A DNA stretch of 64,000 nt from Procambarus clarkii (Eukaryota > Arthropoda > Malacostraca > Decapoda > Cambaridae): positions 21,709,047 through 21,773,046 of the forward strand of contig NC_091193.1 of the NCBI RefSeq assembly GCF_040958095.1, in the 5' to 3' direction. Positions 1 to 64,000 of this stretch are shown here, in pieces (position 1 is the first letter of the stretch; every line of letters begins with the position of its first letter). The notes below the pieces were generated by a model, which saw nothing but the letters and a program-made list of their open reading frames with translations, made no database searches and was not told where the DNA came from. The position numbers were made by a program, and so were the translations under genes.

Positions 1-14
1 ATATATACAGTACA

Positions 15-49
<35 letters not shown>

Positions 50-434
50 CACATATACAGTATATAAAAGTCTACCAGCATATTTTAGAATTAAGTTTAC
101 TATTTTATTCCTAATCTCCCATTAATATACAGTGTAGTGCTTACAATTTCCATATAATGCAGACAACTCCACATTCATATGTATTTACGTAACTACTTCT
201 CCATATATATTTACATAAACTTCCTCAAATTAGAACTTGAATATACAGTCTACACAGGGAGAAAGGAATTAAGTGAGTGAGAGTTAAATGTGTGCAAATA
301 ACGCAAATTCTGAGAAATGAACGCTTGTGAAACAAAAGTATGTTGAGGAGGAAAAGTGGAGATAGATAGAATGGGGGAGTAATGAAAGGGGTGCGGTAGC
401 AAGGAAGAGTGCTTATCTATTATTTAAAAGCTGT
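1..434. other. AT-rich flank with (TA)n microsatellite
   Basis: A TA dinucleotide run lies at about 18-44. The rest is unremarkable AT-rich sequence; no gene or repeat family is recognised. Confidence 0.5.
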
Positions 435-780
435 GGATGGAATTGGCTTCAAAAACTTCTGTCGGTGCATTCCACTTGCCACCACCTAAACAGAGAATAG
501 GAACTTGCTTACGTCTCTTCAACCCAATTGCAAGTCAGCTTCCACTGAAGTTGTCTGGTCCTACCTCTTTTAATTTAAATAGGTTTCCTTTATGCTTCAC
601 TAGGTTTGGGCTCCATGCTAGAGCTGCATACTCCAGTAATAATCTCACATAGGCAGTGTGTATGGACTTGAAAGCCTCCTTGTTTAGATTCTTAAATGAC
701 ATTATGTTTTCTTATGTTTGCTAACCTCCCATATGCTGCTGATGTTATTCTGTTCACATGAGCTTCTGGTGTTAGTGTTG
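435..780 (-). mobile_element. LINE reverse-transcriptase C-terminal fragment (degenerate)
   Basis: The minus strand reads, in mixed frames, the block found after the RT domain of CR1/jockey-type LINEs: an AHVNRITSAAYGRL-like stretch, then NLNKEAFKSIHTAYVRLLLE and YAALAWSPNL. Stops and frame changes show it is dead. The apparent plus-strand ORF here is antisense to it. Confidence 0.7.
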
Positions 781-934
781 GGAGGAAAAGAGTGAGGTAA
801 GAAGAATGTGAGGTAGGAAGAGTGTAGGTAGGAGGGAAGAGAGTGAGGTAGGAAGATTGTGAGGTAAAGAGGAAGAGTGTTAGGTGTGAAGTATTAAGAG
901 AGTGGGGGGGGGGGGGGGAGTGAGTGTGTGTGTG

Positions 935-1770
935 TGTGTGTACTCACCTATTTGTGCCTGCAGGATTGAGCATTGACTCTTGGATCCCGCCTTTCTAGCC
1001 ATCAGTTGTTTACAGCAATGACTCCGGTCCTATTTCCCTATTATATATAGTTTTAAAATTATGAATAGAGTTTGCTTCCACAACCTGCTCCTTAAATGCA
1101 TTCCATTTTTCCACTACTCTTACGCTAAAAGAAAACTTCCTAACATCTCTGACTCATCTGTGTTTCCAGCTTCCACCCATGTCCCCTCGTTCTGTTGGTA
1201 TTCTGTATGAACATGTTTTCTATTTCCACTCTGTTAATTCCCCTGAGTATTTTTTACGTTCCTATCATATCCCCCCCCCCCCCATATCCTTTCTTTTTTC
1301 TAGTGTCGTAAGGCTCAGTTCCTTCAGGCGCTCTTCACATCCCATTCCTCGTAACTCTGGGATGAGCCTTGTTGCAAACTTCTGAACATTTTTCCAGTTT
1401 CCTTATGGGTTTCTTCAGGTGGGGATTTCATGATGGTGCAGCATACTCTAAGACTGGTTTCACGTAGGAAGTGTAAAGTGCCCTAAATGCCTCCTTACTT
1501 AGGTTTCCGAATGGTGATCTAATTTTTGCCAGTGTAGTGTATGCTGCTGTTGATATCCTATTTATGTGTGCCTCATGAGTTAGATTAGGTGTTACATCCA
1601 TTCCCAGGTCTCTTTCTCGAATTGTCACAGATAGGTAGTTTCCTTTCATTGTGTAATCTCCCTTTGGTCTCCTGTCATCTAATCCCATTTCCATAACTTT
1701 ACATTTGCTCATGTTGAACTCCAATAGCCATTTCTCTGACCATCTCTGCAACCTGTTCATGTCCTCTTAG
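935..1770 (-). mobile_element. LINE fragment: RT C-terminal part and 3' end
   Basis: The minus strand from 1,760 to 1,428 is one open frame of 110 codons, MNRLQRWSEKWLLEFNMSKC through SYVKPVLEYAAPS, typical of the post-RT region of CR1/jockey-type LINEs. It continues with stops toward a 3' end near 935 that resembles the tails at 2,090-2,150 and 47.2-47.7 kb. It is 5'-truncated, as usual for LINEs. Confidence 0.8.
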
Positions 1771-1839
1771 AGGAACACACACGCACACAGACATCCTCTT
1801 GTGGGTATGTGTGCGGGTGTGTGTGCGTGCTCAGTTCTG

Positions 1840-2150
1840 AGCAGCATCCTCCGTTTGGTCGTTAACGTTTATTATAAAAGGCCAGGCTCTAATGCCTTGC
1901 CTTGTGGTGCTCCGCTCATTGCCTCTCTATCCTACATCTCCCTTCCCTCTGACTCTGTCTCCTTCCTAAAAGGTACGCCTTCTTTTTGTTTAGTACTCTT
2001 TCCCGTGCAGCAGCCGACCTCTATAGTTTTCATAGGAATCGCTTTTCAAGAATGGTGTCAAAAGCAATCAGGCACTGTGTGTGTTTGTACACTTACCTCG
2101 TTGTGCTTGCGGGGGCTGAGCTCTTTGTTCTCGCCTCTCAATTGGTAGAG
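1840..2150 (-). mobile_element. LINE reverse-transcriptase fragment and 3' tail
   Basis: The minus strand holds a decayed FDTILEKRFL / LLGRRQSQREGRCR stretch like the RT palm region of LINEs, plus a tail (2,085-2,150) of the same type seen near 935 and 47,740. Probably part of the same damaged insertion as 935-1,770, separated by a CA/GT-rich segment. Confidence 0.6.
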
Positions 2151-2731
2151 TGAGTGAGTGAGTAAGTGAAAGAGTGAATGAGTCAGTTAGTTAGTTTTTG
2201 CATGTATGAGTACATGTCATTATCATCTGTATCAAGGTTATATCTGCTTAGAACACTAATTATGATCACTGGTTCCTATTTGGTTGAGTGTGTGATAGGG
2301 GGATGGGGAAAGAAGTGTGTGTGTGTGTGTGTAAAAGAATATTAATTAAAAAAAAATCAGGGATATTTCAATATGCAGTTTTTTTTATAAATTTGAGACA
2401 TTAAGTTGTGTTATCAAATTTGTTTGCAGAGTTCTTCAGACATTTACATTGAGAAATGTACAATATACAGTAGTCTAGCTGTATTATAGATGGCTATCAA
2501 GTACACTGAGAAGGTACAAATGAATACTTTAATAGGCTCACATTGTCCTTGTCTATTTATAATGTGTCATTACACAAAAATCTTTTAAAATACAGATGTT
2601 TTAGCACTACCTAGTTAACATTTGTTTTATTTTGCCTACTTTAACTTGCTTGAAGCAACTTTGGGTAAATATTTGCTTCTGTTTCATTTCCTGTCTTCAG
2701 TCCTGTATTTTTCTTAACTTGTCTTTCCTGA

Positions 2732-2825
2732 GTTGTTCTCCAACCCAGGGTCTGTGTTCATCCAGGAGACAAGAACTTCACCAGATTCCCTCGAGCTGTG
2801 CCCTACAGGAACAAATATCGTCGTT
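2732..2825 (-). repeat. Dispersed repeat, copy 1
   Basis: The reverse complement shares an interrupted match (GGGCACAG, AAGTTCTTGTCTCCTGG, CACAGACCCTGG and following) with 5,598-5,710 on the plus strand. Family not recognised. Confidence 0.4.
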
Positions 2826-3799
2826 CAGCACTACATAGTCTTCCCAGCTTGGCGTTTCTTTTGATAATTACTTACTTTATAAATCATCATATTTCTTTAT
2901 TTAGGCAGAGAAGACAGGTAAGATCAAATTAAATTTGCCACCAAGATGCTGTTACTGGATGCTGGATGCTGTTACAACAAAGAACACAAAAATAACTTAA
3001 TCCCCCCCTCCCTCCAGAAATAACTGGGTAACACAAGGAACACAGTAAAGGTATTTAGAAACTATGCAAACTTTATTGCCTGACTTTTAATTCTGATCAT
3101 GAGAACAAGCAAGCCCTACATGTCACCGACTTCCACCTGAGTTTCTTCTCTGCTATGCAGTGGTCAATTTTAGTTAAACAGTCTGATTATTCTCTACTTA
3201 ACTAAATTCTGTTTATCCAAGTGTCATTACTTTTATCATTAGTTTATCCCTTTACAAATTACTAGTCTTTTAAGTACCTCTAGCTATCTTTTATCTGCTT
3301 CAGCTGAGTTTCACCATTTTCTTCACCGAGTGTTGAGGACCACTAATGTATCAGAGAACTTTTCTGCAACTGTCAGTCAAGTTCTTGGCATGTTTTGACT
3401 GGGCTAAACTACTTCATTGGCAGTGCCTTGGGCATAGTTTTCGAGTCGAGCAATATTTACACTTTTTAGTATTCTCCTAGTCTGTTCATACTTGCTTTGT
3501 TGTATGCACCTATTTTTTTTTAATCCATTGCTAGTTGTGCCCTCCATCATCTGTGATGGAACAGAGCTCAGTCAGCAGAGAGAGAGTACTGCCTCTTGCA
3601 ATTTGGCAGCCGGATTTGAGTTTGATTCTAGAGTTTTATTTGTCTAGAACCAGAATCTTGTTCTCCTTTGGCTGTGTCCCCTTGCCCTCGTGAGTCTTGA
3701 TCTAGCCTTGTGGAAAGAGTTTACCTGCTTCTGGGTCATTTTCCACAGTTAGGCCCCATGGACTCGTATCATATCTTGCTATAATAATTCAAGAATTTG

Positions 3800-5250
3800 T
3801 TGTGTGTACAAGAATATTGTGTAATCCATATTATACCCAGGTTAATGCCCTAGAGTCCCTGCTAGTTTATTGTGGGACTCATAACCAGGTCTCCCACTTG
3901 TGTACTTCATTGGGCTATTACCTGGTGGGTGTTCTCCAGTCCTTCCTTCCCTTATCCAGTTGGTTTGGCCGGCCCTCCCAGGTAAAGGTCCTGATATTTC
4001 TTGGTGCATGTTCCGAGCATTATGAGTACTGTATTGTACTCTGGTGTTTAGGAGTTCTATGGGCTGCTGTGTCCCACATACAGTTGGTGGCTGCTCTGGC
4101 AGTGTGAGGTTTTACTTAAATTGACCCTCTTCCTGGATCTAGCATTTCTTGGTGTATCCACGGAGGTATTTTTTTCTTTCCATCCGATCTCATATGGCTT
4201 TGCTTGTCCTAATTCATGAGACCTTCATTCTTCTCATCGGAGCCAATGTTTGGTTTAAGTGTGTGTTTTTGTTACTTTTCATTTCTGCTGTAGCCCTTCC
4301 TTTTGATGTGCCCTTTTTGCTGGCAGTGATTCAATGCTTCTGTCACTGACCTTCTCCTATGTTGCCTCTGTTATGTTGATGGCAATTGGATGTTTGGAGT
4401 TGTTGTTGCTGGCTGACCTTGTTCATTCTAGGCTTTGCCTGTCCTAGATGTGATTTTTGGGTCATGAGTGTGATCTCATTGGCATATTCTCTTGCCAGAG
4501 GTTTCTTGTTTCTTGTTGTGGAAGTTGTCACTGCTGCTCATTCTGGGCTGTGTTTTGCATTTTATTGGCTCTTACCTTTCTGGCTTTCTTGGTACTTTGC
4601 CTGTTGGGCTCTGTGCTTTATGTTCTTACAGTATGCTTTTAAGTCTTCATTCCTTTAGTGCTCCATTCTTGGTGATTAATGGTCTGGTTTCTTGTTTTGT
4701 TGTGTATTTGGTAGATTCCCTCCTTCAGGTGAAGGTTGACTGCAAGGTCTGAGCCCACCTTCACCTAACCCCATCTGTTTTGGGCTCATTATTTAGTAGT
4801 CTATTAGGCCTAGTTTGCCCAGTGCCCTCTTGTACTTTTTAGAGGTGCACCTTTAGTTGATTTGGTGGTTTTTACTGTGACAAACAGGATGCAACTCCTC
4901 ATTACATTGGGCTACTTTGTTGGAGGATAACTGGAAAGTATGCTTCTCTTGGCTGCTTCTGCTCAGGTTTATGCCAGTTGACTTGGGAACTTCTGCAATT
5001 CTCAGCTTCTCTCTCAATAACTCAGAGCTAGTGTTCTGGTCTTTGCCAGTATTTCCTCCTCCTTTCCTGTGAATGTCTTATCTTAGGTGCTTCCAGTTAT
5101 CCTTTAGATAAGCTATTAGTCACCTAGGTATGCTCCGGTGCAGCAGAAAGGTTTCTTGGTCCCTTTGGACAGGTTTTCACTTCATGACAGCTTTGTTTGG
5201 ATGTGTTCTTTAGCTCAGGTAAGTTTCTTTTATTAAAGGGGTTTATCTGT
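3800..5250. other. Strand-asymmetric T/G-rich block of unknown origin
   Basis: About 1.4 kb with marked plus-strand excess of T and G over A and C (clusters of CTTTCTTGG, TGGTTTC, CCTTC). Open frames here are short, hydrophobic and overlap in all frames, so they are not credible proteins. A block of similar composition lies at 56.85-57.7 kb on the other strand, which suggests a non-coding part of a transposon family. Confidence 0.35.
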
Positions 5251-5597
5251 AGCCGACTCAGGAAGTTGAATTTTTAAAACTTTTTATTTAGCAGCTCCTC
5301 GTATGTTTCCTATCACATCCATGTTGTCCTGACTTAACATTTATGGCAGGGGTCTGGGCTTAAAGATGGGGCCTTTTAACTCACACGACCTAGGTAAGGT
5401 GATGGCATTACCACCTGGTGTTAGAAGTGTGGTTAATAAATTAGCTTATAAAGGTTTAAAGATTAATCTGGTATTCTGTACATTTCTTGGAGGAAGGGTT
5501 AAGCTTATTTCTGCTCTTCATTGTCATAGTAAGCAGTTTTTTAATTGGAGGATTAAAACAATCTTCCCTTCCCAATTTAAAAGCAAGATTTGAAAAG

Positions 5598-5710
5598 CTA
5601 CTGGTTCTTGTGGGGCACAGGTCAACACAGCATGACAAGATTCTTGTATCTTGAGCGAGCACAGGCCCTGGCTCGGGGAGCAACTGGGTAGGCTTGTGGA
5701 AAGGGAGGAT
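5598..5710 (+). repeat. Dispersed repeat, copy 2
   Basis: Partner of 2,732-2,825 (opposite strand). Not recognised further. Confidence 0.4.
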
Positions 5711-5746
5711 TCCATAAAGTTCCACTTGCATTAATTATAGTACAGT

Positions 5747-6258
5747 GACACCTCGGATTACGAATGCCTTTATTTACAAATTTTTTGGGTTATGAGCCCA
5801 ATTTTTTTGTAAAATCCAAATCGGGTTACGAGTTTTGCCTCGGGGAAACGAAGTTTGTTGATACACGTATGGCTGACCTAGCGCGTGGTGGCATGGCGAT
5901 CACACCTCAGTTTACCAGTGCTTCCCGCCTAGTGACAATTGCGCCTGAAATCTTTGTAAAGAATTAGTTTTTTTTGGGTATTTGCACACAAGTTATTATG
6001 TGTCTCGACATGGGTCCCAAGAAAGCCAGTGGTAAGGTTCAAGCCAAGAAAACACATGTGAGAATGACCATAGAGGAAAAACAAGAGATCATTTGTAAAC
6101 ATGAAAATGGTACGAGGGCTGTTGATGTAAAATAGAGGATGTCCCTTCCTCATTTATGAAGAAAATGTGTGCAGCATGGGAAGAATTGCAAAGTTTTGCT
6201 GAAAAGTGTCAACACAACAGTCTGCTACAGCTTGATTTGGGTGACACTTTTTTAATGA
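5747..6258 (+). mobile_element. Pogo/Tigger-like DNA transposon remnant
   Basis: Starts with a CAGTGACACCTCGGATTACG end typical of Tigger-type terminal repeats. At 6,010-6,132 it encodes MGPKKASGKVQAKK, then MTIEEKQEIICKHENGTRAV, the start of a CENP-B-like helix-turn-helix DNA-binding domain. A stop follows and the catalytic DDE domain is absent. The element ends abruptly where a SINE fragment begins. Confidence 0.65.
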
Positions 6259-6261
6259 CAA

Positions 6262-6470
6262 TGTGATGAAGCTATGACATGGTATAAGAATTGCAACCAG
6301 AAATTCTACCGAATTTACTTGGATCCTGCAGCCTCTCCGAGAGACAAACCAGGATTTTACACAATTCCCCTCTGCACTCGAGCTATTTCAATAGGTCATT
6401 CTACCTCTTCGCCCCTTACTTCATTACTCGCAAATCACAATAGTGTGATGCATCAAATGAACAAATTCAT
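6262..6470 (-). mobile_element. SINE-related unit, minus orientation (head-to-head with next)
   Basis: The reverse complement matches 49,170-49,345 nearly throughout (blocks GAAGAGGTAGAA, TAGCTCGAGTGCA, CGGAGAGGCT, GGATCCAAGTA, TTCTGGTT). The same family therefore occurs at least twice in the window. Confidence 0.65.
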
Positions 6471-6473
6471 CAC

Positions 6474-6715
6474 AGCCCTTGTGGATTTGTTCATTTGATG
6501 CATCACGCTATTGTGATTTCTGTGTGTAAGTAAATTAATCTGTAAATTCAGTAGAATTTCTGGTTGCAATCCTTATACTATATCGTAGCTCGGTCGACTA
6601 AGGCAGCGTCTGGGATGCTCTCGGATGTAGGTTCGAATCCTCGTCACGGTCCCTTGTGGATTTGTTCATTTGATGCATCATGCTATTGTGATTTGTGTGT
6701 AATAAAATTCCATTT
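6474..6715 (+). mobile_element. tRNA-derived SINE
   Basis: Holds a tRNA-like head with a perfect B box (GGTTCGAATCC at 6,630-6,640) and a degenerate A box (TAGCTCGGTCG near 6,585), then a non-tRNA body with TTTGTTCATTTGATGCATCA. The body block occurs twice (6,487 and 6,660), so one copy appears to be inserted next to a partial one. It ends near AATAAA. It does not fold as a complete tRNA with an acceptor stem, so it is not a tRNA gene. Confidence 0.75.
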
Positions 6716-6719
6716 TATT

Positions 6720-8802
6720 TCACAATATATTCATCCTCAATTGCTTACTATTTAGAGTAAAAATATTTTGTACAGAATACAAAAATGTCACTTGCCACAT
6801 TTGGTATTAAATAAAGAAAATAACTAAATTGATATTAATAAAGTGCATGTGCCTGAATTTTTTTGTTTAAACAAATTACACATTCACACATCAAAATATT
6901 TATTAAATTGTAAACTTTCAAATTATCACACAAGGCATTACAGTTTTGGTGGTATGAAGGTACTCTCGGGTAAACAGCACTGTCTTATTTATACTGTACT
7001 ATAATTGTGAACATTACAATGATAAGTTATTCTTATTTACCAGTTTGTTAAATATACATTTTGTTTTACTGTCAGCCATGGGTAAAACTTTGCAAACTTC
7101 AGAATATAATAAATTGTGCAATTTTTAAATTATGCATTTGATTGTTACACCTAATCTCATTCAGAAAAATGAAATTATAGAATATAATTTTTTTTTACAG
7201 TCAACCCAAAATTAAGCCTAGTTTATTTTTGCATCCAAAACCAAGAGTTATGCATCTTCAGACATTTTTTTTTTTTTAATGGAAAATTTAAATTAAGTGC
7301 CAGATGTTACTTTACTCCGTCTCATGATCTACACATCTATAGATACAAGGGCTTGACTAATTCCGAGACGGGAAAAAATACATCGGACATCAGGCAAGAG
7401 AAATTGTTCCAGTCCTGAGAAATACAAAATGTTAAACTACGTTTCAGGGTACGCTTTAAGTAATATTGCAAATACAATTCATTTTATTGTATTTACTATT
7501 GTATTATAAATATGCAAATGCTAATCCATACATATATCACAGTCATTTTACTAAAAAAAAAGAAAAAAGTAAACATTATATTACATTAGGATTCTTTCAA
7601 TATATTTAGTGCCTTGCTGTAACTAATGCTTACTTGTATCAAAATAAATTACAAAATTAGCTAAATGTTGATCCTACTTTTCATCACAAATGAAAGTATT
7701 CACTGGACATGATGAATACATGGCCACGAGAGTCAAACAACTTGCACTATGATGCATGTACACTGAACCCAGCTCACCAGTCTTTAAAATAATTTCAATT
7801 TATATATAACTGTAGGGTGTTCAATAGATGGCGATAAATTTATAGGGGAGAAAAAGACAAAAATTATTTTCACCAATTTGTTTAACTCTTGTGTACACAA
7901 TGGACAGAATGCTCAACACAAGATATCCCAAAAATGACAAAACAAGACATCCTACAAATAGTGACCCCCATCTACCAGTAATAATTATCACAAATTATAC
8001 TCCAAAATACTTAGTACAAGAAGTAACACTTGCAACTATACATATAGTAACCAAATATGACACTAGATAATCATCATGGGACTTGGTACCATAACTTACA
8101 CCATCTGATATGTTACAAAGAGTCGAGTATTCCTCCTCTCTTTCTGCAACACTCCCAGTGTCCTACGCAGATATATAAAGGTTTAATTTTTTATACTTAT
8201 TTTAGTAAAGAATCTTTATATTATAAAAATGCTTATAGAAAATGTTAAAGCCAATAAATTACACATGTTTTCAACAAACTGATTATCACACTATGGTTTT
8301 ATACATTGTTCATTTCTCATATATACTGTGCTACTTCTCTCCCTGCCAAAACTCTTAAATCGTAACAAAAATTTATTTCCTCGACACAACCTTACAGTGT
8401 TGCGAGGATGACAGCATACGAGGAATCATTTAAATTTACTCTTAATAAAATCTAAAAAATTATATATTGTCAATTTCCATGACTTGACTCACATTAGAGC
8501 ATTAAGTATGCCATACTCACAAACCCAACATTTGCTTCAATAGTATATTTGACAACACAAACACATTGTAGAGTAACATTAAGTAGAGAACAAACTTTAG
8601 TGACAATGATAACGGCTTCAGTAGTGTGTGCACTCTACTTTGTGTTACTCTACATCATTCACCACTTCTATTCACTTAAGTTGCATTGTTCAGGGCTGTT
8701 CTTTAACAACTCTTAGCTTAAGTACACCTAATGGCTGGTTCATATGCCTTTCTTATCATCATCCACACATTGTGCAAATTTCTTTTTCTCTTTATTCTCT
8801 AG
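6720..8802. other. AT-rich sequence downstream of GPAT4 stop; possible 3' UTR
   Basis: About 2 kb of AT-rich sequence with no recognised coding or repeat content. Part is expected to be the GPAT4 3' UTR; how much cannot be told. Confidence 0.5.
8372..8377 (-). terminator. Candidate GPAT4 polyadenylation signal
   Basis: AATAAA on the minus strand about 425 bases past the stop codon. Another AATAAA at 8,791-8,796 lies only a few bases past the stop, so it is less likely to be the main site. RNA evidence would be needed to choose. Confidence 0.3.
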
Positions 8803-8926
8803 TCATTCAGTCTTTTCTTCTTTCTTCTCCGAGTTTAGATTTTGAACTTTAAGGCGCCTTGAAAATTCTTGCTGATACTGTTGTTTCCATTCTTTCTTTG
8901 GGGCTGATCGCTTCAAACCCCCATCC
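8803..8926 (-). CDS. GPAT4: GPAT4 last coding exon
   Basis: Acceptor TTGCTTTAG. The first base completes Trp, then DGGLKRS (conserved) and a charged, low-conservation tail ending KKEEKTE and TGA at 8,803-8,805. The tail length gives exactly the family-typical total. The untranslated 3' end continues toward lower coordinates; its end cannot be fixed from sequence alone. Confidence 0.93.
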
Positions 8927-11900
8927 CTAAAGCAAGAAAAATTGGGTTACTTTCAGCGAGTTAAAAAGATCAATATTTAAGAATTACTGTAGTTTTATGC
9001 CTTAATCGCTCTCTCACAGTACTAAGGCACACACAGCACAAAAAAAAAAAAAATACAAAAAAATACAAGTTACAACTTCGTGTCATCCTTTGCAGATGAC
9101 ACAAAAATCAGCGTGAAAATTACCTCTGCTGAAGACATTAAAAAATTACAAGCAGATATCAACAAAGTTTTTGACTGGCCAGCAGAAAATAACATGATGT
9201 TTAACAGTGATAAATTCCAGGTACGGCAAAAACGAGGATCTGAAACATAATACAGGGTACAAAACACAACTGAATCTGCCCATAGTAGGAAAACAGCATG
9301 TCAAGGATTTAGGAATAATGATGTCCGACGATCTAACGTTTACGGAGCATAACCAAGCAAATATTGCGTCAGCCAGAAAAACGATAGGATGGATTACAAA
9401 AACTTTCAAATCCATGGATCTAAACACAATGGTTGTACTCTTCAAGTCACTTGTGTTGTCAGCAGTAGAGATTGCTGAAATAGAGGGAATACAGAGAAAA
9501 TATACGACACACATAGCCGTGATAAAGGACCTAAATTATTGGGATTGGCTCAAAGCTCTCCAAATGAAAAAAAACTCACTAGAAGAAGACGCGAGAGATA
9601 CCAAATAATATACACATGGTAAATACTGGAGGGTCAGGTCCCAAATCCACATAGTAAAATAACAACGTACTGGAGTGAACGATATGGCAGAAAATGCAGG
9701 ATAGAACCAGTGAAGAGCAGGTGCGCCATAGGCACAATCAGAGAACACTGTATAAACATCAGAGGTCCGCAGTTGTTCAACGTCCTCCCTGCGACTATAA
9801 GAAATATTGCCGGAACAACCGTGGACATCAAGAGAAAACTAGACTTTTTCTAAAAGAAGTTCCGGACCAATGGGGCTGTGGCGGACCTGCGGGCCGCTCC
9901 AAGCAACAGCCTGGTGGACCAAACTCTCAAGTCAAGCCTGGCCTTGGGCTGGGCTTGGGAATAGAAGAACTCCCAGAACCCCATCAAGCAGATATCAAAC
10001 ATATTCTATGGTAGATGCCTTCCTGACTCTTGATGGTGGCAATGACACACTTAGGAAGTACAGTACACACATTTATGGGTCCTGATAGTAGAGTTGGGCT
10101 GTACTGTACTCACAATCCAGAATTCCAGGTTCAAATCCCAGGCAGAACAAATGTTTTGGCAAATTTTCTTTACCTAATACCTCTGTTCACCTAATACAAG
10201 TGCCCAGGAGTTAGCCTGTTTTGGCAATGCATCCTAGGAAGGATCAATAGTTTGACCTGGGGGTAGGGGGAGGGACCTTGATAGGCCTAATACATATACA
10301 AACACACAGGCTGCTTGTCCACTGACAAAATGATTTATTAGATACAAAATGGAAACCCTTATTGCAATTTGAGAGTTTGAAGTGTATAGGGAGAAATTAA
10401 CTTGTGTGATTATACATTATGATTTATATTCTTGACCAAATCATTAGTAAAAAAAGTTAATGGAATTTTGTAATAAAAGTTACTTACCAAACGAGATCTA
10501 CAAGACCTCCCTGTCGAGCAATTTCAGCTTTAACACGATTAGCAAAGTCAATTGAACTTTCGCCTTCTTTTCTTGTCATTGGAGGTAGATACCAAACATC
10601 ACACACAATGGCCCATGAGGTCATCATCATATAGATATAGCTCACCATAGAGTCTTTGGAAGAATTCCAAAATGCATCGCCAAATCTAGGATCATACTGA
10701 AATAAACACATATTACCGAGTAAAACAAAGTTTTCAAAACAATGAAATTAAGTACATATCCATACAATGTAATATCTTTACAACTAAAATAGGTTGTGTT
10801 ATTACTCAATACTCACTATATTTATACAACTATAATCTCATAGCTCAAAAATAATGAAAAATTAAAAAAATCAATGTTTACATTCAAACTTTATGATAAA
10901 TGTTGTAAAAGAAATTTAAGTTAGACATTCTTCCATTTGTAACTATCTATGAAATTTTAAGACAGAAAAACTGACACTTGTTGCCCCGGGCTGCTCTTGC
11001 AATTATAGCCTGCAACATGCCCAGGCACAAGAAATAAAAAAATAAATAAAAATTTGTCTTATAAAAGTGTTCATTTGTTTTCCTTGATTACCAGGAAAAA
11101 TAATAATAAAAAAAAAAAACAGGCGACATATTTTGGCTGCAATAGAGTCAAAAGTCTGGCAAAATTGAGGCGCTGACAGAGCAAGCGTCTAAGGTGATGC
11201 CCCCCCCCCCCCAAAAAACAAATCAATATAAAAGCATCTAGAAAAGACAGAGGGCTATTGATAGGAGCGCGCACACATACTAGACCGCTTTATCAACCAG
11301 AGCCTAACTCACCTTGATAGCAACAGGATATATGACCCCTCCAACTTCAAAAGTTCCTTTCTTGAACTGCATGACAGACGTGTTGTTGATGCACGTGCCT
11401 TCAGGAAATATTAAAATGGGAAGCTTTTCTGGATCTTCAACATGTTCTCTTAATCGTCTTGCTACTGCAAAGCGGTCTTTAGATTCTGAACGTTCAAACC
11501 AGATGTGTGCCGAGGCCCTTGATAAGGCTCTTTGGAAAATGCTCAAGAAACCCCCATGCCTCTGGCCCACCTAAGAAATTAATGCCATTAGTAATCAAAA
11601 TACATAAATGCACATTAAATCTACAAGTACTGTATATGATTATTTGAGCATTGCTCCAGATTAATAAGTTCACACTGATGTATACAACCTAAATGAGGAT
11701 ATTGTACCAAAAACAGTAAAACTACCTATTACTGTGCTTTCATTGGACAAGTTTTCTCTCACTGCTAATTCAAAAATTTAAATTAATTGAGCCCACAAAT
11801 TTGTAATAGTTTAGCATTTATGGTAACGTGTGTATATTGGCAAATTTATCTCCTTTTCTAAAAACTAAGTACAGGTATTAGCGTTCAAACTTTACTGTAT

Positions 11901-12208
11901 GTAGGAAAGTAACCACTACAAATAGTGAGAGCGTGCTGTATTGCATGTTTACATCGGGAGACAGACCCAGCATCTATGATTTGGTGATAAATATATAATA
12001 AATATTCTGAGATATGCAAAGAAAGATGGCAGAATATCAGAGGGAGGCAAGAACTGGTGCTAATTATCTAAAAGTGGGAAATGAGTTTATTTACATCGGA
12101 CTTGCTCAATAACATAACCAAGATGAAAGGGTGCCAGATCAAGAATGAATTTACCTGCAATCTTGGGATTTTCTTCCATATATGGGGGAGGGGGGTATTA
12201 ATAGTAGT

Positions 12209-12254
<46 letters not shown>

Positions 12255-15200
12255 GATCTTCAACTCCTCCATTGAGCAGTGAATGACCCTGCAGGCCACA
12301 GCACTGACTATATTCAATAAAATTTTAACAACTGCAAGAGTTGGTGCTCCTTTCAGACTGTGCACTTAAGAGTGCACAGCATGAGCACAGTTCAAACTAC
12401 AACAGACTATTGGGAGTATTTCCTGGTATAGGGACAAGTCTAGAACTTTGGGTACAACTACACAGTTATAATGACCATGTGTTGGTAAGGCTCAATAATA
12501 CAATAATTTGGAATCTTGAGCCAATACCTTAAGAATTTATCCAGACACTCAAAACAAAAATTAGCCTTTCATAATGAAGGATACCTAAATATAGTTAGTT
12601 ATATAATAACAAATAAAACCCATACAAATTTAAGACACACATTCTAAAATACAGATCTCAAGACACCAAACAAAAGCCATCAATTCATTCCAATGTAAAT
12701 TTGATAAAATTTAAAAAAAAACAATGGAGGATCACAATGAAAATAATTAACTGGTACATGTCTAGATACTGCATACATGCCCAGGTTAAAATCTATCTTT
12801 AAATCATTCCTTTGATAGCAAAAATTCCTATTATAAACCTTCCTAGGGTAGCAGCTCTAAATGAGAACTGGGAGCTAAATCTCCCCTTACAATCGGGGCA
12901 TTTCTGTATAAATTTTGACCACACAAATTTTTAAAATACTGTATGGCTAGGCCCCCCAGCACCCTGGTATTAGAATAGTTTTAAAATAAAATAAGTCTAC
13001 ATGACCTAATAATACAGACGAGTCACAATAACGTGGCTGAAATATGTTGACCAAACCACACACTAGAAAGTGAAGGGACGACGACGTTTCAGTCCATCCT
13101 GGACCACAATCGAATCGAGAATGGTCCAGGACGGACCGAAACGTCGTCGTCCCTTCACTTTGTAGTGTGTGGTTTGGTCAACTAATAATACAGGCCTTCC
13201 GTTTACCATCATGCATAAATGTAGGAAGTTTCAAATACACAAACAATTCCTAGCAGGAATATCTAGCTCTTATTCACTTGCTAACATTATCAAGATACTG
13301 TATTACCAAACAATGAGCAGAGACCAATGGTTATGAGAAAGCTACCTACAAGAATGTTAAAATTAAGTACTTCTTAGCATGAATCAAGGCAGAGAGCATA
13401 AAATTTAAGAATATTCAATAATAGGTGGTAATTAAGGAAAGTTACAAAATCCACAAAAACAGTAAACAGTCAAACTGGTAACATACCATATCATATGTAT
13501 TGTCACACGCCAGTACCAACACATCAATGGGTGTGGTGTGGTTGGCAACACAGATACCACACTGAGGGATATTCTCTCTGTTGTGGTAAGTGCACACCAG
13601 TGACAGTGCCCCACTGAGAAAGTCAAAGCAGAAGACTGATATACAGCTGTTCAGGCTTTTCTTCATTTTGCTTTCAGGAAGACAACCCACGAAGTACGTA
13701 CACGCTACCATGACAACCATCTGCAAGACACGGCAAAGCCCCAGGTTCTATAGACAAGCATACCACAAATATATGTGCATCACAAGGTGGTGGTAACAAT
13801 ACTATGTACTAAAACAGGGCATACAGACAAGACTAACTCCAACACACACTACACACATTTGAGAAATCTAGAAATCTATGTATAAATTTGTAACATTCTA
13901 TGTACCATTTTACTACTGTACTCTATATACCATGCTACTTACTCCCACATTCAAAGGAATGAAATATTTATTTTTCTTTTGTTTTTGTACCTATATGACC
14001 TGCTCCAAAACTTTATTGCCCAAGTGTTAAATCACCATCAATAATGCCTGACATTTCTTATAGCCGTTAAGAAAATTTACATAAAATTATTCACTCAAAC
14101 TTACTAAAAATTACAACTGTAAGAGGTTATGATTTATCTCTGCAAAATGCTCAAGGTTGAGAAGAAGCAGAATAAAATATGAAAAAAAAAATTAAAAGCT
14201 ATATAGCCTGTAGTACAAATAGGGATCAAAATGGAAAATTAAAAAAAAAAAATATTGGGAGCAAGTTTCTTGGAAGCCAAAGCCAATCATGCCTACTGTA
14301 CCTTCCTTGGAAGTAACACAGAATTCAATACTGTACATTATAGCAAAATAGGCATGTTTAAAATTCAATTGGACTGCTAGGATACAATGTAACTAAATCT
14401 GTAGTTAAAATATATAAAATCATTGAATATATAATTCTAAAAAATTACTTTGTAACAGGTACATTTACCAAATTAAAACGCTGCCCAGAATATAGCTCTT
14501 GTTAGTTACATCTAAAGCACGTTATTAAAGTCTACCCTAAAGAATTTACAGACAATGGAGAAAAACTCCCATAATTATCAGAGGGAAGAACTTCTTTCAC
14601 TGCCAAAAATAGGAAAACAGCACCATACTGAATCAGAGCAATATATCAACACAGTTATGATCCACACCCTTGAACCCAGGGGGGAAAAAAGGAATGATCA
14701 ATTATTTCATCAAGCATCTCAACATGGTCACTGGCACCATTTGAGGGGAAGGGAAGGGGAGGGGGAGGAAGGGGAGGGGGGGGAAGGGGAGGGGGAGGAA
14801 GGGGAGGGGGGAAAGGGGGGGGGAGGGGGGAAAGGGGAGGGAGGGGAGGGAGGGGGGGAAAGGGGGGGGAGGGGGGAAAGGGGAGGGAGGGGGGGAAGGG
14901 GAGGGGGGGAAGGGGAGGGAGGGGAGGGGGAGGGAGGGGAGGGGGGGAGGGGGCTAGGTTTACAATCTTGGCTCAGATCAAAACCAGGAGGAGTCGGCCT
15001 CGAGGGGCCCAAGGACAACAAAGATTATTCCCAGAAAATGGACCACCATTTAATGTGGGTATTCCTTTGATAAAGGGCCTCACAAAGAGAAAGTGGGAAG
15101 AAATAAAAAAAAATGGGTAATATATCTAACAAAGGCCTTATGCAAATCAAGACTTATAAGGACTGGAAAATTTATGAACATGATTCAAAATTGTGTCCAA

Positions 15201-18200
15201 GAAGAATTCTTGGTGAATCCATACACTTGCTGGAAAAAAAAAAATTGGGTCTACAAGGTAAGGTAATTATCAAAAGAAGGCACCAAACCGGGAAGGCTAT
15301 GTAGCACCATCAAAGTGCGAAATAATCAGAGGGCGCTAAATATCACCAAGAATGCCAATACGAGAACAAAAACGCATAAGGCGAACGATATCAAAAGTAT
15401 GCGATTCACCTAGAATTTATCGAGGGACAAGTGACCGCGAGGGACGGTCGGAAAGCAAGACACACGCTCGTATTGGGTCTACAAGAATAAATGAAAAAAG
15501 TAGTTATCAAAAGAATGTGCCAAGCCTGGGGAAACTCTTTAGAACCATCGGTGAAATTAAGAAAAAAACTAATAATTACATCCAGCTACACTTATGAGTC
15601 TTCAAATACAATACTGTATAAGCAAATTCTTAAAATTAGGATAAATTTCCAGGAAATTTAAAAAGTTTCATATTAGTATAAAATATAGTACACATTTTTA
15701 CAAGAAGTTATTTCATCACAAGATGATACATGCTACTGTACTGTACTGTACTGTATTTTTTTACTTCAGTATAAACCCTACCTGAAAATTAAAGCTAATT
15801 TGGCCACAAAAGCATGAATTTAAAATCTGTAAAACTCTTTGGTGCCCAGAATGTAAACCTCCAATTTGTTAAAATTTAAAGATAATTTCTTAGGGTTCCT
15901 GGTTTATAGTTAAATGCATTCTGTCTGTTCCCTCTCATGAATATTGGCACTACATTTTCCTTTTTCCAGATTTCTCTGAGCAAAGTTTTAAGTAATTATA
16001 AAAAGACACCAAGCCAGGAAGGCCATGTAGCACCATGAGCAGTTCTAGTTAAAGGAATAAAACGATCCCTGCAACCTCTTTCAAAATCCCCACATCTGGT
16101 CTTGATGCTTTTATTAAACCCAATTCCTCTAGGGTTTCCTTTTATCTCTTCATCGACTTGTCTTGTGATGCTGCTCATTGTTTCTTATCCTTGGCCTTCA
16201 CTATGCTTGTTTCATAGAACTCGTGGAACCTTTTCTCAAGTTCCTCAATCACTTTGGACTTTCCATGAAGATGCTTCCTTACTTCCCAAACCAGACCACA
16301 TGATCTTATTGTGGTTTTCTTGTATGTGGCTGCAACAATTGTCAATGTTCTTAGTTTTTGTTGCCACTTCATTAGAAAATTACTACACCACTGCCCTTCT
16401 GACTGGTTTAGTTATTTCTTGTAATGATGGTGGTAGTATGGTGGTGAAATGGTGACAAGTGATAATTACCTATATGAACCAACACTAAAGCTGTAGCAGG
16501 TAAACGTTCTGGAAAGTTTTTCTCCACAAATGATGAGAATGAATCCATAAGCTTATAACTTCAATTAAGGGACCCAATGTGGGAAACTTACCAAAAATGT
16601 GCCTCATAAATTAGCAAGTTTTGTAACAGATCTAATTAGCATTAAATAAACAATACAATTTGTAAGCAATAAATACCTTGATACAAGATCAAACATTGGC
16701 TAAGGCCAATAAAATCAAGCAATTTGCCCAAGCTACAGTAACACATAGGGAGCACACACACATACTTTAACAGTGGTTCACCACACACACACACATACTG
16801 ACCAAGAACTACATTTGAATCAAATCTCAGACTAGATATTGTCCACATTATCCAATGAATTGTATACCACAAAAAAGACACTCATTAGAATAAAAATGTG
16901 CTGGAAAGACATTACAAGCAATAAATAATGGTTCTTGTGGCAATTAAATAAATACAGTACAACTGTTTAATAAGATTAACGCATGCTAGAGGATGTCCAC
17001 ATATGCAAAAATTTACTTAAAACATATGGGAAGGAAATGAAAGGTTAGGAATGTGTGGCTGTGAGGGAGTTTCAGGCATCCCTCCACACCAGCATTGCTA
17101 ACCATGTAAATTTGCCCAGGTATCTTATAGATTGTAGTATTAATAAACATTTGATTTCCCCTATCTCTTACATTATCTAGGATGATATGGTATAGGTACA
17201 TTTACCTGGCCAAGTTGAAAACATGGCTACGTAGCTATTTATATTTACTTTCATCCGAGGGGTCACCACCACCAGTAACTTCAAAGGGGACAGGAAGTCG
17301 GCGGCTTCTTAATGGTCCTCTCATTATTTACGATACAGGATTATGACAGGAATGGACAAAATTTAAAGAGGAATGTTTTGTATAATCTACAACAGCTAGA
17401 ATTAAAGGTCAGATTCAAAGAAAACAAAAGTGCCCACAAAATTTAAATAAATGAACTCTAGAAAATGGAAATATATTGATAGAATAATTGAAAAAGAACG
17501 AAAGGGCATTTATGAGAGGCCATCTATATACTGTAATAAGTAGTTAAGGCAACACCTTCTGGCATCTAGACCCAATCGACTGCCAAAAATGACTTTGGGA
17601 GCTCTAAAATTAAATCATTTAATTTATCAACGTCGATTGAAGCACTAGGATTTAAAAAGAGCGTACTGTATCAATGCATTGAGATAAATTTTAATTGCTA
17701 GAGCATTTAATTCCGTTTGATGGTTACAAATCTGAAAAGGAATGTCCTTTCGAACAAGAAAATTTATGTGTTGCTCTATTCGTTATGGCAATACAGAGCT
17801 ATAGGTTAAATGATTAAAATTAGAATTCATATCTTAAAAAAAAAGTTTCATTAAGGCATACAATATCTAAGCTCTTCCGTAGGCAAGATTGATTTTAACC
17901 CTGTGTAGATGTCACTTTGGAATTGTTCATCATCGTTTACATTAGAGGTTACATAGTTTGACCATTGCGGAGGAGTAATTCCTCAATGGCCATGCTAGTA
18001 CACATCACAGAGGCATTGTGACAGATTTTTTAAGTGGTTCTGATTCACTAGCTTTAATGGACAATAGTGTGTGCCATCTCTACTCATCCTCCATCATAAT
18101 ACAAGTCAATCGAAAGAATACTAAAGATTGGAAAAGTTGTCACGAAGTCTCATCCAGAAAGGAGAAGAGGGGGATAGGAAAAAAAATGGAGAAAGTTATC

Positions 18201-19248
18201 CAGCAAAATTAGTAATGAAGGTTGTAGGAGCACAGGGCTCAAAATGTTCAAAATGCTATCCCACTCAGCATCACACTCCAACACTCGTTCATTAAACCCC
18301 CTTCACACTTAGAACGGGCTGAATATTGAGGTAGGGAAATGAGAGGGTAGCGAATGGCAAACCATCAGAAGCTTCAAATTCACATGACATTACAGGAAAG
18401 ATAGGACACCAAAAGATGAGGGCAGTAATCAGAGACAATGTATCAGACTGGAAGAGTGTTACTAGCAGAGTACCACAGGGTTCAGTTCTTGCCTCAATAA
18501 TGTTCATCGTCTACATAAATGATCTACTAGAAGGAATACAGAATTACATAAACATGTTTGATGATGCTAAGATAATAGGAAAGATTGTGAGAAATCTTTA
18601 AAGCAGTCTGATAAAGAAAGATCTAGGGGTAGTTCTAGATAGAAAACTATCACCTGAGGATCACATTAAGAACATTGTGCGAGGAGTCTATGCTACACTT
18701 TCTAACTTTAGAATTGCTTTTAAATACATGGATGGTGAAATACTAAAGAAATTGTTCACGACTTTTGTTAGACCAAAGCTGGAATATGCAGCGGTTGTAT
18801 GGTGCCCATATCTTAAGAAGCACTTCAACAAACTGGAAAAGGTGCAAAGACATGCCACTATGTGGTTCCCAGAACTGAAGGATAAAAGCTATGAAGAGAG
18901 GTTAGAGGCATTAAATATGCCAAAGCTAGAAGACAGAAGAAAAAGGGGTGATATGATCACTATGTACAAAATAGTAACAGGAATTTATAAAATTGATAGG
19001 GACAATTTCCCATGACCTGGAACTTCAAGAACAAGAGGTCATAGATTTAAACTAAACAAAAGATGCTGAATATAAGAAAATTCACTTTTGCAGAGTGGTA
19101 GATGGTTGGAACAAGTTAGGTGAGAGGGTGGGAGACCAAAACCGTCGGTAGTTTCAAAGCGTTATATGACAGTGCTGGGAAGACGGGACACCACGAGCGT
19201 AGCTCTCATACTGTAACTACACTTAGGTAATAATTACATATACACACA

Positions 19249-19281
<33 letters not shown>

Positions 19282-22200
19282 GAGTGGTTACATTCATGTA
19301 CAGCCACTAGCACGCACAGCTTTATGGGCAGGTCCTTAATCCTAATTTTTCTCCAGAATACAACCCACTAAATCGTTTAATAACCAAGTACCCATTCACT
19401 GCTGGGTGAACAGAGGCTACAATTAAGGATTGGCACCCAGTCAATCTACCCTGGCCAGGATACAAACCCAGGCCAAAGTACTTGAAGTGCCAAGCAAGTG
19501 TCTTACCAGTGCACCACGGGGACTGCATTACTAAAACATGGACATGTCTATTTGAGCCTGATGGCACAATACCACAACTGAAAGTAGTAATAGCTTATGG
19601 AGAATGAGGAAAAGTGAATTGTTATTAAGTGCAATTAGAGGCAACAGCAACAAAGTGTAAGACACACACTTTTACTAGGTGAGTACACTTTACGAAGTAT
19701 TCCTGTCACTATTCCTGTAATTGGGTAGTTATAAATAGGAGCTGCCTCGTATGGGCCAATAGGCCTTCTGCAGTTACCTTTGTTATTATGAATACATAAG
19801 AACATAAAATGCACGCGCTATAGGCCTAGCGAGGAATGAACAATTGTTATATTTAAGCTTCACTCCATATATTTGTACTATACTGGTTTAATTCATTATC
19901 AATCACAATAATGTGAAGCAGCTCAGCAAAGCATTAACTCTGAAAATTTAGTCAATTGGTATTATCAGCTGTTGTCAAACGTTGCTTAGAAGTATTAAGG
20001 CATTACCAGACAAACGTGTTAGAAGACATGTAAACAGAAACCATTAAAGACACACATCAAAATATACAGCCCCTTACTGCCAACATGAACAGAGAATTTC
20101 AAAAGCAAGTTTATGCCAAACAAGATGGAAAGTATGTCAACTAACATATGAGTAACAGTTGTCACATGCTAACACTACAATATCAACTGGTGTAGTATGA
20201 TTGGCTACACATATTCCATCTGATTGTGGCCTATTGTGGCGGTTGTGGTAGGTTATCACGCAACTGAACCCACGAGCTATGATTCGAAAAGATGAAAGGA
20301 AGATGCATCTGCTCATCCGACGTTTGATTTCGTCATCAGGAATTATCCCAAGTATATACGTCATGGACACCATCTGCGCAACCTAAAAAATTAAGGATGA
20401 ACATACATATATAAAATATGCCTCATGATAAAGCTCAACACTTTTCTATTTCATCTCCAACTTATATGCCATTAACTAATTTTACTGAAAATAAAAACAC
20501 CAACATGGTTTCAAAAATCCAGACCCATTATAGGTTTCCACAAACTCCAACTTGAAAAACCTTGGATTTGTAACATTTCAGTACATTTTGGTGGCATTTC
20601 TCTTGCCAAAATGCTTTACACCTTTTTACATACAAAATTTACACATGTATAAACATAAATGTTAAAATATAATATATTTAATACAAATTTAAATCTGTAC
20701 TTGCCATTTAGTGAACCACATTTATCTTTGTAAACTTACCAAATTTGACCCTGTGTATTTTCCTAACTTTCTTTGCCAAAAGAAAATTTTCAGGCAATTA
20801 GCTTGACTGAAAATGCACTCTTAGGCTAAACACACTGACACTTTAAACAGTGTCAGTGCCAAAACCACCCTCTTCACTTCCCGGCCTTGGTCACATTTCT
20901 ACGTCAATTGAACACTTGTCCAAAACTCCTTTTCTGTTCTCTGCCTAGTCTAGCCAGACTACTACTGCTAGGAGACATCATTCCTACTTATAAATGAAGC
21001 AGTAACCAGAATAAAATGCATCAAAATCCCTCGAGTAATGAGACTGACTGCAAGTACACGGGGAAATTTACACAGCTGGGACTGGTCTGCTCCCTGTCGG
21101 ATAGATTGGGCCCTACACAGTCACAGTCTACTGAATGTACTGTATTGTATAAATTTGCAAACAAGACTATAAAACCAAAACAATTTTTCTAGTACCATAT
21201 ACTTTACTCGAATGGTAATTTTTTCTTTTAATGTTGAAATATTCAATTATCTTGTACATAACTAATTATGTTGGATTGAGTTAATTATATAACTAGGTAT
21301 GGATTTTTGAGACCACACTAGTTTTAATATGTACTTCTATTACTTTTGCGTGCCTAGTCAAGCGACTAATGTATTACAGGATATTAGTTACAAAAATTGT
21401 AATTAAAAAATATAATACTACATAAATATAAGCAATGCCATATAACATTACTGTGCCATAAACTGAAAAGTTCATCAAGTAATTCTAGGTGTCGAGTGAA
21501 CACACGCTCCCTCAATTATGAACACTAAGGCTGAGTACTGGAACCATTCATTACTCACTACTATTATGTCATGTAATCCTTTAGTCTTCACCAAATTTCC
21601 ACATATTACAATTTATTAACCAAAATGTCATGTCATTTAACAGTAACTACTCATCCAAAATAAAATAATGACATACAAACTGTCCAGCAAAATATTAGCC
21701 CAGTGTACTACAGTCATCTATTAATAAATATAATTAAAACAAATCAATTATCAAAACCATACAACTGTTCCCTATGCGAAGGATGAGAACACTCAACCCA
21801 GAGTTGATCATCACACTTTACTACCAATTACTGTATTTCATCATCTACAACACATGACATTTTTCTTTTTATACAGTCCTCAAAGGCAATCTATTGCACT
21901 TCAGGCATTGCCTCTAACACAGACTCATCATGCATGTTACCTTTTATTTTGTACATTTCCAAATCAGTTTACGAACTGGATACCAAAGCATTATTGGAGT
22001 ACATCTTTTTCAAAATACCAGAACTGTACATATTTAGAAAATTTATGACACTAACACATTTTGGTTAAGGTATTTAAAGATCCATTAACAACACACAGAG
22101 AGCAAGAACTTCTGCACTGCTCCAGTCACTTGTCGCTGCTCTCTGCATCACACCAACCACAAATTTTATGACAAAATTTGTCAAAATGTTGAAATCGTGC

Positions 22201-25200
22201 AAAACACTATCGATTCAATATATAGTACTAGCAAAATAAATGTTACTTACCCCAATGACCAGAATGAGAATGCGAAGTGGTAAAAGAAGGAAATAGCGTA
22301 GAATAAAACCCACTACCCAGAATATGGTTAGACGAACACTGATGAATTCATATTGGCAATTTGTTCGCGTCAAAAAGTTCCACGACTGAAAAAATAGAAA
22401 ACAAAATTTATTAATTAATTGACTACATCATCATATTAACATGGAGCATGCATGTAGATACACACACACACACCAACTGATTAATGTTAATCTGACAAAA
22501 AAAAATCTGTTAATTTATTCAGATTACTGTACAGTACTTGAAAATTTGTGTTACCAGAATCTGAATTGAATTGTGGATGTATTTTATATTTTATATTCTC
22601 CAACAAGAAAATTTAAAATTTAAGTATAACTCCTTATCCAAATTTCTGGAACTTATGTTCACACTGTATGGTTATTTAATATGAAATTCTGTGTTGTACA
22701 GGTGTATATCCAAGTACAGTACAGTACTTGAATTTTGTTTTTAACTGTTGCAAAGAAGAATTGTTCTCAAAGAGTTGAAGGTAATTTTTTTTAATGCACA
22801 ACTTAAAAAATTTAGTTAGTTCACTATTTTACTGTATTTCTCATTCACATTCTAGATCTGTAGTTCTTAAAAAAATTTTCCTATTCTTTCCCACTGAAGC
22901 TGCCAAACTGTTCTTGCACTCCATTTCGTGAATGATAACGGAATATACTGTATTGTCATGGGAATACACAGAATCAACAAGTGTGTGCATGTGTGTGTGG
23001 TGGGGTGTGTGCACACGTGCATCCATGTGTAATTACCCTAGTGTAGTTACAGGATAAGAGCTATGCTAGTGGTGCCCATCCTCCCAGAATTGCCATGAAA
23101 ATTTTCAGAACAAAGAACCCAAAGTTATTCGTGCTCCAAATGTTCACTGCTGAACACTAATCAAAATGTGAGCTTACAAGATTTCAGGTGAATGGGAATC
23201 CAGAATAAACTCAATTTTTTTCACTTTTGGACATTCTAGATAAAATTTTTGCTAATGTCTGGCTAACTCTTTGGAGTATGGGCCCATATGATTTGGATTA
23301 GCAAGCATAGACAGTATGGTATTGGTGAATGAAGAAAAATACAAATAATGGCCTTAACAATACGTTGAATGACTTTCTTGGTATGAAGGTGCTCCATGGG
23401 GGAAAAAAAATTAAGAATTTTATGTACAGTATATCATTTGATTAACACTAGCCATAGATATCAAATCTTGGTAATTAATGAGATTTATAAGCAAAACCTA
23501 ATTTTCTTAAATTTCTGGTAAAAATGTCATACGAGATAAGCCCTTGTTAAGGAAGAATAGAGTATAATTGCTCAAGTGATTTAGTTCTTAAAAGTTGAGA
23601 AAATGCATACATTAATGTCTTGTTATTTTTACCAGTGGGGTCAACTGTATCACTAGTTACTATTTTGGTCCTCTCTCTCCAGTAATAAAGTCCACCAATC
23701 TCAATTCTAACTTCTACAGACTACCAAGTAATATACGTCCTGTTAAGGATGTAATAAGACCTCCTGTTAAGGAATTCATTAGAGAACTGCCTCAAATTAA
23801 AATCCTTTAATGATCTCTCATTTGAGATTTAACTTTTCTTATACCTTCTAGTTACATACACCTGTTTACTTGTTTTTCCCCCTGCTCTAATAGTCCCCAC
23901 GAGATTTTTCCCAGTCACTCAAATAGCAACACAAACTTACCGTAAGTTCCTCAGCAGAGAACCTTTTAGTAACCTCATCGTCCACAATAGCCTCCATACC
24001 GGTACGAATATAGTCAAGGCAGTCGCCCAATTCAAAATCGTGTGTAGCCAGACCATCATCACTGTCCTGTTAAAATTAACAACTATTTTCTATATTTTAC
24101 ATATAAATTTAAACAATAAATGCCTGATAATTACAGCACTGGTACCTCAAACTTCTATCTCTGAGTTACATTTTAAAGCTAATTTGTGGTGGTTACAGTT
24201 GAATTACATATAAATGCATTAACAACCTTTTCTAACTTCTATTAAACTGTCAATGATAGACCACTAAAAGGTGTATAGTATAGCTATGTCACAATCACCT
24301 GATCCTTAATGCTAATGTCAGATCCAGTCTACACCTAGTGAGGTAGATATTACAGTAACAGGAGCAGATATGTGGCACTGCTTGGTGCCAGTGATTACCA
24401 TGTTAATGTAATTTCATAGTCAGGCTGAAAGGAGAGAGTAAAATGCATGTTCAGATGGAAATAGAACTAATGGGAGGGAAATGGGAATCTTTCCAAGAAG
24501 TCCAATTTGTTACAATCCACAGTAGCAAGGGTAGTATTTTTCAGGTGCGAGTTCAAATGTCCCATGATTGAAGTGAATGAAATGAAATTTAAATGGGCAG
24601 TGAGCTAGATGGAATGACAAAATTAAACAAGTACACAAGATAGTAAATGCACAAAGGCTACAAAAAAGTATACATCACTCAGACAAGTAGAAGAGAAAAG
24701 CTAGATTAATTCATGGTTCAACAAAAAGTTAGAAGGCCAAGAGCAGAAACAATGAGATTCTGAATAAATACAAGCAAGTGTACAGATGAAAATCCTTAAG
24801 CACTAAGAAAGGTCAGATATAAGTACACTATGATCAGGATGAGAATGCAGATAATGAAAGAGGCAGCAATCATAAGAAACCCTCCAGCTAGGGTTACATA
24901 ATGTAACTTTATGAAGAATTCCCAGAAAAATAGACTGCAACCATGGTGCACTTCTTCCTGCAAATATATTAAAATTAATTTTGACTGGCAGATAGAGGGA
25001 GAGATACAACACTCGCTACTACTTGGCCACAAGCCAAGCTGATAAGTATTACTTAAGTCAACTAGTTCTGATAGTGCTGAAGGTCAAATGTTGCCTGACA
25101 GCCAACAGTACTTATATGTATCTACTTGACTTATTTATTTATTTATATATAAAAAAAAGTTCTTACATGCTTGTAAAGCCATTAGCATGCATAGCATTTC

Positions 25201-28200
25201 GGATAGGTCCTTAATCCAAATTTTTCCCCCCAAATACGACCCGCCAAATCGTTTAAAACCAGGTATACTGCTCTACATCCACACCATCAATGTGGATGAT
25301 GGTTTACATCATTCAACTATGTTTACCGACATGCACATCCAATTACATATACTGTACTGATATTCCCAAGACTTTTCTAAACATGTGTAAAGAATTTAAA
25401 TTTCATACACAAATTGGGAGAAAAATCAGACTTCATGTGCAAATTAAAAGCACTTCTTGGGGTTGCTACCTAAGCAAGATTAAAAGAAACACATGGTTAG
25501 AATAAAGTGTATCCAGGGCAGGTCAATATCCTGCCCCAACACAGCACAGCTCTTTAAATTTTCCTGCCAGATCACACTGATACTAGGTTGACAGTGAAGA
25601 ATATACTAAAGAGCACAATTCACTTTTAAATGCATTTCTTTTGATAATTATTCAAAGTAAATATAATTATTAAAAGAAATTACTATGTAAATATGGATAT
25701 TTATTACTGTATACTGTATTACAGAATATGCAATGAGTCTTAGATGCCAGTGTGAGAGTAGAAAGATAAAACGAGCAATGTCCAATAAGACTGATTCACC
25801 GAGGATTATACTGGGCAACACGTGCACAGCAACTACAAGGCCAAAATTTTGTGTACTGAAAATCAAGACTTTCAATTAAAAGCATAACTAAACGGAACAA
25901 TGTAACTGACATCAAGGTGCTTGTTTCTCCCATTTCCTACTTCAGTGACAGGAGGAAGGCCACTGGGATCCTAAAACTCCAAACCTTCCAAAGTCTTACT
26001 TTGCACCTCAAGCATCACCAAGCGGATGACCTTGCTAACTAATGAATGGCCCCGTAGGCAATGCAAACATTGCATTTGCCTCATTTAGGAGACCAGTTAT
26101 AAAGTGAACTTTGTTTTGTGTGTTTTGATACTTTTGTACACTGACAAATACAAGACGTTATTGTATTTGCGCAAGTGAAAAACTCAAATTTTAACAAATA
26201 AATTTTTTTGATGATTTCAGTACCAGAATAGTTGAATCGATACATAACTTCTGTCACAATTTAAGTCGGTGACCTCCATAAAGGTAAGGTAATACAGAAA
26301 ATAAAATACTGAAGACAGATGCAGGTAATTGCTCCACAAATATTCTTTTATCTCTAATCTTTACCTTATCTCCCTGCCTGACCTGATAAAAAGCTAATGC
26401 CTGCTCCACAAGTGAAAAAGTTGAATTTAAATGTCATAATTAGTTTGTACCTCCACTAAAACCATCAAGAGTATTCATAATTATTTCACTATCTCATAGT
26501 ACAGGACATCCAACTTGTCATAGTTTGACACTTATCATTAAATGTGCTGTCTTAACAAGTAACACTTAGGTTATGCATGTACTGTAATGCACAAGATATA
26601 AACTTTTATGAATTATAAAGACTACAGAGGAAAAGTTTCCTTTGTATGTATAATATCACATTGTATGCAAAATTATGACATTTCTTATAGGCTACTTACC
26701 AATATATTTACTCACTACAACAATTCATGTCGGGTACATATATTACAATCATTACCCAATTTTCCACTTTCACAGGGAATTGTGGCATCAGCCTAAGAAA
26801 AACAAAAGTACACACGTGTACCGGTACAGCAAATGAATGTTAGGTTAAAAAATTAAAACGTCAAAACATCACTCATCTGTTCATTGTATCATTCAGTCAC
26901 AAATAAACAGTACCACACTTAAGGAGTCATCCACAATTCACTACACTGCTTTGCACGACCAGGTGTGCAGTCACACGAGGTTGAAAAGTGAATTGAATTG
27001 CCTCAATATACTCTTCGTTTTTGGGGCAAACAGTGGGGAAGTAATATAATGTTGGTATATAATGTCTAGCATTTATTTTTATCAAGCTAAATGTTTTGCC
27101 TTAGTTAAAATATCAGTGGTATTTTTTATTACTGTATGTTTCATTTGTCAATGTTTGCAAGTACAGTATGTTAAACTGTGCATTAGAGAATGTTTATGCC
27201 TCTGTGCATAAAGTTTTCCCATCATGTTTTTATGATAGTTGCATCCCTGCAACCCACAAAAACAAAAAAGCCAGACTTGACCCACCGAGGGCATGTTGGG
27301 TACGCTCGTGAGGCGCCCACCTCACTGTTCTTAGGTTGTTTTCCTCTTATCTCGGTGTGAACGAGTACAGTAGTCACCCTGGTAAGAAATGATTTCATGT
27401 TGTGTTATGTCCTATACCCTGTGTATTAATAAATGTTGTGTGCACACACACACTGTTGGTTTATTTAAGTCACGTAAATTCTAAATTGTGCCACTCGCCG
27501 AGTATTTTACCTCATGTTTGAGGTGTATCCCTAGAATTTACACGTATTCTACATTTTCATTTACAATCAACATACATGTACTGTAAGGAAGTGGGGAGGC
27601 TCTTGATTTTTATTATTGCATACAAGAATAAATTCCAATGTGCTTCCTCACAGTAACCCCAGGGAAGTAACCCTGAGCAAATGGCAGGGGGGAGTAACCC
27701 TGGGCAAATGGCAGGGGGAGTAACCCTGGGCAAATGGACGGACCGAAACGTCGTCGTCCCTTCACCTTCTAGTGTGTGGTCTGGTCAACATACTTTAGCC
27801 ACGTTATTGTGACTCATCGCCTGCATATGGATGTGGTACAAACAAAAGTGCACATTTTTTCATTTGTGGATATTATTCGCAAGAAATTTGGTTAACTCAA
27901 GTGGGTGTAATCCCCACATGAATCTGATTACTGTACATAGACAAGACACTGGTCACACACACCCATTCCACTTACTCTCACACTTGCCTTGTCTGCCCAA
28001 GTTCCTGGTCTTCTCTGCTAACACACTAATATACTTCACCAGCCTATCATTATCCATTCAATATGCTCACTTCAATCTTATAGTAAGACTTTTGAACTAT
28101 GCTTATAACTCATAACTTTTTGCAAATTCTAACACAATGCAAGCATCAGATTATCCATTTTAACATTTAATTCCCTATTTGCTCTTGTTCACGCCATACA

Positions 28201-28926
28201 ATTGTCTTTGCAACTCTACACAAGTTAGCACTACCACTGCTAAATGCAACCCTCTAACCACATCTATTCGTACCTATATATATTTTTTTTAACTAGTATA
28301 TTTATTGCATCACTTTCTTTCCTTGACTTACCTTTTTATCTAAACTTCACCTGCACAAATTTTCTTTAACTCAATCACACTTTCAGTACACTCGCCCCAC
28401 AGCTCCTGAGCAATTGGGTGCAAGTTAGAGTCATGGACAGGAAATCTTGACTGGGCACCAATCCTTAACTGTTCACCACAGTTCACCCAGCAGTATTTGG
28501 GGACCTGGTTGTAAACAGATTGGCAGGTCATGTTCCAGAGAAAACTAGTAGGGTAAGACTTAACATGAGCTATAGGTGGGGAAAGCTCTAAGCCTGCTAA
28601 CAGGATTCAAAACTCATTTTCTTGTCTGCAAATGTCACTTGCCTACCCAAAGTAGATAATGCTGCAAGTCTATGATTATGAGGCCCAAGTATATTTTACA
28701 TTTTCAGAAGTTTTTCAGTGATATTTCTTTGATATTTAGCCTTAAAACATAGTTATGGTTACTAAAAATAACCAATAAACTAAACTAAAAATAAACTAAA
28801 AATTAAACAAACTATTTTAAATAAATCTTTAAAATCCATTTCAGATTTACAAATTTTACTGCAGTTATTTTGATGGCATTACTGGAAAGAACCAGACAGT
28901 CCTACAGTCCTCTTTGAGGACATTTC

Positions 28927-28959
<33 letters not shown>

Positions 28960-31900
28960 GCACCTGGCATTTTGATTTTCCTATACCCAAAAAATGTTAT
29001 TGTCATAAAAAGTTACTCTAAAAGAGGTGCAAACATAAATGTAAAGCCTGCCAAGTTGCGTCATAATCTAAAAAAAAAAAAAAATTAAAACTCAAGTGAA
29101 AACAAACCGAAATGGAAACTCTAAAAGTTGTCGTTTTGAGATTTGAATTTTCCAGCCAATAATGCTGCATCAAATTTTCAACGATATCAGTTTTAATTAT
29201 ATAACTTACCTGGTACCGGTAATTTGTAAATACTTTCCAATGATTCACTTGTTAATCTGAATATATTTTATGTTTTCATAAGTGGAAAAAAAAAAAAATA
29301 TACAAGTTGACAACTTTTTATTTATTTTCTTGTGACTAAAAAGCCAAAGTAAAATCATTAGAGTTGGCCGATTTCTTCAAACTCAAGTTGTAGCTAATAA
29401 CCAAGGCCCCTTTACGACCAAAGTTCATTTACGTAAATTTATGGAGATAATAAAATAAATCTCTAAAGAATGGAGTAACTTAGGCTATTTCTACGCACAT
29501 CTATTTAAGATCCCCAAAAAGGACTAAAGTCCATACATTACACAAATATTAATATTATGCATGTCACATTCCAATAGTAATCACATGGTATGCTGAGAGA
29601 TCTCTTATTGATTATGCTGCACCTGTCATTTCTTGTTTTGGTGAAGGTAGACTAAAGAAGTTGGAGAAGGTACAAAATGAAGCTAATGAAAATATTCTTA
29701 GAATGCCCAAGAAAGACTATGATTGAGATAATGAGGATGGAATTCAACTTTCAGAGTACAGGTATTGGCCGCAATTCTGGTCATAATAGAGGTTAAAGTA
29801 GTCATCGGCATAGGGCTGAACTTCAGAGATAGTGTATTTTCTTTCATTCATTTTATTCTAACATTCCTATATTCATAGGTGTTATGTATACTCTATTATA
29901 AATACAGAGTGGAACATCGGCAATCAAACAATTGCTTCCAGACGGCCATTCACGTACCGATCTGTTCAAGTACCGCATAATTTTTCCCACAGGAATACAG
30001 TAATGTAAATTGGATTAATCTGTTCAAGATTGGAACAAATACACACATGAATATAATAAATTAATTCAATAAATGCAAACATCCTCATTTTAATTACACC
30101 TTAGTCGAGCATGGCCCTAGGTCAGACTCAGGAAGTAGAAAAACTCCCAGAACTCTCTTCGTCTCCAGGAAGTTGATGCGAATTGATGGTGTATATGGAA
30201 GGTGACGAGGAAGAGGAGGAGAAGTTATTGTTTGGCAGGCAGGGGAGTTATGAATACTACAGGTAATTGTGCTTCTGAGGTTCACTTTTGTTTCTATCTT
30301 TTTTTTTTATTTCCCTTTAGTGACTCACCAGATGCTTTTCTTACAAGAAACTTGTCCAATGATATTTGAGGAAAGAACACACAGGCACCACTTTCACATT
30401 TTGCTATGCGTTCTTTTTTTCACCTCTATCATAGTTCTAACTAACTTTCTTTTCACTTGGCTCTTATTGTCTTAGGTGCCATAGTGGCTTATATACACTA
30501 AGAATATAACAAATATCCACAAAAACATGAGAAAGTCTGCAGAGAAGTTTAGTGGGGTATACACCGAACAACAGCTACTAGGAACTAACTGGACTGTTAC
30601 ATATGTTTATGTTCGAGTGTCGAGCAAACGGTTGACTACCGAGCACAAACAGCATTTGAGTGTCAAATTTTTCAAGCTGGGAGCCATTCGAGTACCGAGG
30701 TTCCTCTCTACTCCTTTGTTTTTGTATATCTTCTCAAGAGAATTCATTTACATTGACAATTTATAGTTATAACCCAACAAATACTGTAACCTAGAAAACT
30801 TAAAATGTTTATGATCATTTTCACATTGCTGAGAAGCATGTGAGCAGCCCAATTAGCTTAGATCAGGAACATTTGGGGAAGGCTGGACTGCCAAAGTAAT
30901 AATATATTAAAACAATTTTGTTAATTTCCCTGCTTTCCATTGGTAGAAATTAAGACTGCAGAGAAGAAAACAGCCAGAATATCTCATAACTCACTTTGTC
31001 TAGCTGAGGCCTCAGGACAAGCTTATCTCTGCATATCACTTGTGTGGATTCCTGGTCATCGTCATCGTCATCATCCGTCTCTTCACTGTGCCTCCCATAC
31101 TCTTTTGCAAGTCGTTGCCGACCAAACTAGAAAATAAACAATACTTCATGTATTCTAAAAAACGTATCCTGGAAAAATACAATACAAAATCTATAAGAGA
31201 GTAATAAAACACAGTTAATGATACAAATGCATACCCAGTGGGATGTGTCCCAGTGTGATTCTGTACATCAAAGCAAGCTCCTCACCTGGTAAGCCCCTTC
31301 CCCAGGGTGACCAATTCCGGCAAAGCCACACTCCCAGGGTCACCCTACCCGGCAAAGCCCCTCCCCCCAACCTGGGTCACCCCTCACGGCAAAGCCAATC
31401 CCCCCCCCCTCCCCAGGGTTACATCTGGCAAAGCCACCACTTCCCCTTAGTGTCACCCCTCCCAACAAACCTTCCCCCTTTAGTGTCAACCCTTCTGGAA
31501 AAGCCCTCCAAGGCACACACTTATAACTTTTATCAAGAGAGACAACAACGGCACTTTCCTGCACTGTGGGAGATTACACCCTTTCCAATTTTAATCCCTT
31601 CCATTTCACCTAACAAACAAATTAGAGATCGGCCCAAGCATCACCTTGAAGCAAAGCTCAACGTCGTAAGCCATATCGATGCTCTGTCAACGGAGCATTC
31701 TCTCTAAAATCATATACACTGATGGTTCCCTACACAGCCCCACGAGTGCAGCTGGAAGTGCAGTTGTCGTGACAATGGGCGATGGCTTATATTTTGAGTG
31801 GGGAGTCCGTATAAACAAGTGGCCCTCAACCCTTCAGACCAAACTATTTGCCTTGCTTCTTGCACTGAAATGTGTACAAGTTTCCAAACTTGATACATTA

Positions 31901-34900
31901 ATTGTAAGTGACTTTTTATCACCTTTAAATGCTCTCAACTCTTTAAGACAACTGTAACATGTTCGTGTCTGAAGCTAGACACAAATACAGCAAAATTATT
32001 AATGATGGTAACAGTTCATTTCTTGTGGAATCCATCTTATGTTGGCCTCCAAATGCATGACAAGAGCTGATGAGTTAGCCAAAGAATCTGCCTTTAAAGG
32101 AGAAATTAAGTATAACCTTGGATTGCCAATAAGCAGTCCGAGAGCTACAGTACACCAAGAATTTCAACAAAATCTTGAACTGAGGCAAACTGAAATCGAC
32201 ACCAGTAATTCCATTTTCATCATACTATCATGCAGGCAGAGCCACACATCTATGGACCATCCAGTAAAATCAGCAGACTTCTAGATGTTACTACTTCTCG
32301 GCTCAGACTCTGTTATACGTATCTCTGGTAATTTTCATTATCTGCTGATGTGGAACTGACCAAATGTAAACTGTCAAAATTATTCGTGCGAAAAGATCCG
32401 TGAATTCAGATATTTTAAAACCAATGTTCAAGAGATGTGTAAATATTTTATTCAAAATGACCTGCCACCAGAAATCTTAGTCAAATATCCCAGTTTACTA
32501 ACCGTAGGTAGTAACAGTGATCGTAACCAATCCACCACTGCTCACTGGATGGGGGGTGGTGTGCGGGTTAAACATATCAATTGTGACACTAGCTCTCCAC
32601 ATATGTCAGCTGCTTAATTTAGAAACTGTACTTGTGGTTGGTCTCGAGCCCATTGACGTGATGATGTGCATTGAATTTTGTAACTAGCTCATCAAGATTG
32701 TAACTTGCTTAGCCAAATGAATTGTGGGGTTCAGTCATTGAGCCCATTATGCGCCTCTAACCCTTTGCACTACTGCGCACAAGATGGGTCTCTTGTGCAT
32801 AATAAATGAACTAAACTAAAAAGGCACACTTTTCCCCTGATCAATTATGCAATTTGAAAAATTCCACCTTACTCCATTCCTCTTCTCTCTGATCCTCCTA
32901 CCAATCCTGCCTGGGAAATGATGCAACATACACCAGAACTTGATCATTCTATACGGGGAAATTATTCACATTAGGATTGCCGTATTTTGTGTACTGCATT
33001 TATTTTATGCATCTAATAAGTAGCCTCAAACTCATTCCAATTGTGTAATTAATAAAAAATAAGTAGCCATTTCATTTTTAAATAAAATTGTCCAAGTACT
33101 GTAACTAAAAACCAGAGTGTGTAAATGCCAAAGTGTAGTTACAGGATAGAGCTACACTCGTGGTGTTCTGTCTTTCCAGCACACTCATATGACACATTAA
33201 AACTGCTGACTGTTTTGGCATCCACCACCACTAGTTCCATCTGTCTACCACTGTTTGCAAAAGAAAACTGTCTAATCTGTTTTGACACCTTTGCTTCATT
33301 ATATTGAATCTATGATATTGAAGTTCCAGGTTTCAGAAATTTGTCAATTTTGTAGATTCCTGTTATAATTTTGTATGTAGTGATCATACTGCCTTTTCTA
33401 TCTTCAAGTTTTGGCATACAATACCTCTAGCCTCTCCTCATAGCTTTTTTTTTTGTTTGTACAGTTTCAGAAGCTATTTAGTAGCATGTCTTGGCACCTT
33501 TTTCAAGTTTATTCATGCGTTTCTTGAGACATGGGTATCATATACCTGCTGCATAATCCAATTTTAGTCTCACGAGTGTCAAGAACAATTTCTTTAGTAT
33601 TTCACCATTAATGAACAGTATTTAAAAGCGATTCTGAAAATATTTCATTTCATTTATGTACTTTCATGTTACCAGAATTGCACATTTTTGCCATCCCCTG
33701 CTGTCACAATATTACAATAGCATGTCACAATATTACAATAGCATGTCACAATATTACAATAGCATGTCACAATATTACAATAGCATGCAGATTGTGTGTA
33801 CATTTCCAAACATTACTGACACATCACCAATTACAAGAGAACACAAATTGCTAAACATAAGGTATCCTGAAAAATAATACTATATACACAACAATTATAG
33901 TACATACTACATACAATTGCTTTAAGACCATGCACAGTCTAGTTGAGAACTAGTTGAGGCTCTGAAAATATTAACAGCGATGTGACCACCCCAATGCCCA
34001 CCAGCACACTTGGACCCGCTTCCCCCGGAAATAATGAGACTGGAATGGGTGTCAGTTTCTTCTCACAAAAGACAATGTTCACACCCCCTATCCCATGAAA
34101 GAGGGAAACTAGACATATTCCTACATTACAAGCCAATTATTTAGAGCAAGGTTGTACTGTACTAAGTTAGAGAAACCCCTCCCATCATCTCTCTCTCTAG
34201 TCCACCTCTATTAACCGTCATTTGCTGTGCTCAAATCCATAAATGTTATGAATCCCTAACAATCTTTTCTTCAAGCTGTCTCTCTGCCAATATTTGATAG
34301 ATACTCATTCACCACAGAAGCCACTTTGTTAATTACTGATTAATTGACCCCTTTTCCTGTACTCTTCCAATGACAATCCTACCTTAAACTTTGCTAGTAA
34401 CATTTAGTATACTAATGTTAACACACAAATATGGATATCGTATTTCAGAAATTAAATAAACCTAGAGGAAACTACTATACTTCCATGGTTACATTACATA
34501 TATGGTCATTATAAATATATAAAAATGGTGAAGCAAATAACACTTAATTGTAGCATGTATTACAGTTGTTTTCTTATAATACAGTAAATAATTCAGGAAT
34601 TAGATGGCAAAAATATTTAAAATAATCTTTTATAATTTTGTTTAACTAGCTGGCATTACCACAACTTCAGTACTACAAAGCACAAAGATAATTTTTCTAA
34701 TGTTTGAGAGGATCCAATACAGAACCACTCTTCAGGTCCAAGAGATATTAACAGATAAATAACATGTCGAGTACCTAGTCAACAATGGTATTAACATTGT
34801 TGTCCATTCAGTATATATATACATAATTAAACCACCACCAAAACACCAATCACCAAATACCCAGAAGCAAGGTGTTATCCAGAAAATCAATTGAAATTTC

Positions 34901-37900
34901 AAGTGCAACCTGGAATAAACTAGAAGAGTCCCATCTACTGTTATATTGTAATTTTAATTACAATACAATACAGCATAATAAACGCTTTGTACTGCACTTC
35001 AAAATATGAACCTTAATCAGTTTTAGGCTATATTGCATTATGTTACATTTACCTTCTTTTCCAGGTCTTTTTAACTTTTGACAATACAGCATTGCAATTG
35101 CTCTTGGCTGCCGACTGGAACGCTACACAACCAATTTCTCCCCTACAAGTCACTCATGTGGGACTAAAATTTTAGTGGAATGGCAAAAACATTTAAAGCT
35201 TGCAGCATATTCTTAGTTCTCATTTGTTTAAATTTACTCAAACATCTATGCCCCTTTATCAATGGCTTAAGTACCATTTTTCCTTTATAAATGTAATTAT
35301 AATACAGTATTGTACTGTACTGTACTTTTAAACCATTTCCAGGGCAATAATCTTGAAATATTGCAAATTTCACAATATAATTGGTATAGCTCCCCACCAC
35401 AAAATAGCAACATTCGCACACAAATGGCTGGGGTAATTAAAGAGAACCAGGGTTGAGGTCTTTTTCAAATCTTCCGATGACATTACTTATTTATTCAAGG
35501 ATTTACCATTTAATTATTAACAATACAGAGAACAGTTATTCACTATTAGACAAGTGTAGTTAAAAAGCCGTAGAGAATTCTGATCTGATAGTGGTTTTTG
35601 TTATCCTTCTACAGATCATTAACTTTGCTGGTCTGGATAAAGTTTGAAAGATGATTTATAAACTGCAACCTTTAAATATTGACCATTTTTCAGTTTTTAC
35701 TGGTGTTGCAAGTCTTGCTATGTTAAGCTAGACCATTTCAGAAAAGTGATAGCTATTTAATATGACCAAGTCTATGTCGGACAGACACCAGAAGACTCGG
35801 GATAATATTGTATACCCGTGGAAACAACCTACCAAAGCCATAAAGGCGAAAACAAAACACTGTCTCCACGACAGACATGGGATACTGACTATCAGATAAA
35901 TTTACAATAGTATAGTTTTTAACCCTTTGAAGAGATGCTTTAATTAACATTTTATAAACAAATCACACTTTTCACTTAAGCATCAGAGGTCATTTGTCAG
36001 TTTAACATGGTATATTTAATGTAATCGTTATTAACTGTATTTGGTAACCATAGTAACACTCCATTCATACTAATTTTATTTGGACAACCCAAAAAAGTGC
36101 AGTTCACCACAGACCACCTCTGCTCAATGCAGAAAGATGAAAGGCCTAGATTGTAAGCCAAGATGTGGGCCCAGCTCCACAAATGCCTCCCATGGCCTTA
36201 CACGACCTGTCATTTCAGACATTCAAAACTCAAAAGGTTGTATTTTCCTCACCCCATAAATTTAATTAAAATTACTGAACATTCTTCTATCATGTCATTA
36301 TAAAATGGAAGTAACATTTTGCCCAAGGATTTTACTGGAAGCAAACCCATGAAAAATAAACATGTAATTATGAATATTGAGCAGAAAGAGTTTATCGAGA
36401 TAGTGAAAAATGGTATCCCTAGGAGTTTCACGCACACTGAATTTTGGGACAGTACTGTAACTGCAATCGTCTTTCTGATGACTAACTTGGCCGACAATTA
36501 ACTTTCAAATGATACTTGCACAAAGACAACTTATTTCTGGATAACACCTACCAAATACCAAAATACAGGCAAGACAAACAAATTTACAAAATACCTTTTT
36601 TACAAGTATCCTGTTGCCATCCTGGAAATTAAATAAATCTTGATAAATTAAACTAATACAATTCCTAGATTTTTAAGCACTAATAACAGTGTTGAACAAG
36701 ACATTTCCAAACATTAAACATGACAAAACTAATTGTTTATCAGCAAAACATGATAAAATTATAGCATAGCAATGTAATTTGTAGCTGTACAATAAAAATA
36801 AAATAAAATTCACAAGACCAACATAAAAGCTGTGTGTAAAGCTGAATTTTTGTGTTTTAATGCGTTAAACATTACAAAGTTGTATAATAATTTTACTGCA
36901 TAGTGATCTTACAAATTTGAACTGCAGTATTCCATGCCAGACACCTTCAATTACTGTATATATATATTTTTTTTAATTTAAAAGTCACAAAATTCAGCAT
37001 TTTTATATTATTGTTTGTCAAAATAATTGAATACTGTACATAAAACAGTATGTTTTCACATATTAAAATGCAGTGTAATATCAAAGTATAATAAAAATTT
37101 ATTTTACACATTCATAAGAAGCCCGTGCTTATCCTCGTAAATTGTACGATTACTTAAATATTTCAGACTGATCATTTTCTTTCACTGGCTTTGCCATCAC
37201 AACAGTTCTGAAAATAAACATTACTGTACTTTCAGCTTTGTTTATTTCACAAGTCCTAGTGCCTTCAGTTTAAGACATTTACACAAGACTTAAGATATTT
37301 ACTGAAAAAGCTTTACAAATTACAGTACAGTATTATAATTCAGTTAAAAAATAATACACAAGAGCAATAGTTTTAGTTTCGTTACAATTTTAATGGCATT
37401 GCTAAATTATTCAAACGGTAACATTTATGTAGCATTTAGTAAGCTTGAATAAAAAATATGATTACAAATTTCTTAGTGCTTGTAATAAATTTGGTGAATA
37501 GTAAAAACCTTGACCAGAATAAAGAATATAAATACAATATACAGTAATAAAGGGATAGGCCAGGCTTCCAATGCATTGTTTATTCATGACAAATTAGTCA
37601 TCATTCAAATGATTGGCTAAAGTTCTCAATTACTTTATGTAAATTATGCAAATATTACCGAAATAAAAAACTTTTCTAAAAAATAGTAAACAATATTAAC
37701 CAAGTCCATGACCAGGCCTATACAGTATAAGTAAGTTTCATAACTGGCATGTAATTATCAACAGAAAGCAGGAAGCCTGTATTAATAAAATATATCACTT
37801 CAATATGCAACTCAAAAATATTGAAATAGAACACTATTCAAAATGTCAATAAAAGAGCAGTGCATATGGTTATTTGCAGTACTGTATATGAAACTTTAAT

Positions 37901-40900
37901 TATCATTATTAATTTTTATTTATGTAAAAATACATACATACATAGGACACAGAAGAATGTAGACTTTATAGGCAAGCCACAATTTATGCCAATAGGATTT
38001 ACTGTATGCCTACAGCCACTAATGTGCAGCATTTCCAACATGTGGAAAAAAATTAAACTACATAATTTAAAACCAACATCAAAAGCAATTATTGAATTAA
38101 GATAAAAAAATGACAATTATTACAGTGGCTGGAACAGCAAAACTTGCAACAGAACAGTAATTTTTACAAAATAAACAAATAAATTTTGTTATTACATTTT
38201 TACACGGCACCTACCTGTTTACTACCCGTGGTTGATTTTGAGGAACAACTTTCCCTGCAGCCCTGTGTCTGACTAGGTCTCCTCGTTGATAGTCTGATCA
38301 ATCATGCTGTTTGATGCAGCTGCTCGCAGCCTGGTTGATCAGGTATCCTTTGAAGGTGTGTGTCGAGTTCTCTTTTGAACACTACAAGAGGTCAGGTCTG
38401 TCATTTATGCCCCGTATGTGTAGGGACAGTGTGTTTAAAAGTCTTGGGCCTTTGATGTTGATTAAGTTCTCTCTCGGCATGACTACTGCAACTCTGCTTT
38501 TCAGTGGAGCTATTTTGCACATCCTGCCATGCTTTCTGGTCTTGTGTGGTTATTTGTGTGTGCAGATTTAAAACCAGTCCTCCTAATAATTTACAAGTAA
38601 ATTATTATGTGTGTGTTTCGGGGGTTCACTGAAAAATGAATCGTACTTTAACCTCAGTACTTCACTAATTTCTTTTCTACCATCTGTGAAAGTTCCATCA
38701 CCCTTGTGCAACGGCTCAATGCAGGTTGTAGTTTTGTTCTAGATTTTACATAGAAAAAAAAAAAGTGTTTTGGATTCCTATTTCACTTATGGATCTGAGT
38801 AACATGTATTTGTAATCATTAAATTCCTATTCAGTTCATCATTGTTTGTAAAAATAAAATCCAAGGCATTTTCTTTCCTAGTTGGATCTACTATTTGCTG
38901 GTTTAAGGCTCATCTGTGTGTTACTTCGCTTAAACTGCTTCCAGGGATTCTCTCTGACATAACCATTTGGCACATTTTCCATTTTAGGTGCCGTAAGTTG
39001 AAGTCGCTAAGCAAGATGGTGCTTGGGACAGGGTTTGAGGTTTTCTAAGTACAGTACTTATTCTGTTTTTGTAAGTCGGTCTTTAAGTAATTATCAAAAG
39101 GCGGCACCAGGCCAGGGAGACTATGTAGTACCATCAAAGTTGCAGGATATTCAAGAGTCACTCAATATCACTAAGGATGCCAATACTAGAGCAAAAGAGC
39201 ACAAGGCTAGCGATATTAAAGTTATCCGATTCGCCAAGGATTCTATCGAGGGACAAGTGACAGCAAGGGACAGTTGGGAAGCAAGACTTTTGCACATCAT
39301 GGAAGCCACCCCATTCAACAAGGATATGCATAACCATAAGAGAGAATGCAGGTTAGACAATAAGGAGCAGGGCAGTGCTCCATTAAGTGCCCACGAGTTA
39401 AACGTGTATGAACAATACGTAGCCTAGTCAGCCGTTTTCCACTGCTGGGTACAGTGGTAGGAGGAAGGCCAAAGGGACATGTTACCCTTAAGAGCATGCA
39501 GTTTGTTACCAGTAAAAAAAAAAACGATGATCTGAGCACGAATTGAGGAATGACTGACTGGGTAGAAATCGTAATAATGAATGCCTTTGTGGGAAATTGG
39601 ACAAGTGTGGATAGCTTCCTTAGCAGCAGCGTCTGCATGCTCATTTAAGGAAATGCCAATGTGGCTGGGAACTCAACAAAACTTGACTGTCTTAAATCTG
39701 CTGGAGATAAACTGCCAATGTTGAATTTTGACTACCACAGGATGGATAGGATTAAATGACTTTAGAGCCATGAGGGCATTGTGAGAGTCAAGTACATCAA
39801 CAAAGAAAGATTGACAGCGAGAAAGCAGTTGATGAGGAGGATGCAAAACTGCATAGTTCTGCCGTAAAGATGCTAGTCTCCGGAGGCTGGCGACACATAT
39901 AGATGTAGTCGGGAAATACAACGGAGTAGCCAAAACTGTTGGTAGACTTAGATCAATCTGTGAAGCTGGCAATGGAGCGGAAGTGTGAAAAAAAAAGTGT
40001 GTGCAAGGTAAAGGTGTTTCAGAACTGTAGGAAGGGTAGAAGCCTTTGCTATGTGGGTCAAGTATATATATAACATTATTCACCCAAATATCCAGTGATA
40101 ATAGTCTTAAAAGTATCAGTGGGAAACAAAGCTTTATATTCTAAAAGACAAGGTATTAAATTAAAAGTAAAGACTAAGTGGGTAAGAATATTGGAACAGC
40201 AAGGTTCAGGAGGTTCAGGATTCCTTTTCCCTTTGATCATGAATTATTATATTATGGCCAATACAAATGCAGGCTAAAAAAAATTCACATTTACAATTCT
40301 GATATGAAGGTGAATGGGAAACCATGAGCAGGAGCACATCCGAATAGTAAATTTCCCAGTTTCATCAACCAATTCACTGGAGTCTGTCGAGCAATATTGA
40401 ATTTCTGTAACCAAAGAATTGAGGGGATTACCATAAGAGATTTGATATCCATCAAAGCATGTTTAGACTAGAATAAGAAACATTAGTAATACAGTAATAT
40501 AAGACAGGTACTAGTATAAACGTCTGAAAAACAAACGCAATCACAGTCTAGTGGTAAAAATGCTTGTTTGAGGAAAGTTGATGTACCATGTGGCAGAGAA
40601 ATAGATGTCGAGCCATTTATAAAATGTCAAGTTAATACGAATGTGCACCCAACACGTTAATGGAAAAGTTTTTTGTTACCCAAATTGTGAAATCATGGCT
40701 CGCAGCCCAACTGGTGATAATATTTATTTCCTGTTTAGAGGGCTCTTCTATCCCTAAGGAAATCACCATTGCAAGTTAAAATCAATATACTGAATAGTAC
40801 TGAATAAACTAATTGAAAAGGTAATAGATGAAAACCATTTGACTATGCAATGCAACAGTGGCTTAATTAAGGAAATGCTGTATGACCCCATGCTGCAATA

Positions 40901-41391
40901 CCTAACTTCCGTTCATGTGCCTAAAAAAAAAATGTTTCTTAGTCATGTAATGTTTATTTGAACAAATATATATTTATCTTGGCAGTCTAGAGTTACTATG
41001 GTCAGATTCATGAAGAGGCCAATTTGCTCTGTCCATTTGCTATCAGGTAGAACCTGGCACCAGTGGGGTCATTTGTTGTATGAATTTCAACTGGGAAGTG
41101 ACCACTACATTGAATTTCAACTGGGAGTCATTGATCAATCCAGTGGCTTGGTGGGTATCATTTTAAGACACTAGCACCCCCCCCCCCACCCCCCCTCCCC
41201 AATCCCAATCCCAATCCCAATCCCAATGTCCCTATCTGGTGAAGACCTTAAATTAAGAGAACTAAAAATTTCCAATTAATTGTAGTTCTCTGAGTGAGAG
41301 AGCTTCCAATACATGACAGTTAACAAGATCAATTGATGTCTTAGCACATCAAGGGACAACTTGACAGCTGTGTACCTTACAGGCTGACCAA

Positions 41392-41438
<47 letters not shown>

Positions 41439-44400
41439 CTTCAATTTGTTTTAAATCTTGTCATTGAGAGTTCTTGCAACTCTGAATACAAAGGTGTTGC
41501 AAGTAGCAGGTCATCCAAGAACTCTTAGACACTTATCACCTAGAAGTTATCAACCTTGTCCTTGGTTATTACAGGAGGAGGCAGGAACCCTCCCATCACT
41601 ATAAACCCCCCCCATGAAGTATACAGAGGGGAGCCGTGTGCGCACCAGTGTCTGAGCATGGATGTAAACACAGGGATAAACTGGCACTGGGTTGACAATG
41701 TGGAATTCATTAGCTTCATTACCTGACAGAACAGGACAAATTTTGATGGATTTAAGTTAGTCAAGGATTTAAGACTTACTTCACTACATTTTTTATACAG
41801 TATTTGGGGGATAGACTTGAGGAGGAAGCACAGTTGCTTGACCAGCAGAATACCCTGCTGACATAGCTACCTAGGTTTCCAATATTGGACAAGGCCTTTG
41901 TCCCTCATATTTACACACAAGGTACAATGGGTTGTGAAAGCACCTATGTTGGTGATTAAGTGATACAGTATTGTATAATCTTTCAAAAATGTTAACATGC
42001 ACAATATTTTAGGGACATTTAATACTCTCCTATGCTAAAGATAATTATTTTTCCATATACTGTACTGTATCTTTTGCAGTCCTGGGGGCAGCTACAGATA
42101 TCCACTCCTGATAATGAGAGCAGAGATGTTCCAAGTACTGTAGTAAGACCCCCGTGTGTTTGGGCTGGCTACACCAGATGTGCCACACCACATTTAGCCC
42201 TCCAATAAGTGGCACGAGTGGCACTGGGGGGGGCAAGAGTGGCATTGGGGGGGCATGAGTGGCACAGGGGGGGGGGGGCAAGAGTGGCACTGGGGGGGGC
42301 ATGAGTGGCACTGGGGGGAAGCACGAGTGGCACTGGGGGGAAGCACGAGTGGCACTGGGGGGGCACGAGTGGCACTGGGGGGCCACGAGTGGCACTGGGG
42401 GGCCACGAGTGGCACTGGGGGGCCACGAGTGGCACTGGGGGGCCACGAGTGGCACTGGGGGGCCACGAGTGGCACTGGGGGGCCACGAGTGGCACTGGGG
42501 GGCCACGAGTGGCACTGGGGGGCCACGAGTGGCACTGGGGGGCCACGAGTGGCACTGGGGGGCCACGAGTGGCACTGGGGGGCCACGAGTGGCACTGGGG
42601 GGGGGCCACGAGTGGCACTGGGGGGGGGCCACGAGTGGCACTGGGGGGCCACGAGTGGCACTGGGGGGGGCCACGAGTGGCACTGGGGGGGCCACGAGTG
42701 GCACTGGGGGGGGCACGAGTGGCACTGGGGGGGGGCACGAGTGGCACTGGGGGGGGCACGAGTGGCACTGGGGGGGGCAAGAGTGGCACTGGGGGGGGGG
42801 GGTAAGAGTGGCACTGGGGGGGGGGGCAAGAGTGGCACTGGGGGGGGGCAAGAGTGGCACTGGGGGGGGCAAGAGTGGCACTGGGGGGGGCAAGAGTGGC
42901 ACTGGGGGGGCAAGAGTGGCACTGGGGGGGAGCAAGAGTGGCACTGGGGGGGAGCAAGAGTGGCACTGGGGGGGAGCAAGAGTGGCACTGGGGGGGAAGC
43001 ACGAGTGGCACTGGGGGGGAAGCACGAGTGGCACTGGGGGGGAAGCACGAGTGGCACTGGGGGGGAAGCACGAGTGGCACTGGGGGGAAGCACGAGTGGC
43101 ACTGGGGGGGAAGCACGAGTGGCACTGGGGGGGAAGCATGAGTGGCACTGGGGGTAAGCATGAGTGGCACTGGGGGCACGATTGGCACTGGGGGAGGCAC
43201 GATTGGCACTGGGGGGGGCACAAGTGGCACTGGGGGGGGGCACGAGTGGCACTGGGGGGCACGAGTGGCACTGGGGAGGGGGGGCACAAGTGGCACTGGG
43301 GAGGGGGGGCACAAGTGGCACTGGGGAGGGGGGGGGCACAAGTGGCACTGGGGAGGGGGAGGCACAAGTGGCACTGGGGAGGGGGGCACGAGTGGCACTG
43401 GGGAGGGGGGCACGAGTGGCACTGGGGAGGGGGGCACGAGTGGCACTGGGGAGGGGGGCACGAGTGGCACTGGGGAGGGGGGCACGAGTGGCACTGGGGA
43501 GGGGGGCACGAGTGGCACTGGGGAGGGGGGCACGAGTGGCACTGGGGAGGGGGGGCACGAGTGGCACTGGGGAGGGGGGCACAAGTGGCACTGGGGAGGG
43601 GGGCACAAGTGGCACTGGGGAGGGGGGCACGAGTGGCACTGGGGAGGGGGGGCACGAGTGGCACTGGGGAGGGGGGGCACGAGTGGCACTGGGGAGGGGG
43701 GGCACAAGTGGCACTGGGGAGGGGGGGCACAGTGTCATGAGGACAGTGATACGTGTATGTCACAAACATGTGCCACAAGTCATGACTCATTGTAGGTGGG
43801 GGAGGGGGGGGAGAGGCCCCCAGGTCACACCTGTCGCCACCACCACCCAGGGGGAGGGGGGAGAGGCCCCCAGGTCACCACCATCACCCAGGGGAAGGGG
43901 GAGCAGCCCCCCAGGTCACCACCATCACCCAGGGGAACGGGGAGCAGCCCCCAGGTCACCACCATCACCCAGGGGAAGGGGGAGCAGCCCCCAGGTCACC
44001 ACCATCACCCAGGGGAAGGGGGAGCAGCCCCCAGGTCACCACCATCACCCAGGGGAAGGGGGAGCAGCCCCCAGGTCACCACCATCACCCAGGGGAAGGG
44101 GGAGCAGCCCCCCAGGTCACCATCATCACCCAGGGGAAGGGGGGAGCAGCCCCAGGTCACCACCATCACCCAGGGGAAGGGGGAGCAGCCCCCCAGGTCA
44201 CCACCATCACCCAGGGGAAGGGAGAGCAGCCCCCCAGGTCACCACCATCACCCACAGGGTGGTGACGGGGGAGGCCACGAAAACACTCACCTCAAACACC
44301 TTCAGCAGAAACTGGACGTATTTCTGGCGCAGCCCCAGCGACTTGCCGAGGCTGGCCAGCACCAGCACCGTCACCAGGACCACCAGGAAGGGCGTGAGGA

Positions 44401-44443
44401 GCACAGTGAGGGCGAGCGTGGCGAGGGCGTCCAGGAGCGCCAT
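8803..44443 (-). CDS. GPAT4: Glycerol-3-phosphate acyltransferase 3/4-like gene (complete coding region, 8 coding positions, one duplicated)
   Basis: Family role: ER-membrane enzyme that transfers an acyl group from acyl-CoA to sn-glycerol-3-phosphate, giving lysophosphatidic acid, the first step of glycerolipid and triacylglycerol synthesis. Seen: exons at 44,291-44,443; 30,995-31,126; 23,941-24,066; 22,251-22,385; then 20,146-20,382 or 13,487-13,720; then 11,313-11,570; 10,488-10,696; 8,803-8,926. Every intron is GT-AG and phases agree (all 0 except phase 2 between the last two exons). The product is 456 residues (457 with the upstream exon 5), matching the usual GPAT4 length. Order: N-terminal hydrophobic segment (about 4-33), DEVTKRFSAEEL motif (about 124-135), second hydrophobic segment (about 157-182), motif I NHTTPID (catalytic H243, D248), WFERSE (284-289), FPEGTC (315-320), VIYPVAIK (339-346). 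GPAT3 and GPAT4 are not separable here; the symbol is by overall resemblance. Introns are rich in transposon debris. Confidence 0.95.
9058..10015 (+). mobile_element. LINE fragment (RT C-terminal region), in GPAT4 last intron
   Basis: Reads KHVKDLGIMMSDDLTFTEHN, ARKTIGWITKTFKSMDLNTM and WLKALQMKKNSLEEDARD, then in another frame a C-terminal block around FLKEVPDQWGCGGP. This is the post-RT part of a LINE, with frameshifts. It is antisense to GPAT4. The C-terminal part corresponds to the same family as 38.27-38.60 kb. Confidence 0.8.
10095..10300 (+). mobile_element. tRNA-derived SINE (second family)
   Basis: B box GGTTCAAATCC at 10,128-10,138 followed by the body TCTGTTCACCTAATAC, CCAGGAGTTAG, TTTGACCTGGGGG and GACCTTGATAGGCCTAA. 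This is a layout I recognise from decapod SINEs. It is diverged and inactive. Confidence 0.75.
10488..10696 (-). CDS. GPAT4: GPAT4 coding exon 7
   Basis: 69 codons plus two bases. Acceptor TTTATTTCAG, donor GTAAGT. The peptide runs YDPRFGDAFWNSSK, MMTSWAIVCDVWYLPPMT and FANRVKAEIARQGGLVDLV, all conserved in GPAT3/4. The split Trp codon is completed by the first base of the next exon. Confidence 0.97.
11313..11570 (-). CDS. GPAT4: GPAT4 coding exon 6 (motifs II-IV)
   Basis: 86 codons, phase 0. Acceptor TTTCTTAG, donor GTGAGT. It starts VGQRHGGFLS, then WFERSESKDR (glycerol-3-phosphate binding block in this family), LPILIFPEGTCINNTS (motif III) and VIYPVAIK (motif IV). It is the strongest single diagnostic exon of the gene. 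Confidence 0.97.
12211..12252. repeat. (AC)n microsatellite
   Basis: Uninterrupted 42-base AC dinucleotide run in the GPAT4 intron between exons 5b and 6. Confidence 0.95.
13017..13190. mobile_element. Foldback (hairpin) element, copy 1
   Basis: A near-perfect inverted repeat spans 13,046-13,182: GTTGACCAAACCACACACTA ... TAGTGTGTGGTTTGGTCAAC, arms of about 65 bases around a short AT-rich centre. It carries the block GGACCGAAACGTCGTCGTCC. The left flank GAGTCACAATAACGTGGCTG is the reverse complement of flanks at copies 2 and 3, so the element is longer than the hairpin. No coding capacity. Confidence 0.85.
13487..13720 (-). CDS. GPAT4: GPAT4 alternative exon 5b (downstream copy, motif I)
   Basis: 78 codons, phase 0 at both ends. 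Acceptor GTCTTGCAG, donor GTATGT. It carries TYHNREN, GICVANHTTPID and LACDN, with H and D of the acyltransferase box intact (H243, D248 in this isoform). It aligns end to end with the upstream exon at 20,146-20,382. Most differences lie in the N-terminal half, which is membrane-proximal, while the catalytic stretch is nearly the same. Both lengths are multiples of three, so choosing either keeps the frame. Confidence 0.92.
14743..14953. repeat. 211-bp pure purine (G/A) tract
   Basis: Every base is G or A on the plus strand, made of GGGGA, GGGAA and GGAGG variants. In the GPAT4 transcript (minus strand) this is a pure C/U tract, about 1 kb before the acceptor of exon 5b. The open frames crossing it are artefacts. 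Confidence 0.95.
15255..15590 (+). repeat. Dispersed repeat family R, copy 1
   Basis: Shares an extended match with 39,090-39,300: AGGCACCAAACCGGGAAGGC / TATGTAGCACCATCAAAG, AATATCACCAAGAATGCCAATA, ATCGAGGGACAAGTGACCGC. Shorter echoes lie at 15,500-15,550 and 15,999-16,040. The aligned stretches read as similar peptides in both copies, but stops break them. Confidence 0.6.
15600..18400. other. Intronic AT-rich sequence (between exons 5a and 5b)
   Basis: No gene recognised. 15,999-16,040 carries a short piece of repeat family R. At 16,100-16,400 the minus strand has an unrecognised degenerate coding-like stretch (KWQQKLRTLTIVAATYKKTT) that may be transposon-derived. An actg-rich run lies at about 15,735-15,755. 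Confidence 0.4.
18410..19235 (+). mobile_element. LINE fragment (RT C-terminal half and 3' end), in GPAT4 intron
   Basis: Reads RVPQGSVLASIMFIVYINDL (RT motif), MFDDAKIIGKI in place of the catalytic FADD block, then YATLSNFRIAFKYMDGEILK, RPKLEYAAVVWCPYLKK and SYEERLEALNMPKLEDRRKR. The 3' tail runs GTAGCTCTCATACTGTAACT, ACACTTAGGTAAT. Stops and internal deletion show it is inactive. Same family as 33.1 and 45.3-46.3 kb. Confidence 0.88.
19236..19281. repeat. (AC)n microsatellite
   Basis: Interrupted AC run directly after the LINE tail and before the SINE on the other strand. Confidence 0.9.
19282..19530 (-). mobile_element. tRNA-derived SINE (third family)
   Basis: On the minus strand a tRNA-like head (GTGGTGCACTGGTAAGACAC ... 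GGTTTGTATCC) is followed by CTGTTCACCCAGCAGTGAAT and the 3' end GGATTAAGGACCTGCCC ... GTGCTAGTGGCTGTACATGA. Partial copies lie at 25,160-25,268 (-), 28,410-28,530 (+), 46,385-46,470 (+) and 47,755-47,812 (-). Confidence 0.7.
20146..20382 (-). CDS. GPAT4: GPAT4 alternative exon 5a (upstream copy, motif I)
   Basis: 79 codons, phase 0 at both ends. Acceptor TTTTTTAG, donor GTTAGT (weaker than consensus). It carries TYHNRHNRPQSDGICVANHT followed by TPVD, so the H-x4-D acyltransferase box is intact. It is the same protein segment as the exon at 13,487-13,720, with about 38 of 78 positions identical by eye, no stop and no frameshift. Only one such segment fits the 456-residue family architecture, so the two are probably used alternatively. 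A second AG nine bases downstream (GCGCAG) could also act as acceptor, but the TTTTTTAG site gives the better length match. Confidence 0.88.
20383..22250. other. GPAT4 intron 4, nothing recognised
   Basis: AT-rich; no repeat family or coding signal identified apart from short homopolymers. Confidence 0.5.
22251..22385 (-). CDS. GPAT4: GPAT4 coding exon 4 (membrane segment)
   Basis: Residues 138-182 (45 codons, phase 0). Acceptor TTTTTTCAG, donor GTAAGT. It starts SWNFLTRTN, the usual continuation of the SAEEL motif, and runs into the hydrophobic stretch FWVVGFILRYFLLLPLRILI, a membrane helix ahead of the catalytic domain. Confidence 0.95.
22386..23940. other. GPAT4 intron 3 with a LINE 3' tail
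   Basis: Mostly unremarkable AT-rich sequence. At 23,030-23,080 there is a minus-strand LINE 3' tail (reverse complement of TAGTGTAGTTACAGGATAAG), the same tail as at 19.2 and 33.12 kb. Confidence 0.5.
23941..24066 (-). CDS. GPAT4: GPAT4 coding exon 3
   Basis: Residues 96-137 (42 codons, phase 0). Acceptor TTTTAACAG, donor GTAAGT. It carries GMEAIVDDEVTKRFSAEELT, one of the most conserved N-terminal stretches of GPAT3/GPAT4, so the call is strong despite the small size. Confidence 0.95.
25160..25268 (-). mobile_element. SINE (third family) 3' fragment
   Basis: The reverse complement shares GGATTAAGGACCTATCC and GCTATGCATGCTAATGGCTT with the family at 19.3 kb. Confidence 0.6.
27651..27737. 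repeat. Short tandem repeat (26 bp x 3)
   Basis: AGTAACCCTGGGCAAATGGC followed by AGGGGG is repeated three times. The array abuts a foldback half-element at its right side. Confidence 0.85.
27738..27832. mobile_element. Foldback element, copy 2 (right arm only)
   Basis: Begins in GGACCGAAACGTCGTCGTCC, continues TTCACCTTCTAGTGTGTGGT, CTGGTCAACATACTTTAGCC and ACGTTATTGTGACTCATCGC. The left arm is missing and replaced by the tandem repeat. Confidence 0.75.
28410..28530 (+). mobile_element. SINE (third family) internal fragment
   Basis: Matches the 19.3 kb copy in reverse orientation over GATTGGTGCCCAGTC and CTGCTGGGTGAAC blocks. Confidence 0.5.
28932..28959. repeat. Poly(A) run
   Basis: About 27 consecutive A on the plus strand in GPAT4 intron 2. 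Confidence 0.9.
29590..29830 (+). mobile_element. LINE RT C-terminal fragment (RNase H-bearing type)
   Basis: Reads SLIDYAAPVISCFGEGRLKK then LEKVQNEANENILRMPKKDY, the post-RT block found in LINEs that also carry an RNase H domain. Stops break it. Confidence 0.6.
29905..30714. mobile_element. Putative TIR element (MITE/pogo derivative)
   Basis: Left end GGAACATCGGCAATCAAAC and the reverse complement of the right end, GGAACCTCGGTACTCGAATG, are imperfect terminal inverted repeats, and both continue into a TGGCTCCCAG-like stretch. The interior has no transposase. Confidence 0.5.
30995..31126 (-). CDS. GPAT4: GPAT4 coding exon 2
   Basis: Residues 52-95 (44 codons, phase 0 at both ends). Acceptor TTTTCTAG, donor GTGAGT. 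The peptide starts FGRQRLAKEYGRH and contains a run of seven Asp residues after EET. This matches the poorly conserved cytosolic linker between the first membrane segment and the DEVTKRFSAEEL region. The acidic run is likely lineage-specific. The assignment rests on phase, splice sites and the total length reaching the family norm, since the linker itself is weakly conserved. Confidence 0.85.
31280..31510. repeat. Degenerate C-rich tandem repeat
   Basis: Repeated GGCAAAGCC and GTCACCC blocks every 25-35 bases. It creates a proline-rich open frame that is not a credible protein. Confidence 0.6.
31520..32822 (+). mobile_element. LINE fragment with RNase H domain and 3' tail, in GPAT4 intron 1
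   Basis: Frame-shifted pieces: QQRHFPALWEITPFPILIPS, then IYTDGSLHSPTSAAGSAVVV (RNase H first Asp motif), QTKLFALLLALKCVQVSKLD, and ADELAKESAFKG (RNase H C-terminal motif). The 3' end GCATAATAAATGAACTAAAC recurs at 49,470-49,490. Inactive. Confidence 0.8.
33120..33640 (-). mobile_element. LINE 3' fragment (same family as 18.4 and 45.3 kb)
   Basis: The minus strand carries the decayed post-RT block (KLEKGAKTCY, YEERLEVLYAKT-like) and the tail ending at 33,120-33,160 that gives CCTGTAACTACACTTTGGCA. No intact frame. Confidence 0.75.
33703..33787. repeat. 21-bp tandem repeat, 4 copies
   Basis: TCACAATATTACAATAGCAT plus G repeated four times without change, so recent. Confidence 0.95.
33790..38260. 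other. GPAT4 intron 1 sequence, nothing recognised
   Basis: About 4.5 kb AT-rich. A short ORF at 36,319-36,501 has a weak resemblance to a transposase N-terminus (IEQKEFIEIVKNG) but is not called. Confidence 0.5.
38270..39045 (-). mobile_element. Internally deleted LINE (endonuclease and RT C-terminus)
   Basis: On the minus strand 39,040-38,760 reads SDFNLRHLKWK, QQIVDPTRKENALDFIFTNN and DELNRN, the C-terminal part of an exonuclease-endonuclease-phosphatase domain. 38,600-38,270 holds the antisense of a post-RT block whose relative is at 9.06-10.0 kb. The RT core is missing. Confidence 0.75.
39088..39305 (+). repeat. Dispersed repeat family R, copy 2
   Basis: Matches 15,255-15,470 over most of its length (GGCACCAGGCCAGGGAGACT, ATGTAGTACCATCAAAG, TCGAGGGACAAGTGACAGC). 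It lies between two LINE pieces. Confidence 0.65.
39310..40085 (-). mobile_element. LINE RNase H fragment
   Basis: The minus strand reads DSHNALMALKSFNPIHPVVV, KIQHWQFISSRFKTVKFC, a stop, then VPSHIGISLNEHADAAAKEA and LRIVHTRLTRGHLMEHCPAP. This is an RNase H domain and downstream zinc-finger-like tail of an R1/I-type LINE. A TGA interrupts the FCxVPSH motif at about 39,674, and a frame change follows at about 39,510. Confidence 0.85.
41397..41433. repeat. Poly(A) run
   Basis: About 37 consecutive A. A short AATCCC repeat (five units) lies at 41,200-41,227. Confidence 0.9.
42208..43735. repeat. G-rich minisatellite, about 20-23-bp unit
   Basis: Unit GGCACGAGTGGCACT followed by 5-12 G, roughly 70 copies. 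Unit variants are grouped: GGCCACGAG units at 42,380-42,600, GGGGCAAGAG at 42,780-42,980, GGGAAGCACGAG at 43,000-43,130 and GGGGAGGGGGGCACGAG at 43,260-43,730. It lies in GPAT4 intron 1, about 550 bp from exon 1. The long open frames on both strands are by-products. Confidence 0.97.
43812..44263. repeat. 40-bp minisatellite, about 11 copies
   Basis: Unit GGAGCAGCCCCCAGGTCACC / ACCATCACCCAGGGGAAGGG. It ends about 28 bp from the GPAT4 exon 1 donor site. Confidence 0.97.
44291..44443 (-). CDS. GPAT4: GPAT4 coding exon 1 (start codon)
   Basis: Encodes residues 1-51, starting MALLDALATL and ending LLKVFE, followed by the donor GTGAGT. Residues 4-33 are almost all Leu, Val, Ala and Thr, so this is a membrane segment or signal anchor. 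The start is chosen because the next upstream in-frame codons contain no ATG before an in-frame TAG at 44,525-44,527, and the ATG has a G at -3 and at +4. The exon is GC-rich, unlike the AT-rich remainder of the gene. It lies between a 40-bp minisatellite (intron side) and a 21-bp minisatellite (upstream side). Confidence 0.9.
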
Positions 44444-44541
44444 GGCGTGTGGACGTGTGTGTGGCGAGGGTCTCACTGCTCGCCTCTTGCTCCTCACACC
44501 TCCCACCACCACCTGCTGCCTCCGCTAACCTTCACCACTAA
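44444..44541 (-). promoter_or_regulatory. GPAT4 5' leader and probable core promoter segment
   Basis: About 100 bp of unique GC-rich sequence between the ATG and the start of the 21-bp minisatellite. It contains an in-frame TAG at 44,525-44,527 and no upstream ATG in frame. No clear TATA box is visible. If there is no upstream non-coding exon, the start site lies here or inside the minisatellite. Confidence 0.4.
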
Positions 44542-45222
44542 CGCTAACTCCTCTCTCAACAAGGCTAACTCCTCTTTAAACACCGCTAACTCCTCTCTAA
44601 ACAACGCTAACTCCTCTTTAAACACCGCTAGCTCCTCTCTAAACAACGCTAACTCCTCTTTAAACACCGCTTACTCCTCTCTAAACAACGCTAACTCCTC
44701 TTTAAACACCGCTAACTCCTCTCTAAACAACGCTAACTCCTCTCTAAACAACGCTAACTTCTCTCTAAACAACGCGAACTCCTCTCTAAACAACGCTAAC
44801 TCCTCTCTAAACATCGTTAACTCCTCTCTAAACAACGCTAACTCCTCTCTAAACAACGCTAACTCCTCTCTAAACAACGCTAACTCTTCTATAAACATCG
44901 CTAACTCCTCTCTAAACAACGCTAACTTTTCTCTAAACAACGCTAACTCCTCTCTAAACAACGCTAACTTTTCTCTAAACAACGCTAACTCCTCTCTAAA
45001 TATCGCTAACTCCTCTCTAAACATCGCTAACTCCTCTCTCAACATCGTTAATTCCTTTCAAAACATCGCTAACTCCTCTCTGAACATCGCTAACTCCTCT
45101 CTAAACATCACTAACTCCTCTCTAAACATCGCTAACTCCTCTCTAAACATCATTAACTCCTCTCTAACATCTCTCTAAACATCGCTAACTCCTCTCTAAA
45201 CATCGCTAACTCCTCTAAACAT
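44542..45222. repeat. 21-bp minisatellite, about 32 copies
   Basis: Unit CGCTAACTCCTCTCTAAACA plus A, directly upstream of the GPAT4 leader. A 42-bp higher-order alternation (AACACCGCT / AACAACGCT) is seen at 44,562-44,720, AACAACGCT dominates the middle and AACATCGCT the far end. The unit is a multiple of three, so it is open in many frames (SLNNANS on plus, FREELAL on minus). Confidence 0.97.
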
Positions 45223-45234
45223 TTTATTTATATT

Positions 45235-46335
45235 TATTTTATTTATTTATATACAAGAAGGTTTAACTCCTCTTTTTCTTCTATCTTCTAGTTTTGGCAT
45301 ATTTAATGCCTCTAACCTCTCCTCATAGCTCTTGCCCTTCAGTTCTGAGAGCCACTTAGTAGCATGTCTTTGCACCTTTTCCAGTTTGTTGATGTTCTTA
45401 AGATATGGGCACCACACAACCGCTGCATATTCCAGCTTTGGTCTAACAAAAGTAATGAACAATTTATTTAGTATTTCGCCATCCATGTATTTAAAATCAA
45501 TTCTGAAGTTAGAAAGCGTGACATAGGCTCCTCGCACAACATTCTTTAAGTGGTCCTCAGGTTCAAGTTCAAGTTCAAGTATGTTTATTGAGACAAGAAT
45601 GAAATACATCTCAAAGTGATAGAGTAGCTTAGGCTATTTCTACCCCCCAGGGTCCTCAGGTGATAGTTTTCTATCTAGAACCACCCCTAGATCTCTTCTT
45701 TATCAAAAGTCTTTAAAGATTTTCCACATAATTTATAGGTTGTGTGGGGTCTATGGTCTCCTATTCCATATTCCATAACATGGCATTTATTTACATTAAA
45801 TTCCATTTGCCATGCAAGTGGTGCTCCATATTCTTATTTTGTCCAGGTCTTCTTGAAGGACATTACAATCATCTAAGTTACTTATCCTTCCTATTATCTT
45901 AGCATCATCAGCAAACATGTTCATATAATTCTGTATTCCATCTGGTAGATCGTTTATATAGACAATGAACATTACCGGTGCAAAAACTGAACCCTGTGGT
46001 ACTCCACTTGTGACATTTCTCCAGTCCGATATATACTTCCTCTTATTACTGCCCTCATTTTTCTATCAGCCAGAAAATTTTTCATCCATGTTAGTAACTT
46101 ACCTGTCATCCCTCCAATGTGTTCCAGTTTCCAGAACAACCTCTTATGTGGAACTCTGTCGAAAGCCTTTTTTAGGCCCAGATAGATGCAGTCAACCCAA
46201 CCATCTCTTTCCTGTAAAATCTCTGTGGCTCGATCATAGAAACTGAGTAAATTCGATACACAGGATCTTCCAGAACGAAAATCATATTGTCTGATATTAT
46301 ATCGTTTCTCTCTAGGCGTTCTACCCATTTAGTTT
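45235..46335 (-). mobile_element. LINE fragment (RT region and C-terminus)
   Basis: The minus strand reads YNIRQYDFRSGRSCVSNLLS, DGWVDCIYLGLKKAFDRVPH (RT motif A, with YLGLKKAFD), WMKNFLADRKMRAVIRGS, then after a gap GAYVTLSNFRIDFKYMDGEI and SYEERLEALNMPKLEDRRKR. It is about the same length of RT as 18.4 kb but extends further 5'. Interrupted by a short insertion at 45,563-45,650. Confidence 0.88.
45563..45650. mobile_element. Short insertion with target-site duplication inside the LINE
   Basis: The LINE sequence GGTCCTCAGGT is present on both sides (45,552-45,562 and 45,651-45,661), an 11-bp direct duplication. The insert carries GTTCAAGTTCAAGTTCAAGT and GAGTAGCTTAGGCTATTTCT. The latter block also occurs near 29,475 (GAGTAACTTAGGCTATTTCT). 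Confidence 0.7.
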
Positions 46336-46384
46336 TAATTATTTAATTGAGGGTGTCTTCCCTGCTGCCTGTGTGAGTGTGTGT

Positions 46385-46470
46385 GTGTGTGAAAATTAGG
46401 ATTAAGGACTTACCCAAAACGCTATGCGTGCTATATAGTGGCTGTACAAGAATGTAAGAACTCTTGTATA
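46385..46470 (+). mobile_element. SINE (third family) 3' end
   Basis: TTAGGATTAAGGACTTACCC, ATGCGTGCTATATAGTGGCT, GTACAAGAATGTAAGAACTC, then TA repeats. Good match to the 19.3 kb copy. Confidence 0.65.
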
Positions 46471-47089
46471 TATATATATAAATATAAAAAATAAAATAGT
46501 TTAGTTTGTCAAAGCAACACAAGTAAAAATAGTTTTCCGGTTTGTACAACTCAATAACCATCTTCACTACTCACTATCTTCTCCAATGTAACCTTCTTTA
46601 CTTACTCTTGACCAATGTAACCCAAAATGAATTAAATTTATTGTGTTCGAGTTAATCATGAAAATGCGTGGTAAACTCAATGGAAAACATTAGCTTTTAT
46701 GTATTCATTTATTTATCATTTCAGACTTAATGAAAATAGCACGGGGGGGGGGGTTACAGGCTGATATTTCTTAAAATATTTGACTTGAGCCGGCCACAAC
46801 CCGCCTATGTCTGCCCTGTACCTAGACCACTTTCCCTGCACAGTAGGATGAGTCTAGCCAAGCTTACAGTAAATAAAGACAATAATAAACATAATTTGTG
46901 GTCTTGGATTATTAAATAGTATTCTAAAGTGTTATTAAAAACTCTTAAATGAATGTGAAGAAAGTAACATTGTAACACAATATAGACTTCACTATAACAA
47001 GAGTACTCTTAAGAAACAAGAAACACAACATTCCTTATCAACACTTGATCACAACTATATATATCATGCTCGAGCCAGTAGTCCTTATC

Positions 47090-47262
47090 TACACACACAC
47101 ACAATGATGTGGTGGAGGCTGACTCCATACACAGTTTCAAGTGTAGATATAATAGAGCCCAGTAGGCTCAGGAATCTGTACACCATTTGATTGACATTTG
47201 ACAGGAGGGACCAAAGAGCCAGAGCTCAACCCCCGCAAGCACAAATAGGAGAGTATACACAC
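47090..47262 (+). mobile_element. LINE 3' tail (partial copy)
   Basis: GATGTGGTGGAGGCTGACTC through AGAGCTCAACCCCCGCAAGC, the same sequence as the 3' part of the next copy at 47,600-47,750. Confidence 0.8.
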
Positions 47263-47271
47263 ACACACACA

Positions 47272-47755
47272 CCTAGTTAAACACAAGACAAAGTTAGAGA
47301 AGATTCAGAGGTATGCCACTAGAGTCGTCCCGGAACCGAGAGGTATGAGCTACGAGGAAAGGCTAAAGGAGCTGAAACTCACGTTCCTGGAAAACAGAAG
47401 AGTAAGGGAAGACATGATAACCACCTACAAAATCCTCAGGTGAATTGACAGGGTGGACAAAGACAAACTCTTTATAGCACGGGTGGAACACGAACAAGGG
47501 GACACAGGTGGAAACTGAGTACCCAGATGAGCCACAGGGATGTTAGAAAGAACTTTTTTAGTGTCAGAGTAATTCACAAATAGAATGCATTAAGCAGTGA
47601 TGTGGTGGAGGCTGACTCCATACACAGTTTCAAATGTAAATATGATAGAGCCCAATAGGGTCAGGAATCTGTACGTACACCAGTTGATTGACAGTTGAGA
47701 GGTGAGACCAAAGAGCCAGAGCTCAACCCCCGCAAGTACAACTAGGTGAGTACAA
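47272..47755 (+). mobile_element. LINE fragment (RT C-terminus and 3' end)
   Basis: Reads KLEKIQRYATRVVPEPRGMS, YEERLKELKLTFLENRRVRE, DMITTYKILR, then stops, then the tail ending AACCCCCGCAAGTACAACTA. It is a different subfamily from the 18.4/45.3 kb LINE. Confidence 0.82.
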
Positions 47756-47812
47756 TCTTGTAAAGCCACTAGTACACGCAGCGTTTCAGGCAGGTCCTTA
47801 ATCTAACAGATA
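47755..47812 (-). mobile_element. SINE (third family) 3' end fragment
   Basis: The reverse complement has GATTAAGGACCTGCCTGAAA and CTAGTGGCTTTACAAGAT. It abuts the LINE tail. Confidence 0.6.
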
Positions 47813-48299
47813 ATTTTAAGTAGGTAAATTCTAGCAAAATTTATAAAATGATAACAGGTACATTGCAAGAAAAAACGAGAGATTAGTAGGTATATTAAAG
47901 CACATCGGTAGATAGCACTGATAGCTTGATTGGTAATTTAACAAACATTAATAAGTACAATACAGCATATTGATTGCACGTCATATAAGATGACAGCAAT
48001 GATCACAATGGTAAAGTTGTTTGGCTTAGGTACTTAAAGGTTTGGGGATTGGGTGGCACTAGATACAGTGCAATTTTAAAGCACAAGGTAGGACACTATG
48101 AAGATGAAATTAGGTACTTTTTGGTTTTGAATGAGGCAAAAGTTGGACAGCTTTTCAATTCATTAGGGAGTGAGTTCCATAGACATAGTATATCAAATAT
48201 ATACTCGTTACGCCTTAAAATGCACGTGTAAAACTACAAGGTGTAAACCTACACCTTGGACACGATATCTAAGACTTACATTAATGGGTGCATGATACA

Positions 48300-48415
48300 A
48301 GTGGCACAATATGCCAATGTGGCGTTGGTTTGACGTTGAAGCAACGTTGATGACGTCACTATTGGAAACTTTTGTCGGGAGTGGGCGGGGCCTAGCTCAG
48401 CGCAGCACTGCCAGA
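48300..48415. promoter_or_regulatory. Promoter-like motif cluster (CRE, CCAAT, GC box)
   Basis: TGACGTCA at 48,351-48,358, inverted CCAAT (ATTGG) at 48,361-48,365, and GGGCGGGGCC at 48,383-48,392 lie within about 40 bp in otherwise AT-rich DNA, about 3.9 kb upstream of the GPAT4 start codon. The preceding TTGACGTTGAAGCAACGTTG is palindromic and resembles repeat ends, so a transposon origin is possible. No downstream exon is seen. Confidence 0.3.
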
Positions 48416-48426
48416 CGCAAGTAGAT

Positions 48427-48465
<39 letters not shown>

Positions 48466-48466
48466 C
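48427..48466. repeat. (AAT)n microsatellite
   Basis: About 13 AAT units, followed by CTTTATTTAGGTAAGGTACA, probably a retroposon tail. Confidence 0.9.
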
Positions 48467-48844
48467 TTTATTTAGGTAAGGTACATACATAAAGAGATTT
48501 ACATAAAGAGATTATTTGAAACATAAAATGTCTATCATCATCACTGTCAGCCGAGCTGTACGAGTCACGAATAAAATTAGAATAAAAGTTGGCTATTTGA
48601 GCTGTCAACAACTGGCTTTCGAATACAATTTGTAATTTTAAATGAATAATTTCGAAAATTCTCGTTAAATTTAGTCTAGCACGCATTTCTTCGAGAATTT
48701 ATTTATAGATGCAATTCATTTCCATCTAACAGATAATGTACATATATAATCTTTATTTAAATAGAGAGGAAAAGGTACAATAGGAATTAGCAGTATATTT
48801 ATGTGTGAAGAGAGTGGAGACTTAGAGCTTTTATGCAGCCAGTT

Positions 48845-48975
48845 ACAGTCCCGCTCCTGTACCAGGTAAGTCCATTACGGGCTCACCACAGCCCGTGCTA
48901 CTTGCCCCGCTCCTGTGCCAGGTAAGTCCACTACGGGCTCACCATAGTCCGTGCTACTGGCAACTTTTTGTTCCC
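48845..48975. repeat. Tandem duplication of a dispersed repeat
   Basis: A block of about 55 bp (CCCGCTCCTGTACCAGGTAA, GTCCATTACGGGCTCACCAC, AGCCCGTGCTACTTG) is present twice in tandem with few changes. It is a sequence type I associate with decapod short repeats. Each copy carries CAGGTAAGT, a perfect 5' splice consensus. Confidence 0.65.
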
Positions 48976-49169
48976 AGTAGGTGAATCTATGACATGGTAT
49001 CCGGCACCACTAGGCTGCTGCGGCCTTGGCCTCGCGCCTTGCTAAGCCACTTTGAGCTTTATTACTCCTGGTCTTAAGATAGTCTATTAACACTGGTGTG
49101 TTGTGGAGCGCACTCAGAGAGACAGCGCTGGCACTCTCTAATTAACCAGGTCAAGCAATGATAGGAGTA

Positions 49170-49360
49170 AATGAACAAATCCAATTTGTTCATTTAGAGG
49201 TTGAAGAGGTAGAACGGCCTATTGACATAGCTCGAGTGCATGGGAGAGTTGTGTAAAACCCTGGTTTGTGTCTCGGAGAGGCTATATAGGATCCAAGTAG
49301 GTTAGGTACAACTTCTGGTTTCAACTCTTTTGACCATGTCGTAGCTCAGTTAAGGCGGCG
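49170..49360 (+). mobile_element. tRNA-related SINE (first family)
   Basis: Matches 6,262-6,470 in reverse. Ends with GTCGTAGCTCAGTTAAGGC, an A-box-like tRNA head, after which it breaks into the palindrome at 49,364. Confidence 0.65.
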
Positions 49361-49363
49361 TGG

Positions 49364-49485
49364 GTTTATTATGTACCCCATACCCCATGGGTATGGGGTA
49401 CATAATAAACCCCATACCCCATGGGTATGGGGTGCATAATTTATTATGCACCCCATATTGGGTATGGGGTGCATAATAAATGAAC
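49364..49485. repeat. Nested palindromes joined to a LINE tail
   Basis: 49,364-49,410 is a perfect palindrome with 22-bp arms (GTTTATTATGTACCCCATAC / CC) and a 3-base centre. A second inverted repeat with arms TTTATTATGCACCCCATA lies at about 49,439-49,479. The last arm runs into GCATAATAAATGAACTAAAC, the same 3' end as the LINE at 32.8 kb. Confidence 0.85.
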
Positions 49486-49499
49486 TAAACTAACTGTAG

Positions 49500-52460
49500 G
49501 AAGAACAGATAAAAAAATCATTTATAAAATATTTATTAACCAAAACATAACAAATTTAAAAAATGACTATATAATTCATGTTCAAAAAAAATACATATGG
49601 TACTGTATATTTTTATACCAAATAATTTACAGCAAAACATGACTTGATATTCCAGCATTAAGGTGAACAAACACTATCAAATAAGATCATTTTACTGTTA
49701 CTGGTATATGCATTATCTGTAGGAAATTATCTATTTTAATACACTGTACTGAACTGTAATAATAGTACAGCATTTTCCTATGTACTATATATGATGCTAT
49801 ATTATTATTATTATAGGATTTGGTCCACATACAAAGCATTAAAACCAGAGATTATTTAGCACTGCATTTTCTATATATTGAGCAGAGTAGTTCAAGCGTA
49901 TATTCTAAATAGCTTATTTACATATGACTTTTTAAAGAATTATGGTATTTATATTTTTTCATACATGTAAGCCAATCTATAGCCTCGATGCCTCATGCCT
50001 TCCCAGAAATCCTCATCGGGAGGGGGGGAGGGGGTGATGCTACAGTAGAAATTTCTCTCTGTGGCCATAACTATTTGAAGCCCCATCCCTCTCCCTCACC
50101 ATTTTCTTTGAAACACTTGACAGCAATACAGTACACTTTCCTACACTTGTTCCTACTCCTCATGCTTCGGGTAATTCAAATTCTTAGCATATCTTATGAC
50201 AGATTTTCACAATACACCAAATTACACAATTTAAAAACTTCTTTATAACTGAGGTTTCATTTGCACTAATCTAGTAGCATGTGAGAAATGCAAATACTTT
50301 TAAGTTCATGTTGGTTGTAAATTTGTTTACAATGTTTAGAATCTAGTTTCCACACACTAAGTCCCTTAATCTTCTCATTGGCTCTTCTTTCATATTCCTA
50401 TTCATACAATTAATATAATAGGAAAATTAAATGATCCTATGTGTAATTTTAGTAAACTTTGAAATCACTAAAGCATATCAGGGCAATTTTATTAGGTATT
50501 ATTATTGCAATTTTCATCTCTATCACAGCTTACTAATTCAAACCCTGTCCAGTTTAATTTTTGCCTCCTGCAGTGCAGATCATCAAAACAAACGGTAGCC
50601 TGTGTAAATTTCTACTTTAAACTCAAATCATAGTATCTTAACCACTCTCACAAGAAAACAATAATGTAGTGCTGTATTAACTAAAGTAAAATAGTTATAC
50701 TAACTTATGCCCTCAACTCATGCTGAGGAAGCAAGTAATGATAAAATAAGTGAACAGCCAGTACTGTACAGCAATACAGCACTACACTATTCAGGTTACA
50801 GGTAAAAGTGAAACATGTACTGAATATATTGCTGAAGATACCAGTACATGAGCTATATAAAATAGCTTGGATTCACTGATGATATCTCATTCAATAATGA
50901 TACCTAATGATATCTGATTTAAAGGGATCAATGAGAAACAAAATTACCATTAATCTTGTAAATCTTGCCAATCAATGTAAGGTGTTACCAGGTGAAACAA
51001 AGCTTCAACAAGTGTGCTTCCTAGTACATACAGTTTGATAGAGGTTTCTCCTCCCATTGATTGTGTGAGTGGTGCTGTGGAGTGAGGCGTACTGGTGGCA
51101 ATTTACTGATTGAAAGGCAGTTTTGACCAATGTCACTTGCAAGTTAGGCATGGTAAGAGCATTTGGTCTTCAGTGAATGTTACAGAATACAGTATATATG
51201 AATTGATAAATGTATGATGCAACAAGCTGTAATTGCATTGCTTACAAAGGATCAAAACCATTCATATTACACATCTCAAGCAAAGATGTTGTGCTTCTAT
51301 AGTAGATGCAGTGACTTCATGAGTTTGGAAAACAAATTGTTGGTGTTAATGGTCCTAAGTATGGAAAGATATTTTCAATAGGCATTCACAACATGATGAG
51401 GAACAAGGTCTAAATCTGCTTAATATTAATTTACTTTAGTAGCATATAATCTTGTCAAACAAATTTTATAATATTCACGCACAATGATAACCTACTTCTA
51501 ATTACTACTTCATCCTAATGCAAATCTATTATAAATTTATTGTACACACTAAGATCACAATATAAAGTTATTGGCAATAACAATACTGTATATATTTCAC
51601 ACACATCTTCTGCAAACCAAGCATTTTTACAATACCACACTGCATAAATATATATATACAGTACATCTTAATATGACACATTATATTCCAATATGTATAT
51701 AAAACACCCATTCACTGGCTTCTAAAAATTCATATTAAAGTATCAGAGCGATTGAATCCCATTACCAGGGCATAACTAAATCAGCTAACTAAACACACCA
51801 TGAAAGTTTATACAACATTTTGCTTCAAGAAAGCATAAGCACCTTTTGCAGCTAAAAAATATTATATGAGAATATTATACGAGAATTCAAGTTATATCAA
51901 ATTGAAACTATTTACTAAATAAATTAAGATTGTAACTGTGTAAAGTGAACTAAGAAAAACATGATGTCAACAATACAAATGTTGAGGCAAGTTCATATAA
52001 TAGTCTATACACTTCAACATTTTCAAATCAAAACCTTATAATATTTATGAATGGAATGATGCACTAAATATTAAACTAGACCACGAAGTAGAATTTATAT
52101 GGATCTCCTTCATTCCCTATACAATTTAAAACTGCAACCTATAATTTTTAATGATAATCCATGATAATGATTGACACCATCTAATGCAAGAGTGCTGGTT
52201 GACACCTTCCAACTGTGGGGTAGTGATTGATACCATCCATCTCTGGGGTACTGGTTGACACCTTCCAACTGATCGACACCATCAACTTAGGGGTAAAAGA
52301 GTAAATAAGGTTCATTCTGATGCGACCCATGTTACAACTATTTTAACACCACCCATATTACACAGGATATTATAACCCCATCTTATGGGGGTTGTAAAAT
52401 ACAATTATTACAGCCTTAGGGGTTACAAAATATTAGCAACCGTTACAATGGTAGAAGCAG
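49500..52460. other. Intergenic AT-rich sequence, nothing recognised
   Basis: About 3 kb with no recognised gene or repeat family. Short ORFs are not convincing. Confidence 0.5.
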
Positions 52461-52470
52461 TTGTTACACC

Positions 52471-52754
52471 ATTCTGACATCACCCATATTACAACCATTC
52501 TGACATCACCCATATTACAACCATTCTGACATCACCCATATTACAACCATTCTGACATCACCCATATTACAACCATTCTGACATCACCCATATTACAACC
52601 ATTCTGACATCACCCATATTACAACCATTCTGACATCACCCATATTACAGCCATTCTGACATCACCCATATTACAACCATTCTGACATCACCCATATTAC
52701 AACCATTCTGACATCACCCATATTACAACCATTCTGACATCACCCATATTACAA
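52471..52754. repeat. 26-bp minisatellite, about 11 copies
   Basis: Unit ATTCTGACATCACCCATATT plus ACAACC, nearly invariant, with degenerate relatives back to about 52,320. There are no variable spacers, so it is not a CRISPR-like array. Confidence 0.95.
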
Positions 52755-53079
52755 TAATCTAATACCACCCATATTACTAGCATTTTGCTTATTGAGGTTA
52801 AATTTAAAACATTTTCTGTGGTATGCATGTATCAATCAAATACAACAAAAAGCCACAGAAATTCTGAATGGGTGACCTCAAACATATATTGCTGCTAAAT
52901 ACTGGAAAGAAGATATAATATGTATAGTTCACAACTGTTATATCATGTGAATCTCTTACAACAGATATAAAGTACTGTATTACAGTATATTGTCAAGTAA
53001 GAACTCAAACTTTTCAAAAGAAAGATTATAAGTGTGTGACAAACTCGCAAAGAGAGGATTGCCACCTCTGACTGAATTT

Positions 53080-53470
53080 TAAGCTTAACCACATGTATAT
53101 AGCACTTATGCTCAACTCTGTACACCCACATGTACATAGAATTTGTGCTTAGCTCTGTACACCCACAAACTGTATGTATGTATGTACATAAAACTTATAC
53201 TCTACTTACCCCCACGTGTACATAGATCGTATACTCGACTTACCCCCACATGTACAGAGAACGTAAACTTGACTTACATGTGGGGGACATGTACATCGAA
53301 CTTATACCTGACTTACCACCCACATGTGCATCCAACTTATACTTGAGCCTGTACAACCATATGTATGTAGCACTTATCCTCAACTGCGTATAACCATATG
53401 TATATAACACATACGTTTGTCTCTATACAACCACACGTATATACAGCCCATCTTCCTATTTTGGTAGTAT
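53080..53470. repeat. Degenerate tandem repeat, about 35-40-bp unit
   Basis: Repeated CCACATGTACATAGA, ACTTATACT and GACTTACC blocks at irregular spacing, about ten decayed units. Confidence 0.7.
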
Positions 53471-54577
53471 TTATAGTAACAATGAGGACCATAGTATACA
53501 TATACCGACATACACTAAAATTAGAAAGTAGAAATTGGCACTATTGAGTTGGACAAACTGGAAAAGTATTTTCTACTTATGTCGCAAAGACAAACTAAAC
53601 TAACCTAACCTTTCTAGGCCTAATACATGATATCTGAGGCCTAATATAGTGAATGTGTATGCTATACTAGGCCTAGGAATATTTAAATATGTTTTTTAGC
53701 TTCATTTTTTTCCGACTCTATAAAGTGAATAATACAAAGTTCTACTATCTAACTGCTTAGAATGGCAATCTTTGTATTATGGTGCATATAGTTACAAAAC
53801 CTACTATCCAAACAGGAGAATAGGTTGGTGTATACTGTACCAAGTATAGTCTCAACTCCATATGAATATTTTAATATTAAGAAATTAATGTGTAAATATT
53901 TGCTACAGTACATACAATAGTACAACTATTGTATGAAACAGTACATCTGTTTCCCATCAACACTCTTTATAAACAAATAAAATACATGATCAGTACATTT
54001 AAATATACTGTTGTATTGAACAGTAAATATCATGTAAATAAATATGTATGCAAATGTACATAAACAGTACAGTACTGTACTGTATATGTACATTTAAATT
54101 CTTTATAATTTAATAAATTAAGTACATTGGGATATCGTGTGGAACAATCAAGTTCCTGCACATTGTACTCACACCCCCGAAAGTATAGTACTCACCAACC
54201 CCAAAAGCTTAAGACGTTATCCTTTCCTTAACTGGTATCAAGTGCTATTTGAAAAGGTACACACAAATATGACTGTACCAAGATTGAGACTAAGCTAACG
54301 TTGGTTGTCTTGGAGGTGTATATAAGAAGGCATGTATAACAGATAACTTCATGTGGTATGTTGTAGCAAAGTCAGGCAATAATACTTCTATAACAAATGT
54401 AATATTAACCTGGTAATATGCCAATCTTCAGTTAGTTTCTCTAAAATTGCAAAATAATTTGTTAATGTTTTCAATGGCTATTGTATATTACTGTAAAACT
54501 TTCTAACTTCTAATTTTGAGTAGGAAGAAAAAAAGATGGCTTGTTAAATACTCAACTAAAGTTCTCACATAAATTAT

Positions 54578-54583
54578 TTTATT
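54578..54583 (-). terminator. Candidate GCC2 polyadenylation signal
   Basis: AATAAA on the minus strand about 100 bases after the GCC2 stop, in an A/T-rich stretch. It is the first canonical hexamer downstream. A longer 3' UTR cannot be excluded. Confidence 0.45.
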
Positions 54584-54682
54584 ATTTTTAAATACTTTTT
54601 ATATGCAATTACTTTGTCTCAAATGTATTTCTGAAACTTGCAAATCAAGTAAATAATCAAATGTTAGTTCAATGTCAAATTA

Positions 54683-54750
54683 TTATCTGCTGGACCAAAG
54701 GTGAAGATAATTGCCCCAACCAGCTTGGCTGCCTCCGTCTCCATCGTTAC
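54683..54750 (-). CDS. GCC2: GCC2 last exon (C-terminal tail)
   Basis: Acceptor GTTTCAG. The split Gly is followed by NDGDGGSQAGWGNYLHLWSS, R and two consecutive TAA stops. The WxxYLHxW pattern is the characteristic GCC2 end. It is too short to be found as an ORF and was located by splice phase. Confidence 0.9.
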
Positions 54751-57700
54751 CTGAAACATGAAGCAACAAGAGCATTAAACCCTAAACACTGTTAGATTTT
54801 AATCAAGCAAGTCAGGAAAGATTCTTCTATGTTTACAGTTCATTTGAGTACATCTACAACTATAAAGTCTTCTGCAAAGAAATAGAATGCTATTTTGAAA
54901 GGGGAAAAATGCATAATTAACAAAGAATTAAGTATAAATTAAAAACTTCCTTTCTGAGCTTTCTGATTAGGCTACTGTTGCTCACTTAGGCAATACTGAA
55001 TGTCCCAGAAATACTGGGACATCCCAGTTCAGTACAATGTCCTGGCTGTGGTCTTTGCCAGAGCCAGTGACATTGTACAGAACAATATCCAATACAATCT
55101 TCACATTGCCAACTCTGTGAAGATTTTTTTAAACTGACCTTGTTTTGCTATACTGTATATAGGAAGTGGGAGACCCTGGAACATTCTCAAGTATCTTTTA
55201 GTGCTTACGAGGTGTGGGTGTATGTCGGTACTGCATACTTCAGTAATGGTGTCACAGACTATGATGACCAAACCACACACGAGAAGATGAGGACACGATG
55301 ACGTTTTGGTCCATCCAGGACCATTATTAAGTTGATTGTAATAATGGTCCAGGATGGACCAAAATGTCGTCGTCTCCTCATCTTATGGTGTGTTGTTTGA
55401 TCGTCATATCTTCAGTCATGTTGACCAGACCACACTAGAAGGTGAAGGGACGACCCTTCACCTTCGTCCCTTCACCTTCTAGTGCGAGGTCTGGTCAATA
55501 TACTTCAGCCACGTTATTGTGACTCATCATCTGCATATCTTCAGCCATGTTATTGTGACAGACTATGTATATGTTCATAAAAGCTTCCTTTAGATTTTTA
55601 TATGCTTTTTTCATGAATGCCAACTTCCCATATATCACTGATGTTATCTTGTTTAGGTGTACCTCTGATGTTAGTGTTTGAATAATATAAATTCCAAAGC
55701 CTCTCCTCTTCATTTCTTGTAGTCACCTTCCCTGGTGATTACCTGGTCTATTGTGCCCCAGTAACCATTGTTTGTTATAAGCACATGCCTTAATAATATG
55801 CTAGCATGTAGCCTTCTCTTTTTCTTACAAGTAATCTTGTTAGTCTTGAAGGGCAACACTTCATACAAAAAACTGCTGTGCAGAAATGTAAAATTGTCAA
55901 TATGACTGTCTTTTCAAAGAATGGCTGTGAACTCCATTTTGAATCATTTAGCCATGCTAAGAATTATCCACAAATTTTTCTGACAACCTTGTTAAAAGTT
56001 TACATAAATAATAAAGACTATTTTTAACTAATTAATAAATTTTCAAATGTAGTTTGATTGACAACAAAATTTACAAAGAGCTCACCAAGAGCCAGGAGTT
56101 CAAGCTGAGAAGTTTCTGTTGGTGAGAGTTGCAGAACAGTCTTCAAAACTGGCACCAAATGCTTCCTTTCTTCACCGTTCTTCAGCACTAGAAACTAAAA
56201 ATCATTAAGTCTATTAAAATATGTGAATTCAAATGAATGAACAACATAACTATTCAGGAGAATATCATGAATAGGATAAAATTATTTTGACTAAGAAAGG
56301 CCAAGATTTCTACTAAGTTCGATAAGATCTAAATATTATGCATTACACAGACACAAGGATAATGTAGACCAGTAAGTGTCAAAAAGAATACAGAGACTCT
56401 CAGTGAGAGAAAGAAGAAGATGTGGAGAGAGAACAAATGGATCTCCCAAGAATCAACTCTCAGACAATTGTTTATACATTATATACTAACCTACCTAGAT
56501 GTTGGGAAACATCAACATGAGATTAGACTTTCTTTGTAGAAAACAAAAATTGCTAAAAGCAACAGAACTGGTACAAGAAATGATTTCACAGATTCAGTTC
56601 AAACTAATGTTCTGGAGTACAGGAAATAGGTGTAGAGGAAAGAAGGCCAGTGGTATTGTATTTTCAAGTGGAAAGGACCTAAGGTGGATTGAATGATTAA
56701 TTAACACTGTAAATCATTTTTGTTGCAATAATAAGATCATTTATACCTTATAAACACAATATTCAACTCAGTTTTGGGTAAGTTTACAATTTCAGCTCAA
56801 TACCCCAAATGGAAAATTTAAACTTAAAGGAACAGAACTCTATTTGTGGCTAGTCTGGGCCCCTCAGTAACTTCCCGAGTTACTCACAGAGCACGGGGAA
56901 AGAAGTGTGCCCTTGAACCGGAAGAAGGGTAGAAGACAAAAACATCAAGAGCTCCATGAAAGCAGCCAAGAGCAAAAGAAAAAAAGAATTCTGGAAGGAA
57001 AGAAGCAAATAGGGTGTCAGTCAAACAAGGTTGATGACAGCAACAGCCAGTGAACTATCACCCAAACAGCAGGCCGAGATAAATCAGAAATGACCAGCCA
57101 AGAATCAAGTGGTAAATTAGAGGAGCCCACCAAAGAAACATAAGCCACTGGGACATAACTCAGAAAGTAGAAAGTGAAGTTTATTGCAGACGTCACATAT
57201 CCAATAATGAATAAAGAACCCCAAAGGGATAACAAAAACAAAGAAAACTCAAGAGAAGAAAACCCAGAAAAAGTCTGGAAGACACAGCAGGGCCACATAC
57301 CTTCAAGGATGCACCCAAAAAGACATCCCGGTATAATGTGTCTACTGCCAATACGGTAAAGCTAACAGAAAGAAGCCAGCAACTAGATGCCAAAACTGAT
57401 CACCAAAGAGAACCAGAGAGGTGCAAAAGTCAGAGTGATCAACACCCCAAAATTCTGACCGAGGAAAAGATGCCCCTCCTAAATAGTCTCACAAAGAGAA
57501 AACTCATGGAAAAACCCACTGCTAGGAAGGAATAATCCAACTGAAGATTGTAGTCCAGATGCCACCACCAAAACCAAGAGAGGAGATAGCCAACAACACA
57601 GTCAGCTTGTGCAACCCACAACAGAACATAGAAAGGCGTCAAATGGACCCCAGATAAAGCCGGGAACAACCACCTAGCAAACCAGGAAATCACAGATGAC

Positions 57701-60700
57701 AGTAGATGATCAGGAAATGCATTGGAAGTTCGAAGATCAAAGATCCAAGAAGGTCGACTAGTCCTGTACTACTCAAACCCAGGTACATAAATGGCCAAAG
57801 TAGCACTTTGCCTACCAGCCTACCAGCCTACCAGCAGGAACGCAAATGAATAGTGGAACAAACCCTCAGAATAAATAATGGGACAAACCACTGGGTTGGT
57901 GCAGAATGCTAATCTACCCTGAATGTTACTAGTTCAATCGAAAGGAGAGTAGGAACAATAGAGTGGGACAGCTCAGAAAAATTAACGAAGAACTTGTCTT
58001 GAACCGAGTGCAATGTGGCTCTCATTATTATGGATATCATGATTTTTACCATCGTTGATTTGAATATTGTAAAGCAGATTAAATTCATAATTTTCAAACT
58101 GATTTACAATAAAATTTGATGCAGCTACCGACCTTTAATATTACATTTTTCATGTACTCCATGTTTTCCATGTGTTTTTCACGAAGCTCATTTCTTACGG
58201 ATCTTCGAATTTCTTCTTTAAGAGCATCTGAAAGCTGAGCCAACTTAGCATTCTCTGCTTCTGACTCGTGCAAGAGTGTTGTCAGCTGCTGGATTCGCAT
58301 TTCGCCAGCATTCAACTGAAAATTTTACATAAATGTATTCTTGAGTTAATCAAGCAGATGATGAGTGTCTAAAAGTATGGAAGTGAGCTATTTGCAAATA
58401 TTGAAACTTACAGAAAATATGACAAGATTGTAATGTTAGTGGACAAAGCATTGCATCAACTTCCCAACTATTAACAAAACTGAGTGAACAGTATATGTGT
58501 AGCAGTCCCTGGTTACTAATAAGATAAAATGACACATAATATGGGGAAGAGAATCAGGCACATAGACAGGGCAACACTATAGGTTCATCACCATGGGCAA
58601 CAATAAAACATACCCTCGTGTCCCAACTCACCCACTGAGTTGTAAAATTGTTATACAGTATTCTCAAAACTATATGCACAGAATTAAAAGTTGTACAAGT
58701 TTTGAAGTCTTTTCTTCTGCAATAACTCTTGCTGAGATTCAGGCCAGTGGTACATGAAGATCTTACTACATGTTTGTAGTTAGGCATCTACCTAGGGTGT
58801 CCTGCCTTCTCAGTCAGCATGTGGTTTTTGGCTTACTAAGCCTGACCTAAGCCTAAGACATATCAGCCTAAGCCTTATATGTACCCAGCCCTCTCTTTAT
58901 GCAGAAAATTTCTTTCTTCGGGAATAATATCCCACCTGCAGCCCTCGTCTTGGCGATGGTATGAGGTGTCTTGGTGGTCTTTTCACAATTTCCTTTCCTC
59001 GTATCATGCGGGGCTGGCAGAGCCGATCCAGCTTGCATTCCTTAAGCTTTCTTGTTTTTTGTTTCACCTCCGGCCTGCTCATGCGCCGCCTGAGTCGTCC
59101 TGGTCCTTGGACAGGGTGCTCTCTTCTCTCTCTCTTCTCCTCAGTTTATGGTGGCCCTTTCGGTTCAAGATTGCTTCCAGAAGGCTCTGTTTCTGTTGGC
59201 ATTGGCCTCTGGGGGTCGGGTCGGGGAGCTTCATGCTCTCCTCCGGCACAGAGGTTTGATCCTGGTGGACGTTTTGTTTGGTTGCAGCCATCTCCTTTTC
59301 TGGTGAAGAACGAGATGGCAGGCTTCCGGAGGGGTTCGTGGGTTTTTGATGCTTGGTTGGTCAGGCCGGGGGTGCATCATGTGTTGTGTCCGGTTGCAGC
59401 TCTGTGCCGTTACCTGTGCACCTTGGCCGCTGGGGCCGTGGTCGCACTTTGGGTTTATTTGATTTCTATTTTCCCTGTTCTAGGGCTCGGGTTTCTCAGA
59501 TCGTCTGCAGGATTATTAAGTCTAGCCAGCCTGCAGTCTACCCTCGTGTCCATGACGTTCATCAGTATGCTGCCTTGACTGCCGTGTTTGGCAACATGTC
59601 ATGAGCTGACATTTGGGTGCGGGGGTTTTGGAGGCCGAACAGGGTCCTGGCCGCCCGTTATTTGGTAAATATTCCTGGTCCCAGTCGTTTATGTGTAGCT
59701 TTGGGTTGCAGTTTGCAGCCATTTGTCTCTTCTTCAAATTGATCTACGCGGTGCAGCCGCCTCCCGATTAAGTCCCTCTTTTACTTATCTTTGGTTGAAC
59801 AAATCTTTGGTTATGTAGCTCCAGGGAGCCGAAGGGGCTACCCACAGAAAGTCAGTGTTGAATGTAACGAAACGCCATTTTCTGGGCGAGCCCATAGGAT
59901 CCTTGACACCCCTTCCTCCCTCCCACCGGTCAGCAGTTTCGTTTTTGATGCTCAGCCTCTGAACTGAGGTGTGAGTAGCCGGCATGTAGGTCCGGGGCTC
60001 CCCCTCCCCATTTTTGGAGGAGAAGGGCTGTGCAGACAAGTGGTGCGGCAGCAGTGAGTGAAGATTGCTTGTTTGCTCGTTTCCTTTGTTTTCCTTTGAG
60101 GAGTTCTGTTTCTCTGTTCAGTTTTGTTTTTGCTTGCAAATTCCTACTATGTGGGGTTTGTTTTGAGATGCCTACTTTTCTGGGTGACTAACCCCAGTCA
60201 ATGGCAGACAAGGAATACCCCAAATACGAGAGGGGTCTCCTTAAGCCATTGCTCCCTGTGCCTCTCTGAAGGGGGCCAGGTTCTGGCTCTGGTCCCCGGT
60301 AGGCAGGATTTCACTGACTGAAGTTCCAGACTAATATAGACCCCATCAGTCCTATAGCTCCAGATAGTCGAAGGAGCTCCCCACAAAAAAGGTGACTGTC
60401 ACCCTGAGACAAGGTCACAGAACAACCTTCAAACTCGCACGAGGCGAGCTGGAACTCAGAAGTAGCATCCATTAGTCTACTGAGCCCTGATGGGGTTTTC
60501 CAGGGACCATAGGCTGACTGCTATGGGATGCCCAGGCAAGGTACAGCAAAGCCGGTTAAACTCAAATAACAAATAAAAGGGGATGAACTAAAAACTGAAC
60601 CCCTGCAACGTGTACAATCATGGGGGCCTAGAGGAGGGCCACCAAAATACCTGAGGGTTAATGTAAGAGAATGGTGGTGGTGGTTAAATGATTGTCAGTG

Positions 60701-63700
60701 TAGAATTGTTACAATATGATCATTTGAACTTTTTTGAAGCAGGGTAAAGATGTGCATTCAATTTCTAGCTAGACTGTTCTAGAGTGATTATGTTTGGTTG
60801 AGTTGACTATTAGGAGTTTGCCTTAGATAAGTCCTTAATGTCTCATATGTATTGGCCACTGGTCTAATTTTATAACTGTCATCTTTGTGTGCAACTCTAG
60901 TCTTGCCCCCACGATTATTGTGTTTTGTGGGAGTAAGGCAAGGCAGGATTTTCTTATGTATTGTGGAGTTACTCATTCCAAATGTAACTCCTTTACAGGT
61001 TTTAGGCCTGCCTAGAGTGTCTTGTTTCTGAGCTTTTATTCCTGTTCCAGGGAGATATTGAGCATAGAGTAAATGTCAACAGGCAGTGCCAGGGCATTTT
61101 TCATGGGAGTAATACTGTGATTAACTAATAAAAATACTGTGTAAACTAAAAAGAATACATATGTTTCTTTGTGTCCAGTGTGGAGTATCACCTCATACCC
61201 TTAGATATATTAAATTTGGAAGCAACTTTCCTGGGGGCCGGGCCATGATTCACCCTGCCTGGAGGACTTGCAATGCAGGGTTGTAAGGCAGCCCCAGAGC
61301 ACAGTAGAGTGGTAAGTTGAATTTGGGTTAACCACCCAAAGTATCACAGCCCCGTGACACTACTCTACCATCACAATCAAGAAGAATGTGATAGTTGGGG
61401 GGAAAATTGGGTGTTGGTGTAGGTGTTGCTGTCTGGTGGGGAAAACATAAGTTGATGTGATTGCTACTTGGCAAAGCTGCTAATGTTAAGCAGAAAAAAA
61501 TGTTAGAAAAAACCAGAGTTGAAAATAATGAAAAACCATTTTCTGGACAAGCCCCAGAGGCTCCCTGAAGCTATTCAAATTGACATGTGCCATATTAGTT
61601 TGGAGTCATCAGTCACAGAAGTTCTGTGCCTACCAGAAACAATGAAACAGCACCTGGTCCCCTCAGAGAGACGCATGGAGCAATGGCCTTATGAGCACTC
61701 TACATTTAGAGTATGTCATGTCTGCCATCAACTAAGGAGGGCACCCAGAAAGATAGGCAAAATGATACAAACCCCCAATTGGTAAAAATTGCAACCAATG
61801 TCTGAACAGAGCCAAAGAACCTACCCTCCCCCCCCCCCCCCCGCCCCAAAGAAAACAAACAAGCAAATCGTAATCCAACTAGTACGCCCACTCCTTAGTG
61901 CCTCTCCCCTCCCTTTCATGGGGGAAGGGGGAGCCTGCTCAGACGAGCCGGCGGCTCACCCTTCCAGTTCGTAGTGATGAAAAACCGCCGACCTGAGGGA
62001 GGGAGGGAGGGAGGATGTCAGGGAGCCTCTGGGACTCGCCCAGAAAACCAGCGTTGAATGTAATAAAACGCCATTTTCTGGGTGAGCCCTGGAGGTTCCC
62101 TGGAGGTTCCCTGGAGCTATCGGGCTAATGTGTGATATATTAGTAGTGATATATTAATATTAGTAATATGCACAGTAGTGCAAAATAGCTGCCAAAACAT
62201 AAACAACTTTACTGCTGCAAAACATCCAAACCCAAGATGGATGCGCCCGATGTGAAGGTGCATAATTCATGCCGGCAAATATGGTAAAACCAATGCAGGA
62301 GGAGGTGATGAAATCCCCCTCTCCCACCGCAACAACCCCAGCCCAGAAGGTACAGAGACCTAAGCTGGGGCAAACAGAGCCAAAGCGTTCCTAACAGACT
62401 CCCCCGAGCCCTGGGAACCCCCCGATAGAGGCCCCTCTTCCATGCCCACCACTCCTGAAGAAAAGGCAGTGTCCAGAGAAAAAGCTTCAAAGAAGGGAGT
62501 CTGCTGGGTCGACCCAGAAGCTTTGGCGGAAAAGTCGGACTCGACCACCTCCGCGCCCGAATCGGAAGAGGCAGTCCCTGAAGCTACCCGAGCCTCATCT
62601 CAAGCTAAACCCCGCCCCAACTCCAAAATCCTCAGATGTTTGGGAGCCGGAAGCAGGGAGCAAGGATCAGGGCGAACCATGCCCACTAGGGAAGGAAGTA
62701 AGGGCACGAATGGAACCAAGGTTGAAGCAACCAACGCCCTCAAATCCTGGTCCCTAAAACCCACGCAGGGCATCTCCAGGGCTTCAAACTAAGCGACCAA
62801 CCTGGCTTATTGCAACAAAGAAAATCTAGCATGCAACCCAAAACCAGAGCATCCTCCCCATAAACATGGGGAAGGAGGTTGAGCAAAGTAGCTCTTATCA
62901 GGCTCAGGTTATCATATGTTTACATTGTTGGTGTAGTTCTTTAGGCTCTTTTGAGGCTGCGAAATGGTTTTTAACTAAGCAGTGGTCATTTTGTTTCGCT
63001 GATATTCTGGATGCCTTCCCTTGGTGGTGGCAGACATGAATAAATTTACATTACATTTTTCATTGTATCACTGTTCCTTGCACCTCTCTGAGGGGGGCGG
63101 CAGGTTCTGGCTCATGGTCCCCGGTAGGCCAATAAGAACTCTGCAACTGATGGCACATAGTAGTTTAGTACTAAATCAGTATACAGTAGTAACTTCAGGG
63201 AGCTACAAGGGGGGTTCCCTCCCACATAGAAAATATAGAAAAATGAACTAGTCAAAACCATAAGGTATTTATACGAATGATACCTAATAGGAACAACTTT
63301 TAATATATATACTCCCAATAAATACATACACTTCCTTTACATACAGTTTAAAGAAAAACATTGCTAGATTAGAAAAAGACAATCACTTTTTTGAAAGAGA
63401 ACATGAAGTTGGCAAAAGATTCCTCTTTAACCACTGTGCTGCGCCAACCGAGAAATCTCGTTCTGAGAGTTGTACTATCTTTTTTTAATTAGGCTATATT
63501 TTAATGTTTTTTAATGTTTTCATCACTCTTTGTGTTTTGAAATGAAAATGGTTGAGTTTGGAAACATTTTGACATTAACTTTACCTGAATATTTATAAAA
63601 ACAACAAAAATATGTCCTTAACAATTGCACTATGAAGTTTTTGCCAAAAACAGGTGCGCAATGCAGGGGTTAAGAATCAGCAATTGCATATGTAGTATAG

Positions 63701-64000
63701 AAAATTTTTAAAATCATAGTTTTAACTCACGCTAACTTCAAGAACTATGAAAGATATCTAATTCAAAGTTGTGCACAAAACCAAGCAAGCCACAAAACAA
63801 ATATCTTAATCATCAACAAGATGCTCACCTTTGCCTCAAGCCTAGCCATCTCCTTCCCAGTAGCATCTGTGTTGATGCTGGCAATGCTGACATTGTCATC
63901 CTGGGATGTAAGAGGGGAATTTATAAGTTGCTCTAGGGGCGGAGGGCTATAACCCCTTTGTTTACCCGGGGAACGATGAACAGGTTCCACCCACTCTGAG
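54683..64000 (-). CDS. GCC2: GRIP and coiled-coil domain-containing protein 2 (GCC185 golgin), 3' part
   Basis: Family role: long coiled-coil golgin held at the trans-Golgi by its C-terminal GRIP domain (through Arl1/Rab GTPases), where it tethers vesicles returning from endosomes. Seen: exons at 63,829-64,000 (runs off the window), 58,133-58,315, 56,086-56,194 and 54,683-54,750, giving 136 C-terminal residues with consistent phases (0, 0, 1). The peptide includes the linker SPPPLEQLINSP, a charged coiled-coil stretch (LNAGEMRIQQLTTLLHESEA), the GRIP core MEYMKNVILKFLVLKNGEER with the key Tyr, VLKTVLQLSPTE, and the tail WGNYLHLWSSR. The tail after the GRIP domain (Trp-x2-Tyr-Leu-His) is what separates GCC2 from other GRIP golgins. 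Most of the protein (the long coiled coil) lies beyond the right edge. Confidence 0.93.
54995..55078. other. Two adjacent short hairpins in GCC2 last intron
   Basis: 54,995-55,033: ACTGAATGTCCCAG ... CTGGGACA ... TTCAGT. 55,032-55,078: GTACAATGTCCTGGCT ... AGCCAGTGACATTGTAC with one bulge and a 14-base loop. Could be repeat-derived; no RNA evidence. Confidence 0.4.
55261..55407. mobile_element. Foldback element, copy 3
   Basis: Inverted repeat ATGATGACCAAACCACACAC ... GTGTTGTTTGATCGTCAT with about 65-base arms carrying the family block (ACGTTTTGGTCCATCCAGGA / CCAGGATGGACCAAAATGTC). It is more diverged than copy 1. Confidence 0.8.
55421..55545. mobile_element. Foldback element, copy 4 (short-arm hairpin plus flank)
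   Basis: Hairpin 55,421-55,498: TTGACCAGACCACACTAGAA ... TTCTAGTGCGAGGTCTGGTCAA, with the centre deleted to GGGACGACCC. The right flank TTCAGCCACGTTATTGTGAC repeats the flank of copies 1 and 2. It lies about 13 bp from copy 3. Confidence 0.8.
56086..56194 (-). CDS. GCC2: GCC2 exon (GRIP domain core)
   Basis: 36 codons plus one base. Acceptor ATTTTTAG, donor GTGAGC. Encodes FLVLKNGEERKHLVPVLKTV and LQLSPTETSQLELLAL, the second half of the GRIP domain with the conserved LQLSP turn. Confidence 0.93.
56850..57900. other. Strand-asymmetric A/C-rich block in a GCC2 intron
   Basis: A purine/A-rich plus strand with many short, low-complexity ORFs on both strands. The reverse complement is composed much like 3.8-5.25 kb. 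Possible non-coding retrotransposon part; not recognised. Confidence 0.35.
58133..58315 (-). CDS. GCC2: GCC2 exon (coiled coil and start of GRIP domain)
   Basis: 61 codons, phase 0 at both ends. Acceptor AATTTTCAG. A heptad-like charged stretch (HESEAENAKLAQLSDALKEE) runs into NMEYMKNVILK, the first GRIP helix. The donor is GTCGGT, which departs from GTRAGT, but the join to the next exon gives an unbroken GRIP domain. Confidence 0.92.
58880..59770 (+). mobile_element. DIRS-like retrotransposon tyrosine-recombinase fragment
   Basis: Three frames hold consecutive pieces: APPESSWSLDRVLSSLSL, then QKALFLLALASGGRVGELHA (the R of the first catalytic box), then LVKNEMAGFRRGSWVFDAWL and HHVLCPVAALCRYL, then RARVSQIVCRIIKSSQPAVY and HDVHQYAALTAVFGNMS. 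This is the order found in tyrosine recombinases of DIRS elements. Two frameshifts and a stop make it non-functional, and the second box reads H-x-x-H. No RT was found nearby. It is antisense to GCC2. Confidence 0.72.
59860..63235. repeat. Repeated terminal-type blocks around the DIRS-like remnant
   Basis: Direct copies of AACGCCATTTTCTGGG(C/T)GAGCCC lie at 59,870, 61,535 (diverged) and 62,070. A second block (CCTCTCTGAAGGGGGCCAGG, TTCTGGCTC, GGTCCCCGGTAGGC) lies at 60,255-60,305 and 63,078-63,130, with an inverted relative at 61,640-61,700. Such mixed direct and inverted ends fit decayed or nested DIRS-type elements. Confidence 0.5.
63829..64000 (-). CDS. GCC2: GCC2 exon (partial at window edge)
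   Basis: 57 codons plus one base visible. Reads SEWVEPVHRSPGKQRGY, then SPPPLEQLINSPLTSQDDN, and ends EMARLEAK before donor GTGAGC. It matches the Pro/Ser-rich linker before the last coiled coil of GCC2. It starts upstream of the window, so the true acceptor is not seen. Confidence 0.85.

Follow-up and report, generated by a model that had tools for sequence, protein, structure and literature searches.

A putative pair of alternative exons for the hairpin and active-site segment of a GPAT3/4-type acyltransferase gene in Procambarus clarkii

Enzymes of the GPAT type make lysophosphatidic acid, the first step towards triacylglycerol and membrane lipids, and the locus analysed here raises the question of whether one gene can supply such an enzyme in two versions through a choice between two homologous exons. 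The window, that is, the whole stretch of 64,000 nt of Procambarus clarkii DNA under analysis, contains on its minus strand an apparently complete GPAT3/4-type gene that runs from 44,443 to 8,803 and carries two versions, A and B, of one coding exon (Table 1). From the sequence evidence, we consider it probable, at about 0.8, that A and B form an ancient tandem-duplicated pair whose members are spliced as alternatives, giving e4-A-e6 or e4-B-e6. Actual splicing and its exclusivity, the regulation, the differences in enzyme and targeting and the direction of the history are all matters that we infer from DNA.

Table 1. Coding exons of the acyltransferase gene and the intron between the two alternative exons (window coordinates)
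Feature	Position	Strand	Remarks
e1	44291..44443	-	51 codons, ATG at 44443, donor gtgagt
e2	30995..31126	-	44 codons, phase 0/0, borders ag/gtgagt
e3	23941..24066	-	42 codons, phase 0/0
e4	22251..22385	-	45 codons; hairpin hydrophobic stretch 1 and start of stretch 2
alternative exon A	20146..20382	-	79 codons; end of hydrophobic stretch 2, linker, H-x4-D
A-B intron	13721..20145	-	6,425 nt
alternative exon B	13487..13720	-	78 codons; second version of A's segment
e6	11313..11570	-	86 codons, contains FPEGTCINN
e7	10488..10696	-	coding; 3' end falls within a Trp codon
e8 (last exon), coding part up to stop codon	8803..8926	-	

The gene probably encodes a GPAT3/4-type sn-glycerol-3-phosphate acyltransferase. 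Its predicted protein matches the Pfam Acyltransferase family (PF01553) with 92.5 bits in the A form and 93.0 bits in the B form, at a cut-off of 23, and it contains NHTTP[VI]D (H-x4-D) in both A and B as well as FPEGTCINN in e6; H-x4-D and FPEG are marks that we take to be those of the GPAT3/4-type family. The constant part is identical in 167 of 258 positions to a human GPAT4 row entered by hand, and over the constant region the identity amounts to 65% with that row, compared to 62% and 52% with two paralogues (C67 and C26, described below). Exon e4 is 67% identical to its counterpart in C67, and e1 gives a weak match to the start of the same paralogue (37.5% over 32 residues). A PDB search with isoform A brought up no solved relative; its only match, to a consensus TPR protein (E 0.017), was dropped. 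Viral and bacterial collections searched with e6 alone gave no useful relative (0 of 6 candidate stretches in one search and 1 of 137 in another); the match to e6 on one bacterial contig (L001) was taken as chance, the 7 listed frames of at least 100 aa nearby being, by eye, without acyltransferase.

Some features of the noncoding sequence are recorded in passing. The A-B intron contains a long C/T-rich low-complexity tract (minus strand) at ∼14740-14955. A near-perfect palindrome occupies window positions 13046-13182, 305 nt downstream of exon B, with 68-nt arms that are 91% complementary and a loop of 1 nt; it looks like a fold-back mobile element, and similar letters were seen by eye near 27,760.

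The features by which mutually exclusive exons may be recognised were taken from the excerpt of PMC3228551 used here, and they comprise a length difference of at most 20 aa (A and B encode 79 and 78 aa), compatible reading frames and splice sites (both exons are phase 0/0, with AG before and GT after), homology (38 of the 78 aligned residues are identical, BLASTP E = 4e-28, a likeness that is thus not due to chance) and a position between the same internal neighbours (both lie between e4 and e6, on the same strand). On the fly X chromosome, according to the same excerpt, there are 16,180 exons without an annotation as mutually exclusive, and only 90 of these (in 6 of 1,705 genes) have the features of such pairs. 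The architectural part of what the first-pass annotation had proposed, namely mutually exclusive exons, therefore stands on every feature that sequence can address, and the proposal as a whole is supported in part. The identity of A and B is distributed unevenly, amounting to 11 of 40 residues for the membrane-proximal part and to 27 of 38 for the catalytic one. NHTTP[VI]D is kept in both, preceded by RPQSDG in one version and by IPQ-CG in the other, B being one residue shorter there. Among the linker residues, six are basic and three acidic in A, against three and two, respectively, in B. The same annotation had placed the two exons where Table 1 has them, in phase 0 and with splice sites, which are GT-AG in both cases; it had described them as about half identical and one codon apart, with IPQ-C in place of RPQSD ahead of a shared H-x4-D and with differences mainly in the membrane-proximal half, and the aligned translations bear this out.

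Each choice of A or B leads to a full-length predicted enzyme with nearly equal Pfam score. The protein would have 457 aa with A, 456 with B, 535 with both and 378 with neither, and the frame is kept in all four combinations. It was right, then, to say that exactly one of the two exons is needed to arrive at ∼456 residues, and equally that frame loss is unable to enforce the exclusion. At the nucleotide level, A and B share 0.66 of codon positions 1 and 2 and 0.28 of third positions. With synonymous sites saturated and the protein kept, the duplication is old and both copies were constrained; the saturation is also the reason why no dN/dS ratio is given. Within the window, tblastn with A and B found no third copy of the pair (other rows at E 1.1 or worse), and tblastn with all exons found no further copies of any of them (other rows at E 0.016 or worse).

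A search of the 4.03-Gb assembly with A, B and e6 gave clear matches at three loci, the window gene (on C44) and two further GPAT3/4-type genes, C67 (L004/L009-L010) and C26 (L006/L012). These counts are lower bounds, additional rows having E values between 0.099 and 9.8; among the matches listed, the A-type segment occurs at 1 locus and the B-type segment at all 3. Both paralogues have one segment of this kind and it is B-type: it shares the one-codon deletion with B and has Asp (column 33), Ser or Gly (37), Val (29) and Phe (34) where A and two human rows, entered by hand, have Arg, Arg, Leu and Ile, respectively. Within the 30 kb that were read at each of C67 and C26, the A query matched only the B-type segment; an 8-residue row for A in C26, at E 2.0, was taken as chance. 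In C67, the equivalents of e1-e4 and the B-type segment occupy one 258-aa stop-to-stop frame, with no introns and no A, so that the 5' part of this gene resembles a B-isoform mRNA. The next intron follows directly after the B-type segment, at the same M|VGQ border as in the window gene, and the other intron positions of C67 and C26 differ from those of the window gene. Since its 3' part keeps or gained introns, C67 is not a plain retrocopy. The equivalents of e4 and B are contained within one exon in C26 as well, and those of e1 and e2 were not found within the 30 kb read there. Given that e1-e4 are joined to a B-type segment and e6 as a lasting coding unit in a paralogue, there is indirect evidence, whichever way the history ran, that B substitutes for A.

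The relationship of the segments was analysed in an unrooted tree of 79 columns and six rows, of which the two human ones were entered by hand. It separates B, C67 and C26 from A and the two human rows with support of 95/93 (90/92 under LG+G4, a simpler model). Topologies constrained to have A and B together, or B and the human rows together, received p-AU values of 0.046 and 0.027, respectively. An initial view of A as ancestral and B as derived was dropped: in plain identity the two are equally close to the human rows (33/79 with each row for A; 34/78 and 35/78 for B), the branch of B is shorter than that of A, and either copy may be the nearer to the ancestor. Most probably, to judge from these sequences, a B-bearing form of the gene gave rise to the two separate B-type genes. 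The simplest history would have A and B arise by duplication inside the window gene, and a B-only copy, its 5' part perhaps derived from B-isoform mRNA, found C67 and C26. A broader interpretation, which we offer tentatively and hold to be somewhat doubtful in its entirety, is that the pair constitutes a conserved arthropod switch of the GPAT4 lipid-droplet hairpin and acyl pocket, with B released in the stand-alone enzymes C67 and C26, at least one of them via spliced B-isoform mRNA, hence a passage from splice form to separate genes.

When the eight donors of the gene are scored with a general matrix, entered by hand, the lowest value is that of A (TAT|GTTAGT, -0.36) and the second lowest that of B (ATG|GTATGT, 3.45), the other six ranging from 4.97 to 8.22. 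Of the 2,378 GT sites across the span of the gene, 281 (11.8%) score at least as well as the A donor, which is weak enough that A may be little used. The acceptor of B has 11 pyrimidines in 16 positions, compared to 9 to 14 at the remaining acceptors.

These properties bear on how A and B might otherwise be explained. The weak donor of A would suit a situation in which one exon is dying, this species using a single one and the other being an open-frame relic; yet both frames are intact, amino acid change is limited in the face of saturated synonymous change, H-x4-D is kept in both and the Pfam scores are alike, and we regard a relic as improbable. We attach as little weight to the idea that B has a promoter to itself and acts as an alternative first exon, in which case a shorter enzyme would start in hydrophobic stretch 2. 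An ATG is indeed the first codon of B, directly after the acceptor AG, but the acceptor itself is within the pyrimidine range of the gene, B aligns gap-free with A and C67 from codon 1 until the one-codon gap is reached, and the B-type segment of C67 continues from e4 unbroken. That the gene normally makes the 535- and 378-aa proteins, both exons being included or freely skipped, is compatible with a frame kept in every combination; the larger product would however carry the membrane segment and the catalytic motif twice, against a single such segment in each paralogue, and this possibility appears the most remote of those considered.

A different origin of B, with the splicing mechanism unaltered, has a better claim, although we think it unlikely: B could have been captured from an older B-type gene of the C67/C26 line. 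The clustering of B with C67 and C26 agrees with such a transfer, and the root of the tree, unprovable with these rows, may allow for it. It would nonetheless require that one exon with fitting splice sites entered the right intron. Neither C67 nor C26 has an intron at the e4/B border, and with the equivalents of e4 and B in one exon, these genes could not have donated the acceptor. Duplication within the window gene is retained as the simplest origin.

How the exclusion of one exon by the other might be achieved was considered from the gene structure. At 6,425 nt, the A-B intron is too long for steric exclusion; frame-based exclusion is ruled out, with double inclusion and skipping both in frame, and minor-spliceosome incompatibility is ruled out on inspection of the exon borders. 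Exclusion through an RNA docking structure was explored in 18 site-intron pairs of the one species. The best match was an inverted pair, 13,751-13,775 (just upstream of B) with 19,866-19,890 (downstream of A), at 20/25. This score was reached by 0 of 200 shuffles but by 26 of 600 real control 60-mers of the window and, given these controls and the 18 comparisons made, the pair was rejected, which leaves a docking structure without support. The choice between A and B would be made by regulated splicing factors, according to tissue or stage, acting on two weak donors; a regulated choice of this kind, as opposed to hard-wired exclusion, is the most likely mode.

GPAT4 moves from the ER to lipid droplets, and its isolated hairpin does likewise. 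In the predicted enzyme, the swap would replace the second half of hydrophobic stretch 2, the linker and the residues just before H-x4-D, leaving the motif itself and the remaining enzyme unchanged. The junction of e4 with A or B falls after residue 182. The hairpin of Drosophila GPAT4 (CG3209), an enzyme of the same type, is used as the lipid-droplet probe LiveDrop and comprises aa 160-216, and the excerpts of PMC5035145 and PMC9481466 consulted make no mention of alternative halves. If the numbering is comparable, the junction lies within 160-216, and the swap would consequently alter part of the hairpin. It is plausible from the sequence that A and B differ in lipid-droplet targeting or acyl-CoA choice. 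Fly CG3209 (dGPAT4) also figures, with its exon 4, in a table drawn from exons with developmentally varying inclusion, where it stands in the 'top regulators' column of one module with the type of event unstated (PMC4603746, in the portion used here); the likeness is at the level of the gene only.

The closest precedent is found in ACSL1/ACSL6, likewise enzymes of lipid metabolism, in which a mutually exclusive exon pair swaps the fatty-acid Gate at the active site and for which the authors note that Gate versions are separate genes in some organisms and products of splicing in others (PMC1543647, as excerpted). Differences are that ACSL1/ACSL6 belong to another enzyme family, that a slightly different motif of 26 residues is exchanged and that cDNA shows the splicing, whereas A and B are known from DNA alone. 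Tandem-duplicated exons of arthropods, in the partial accounts consulted for Mhc, N-cadherin and Dscam1, resemble A and B in that homologous neighbouring exons serve as alternatives; in contrast to these, A and B belong to a metabolic enzyme and form a single pair, predicted from DNA, whose members stand 6.4 kb apart and for which no docking structure was found. Judged by titles and abstract openings, none of the papers listed for this subject describes mutually exclusive exons in a GPAT. Exon swapping as such is already known; in a GPAT-type enzyme it is apparently undescribed, and the B-type paralogues add to its interest. If our reading of A and B as alternatives is true, one gene would give two enzyme versions that differ in their hairpin/active-site halves and are otherwise identical, so that targeting and acyl-CoA choice would become testable through comparison of the isoforms, with the B-type paralogues as further instances of the B version.

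Elsewhere in the 4.03-Gb assembly, the crustacean-neurohormone family PF01147 has nine matches over cut-off, compared to none in 14 control genomes, a distribution that fits a crustacean; 7 of the 9 run across a stop codon. Five of the matches are located within ∼56 kb (C37:10181571-10237901; L020, L021), four of them equal in score, and they likely represent a gene cluster.
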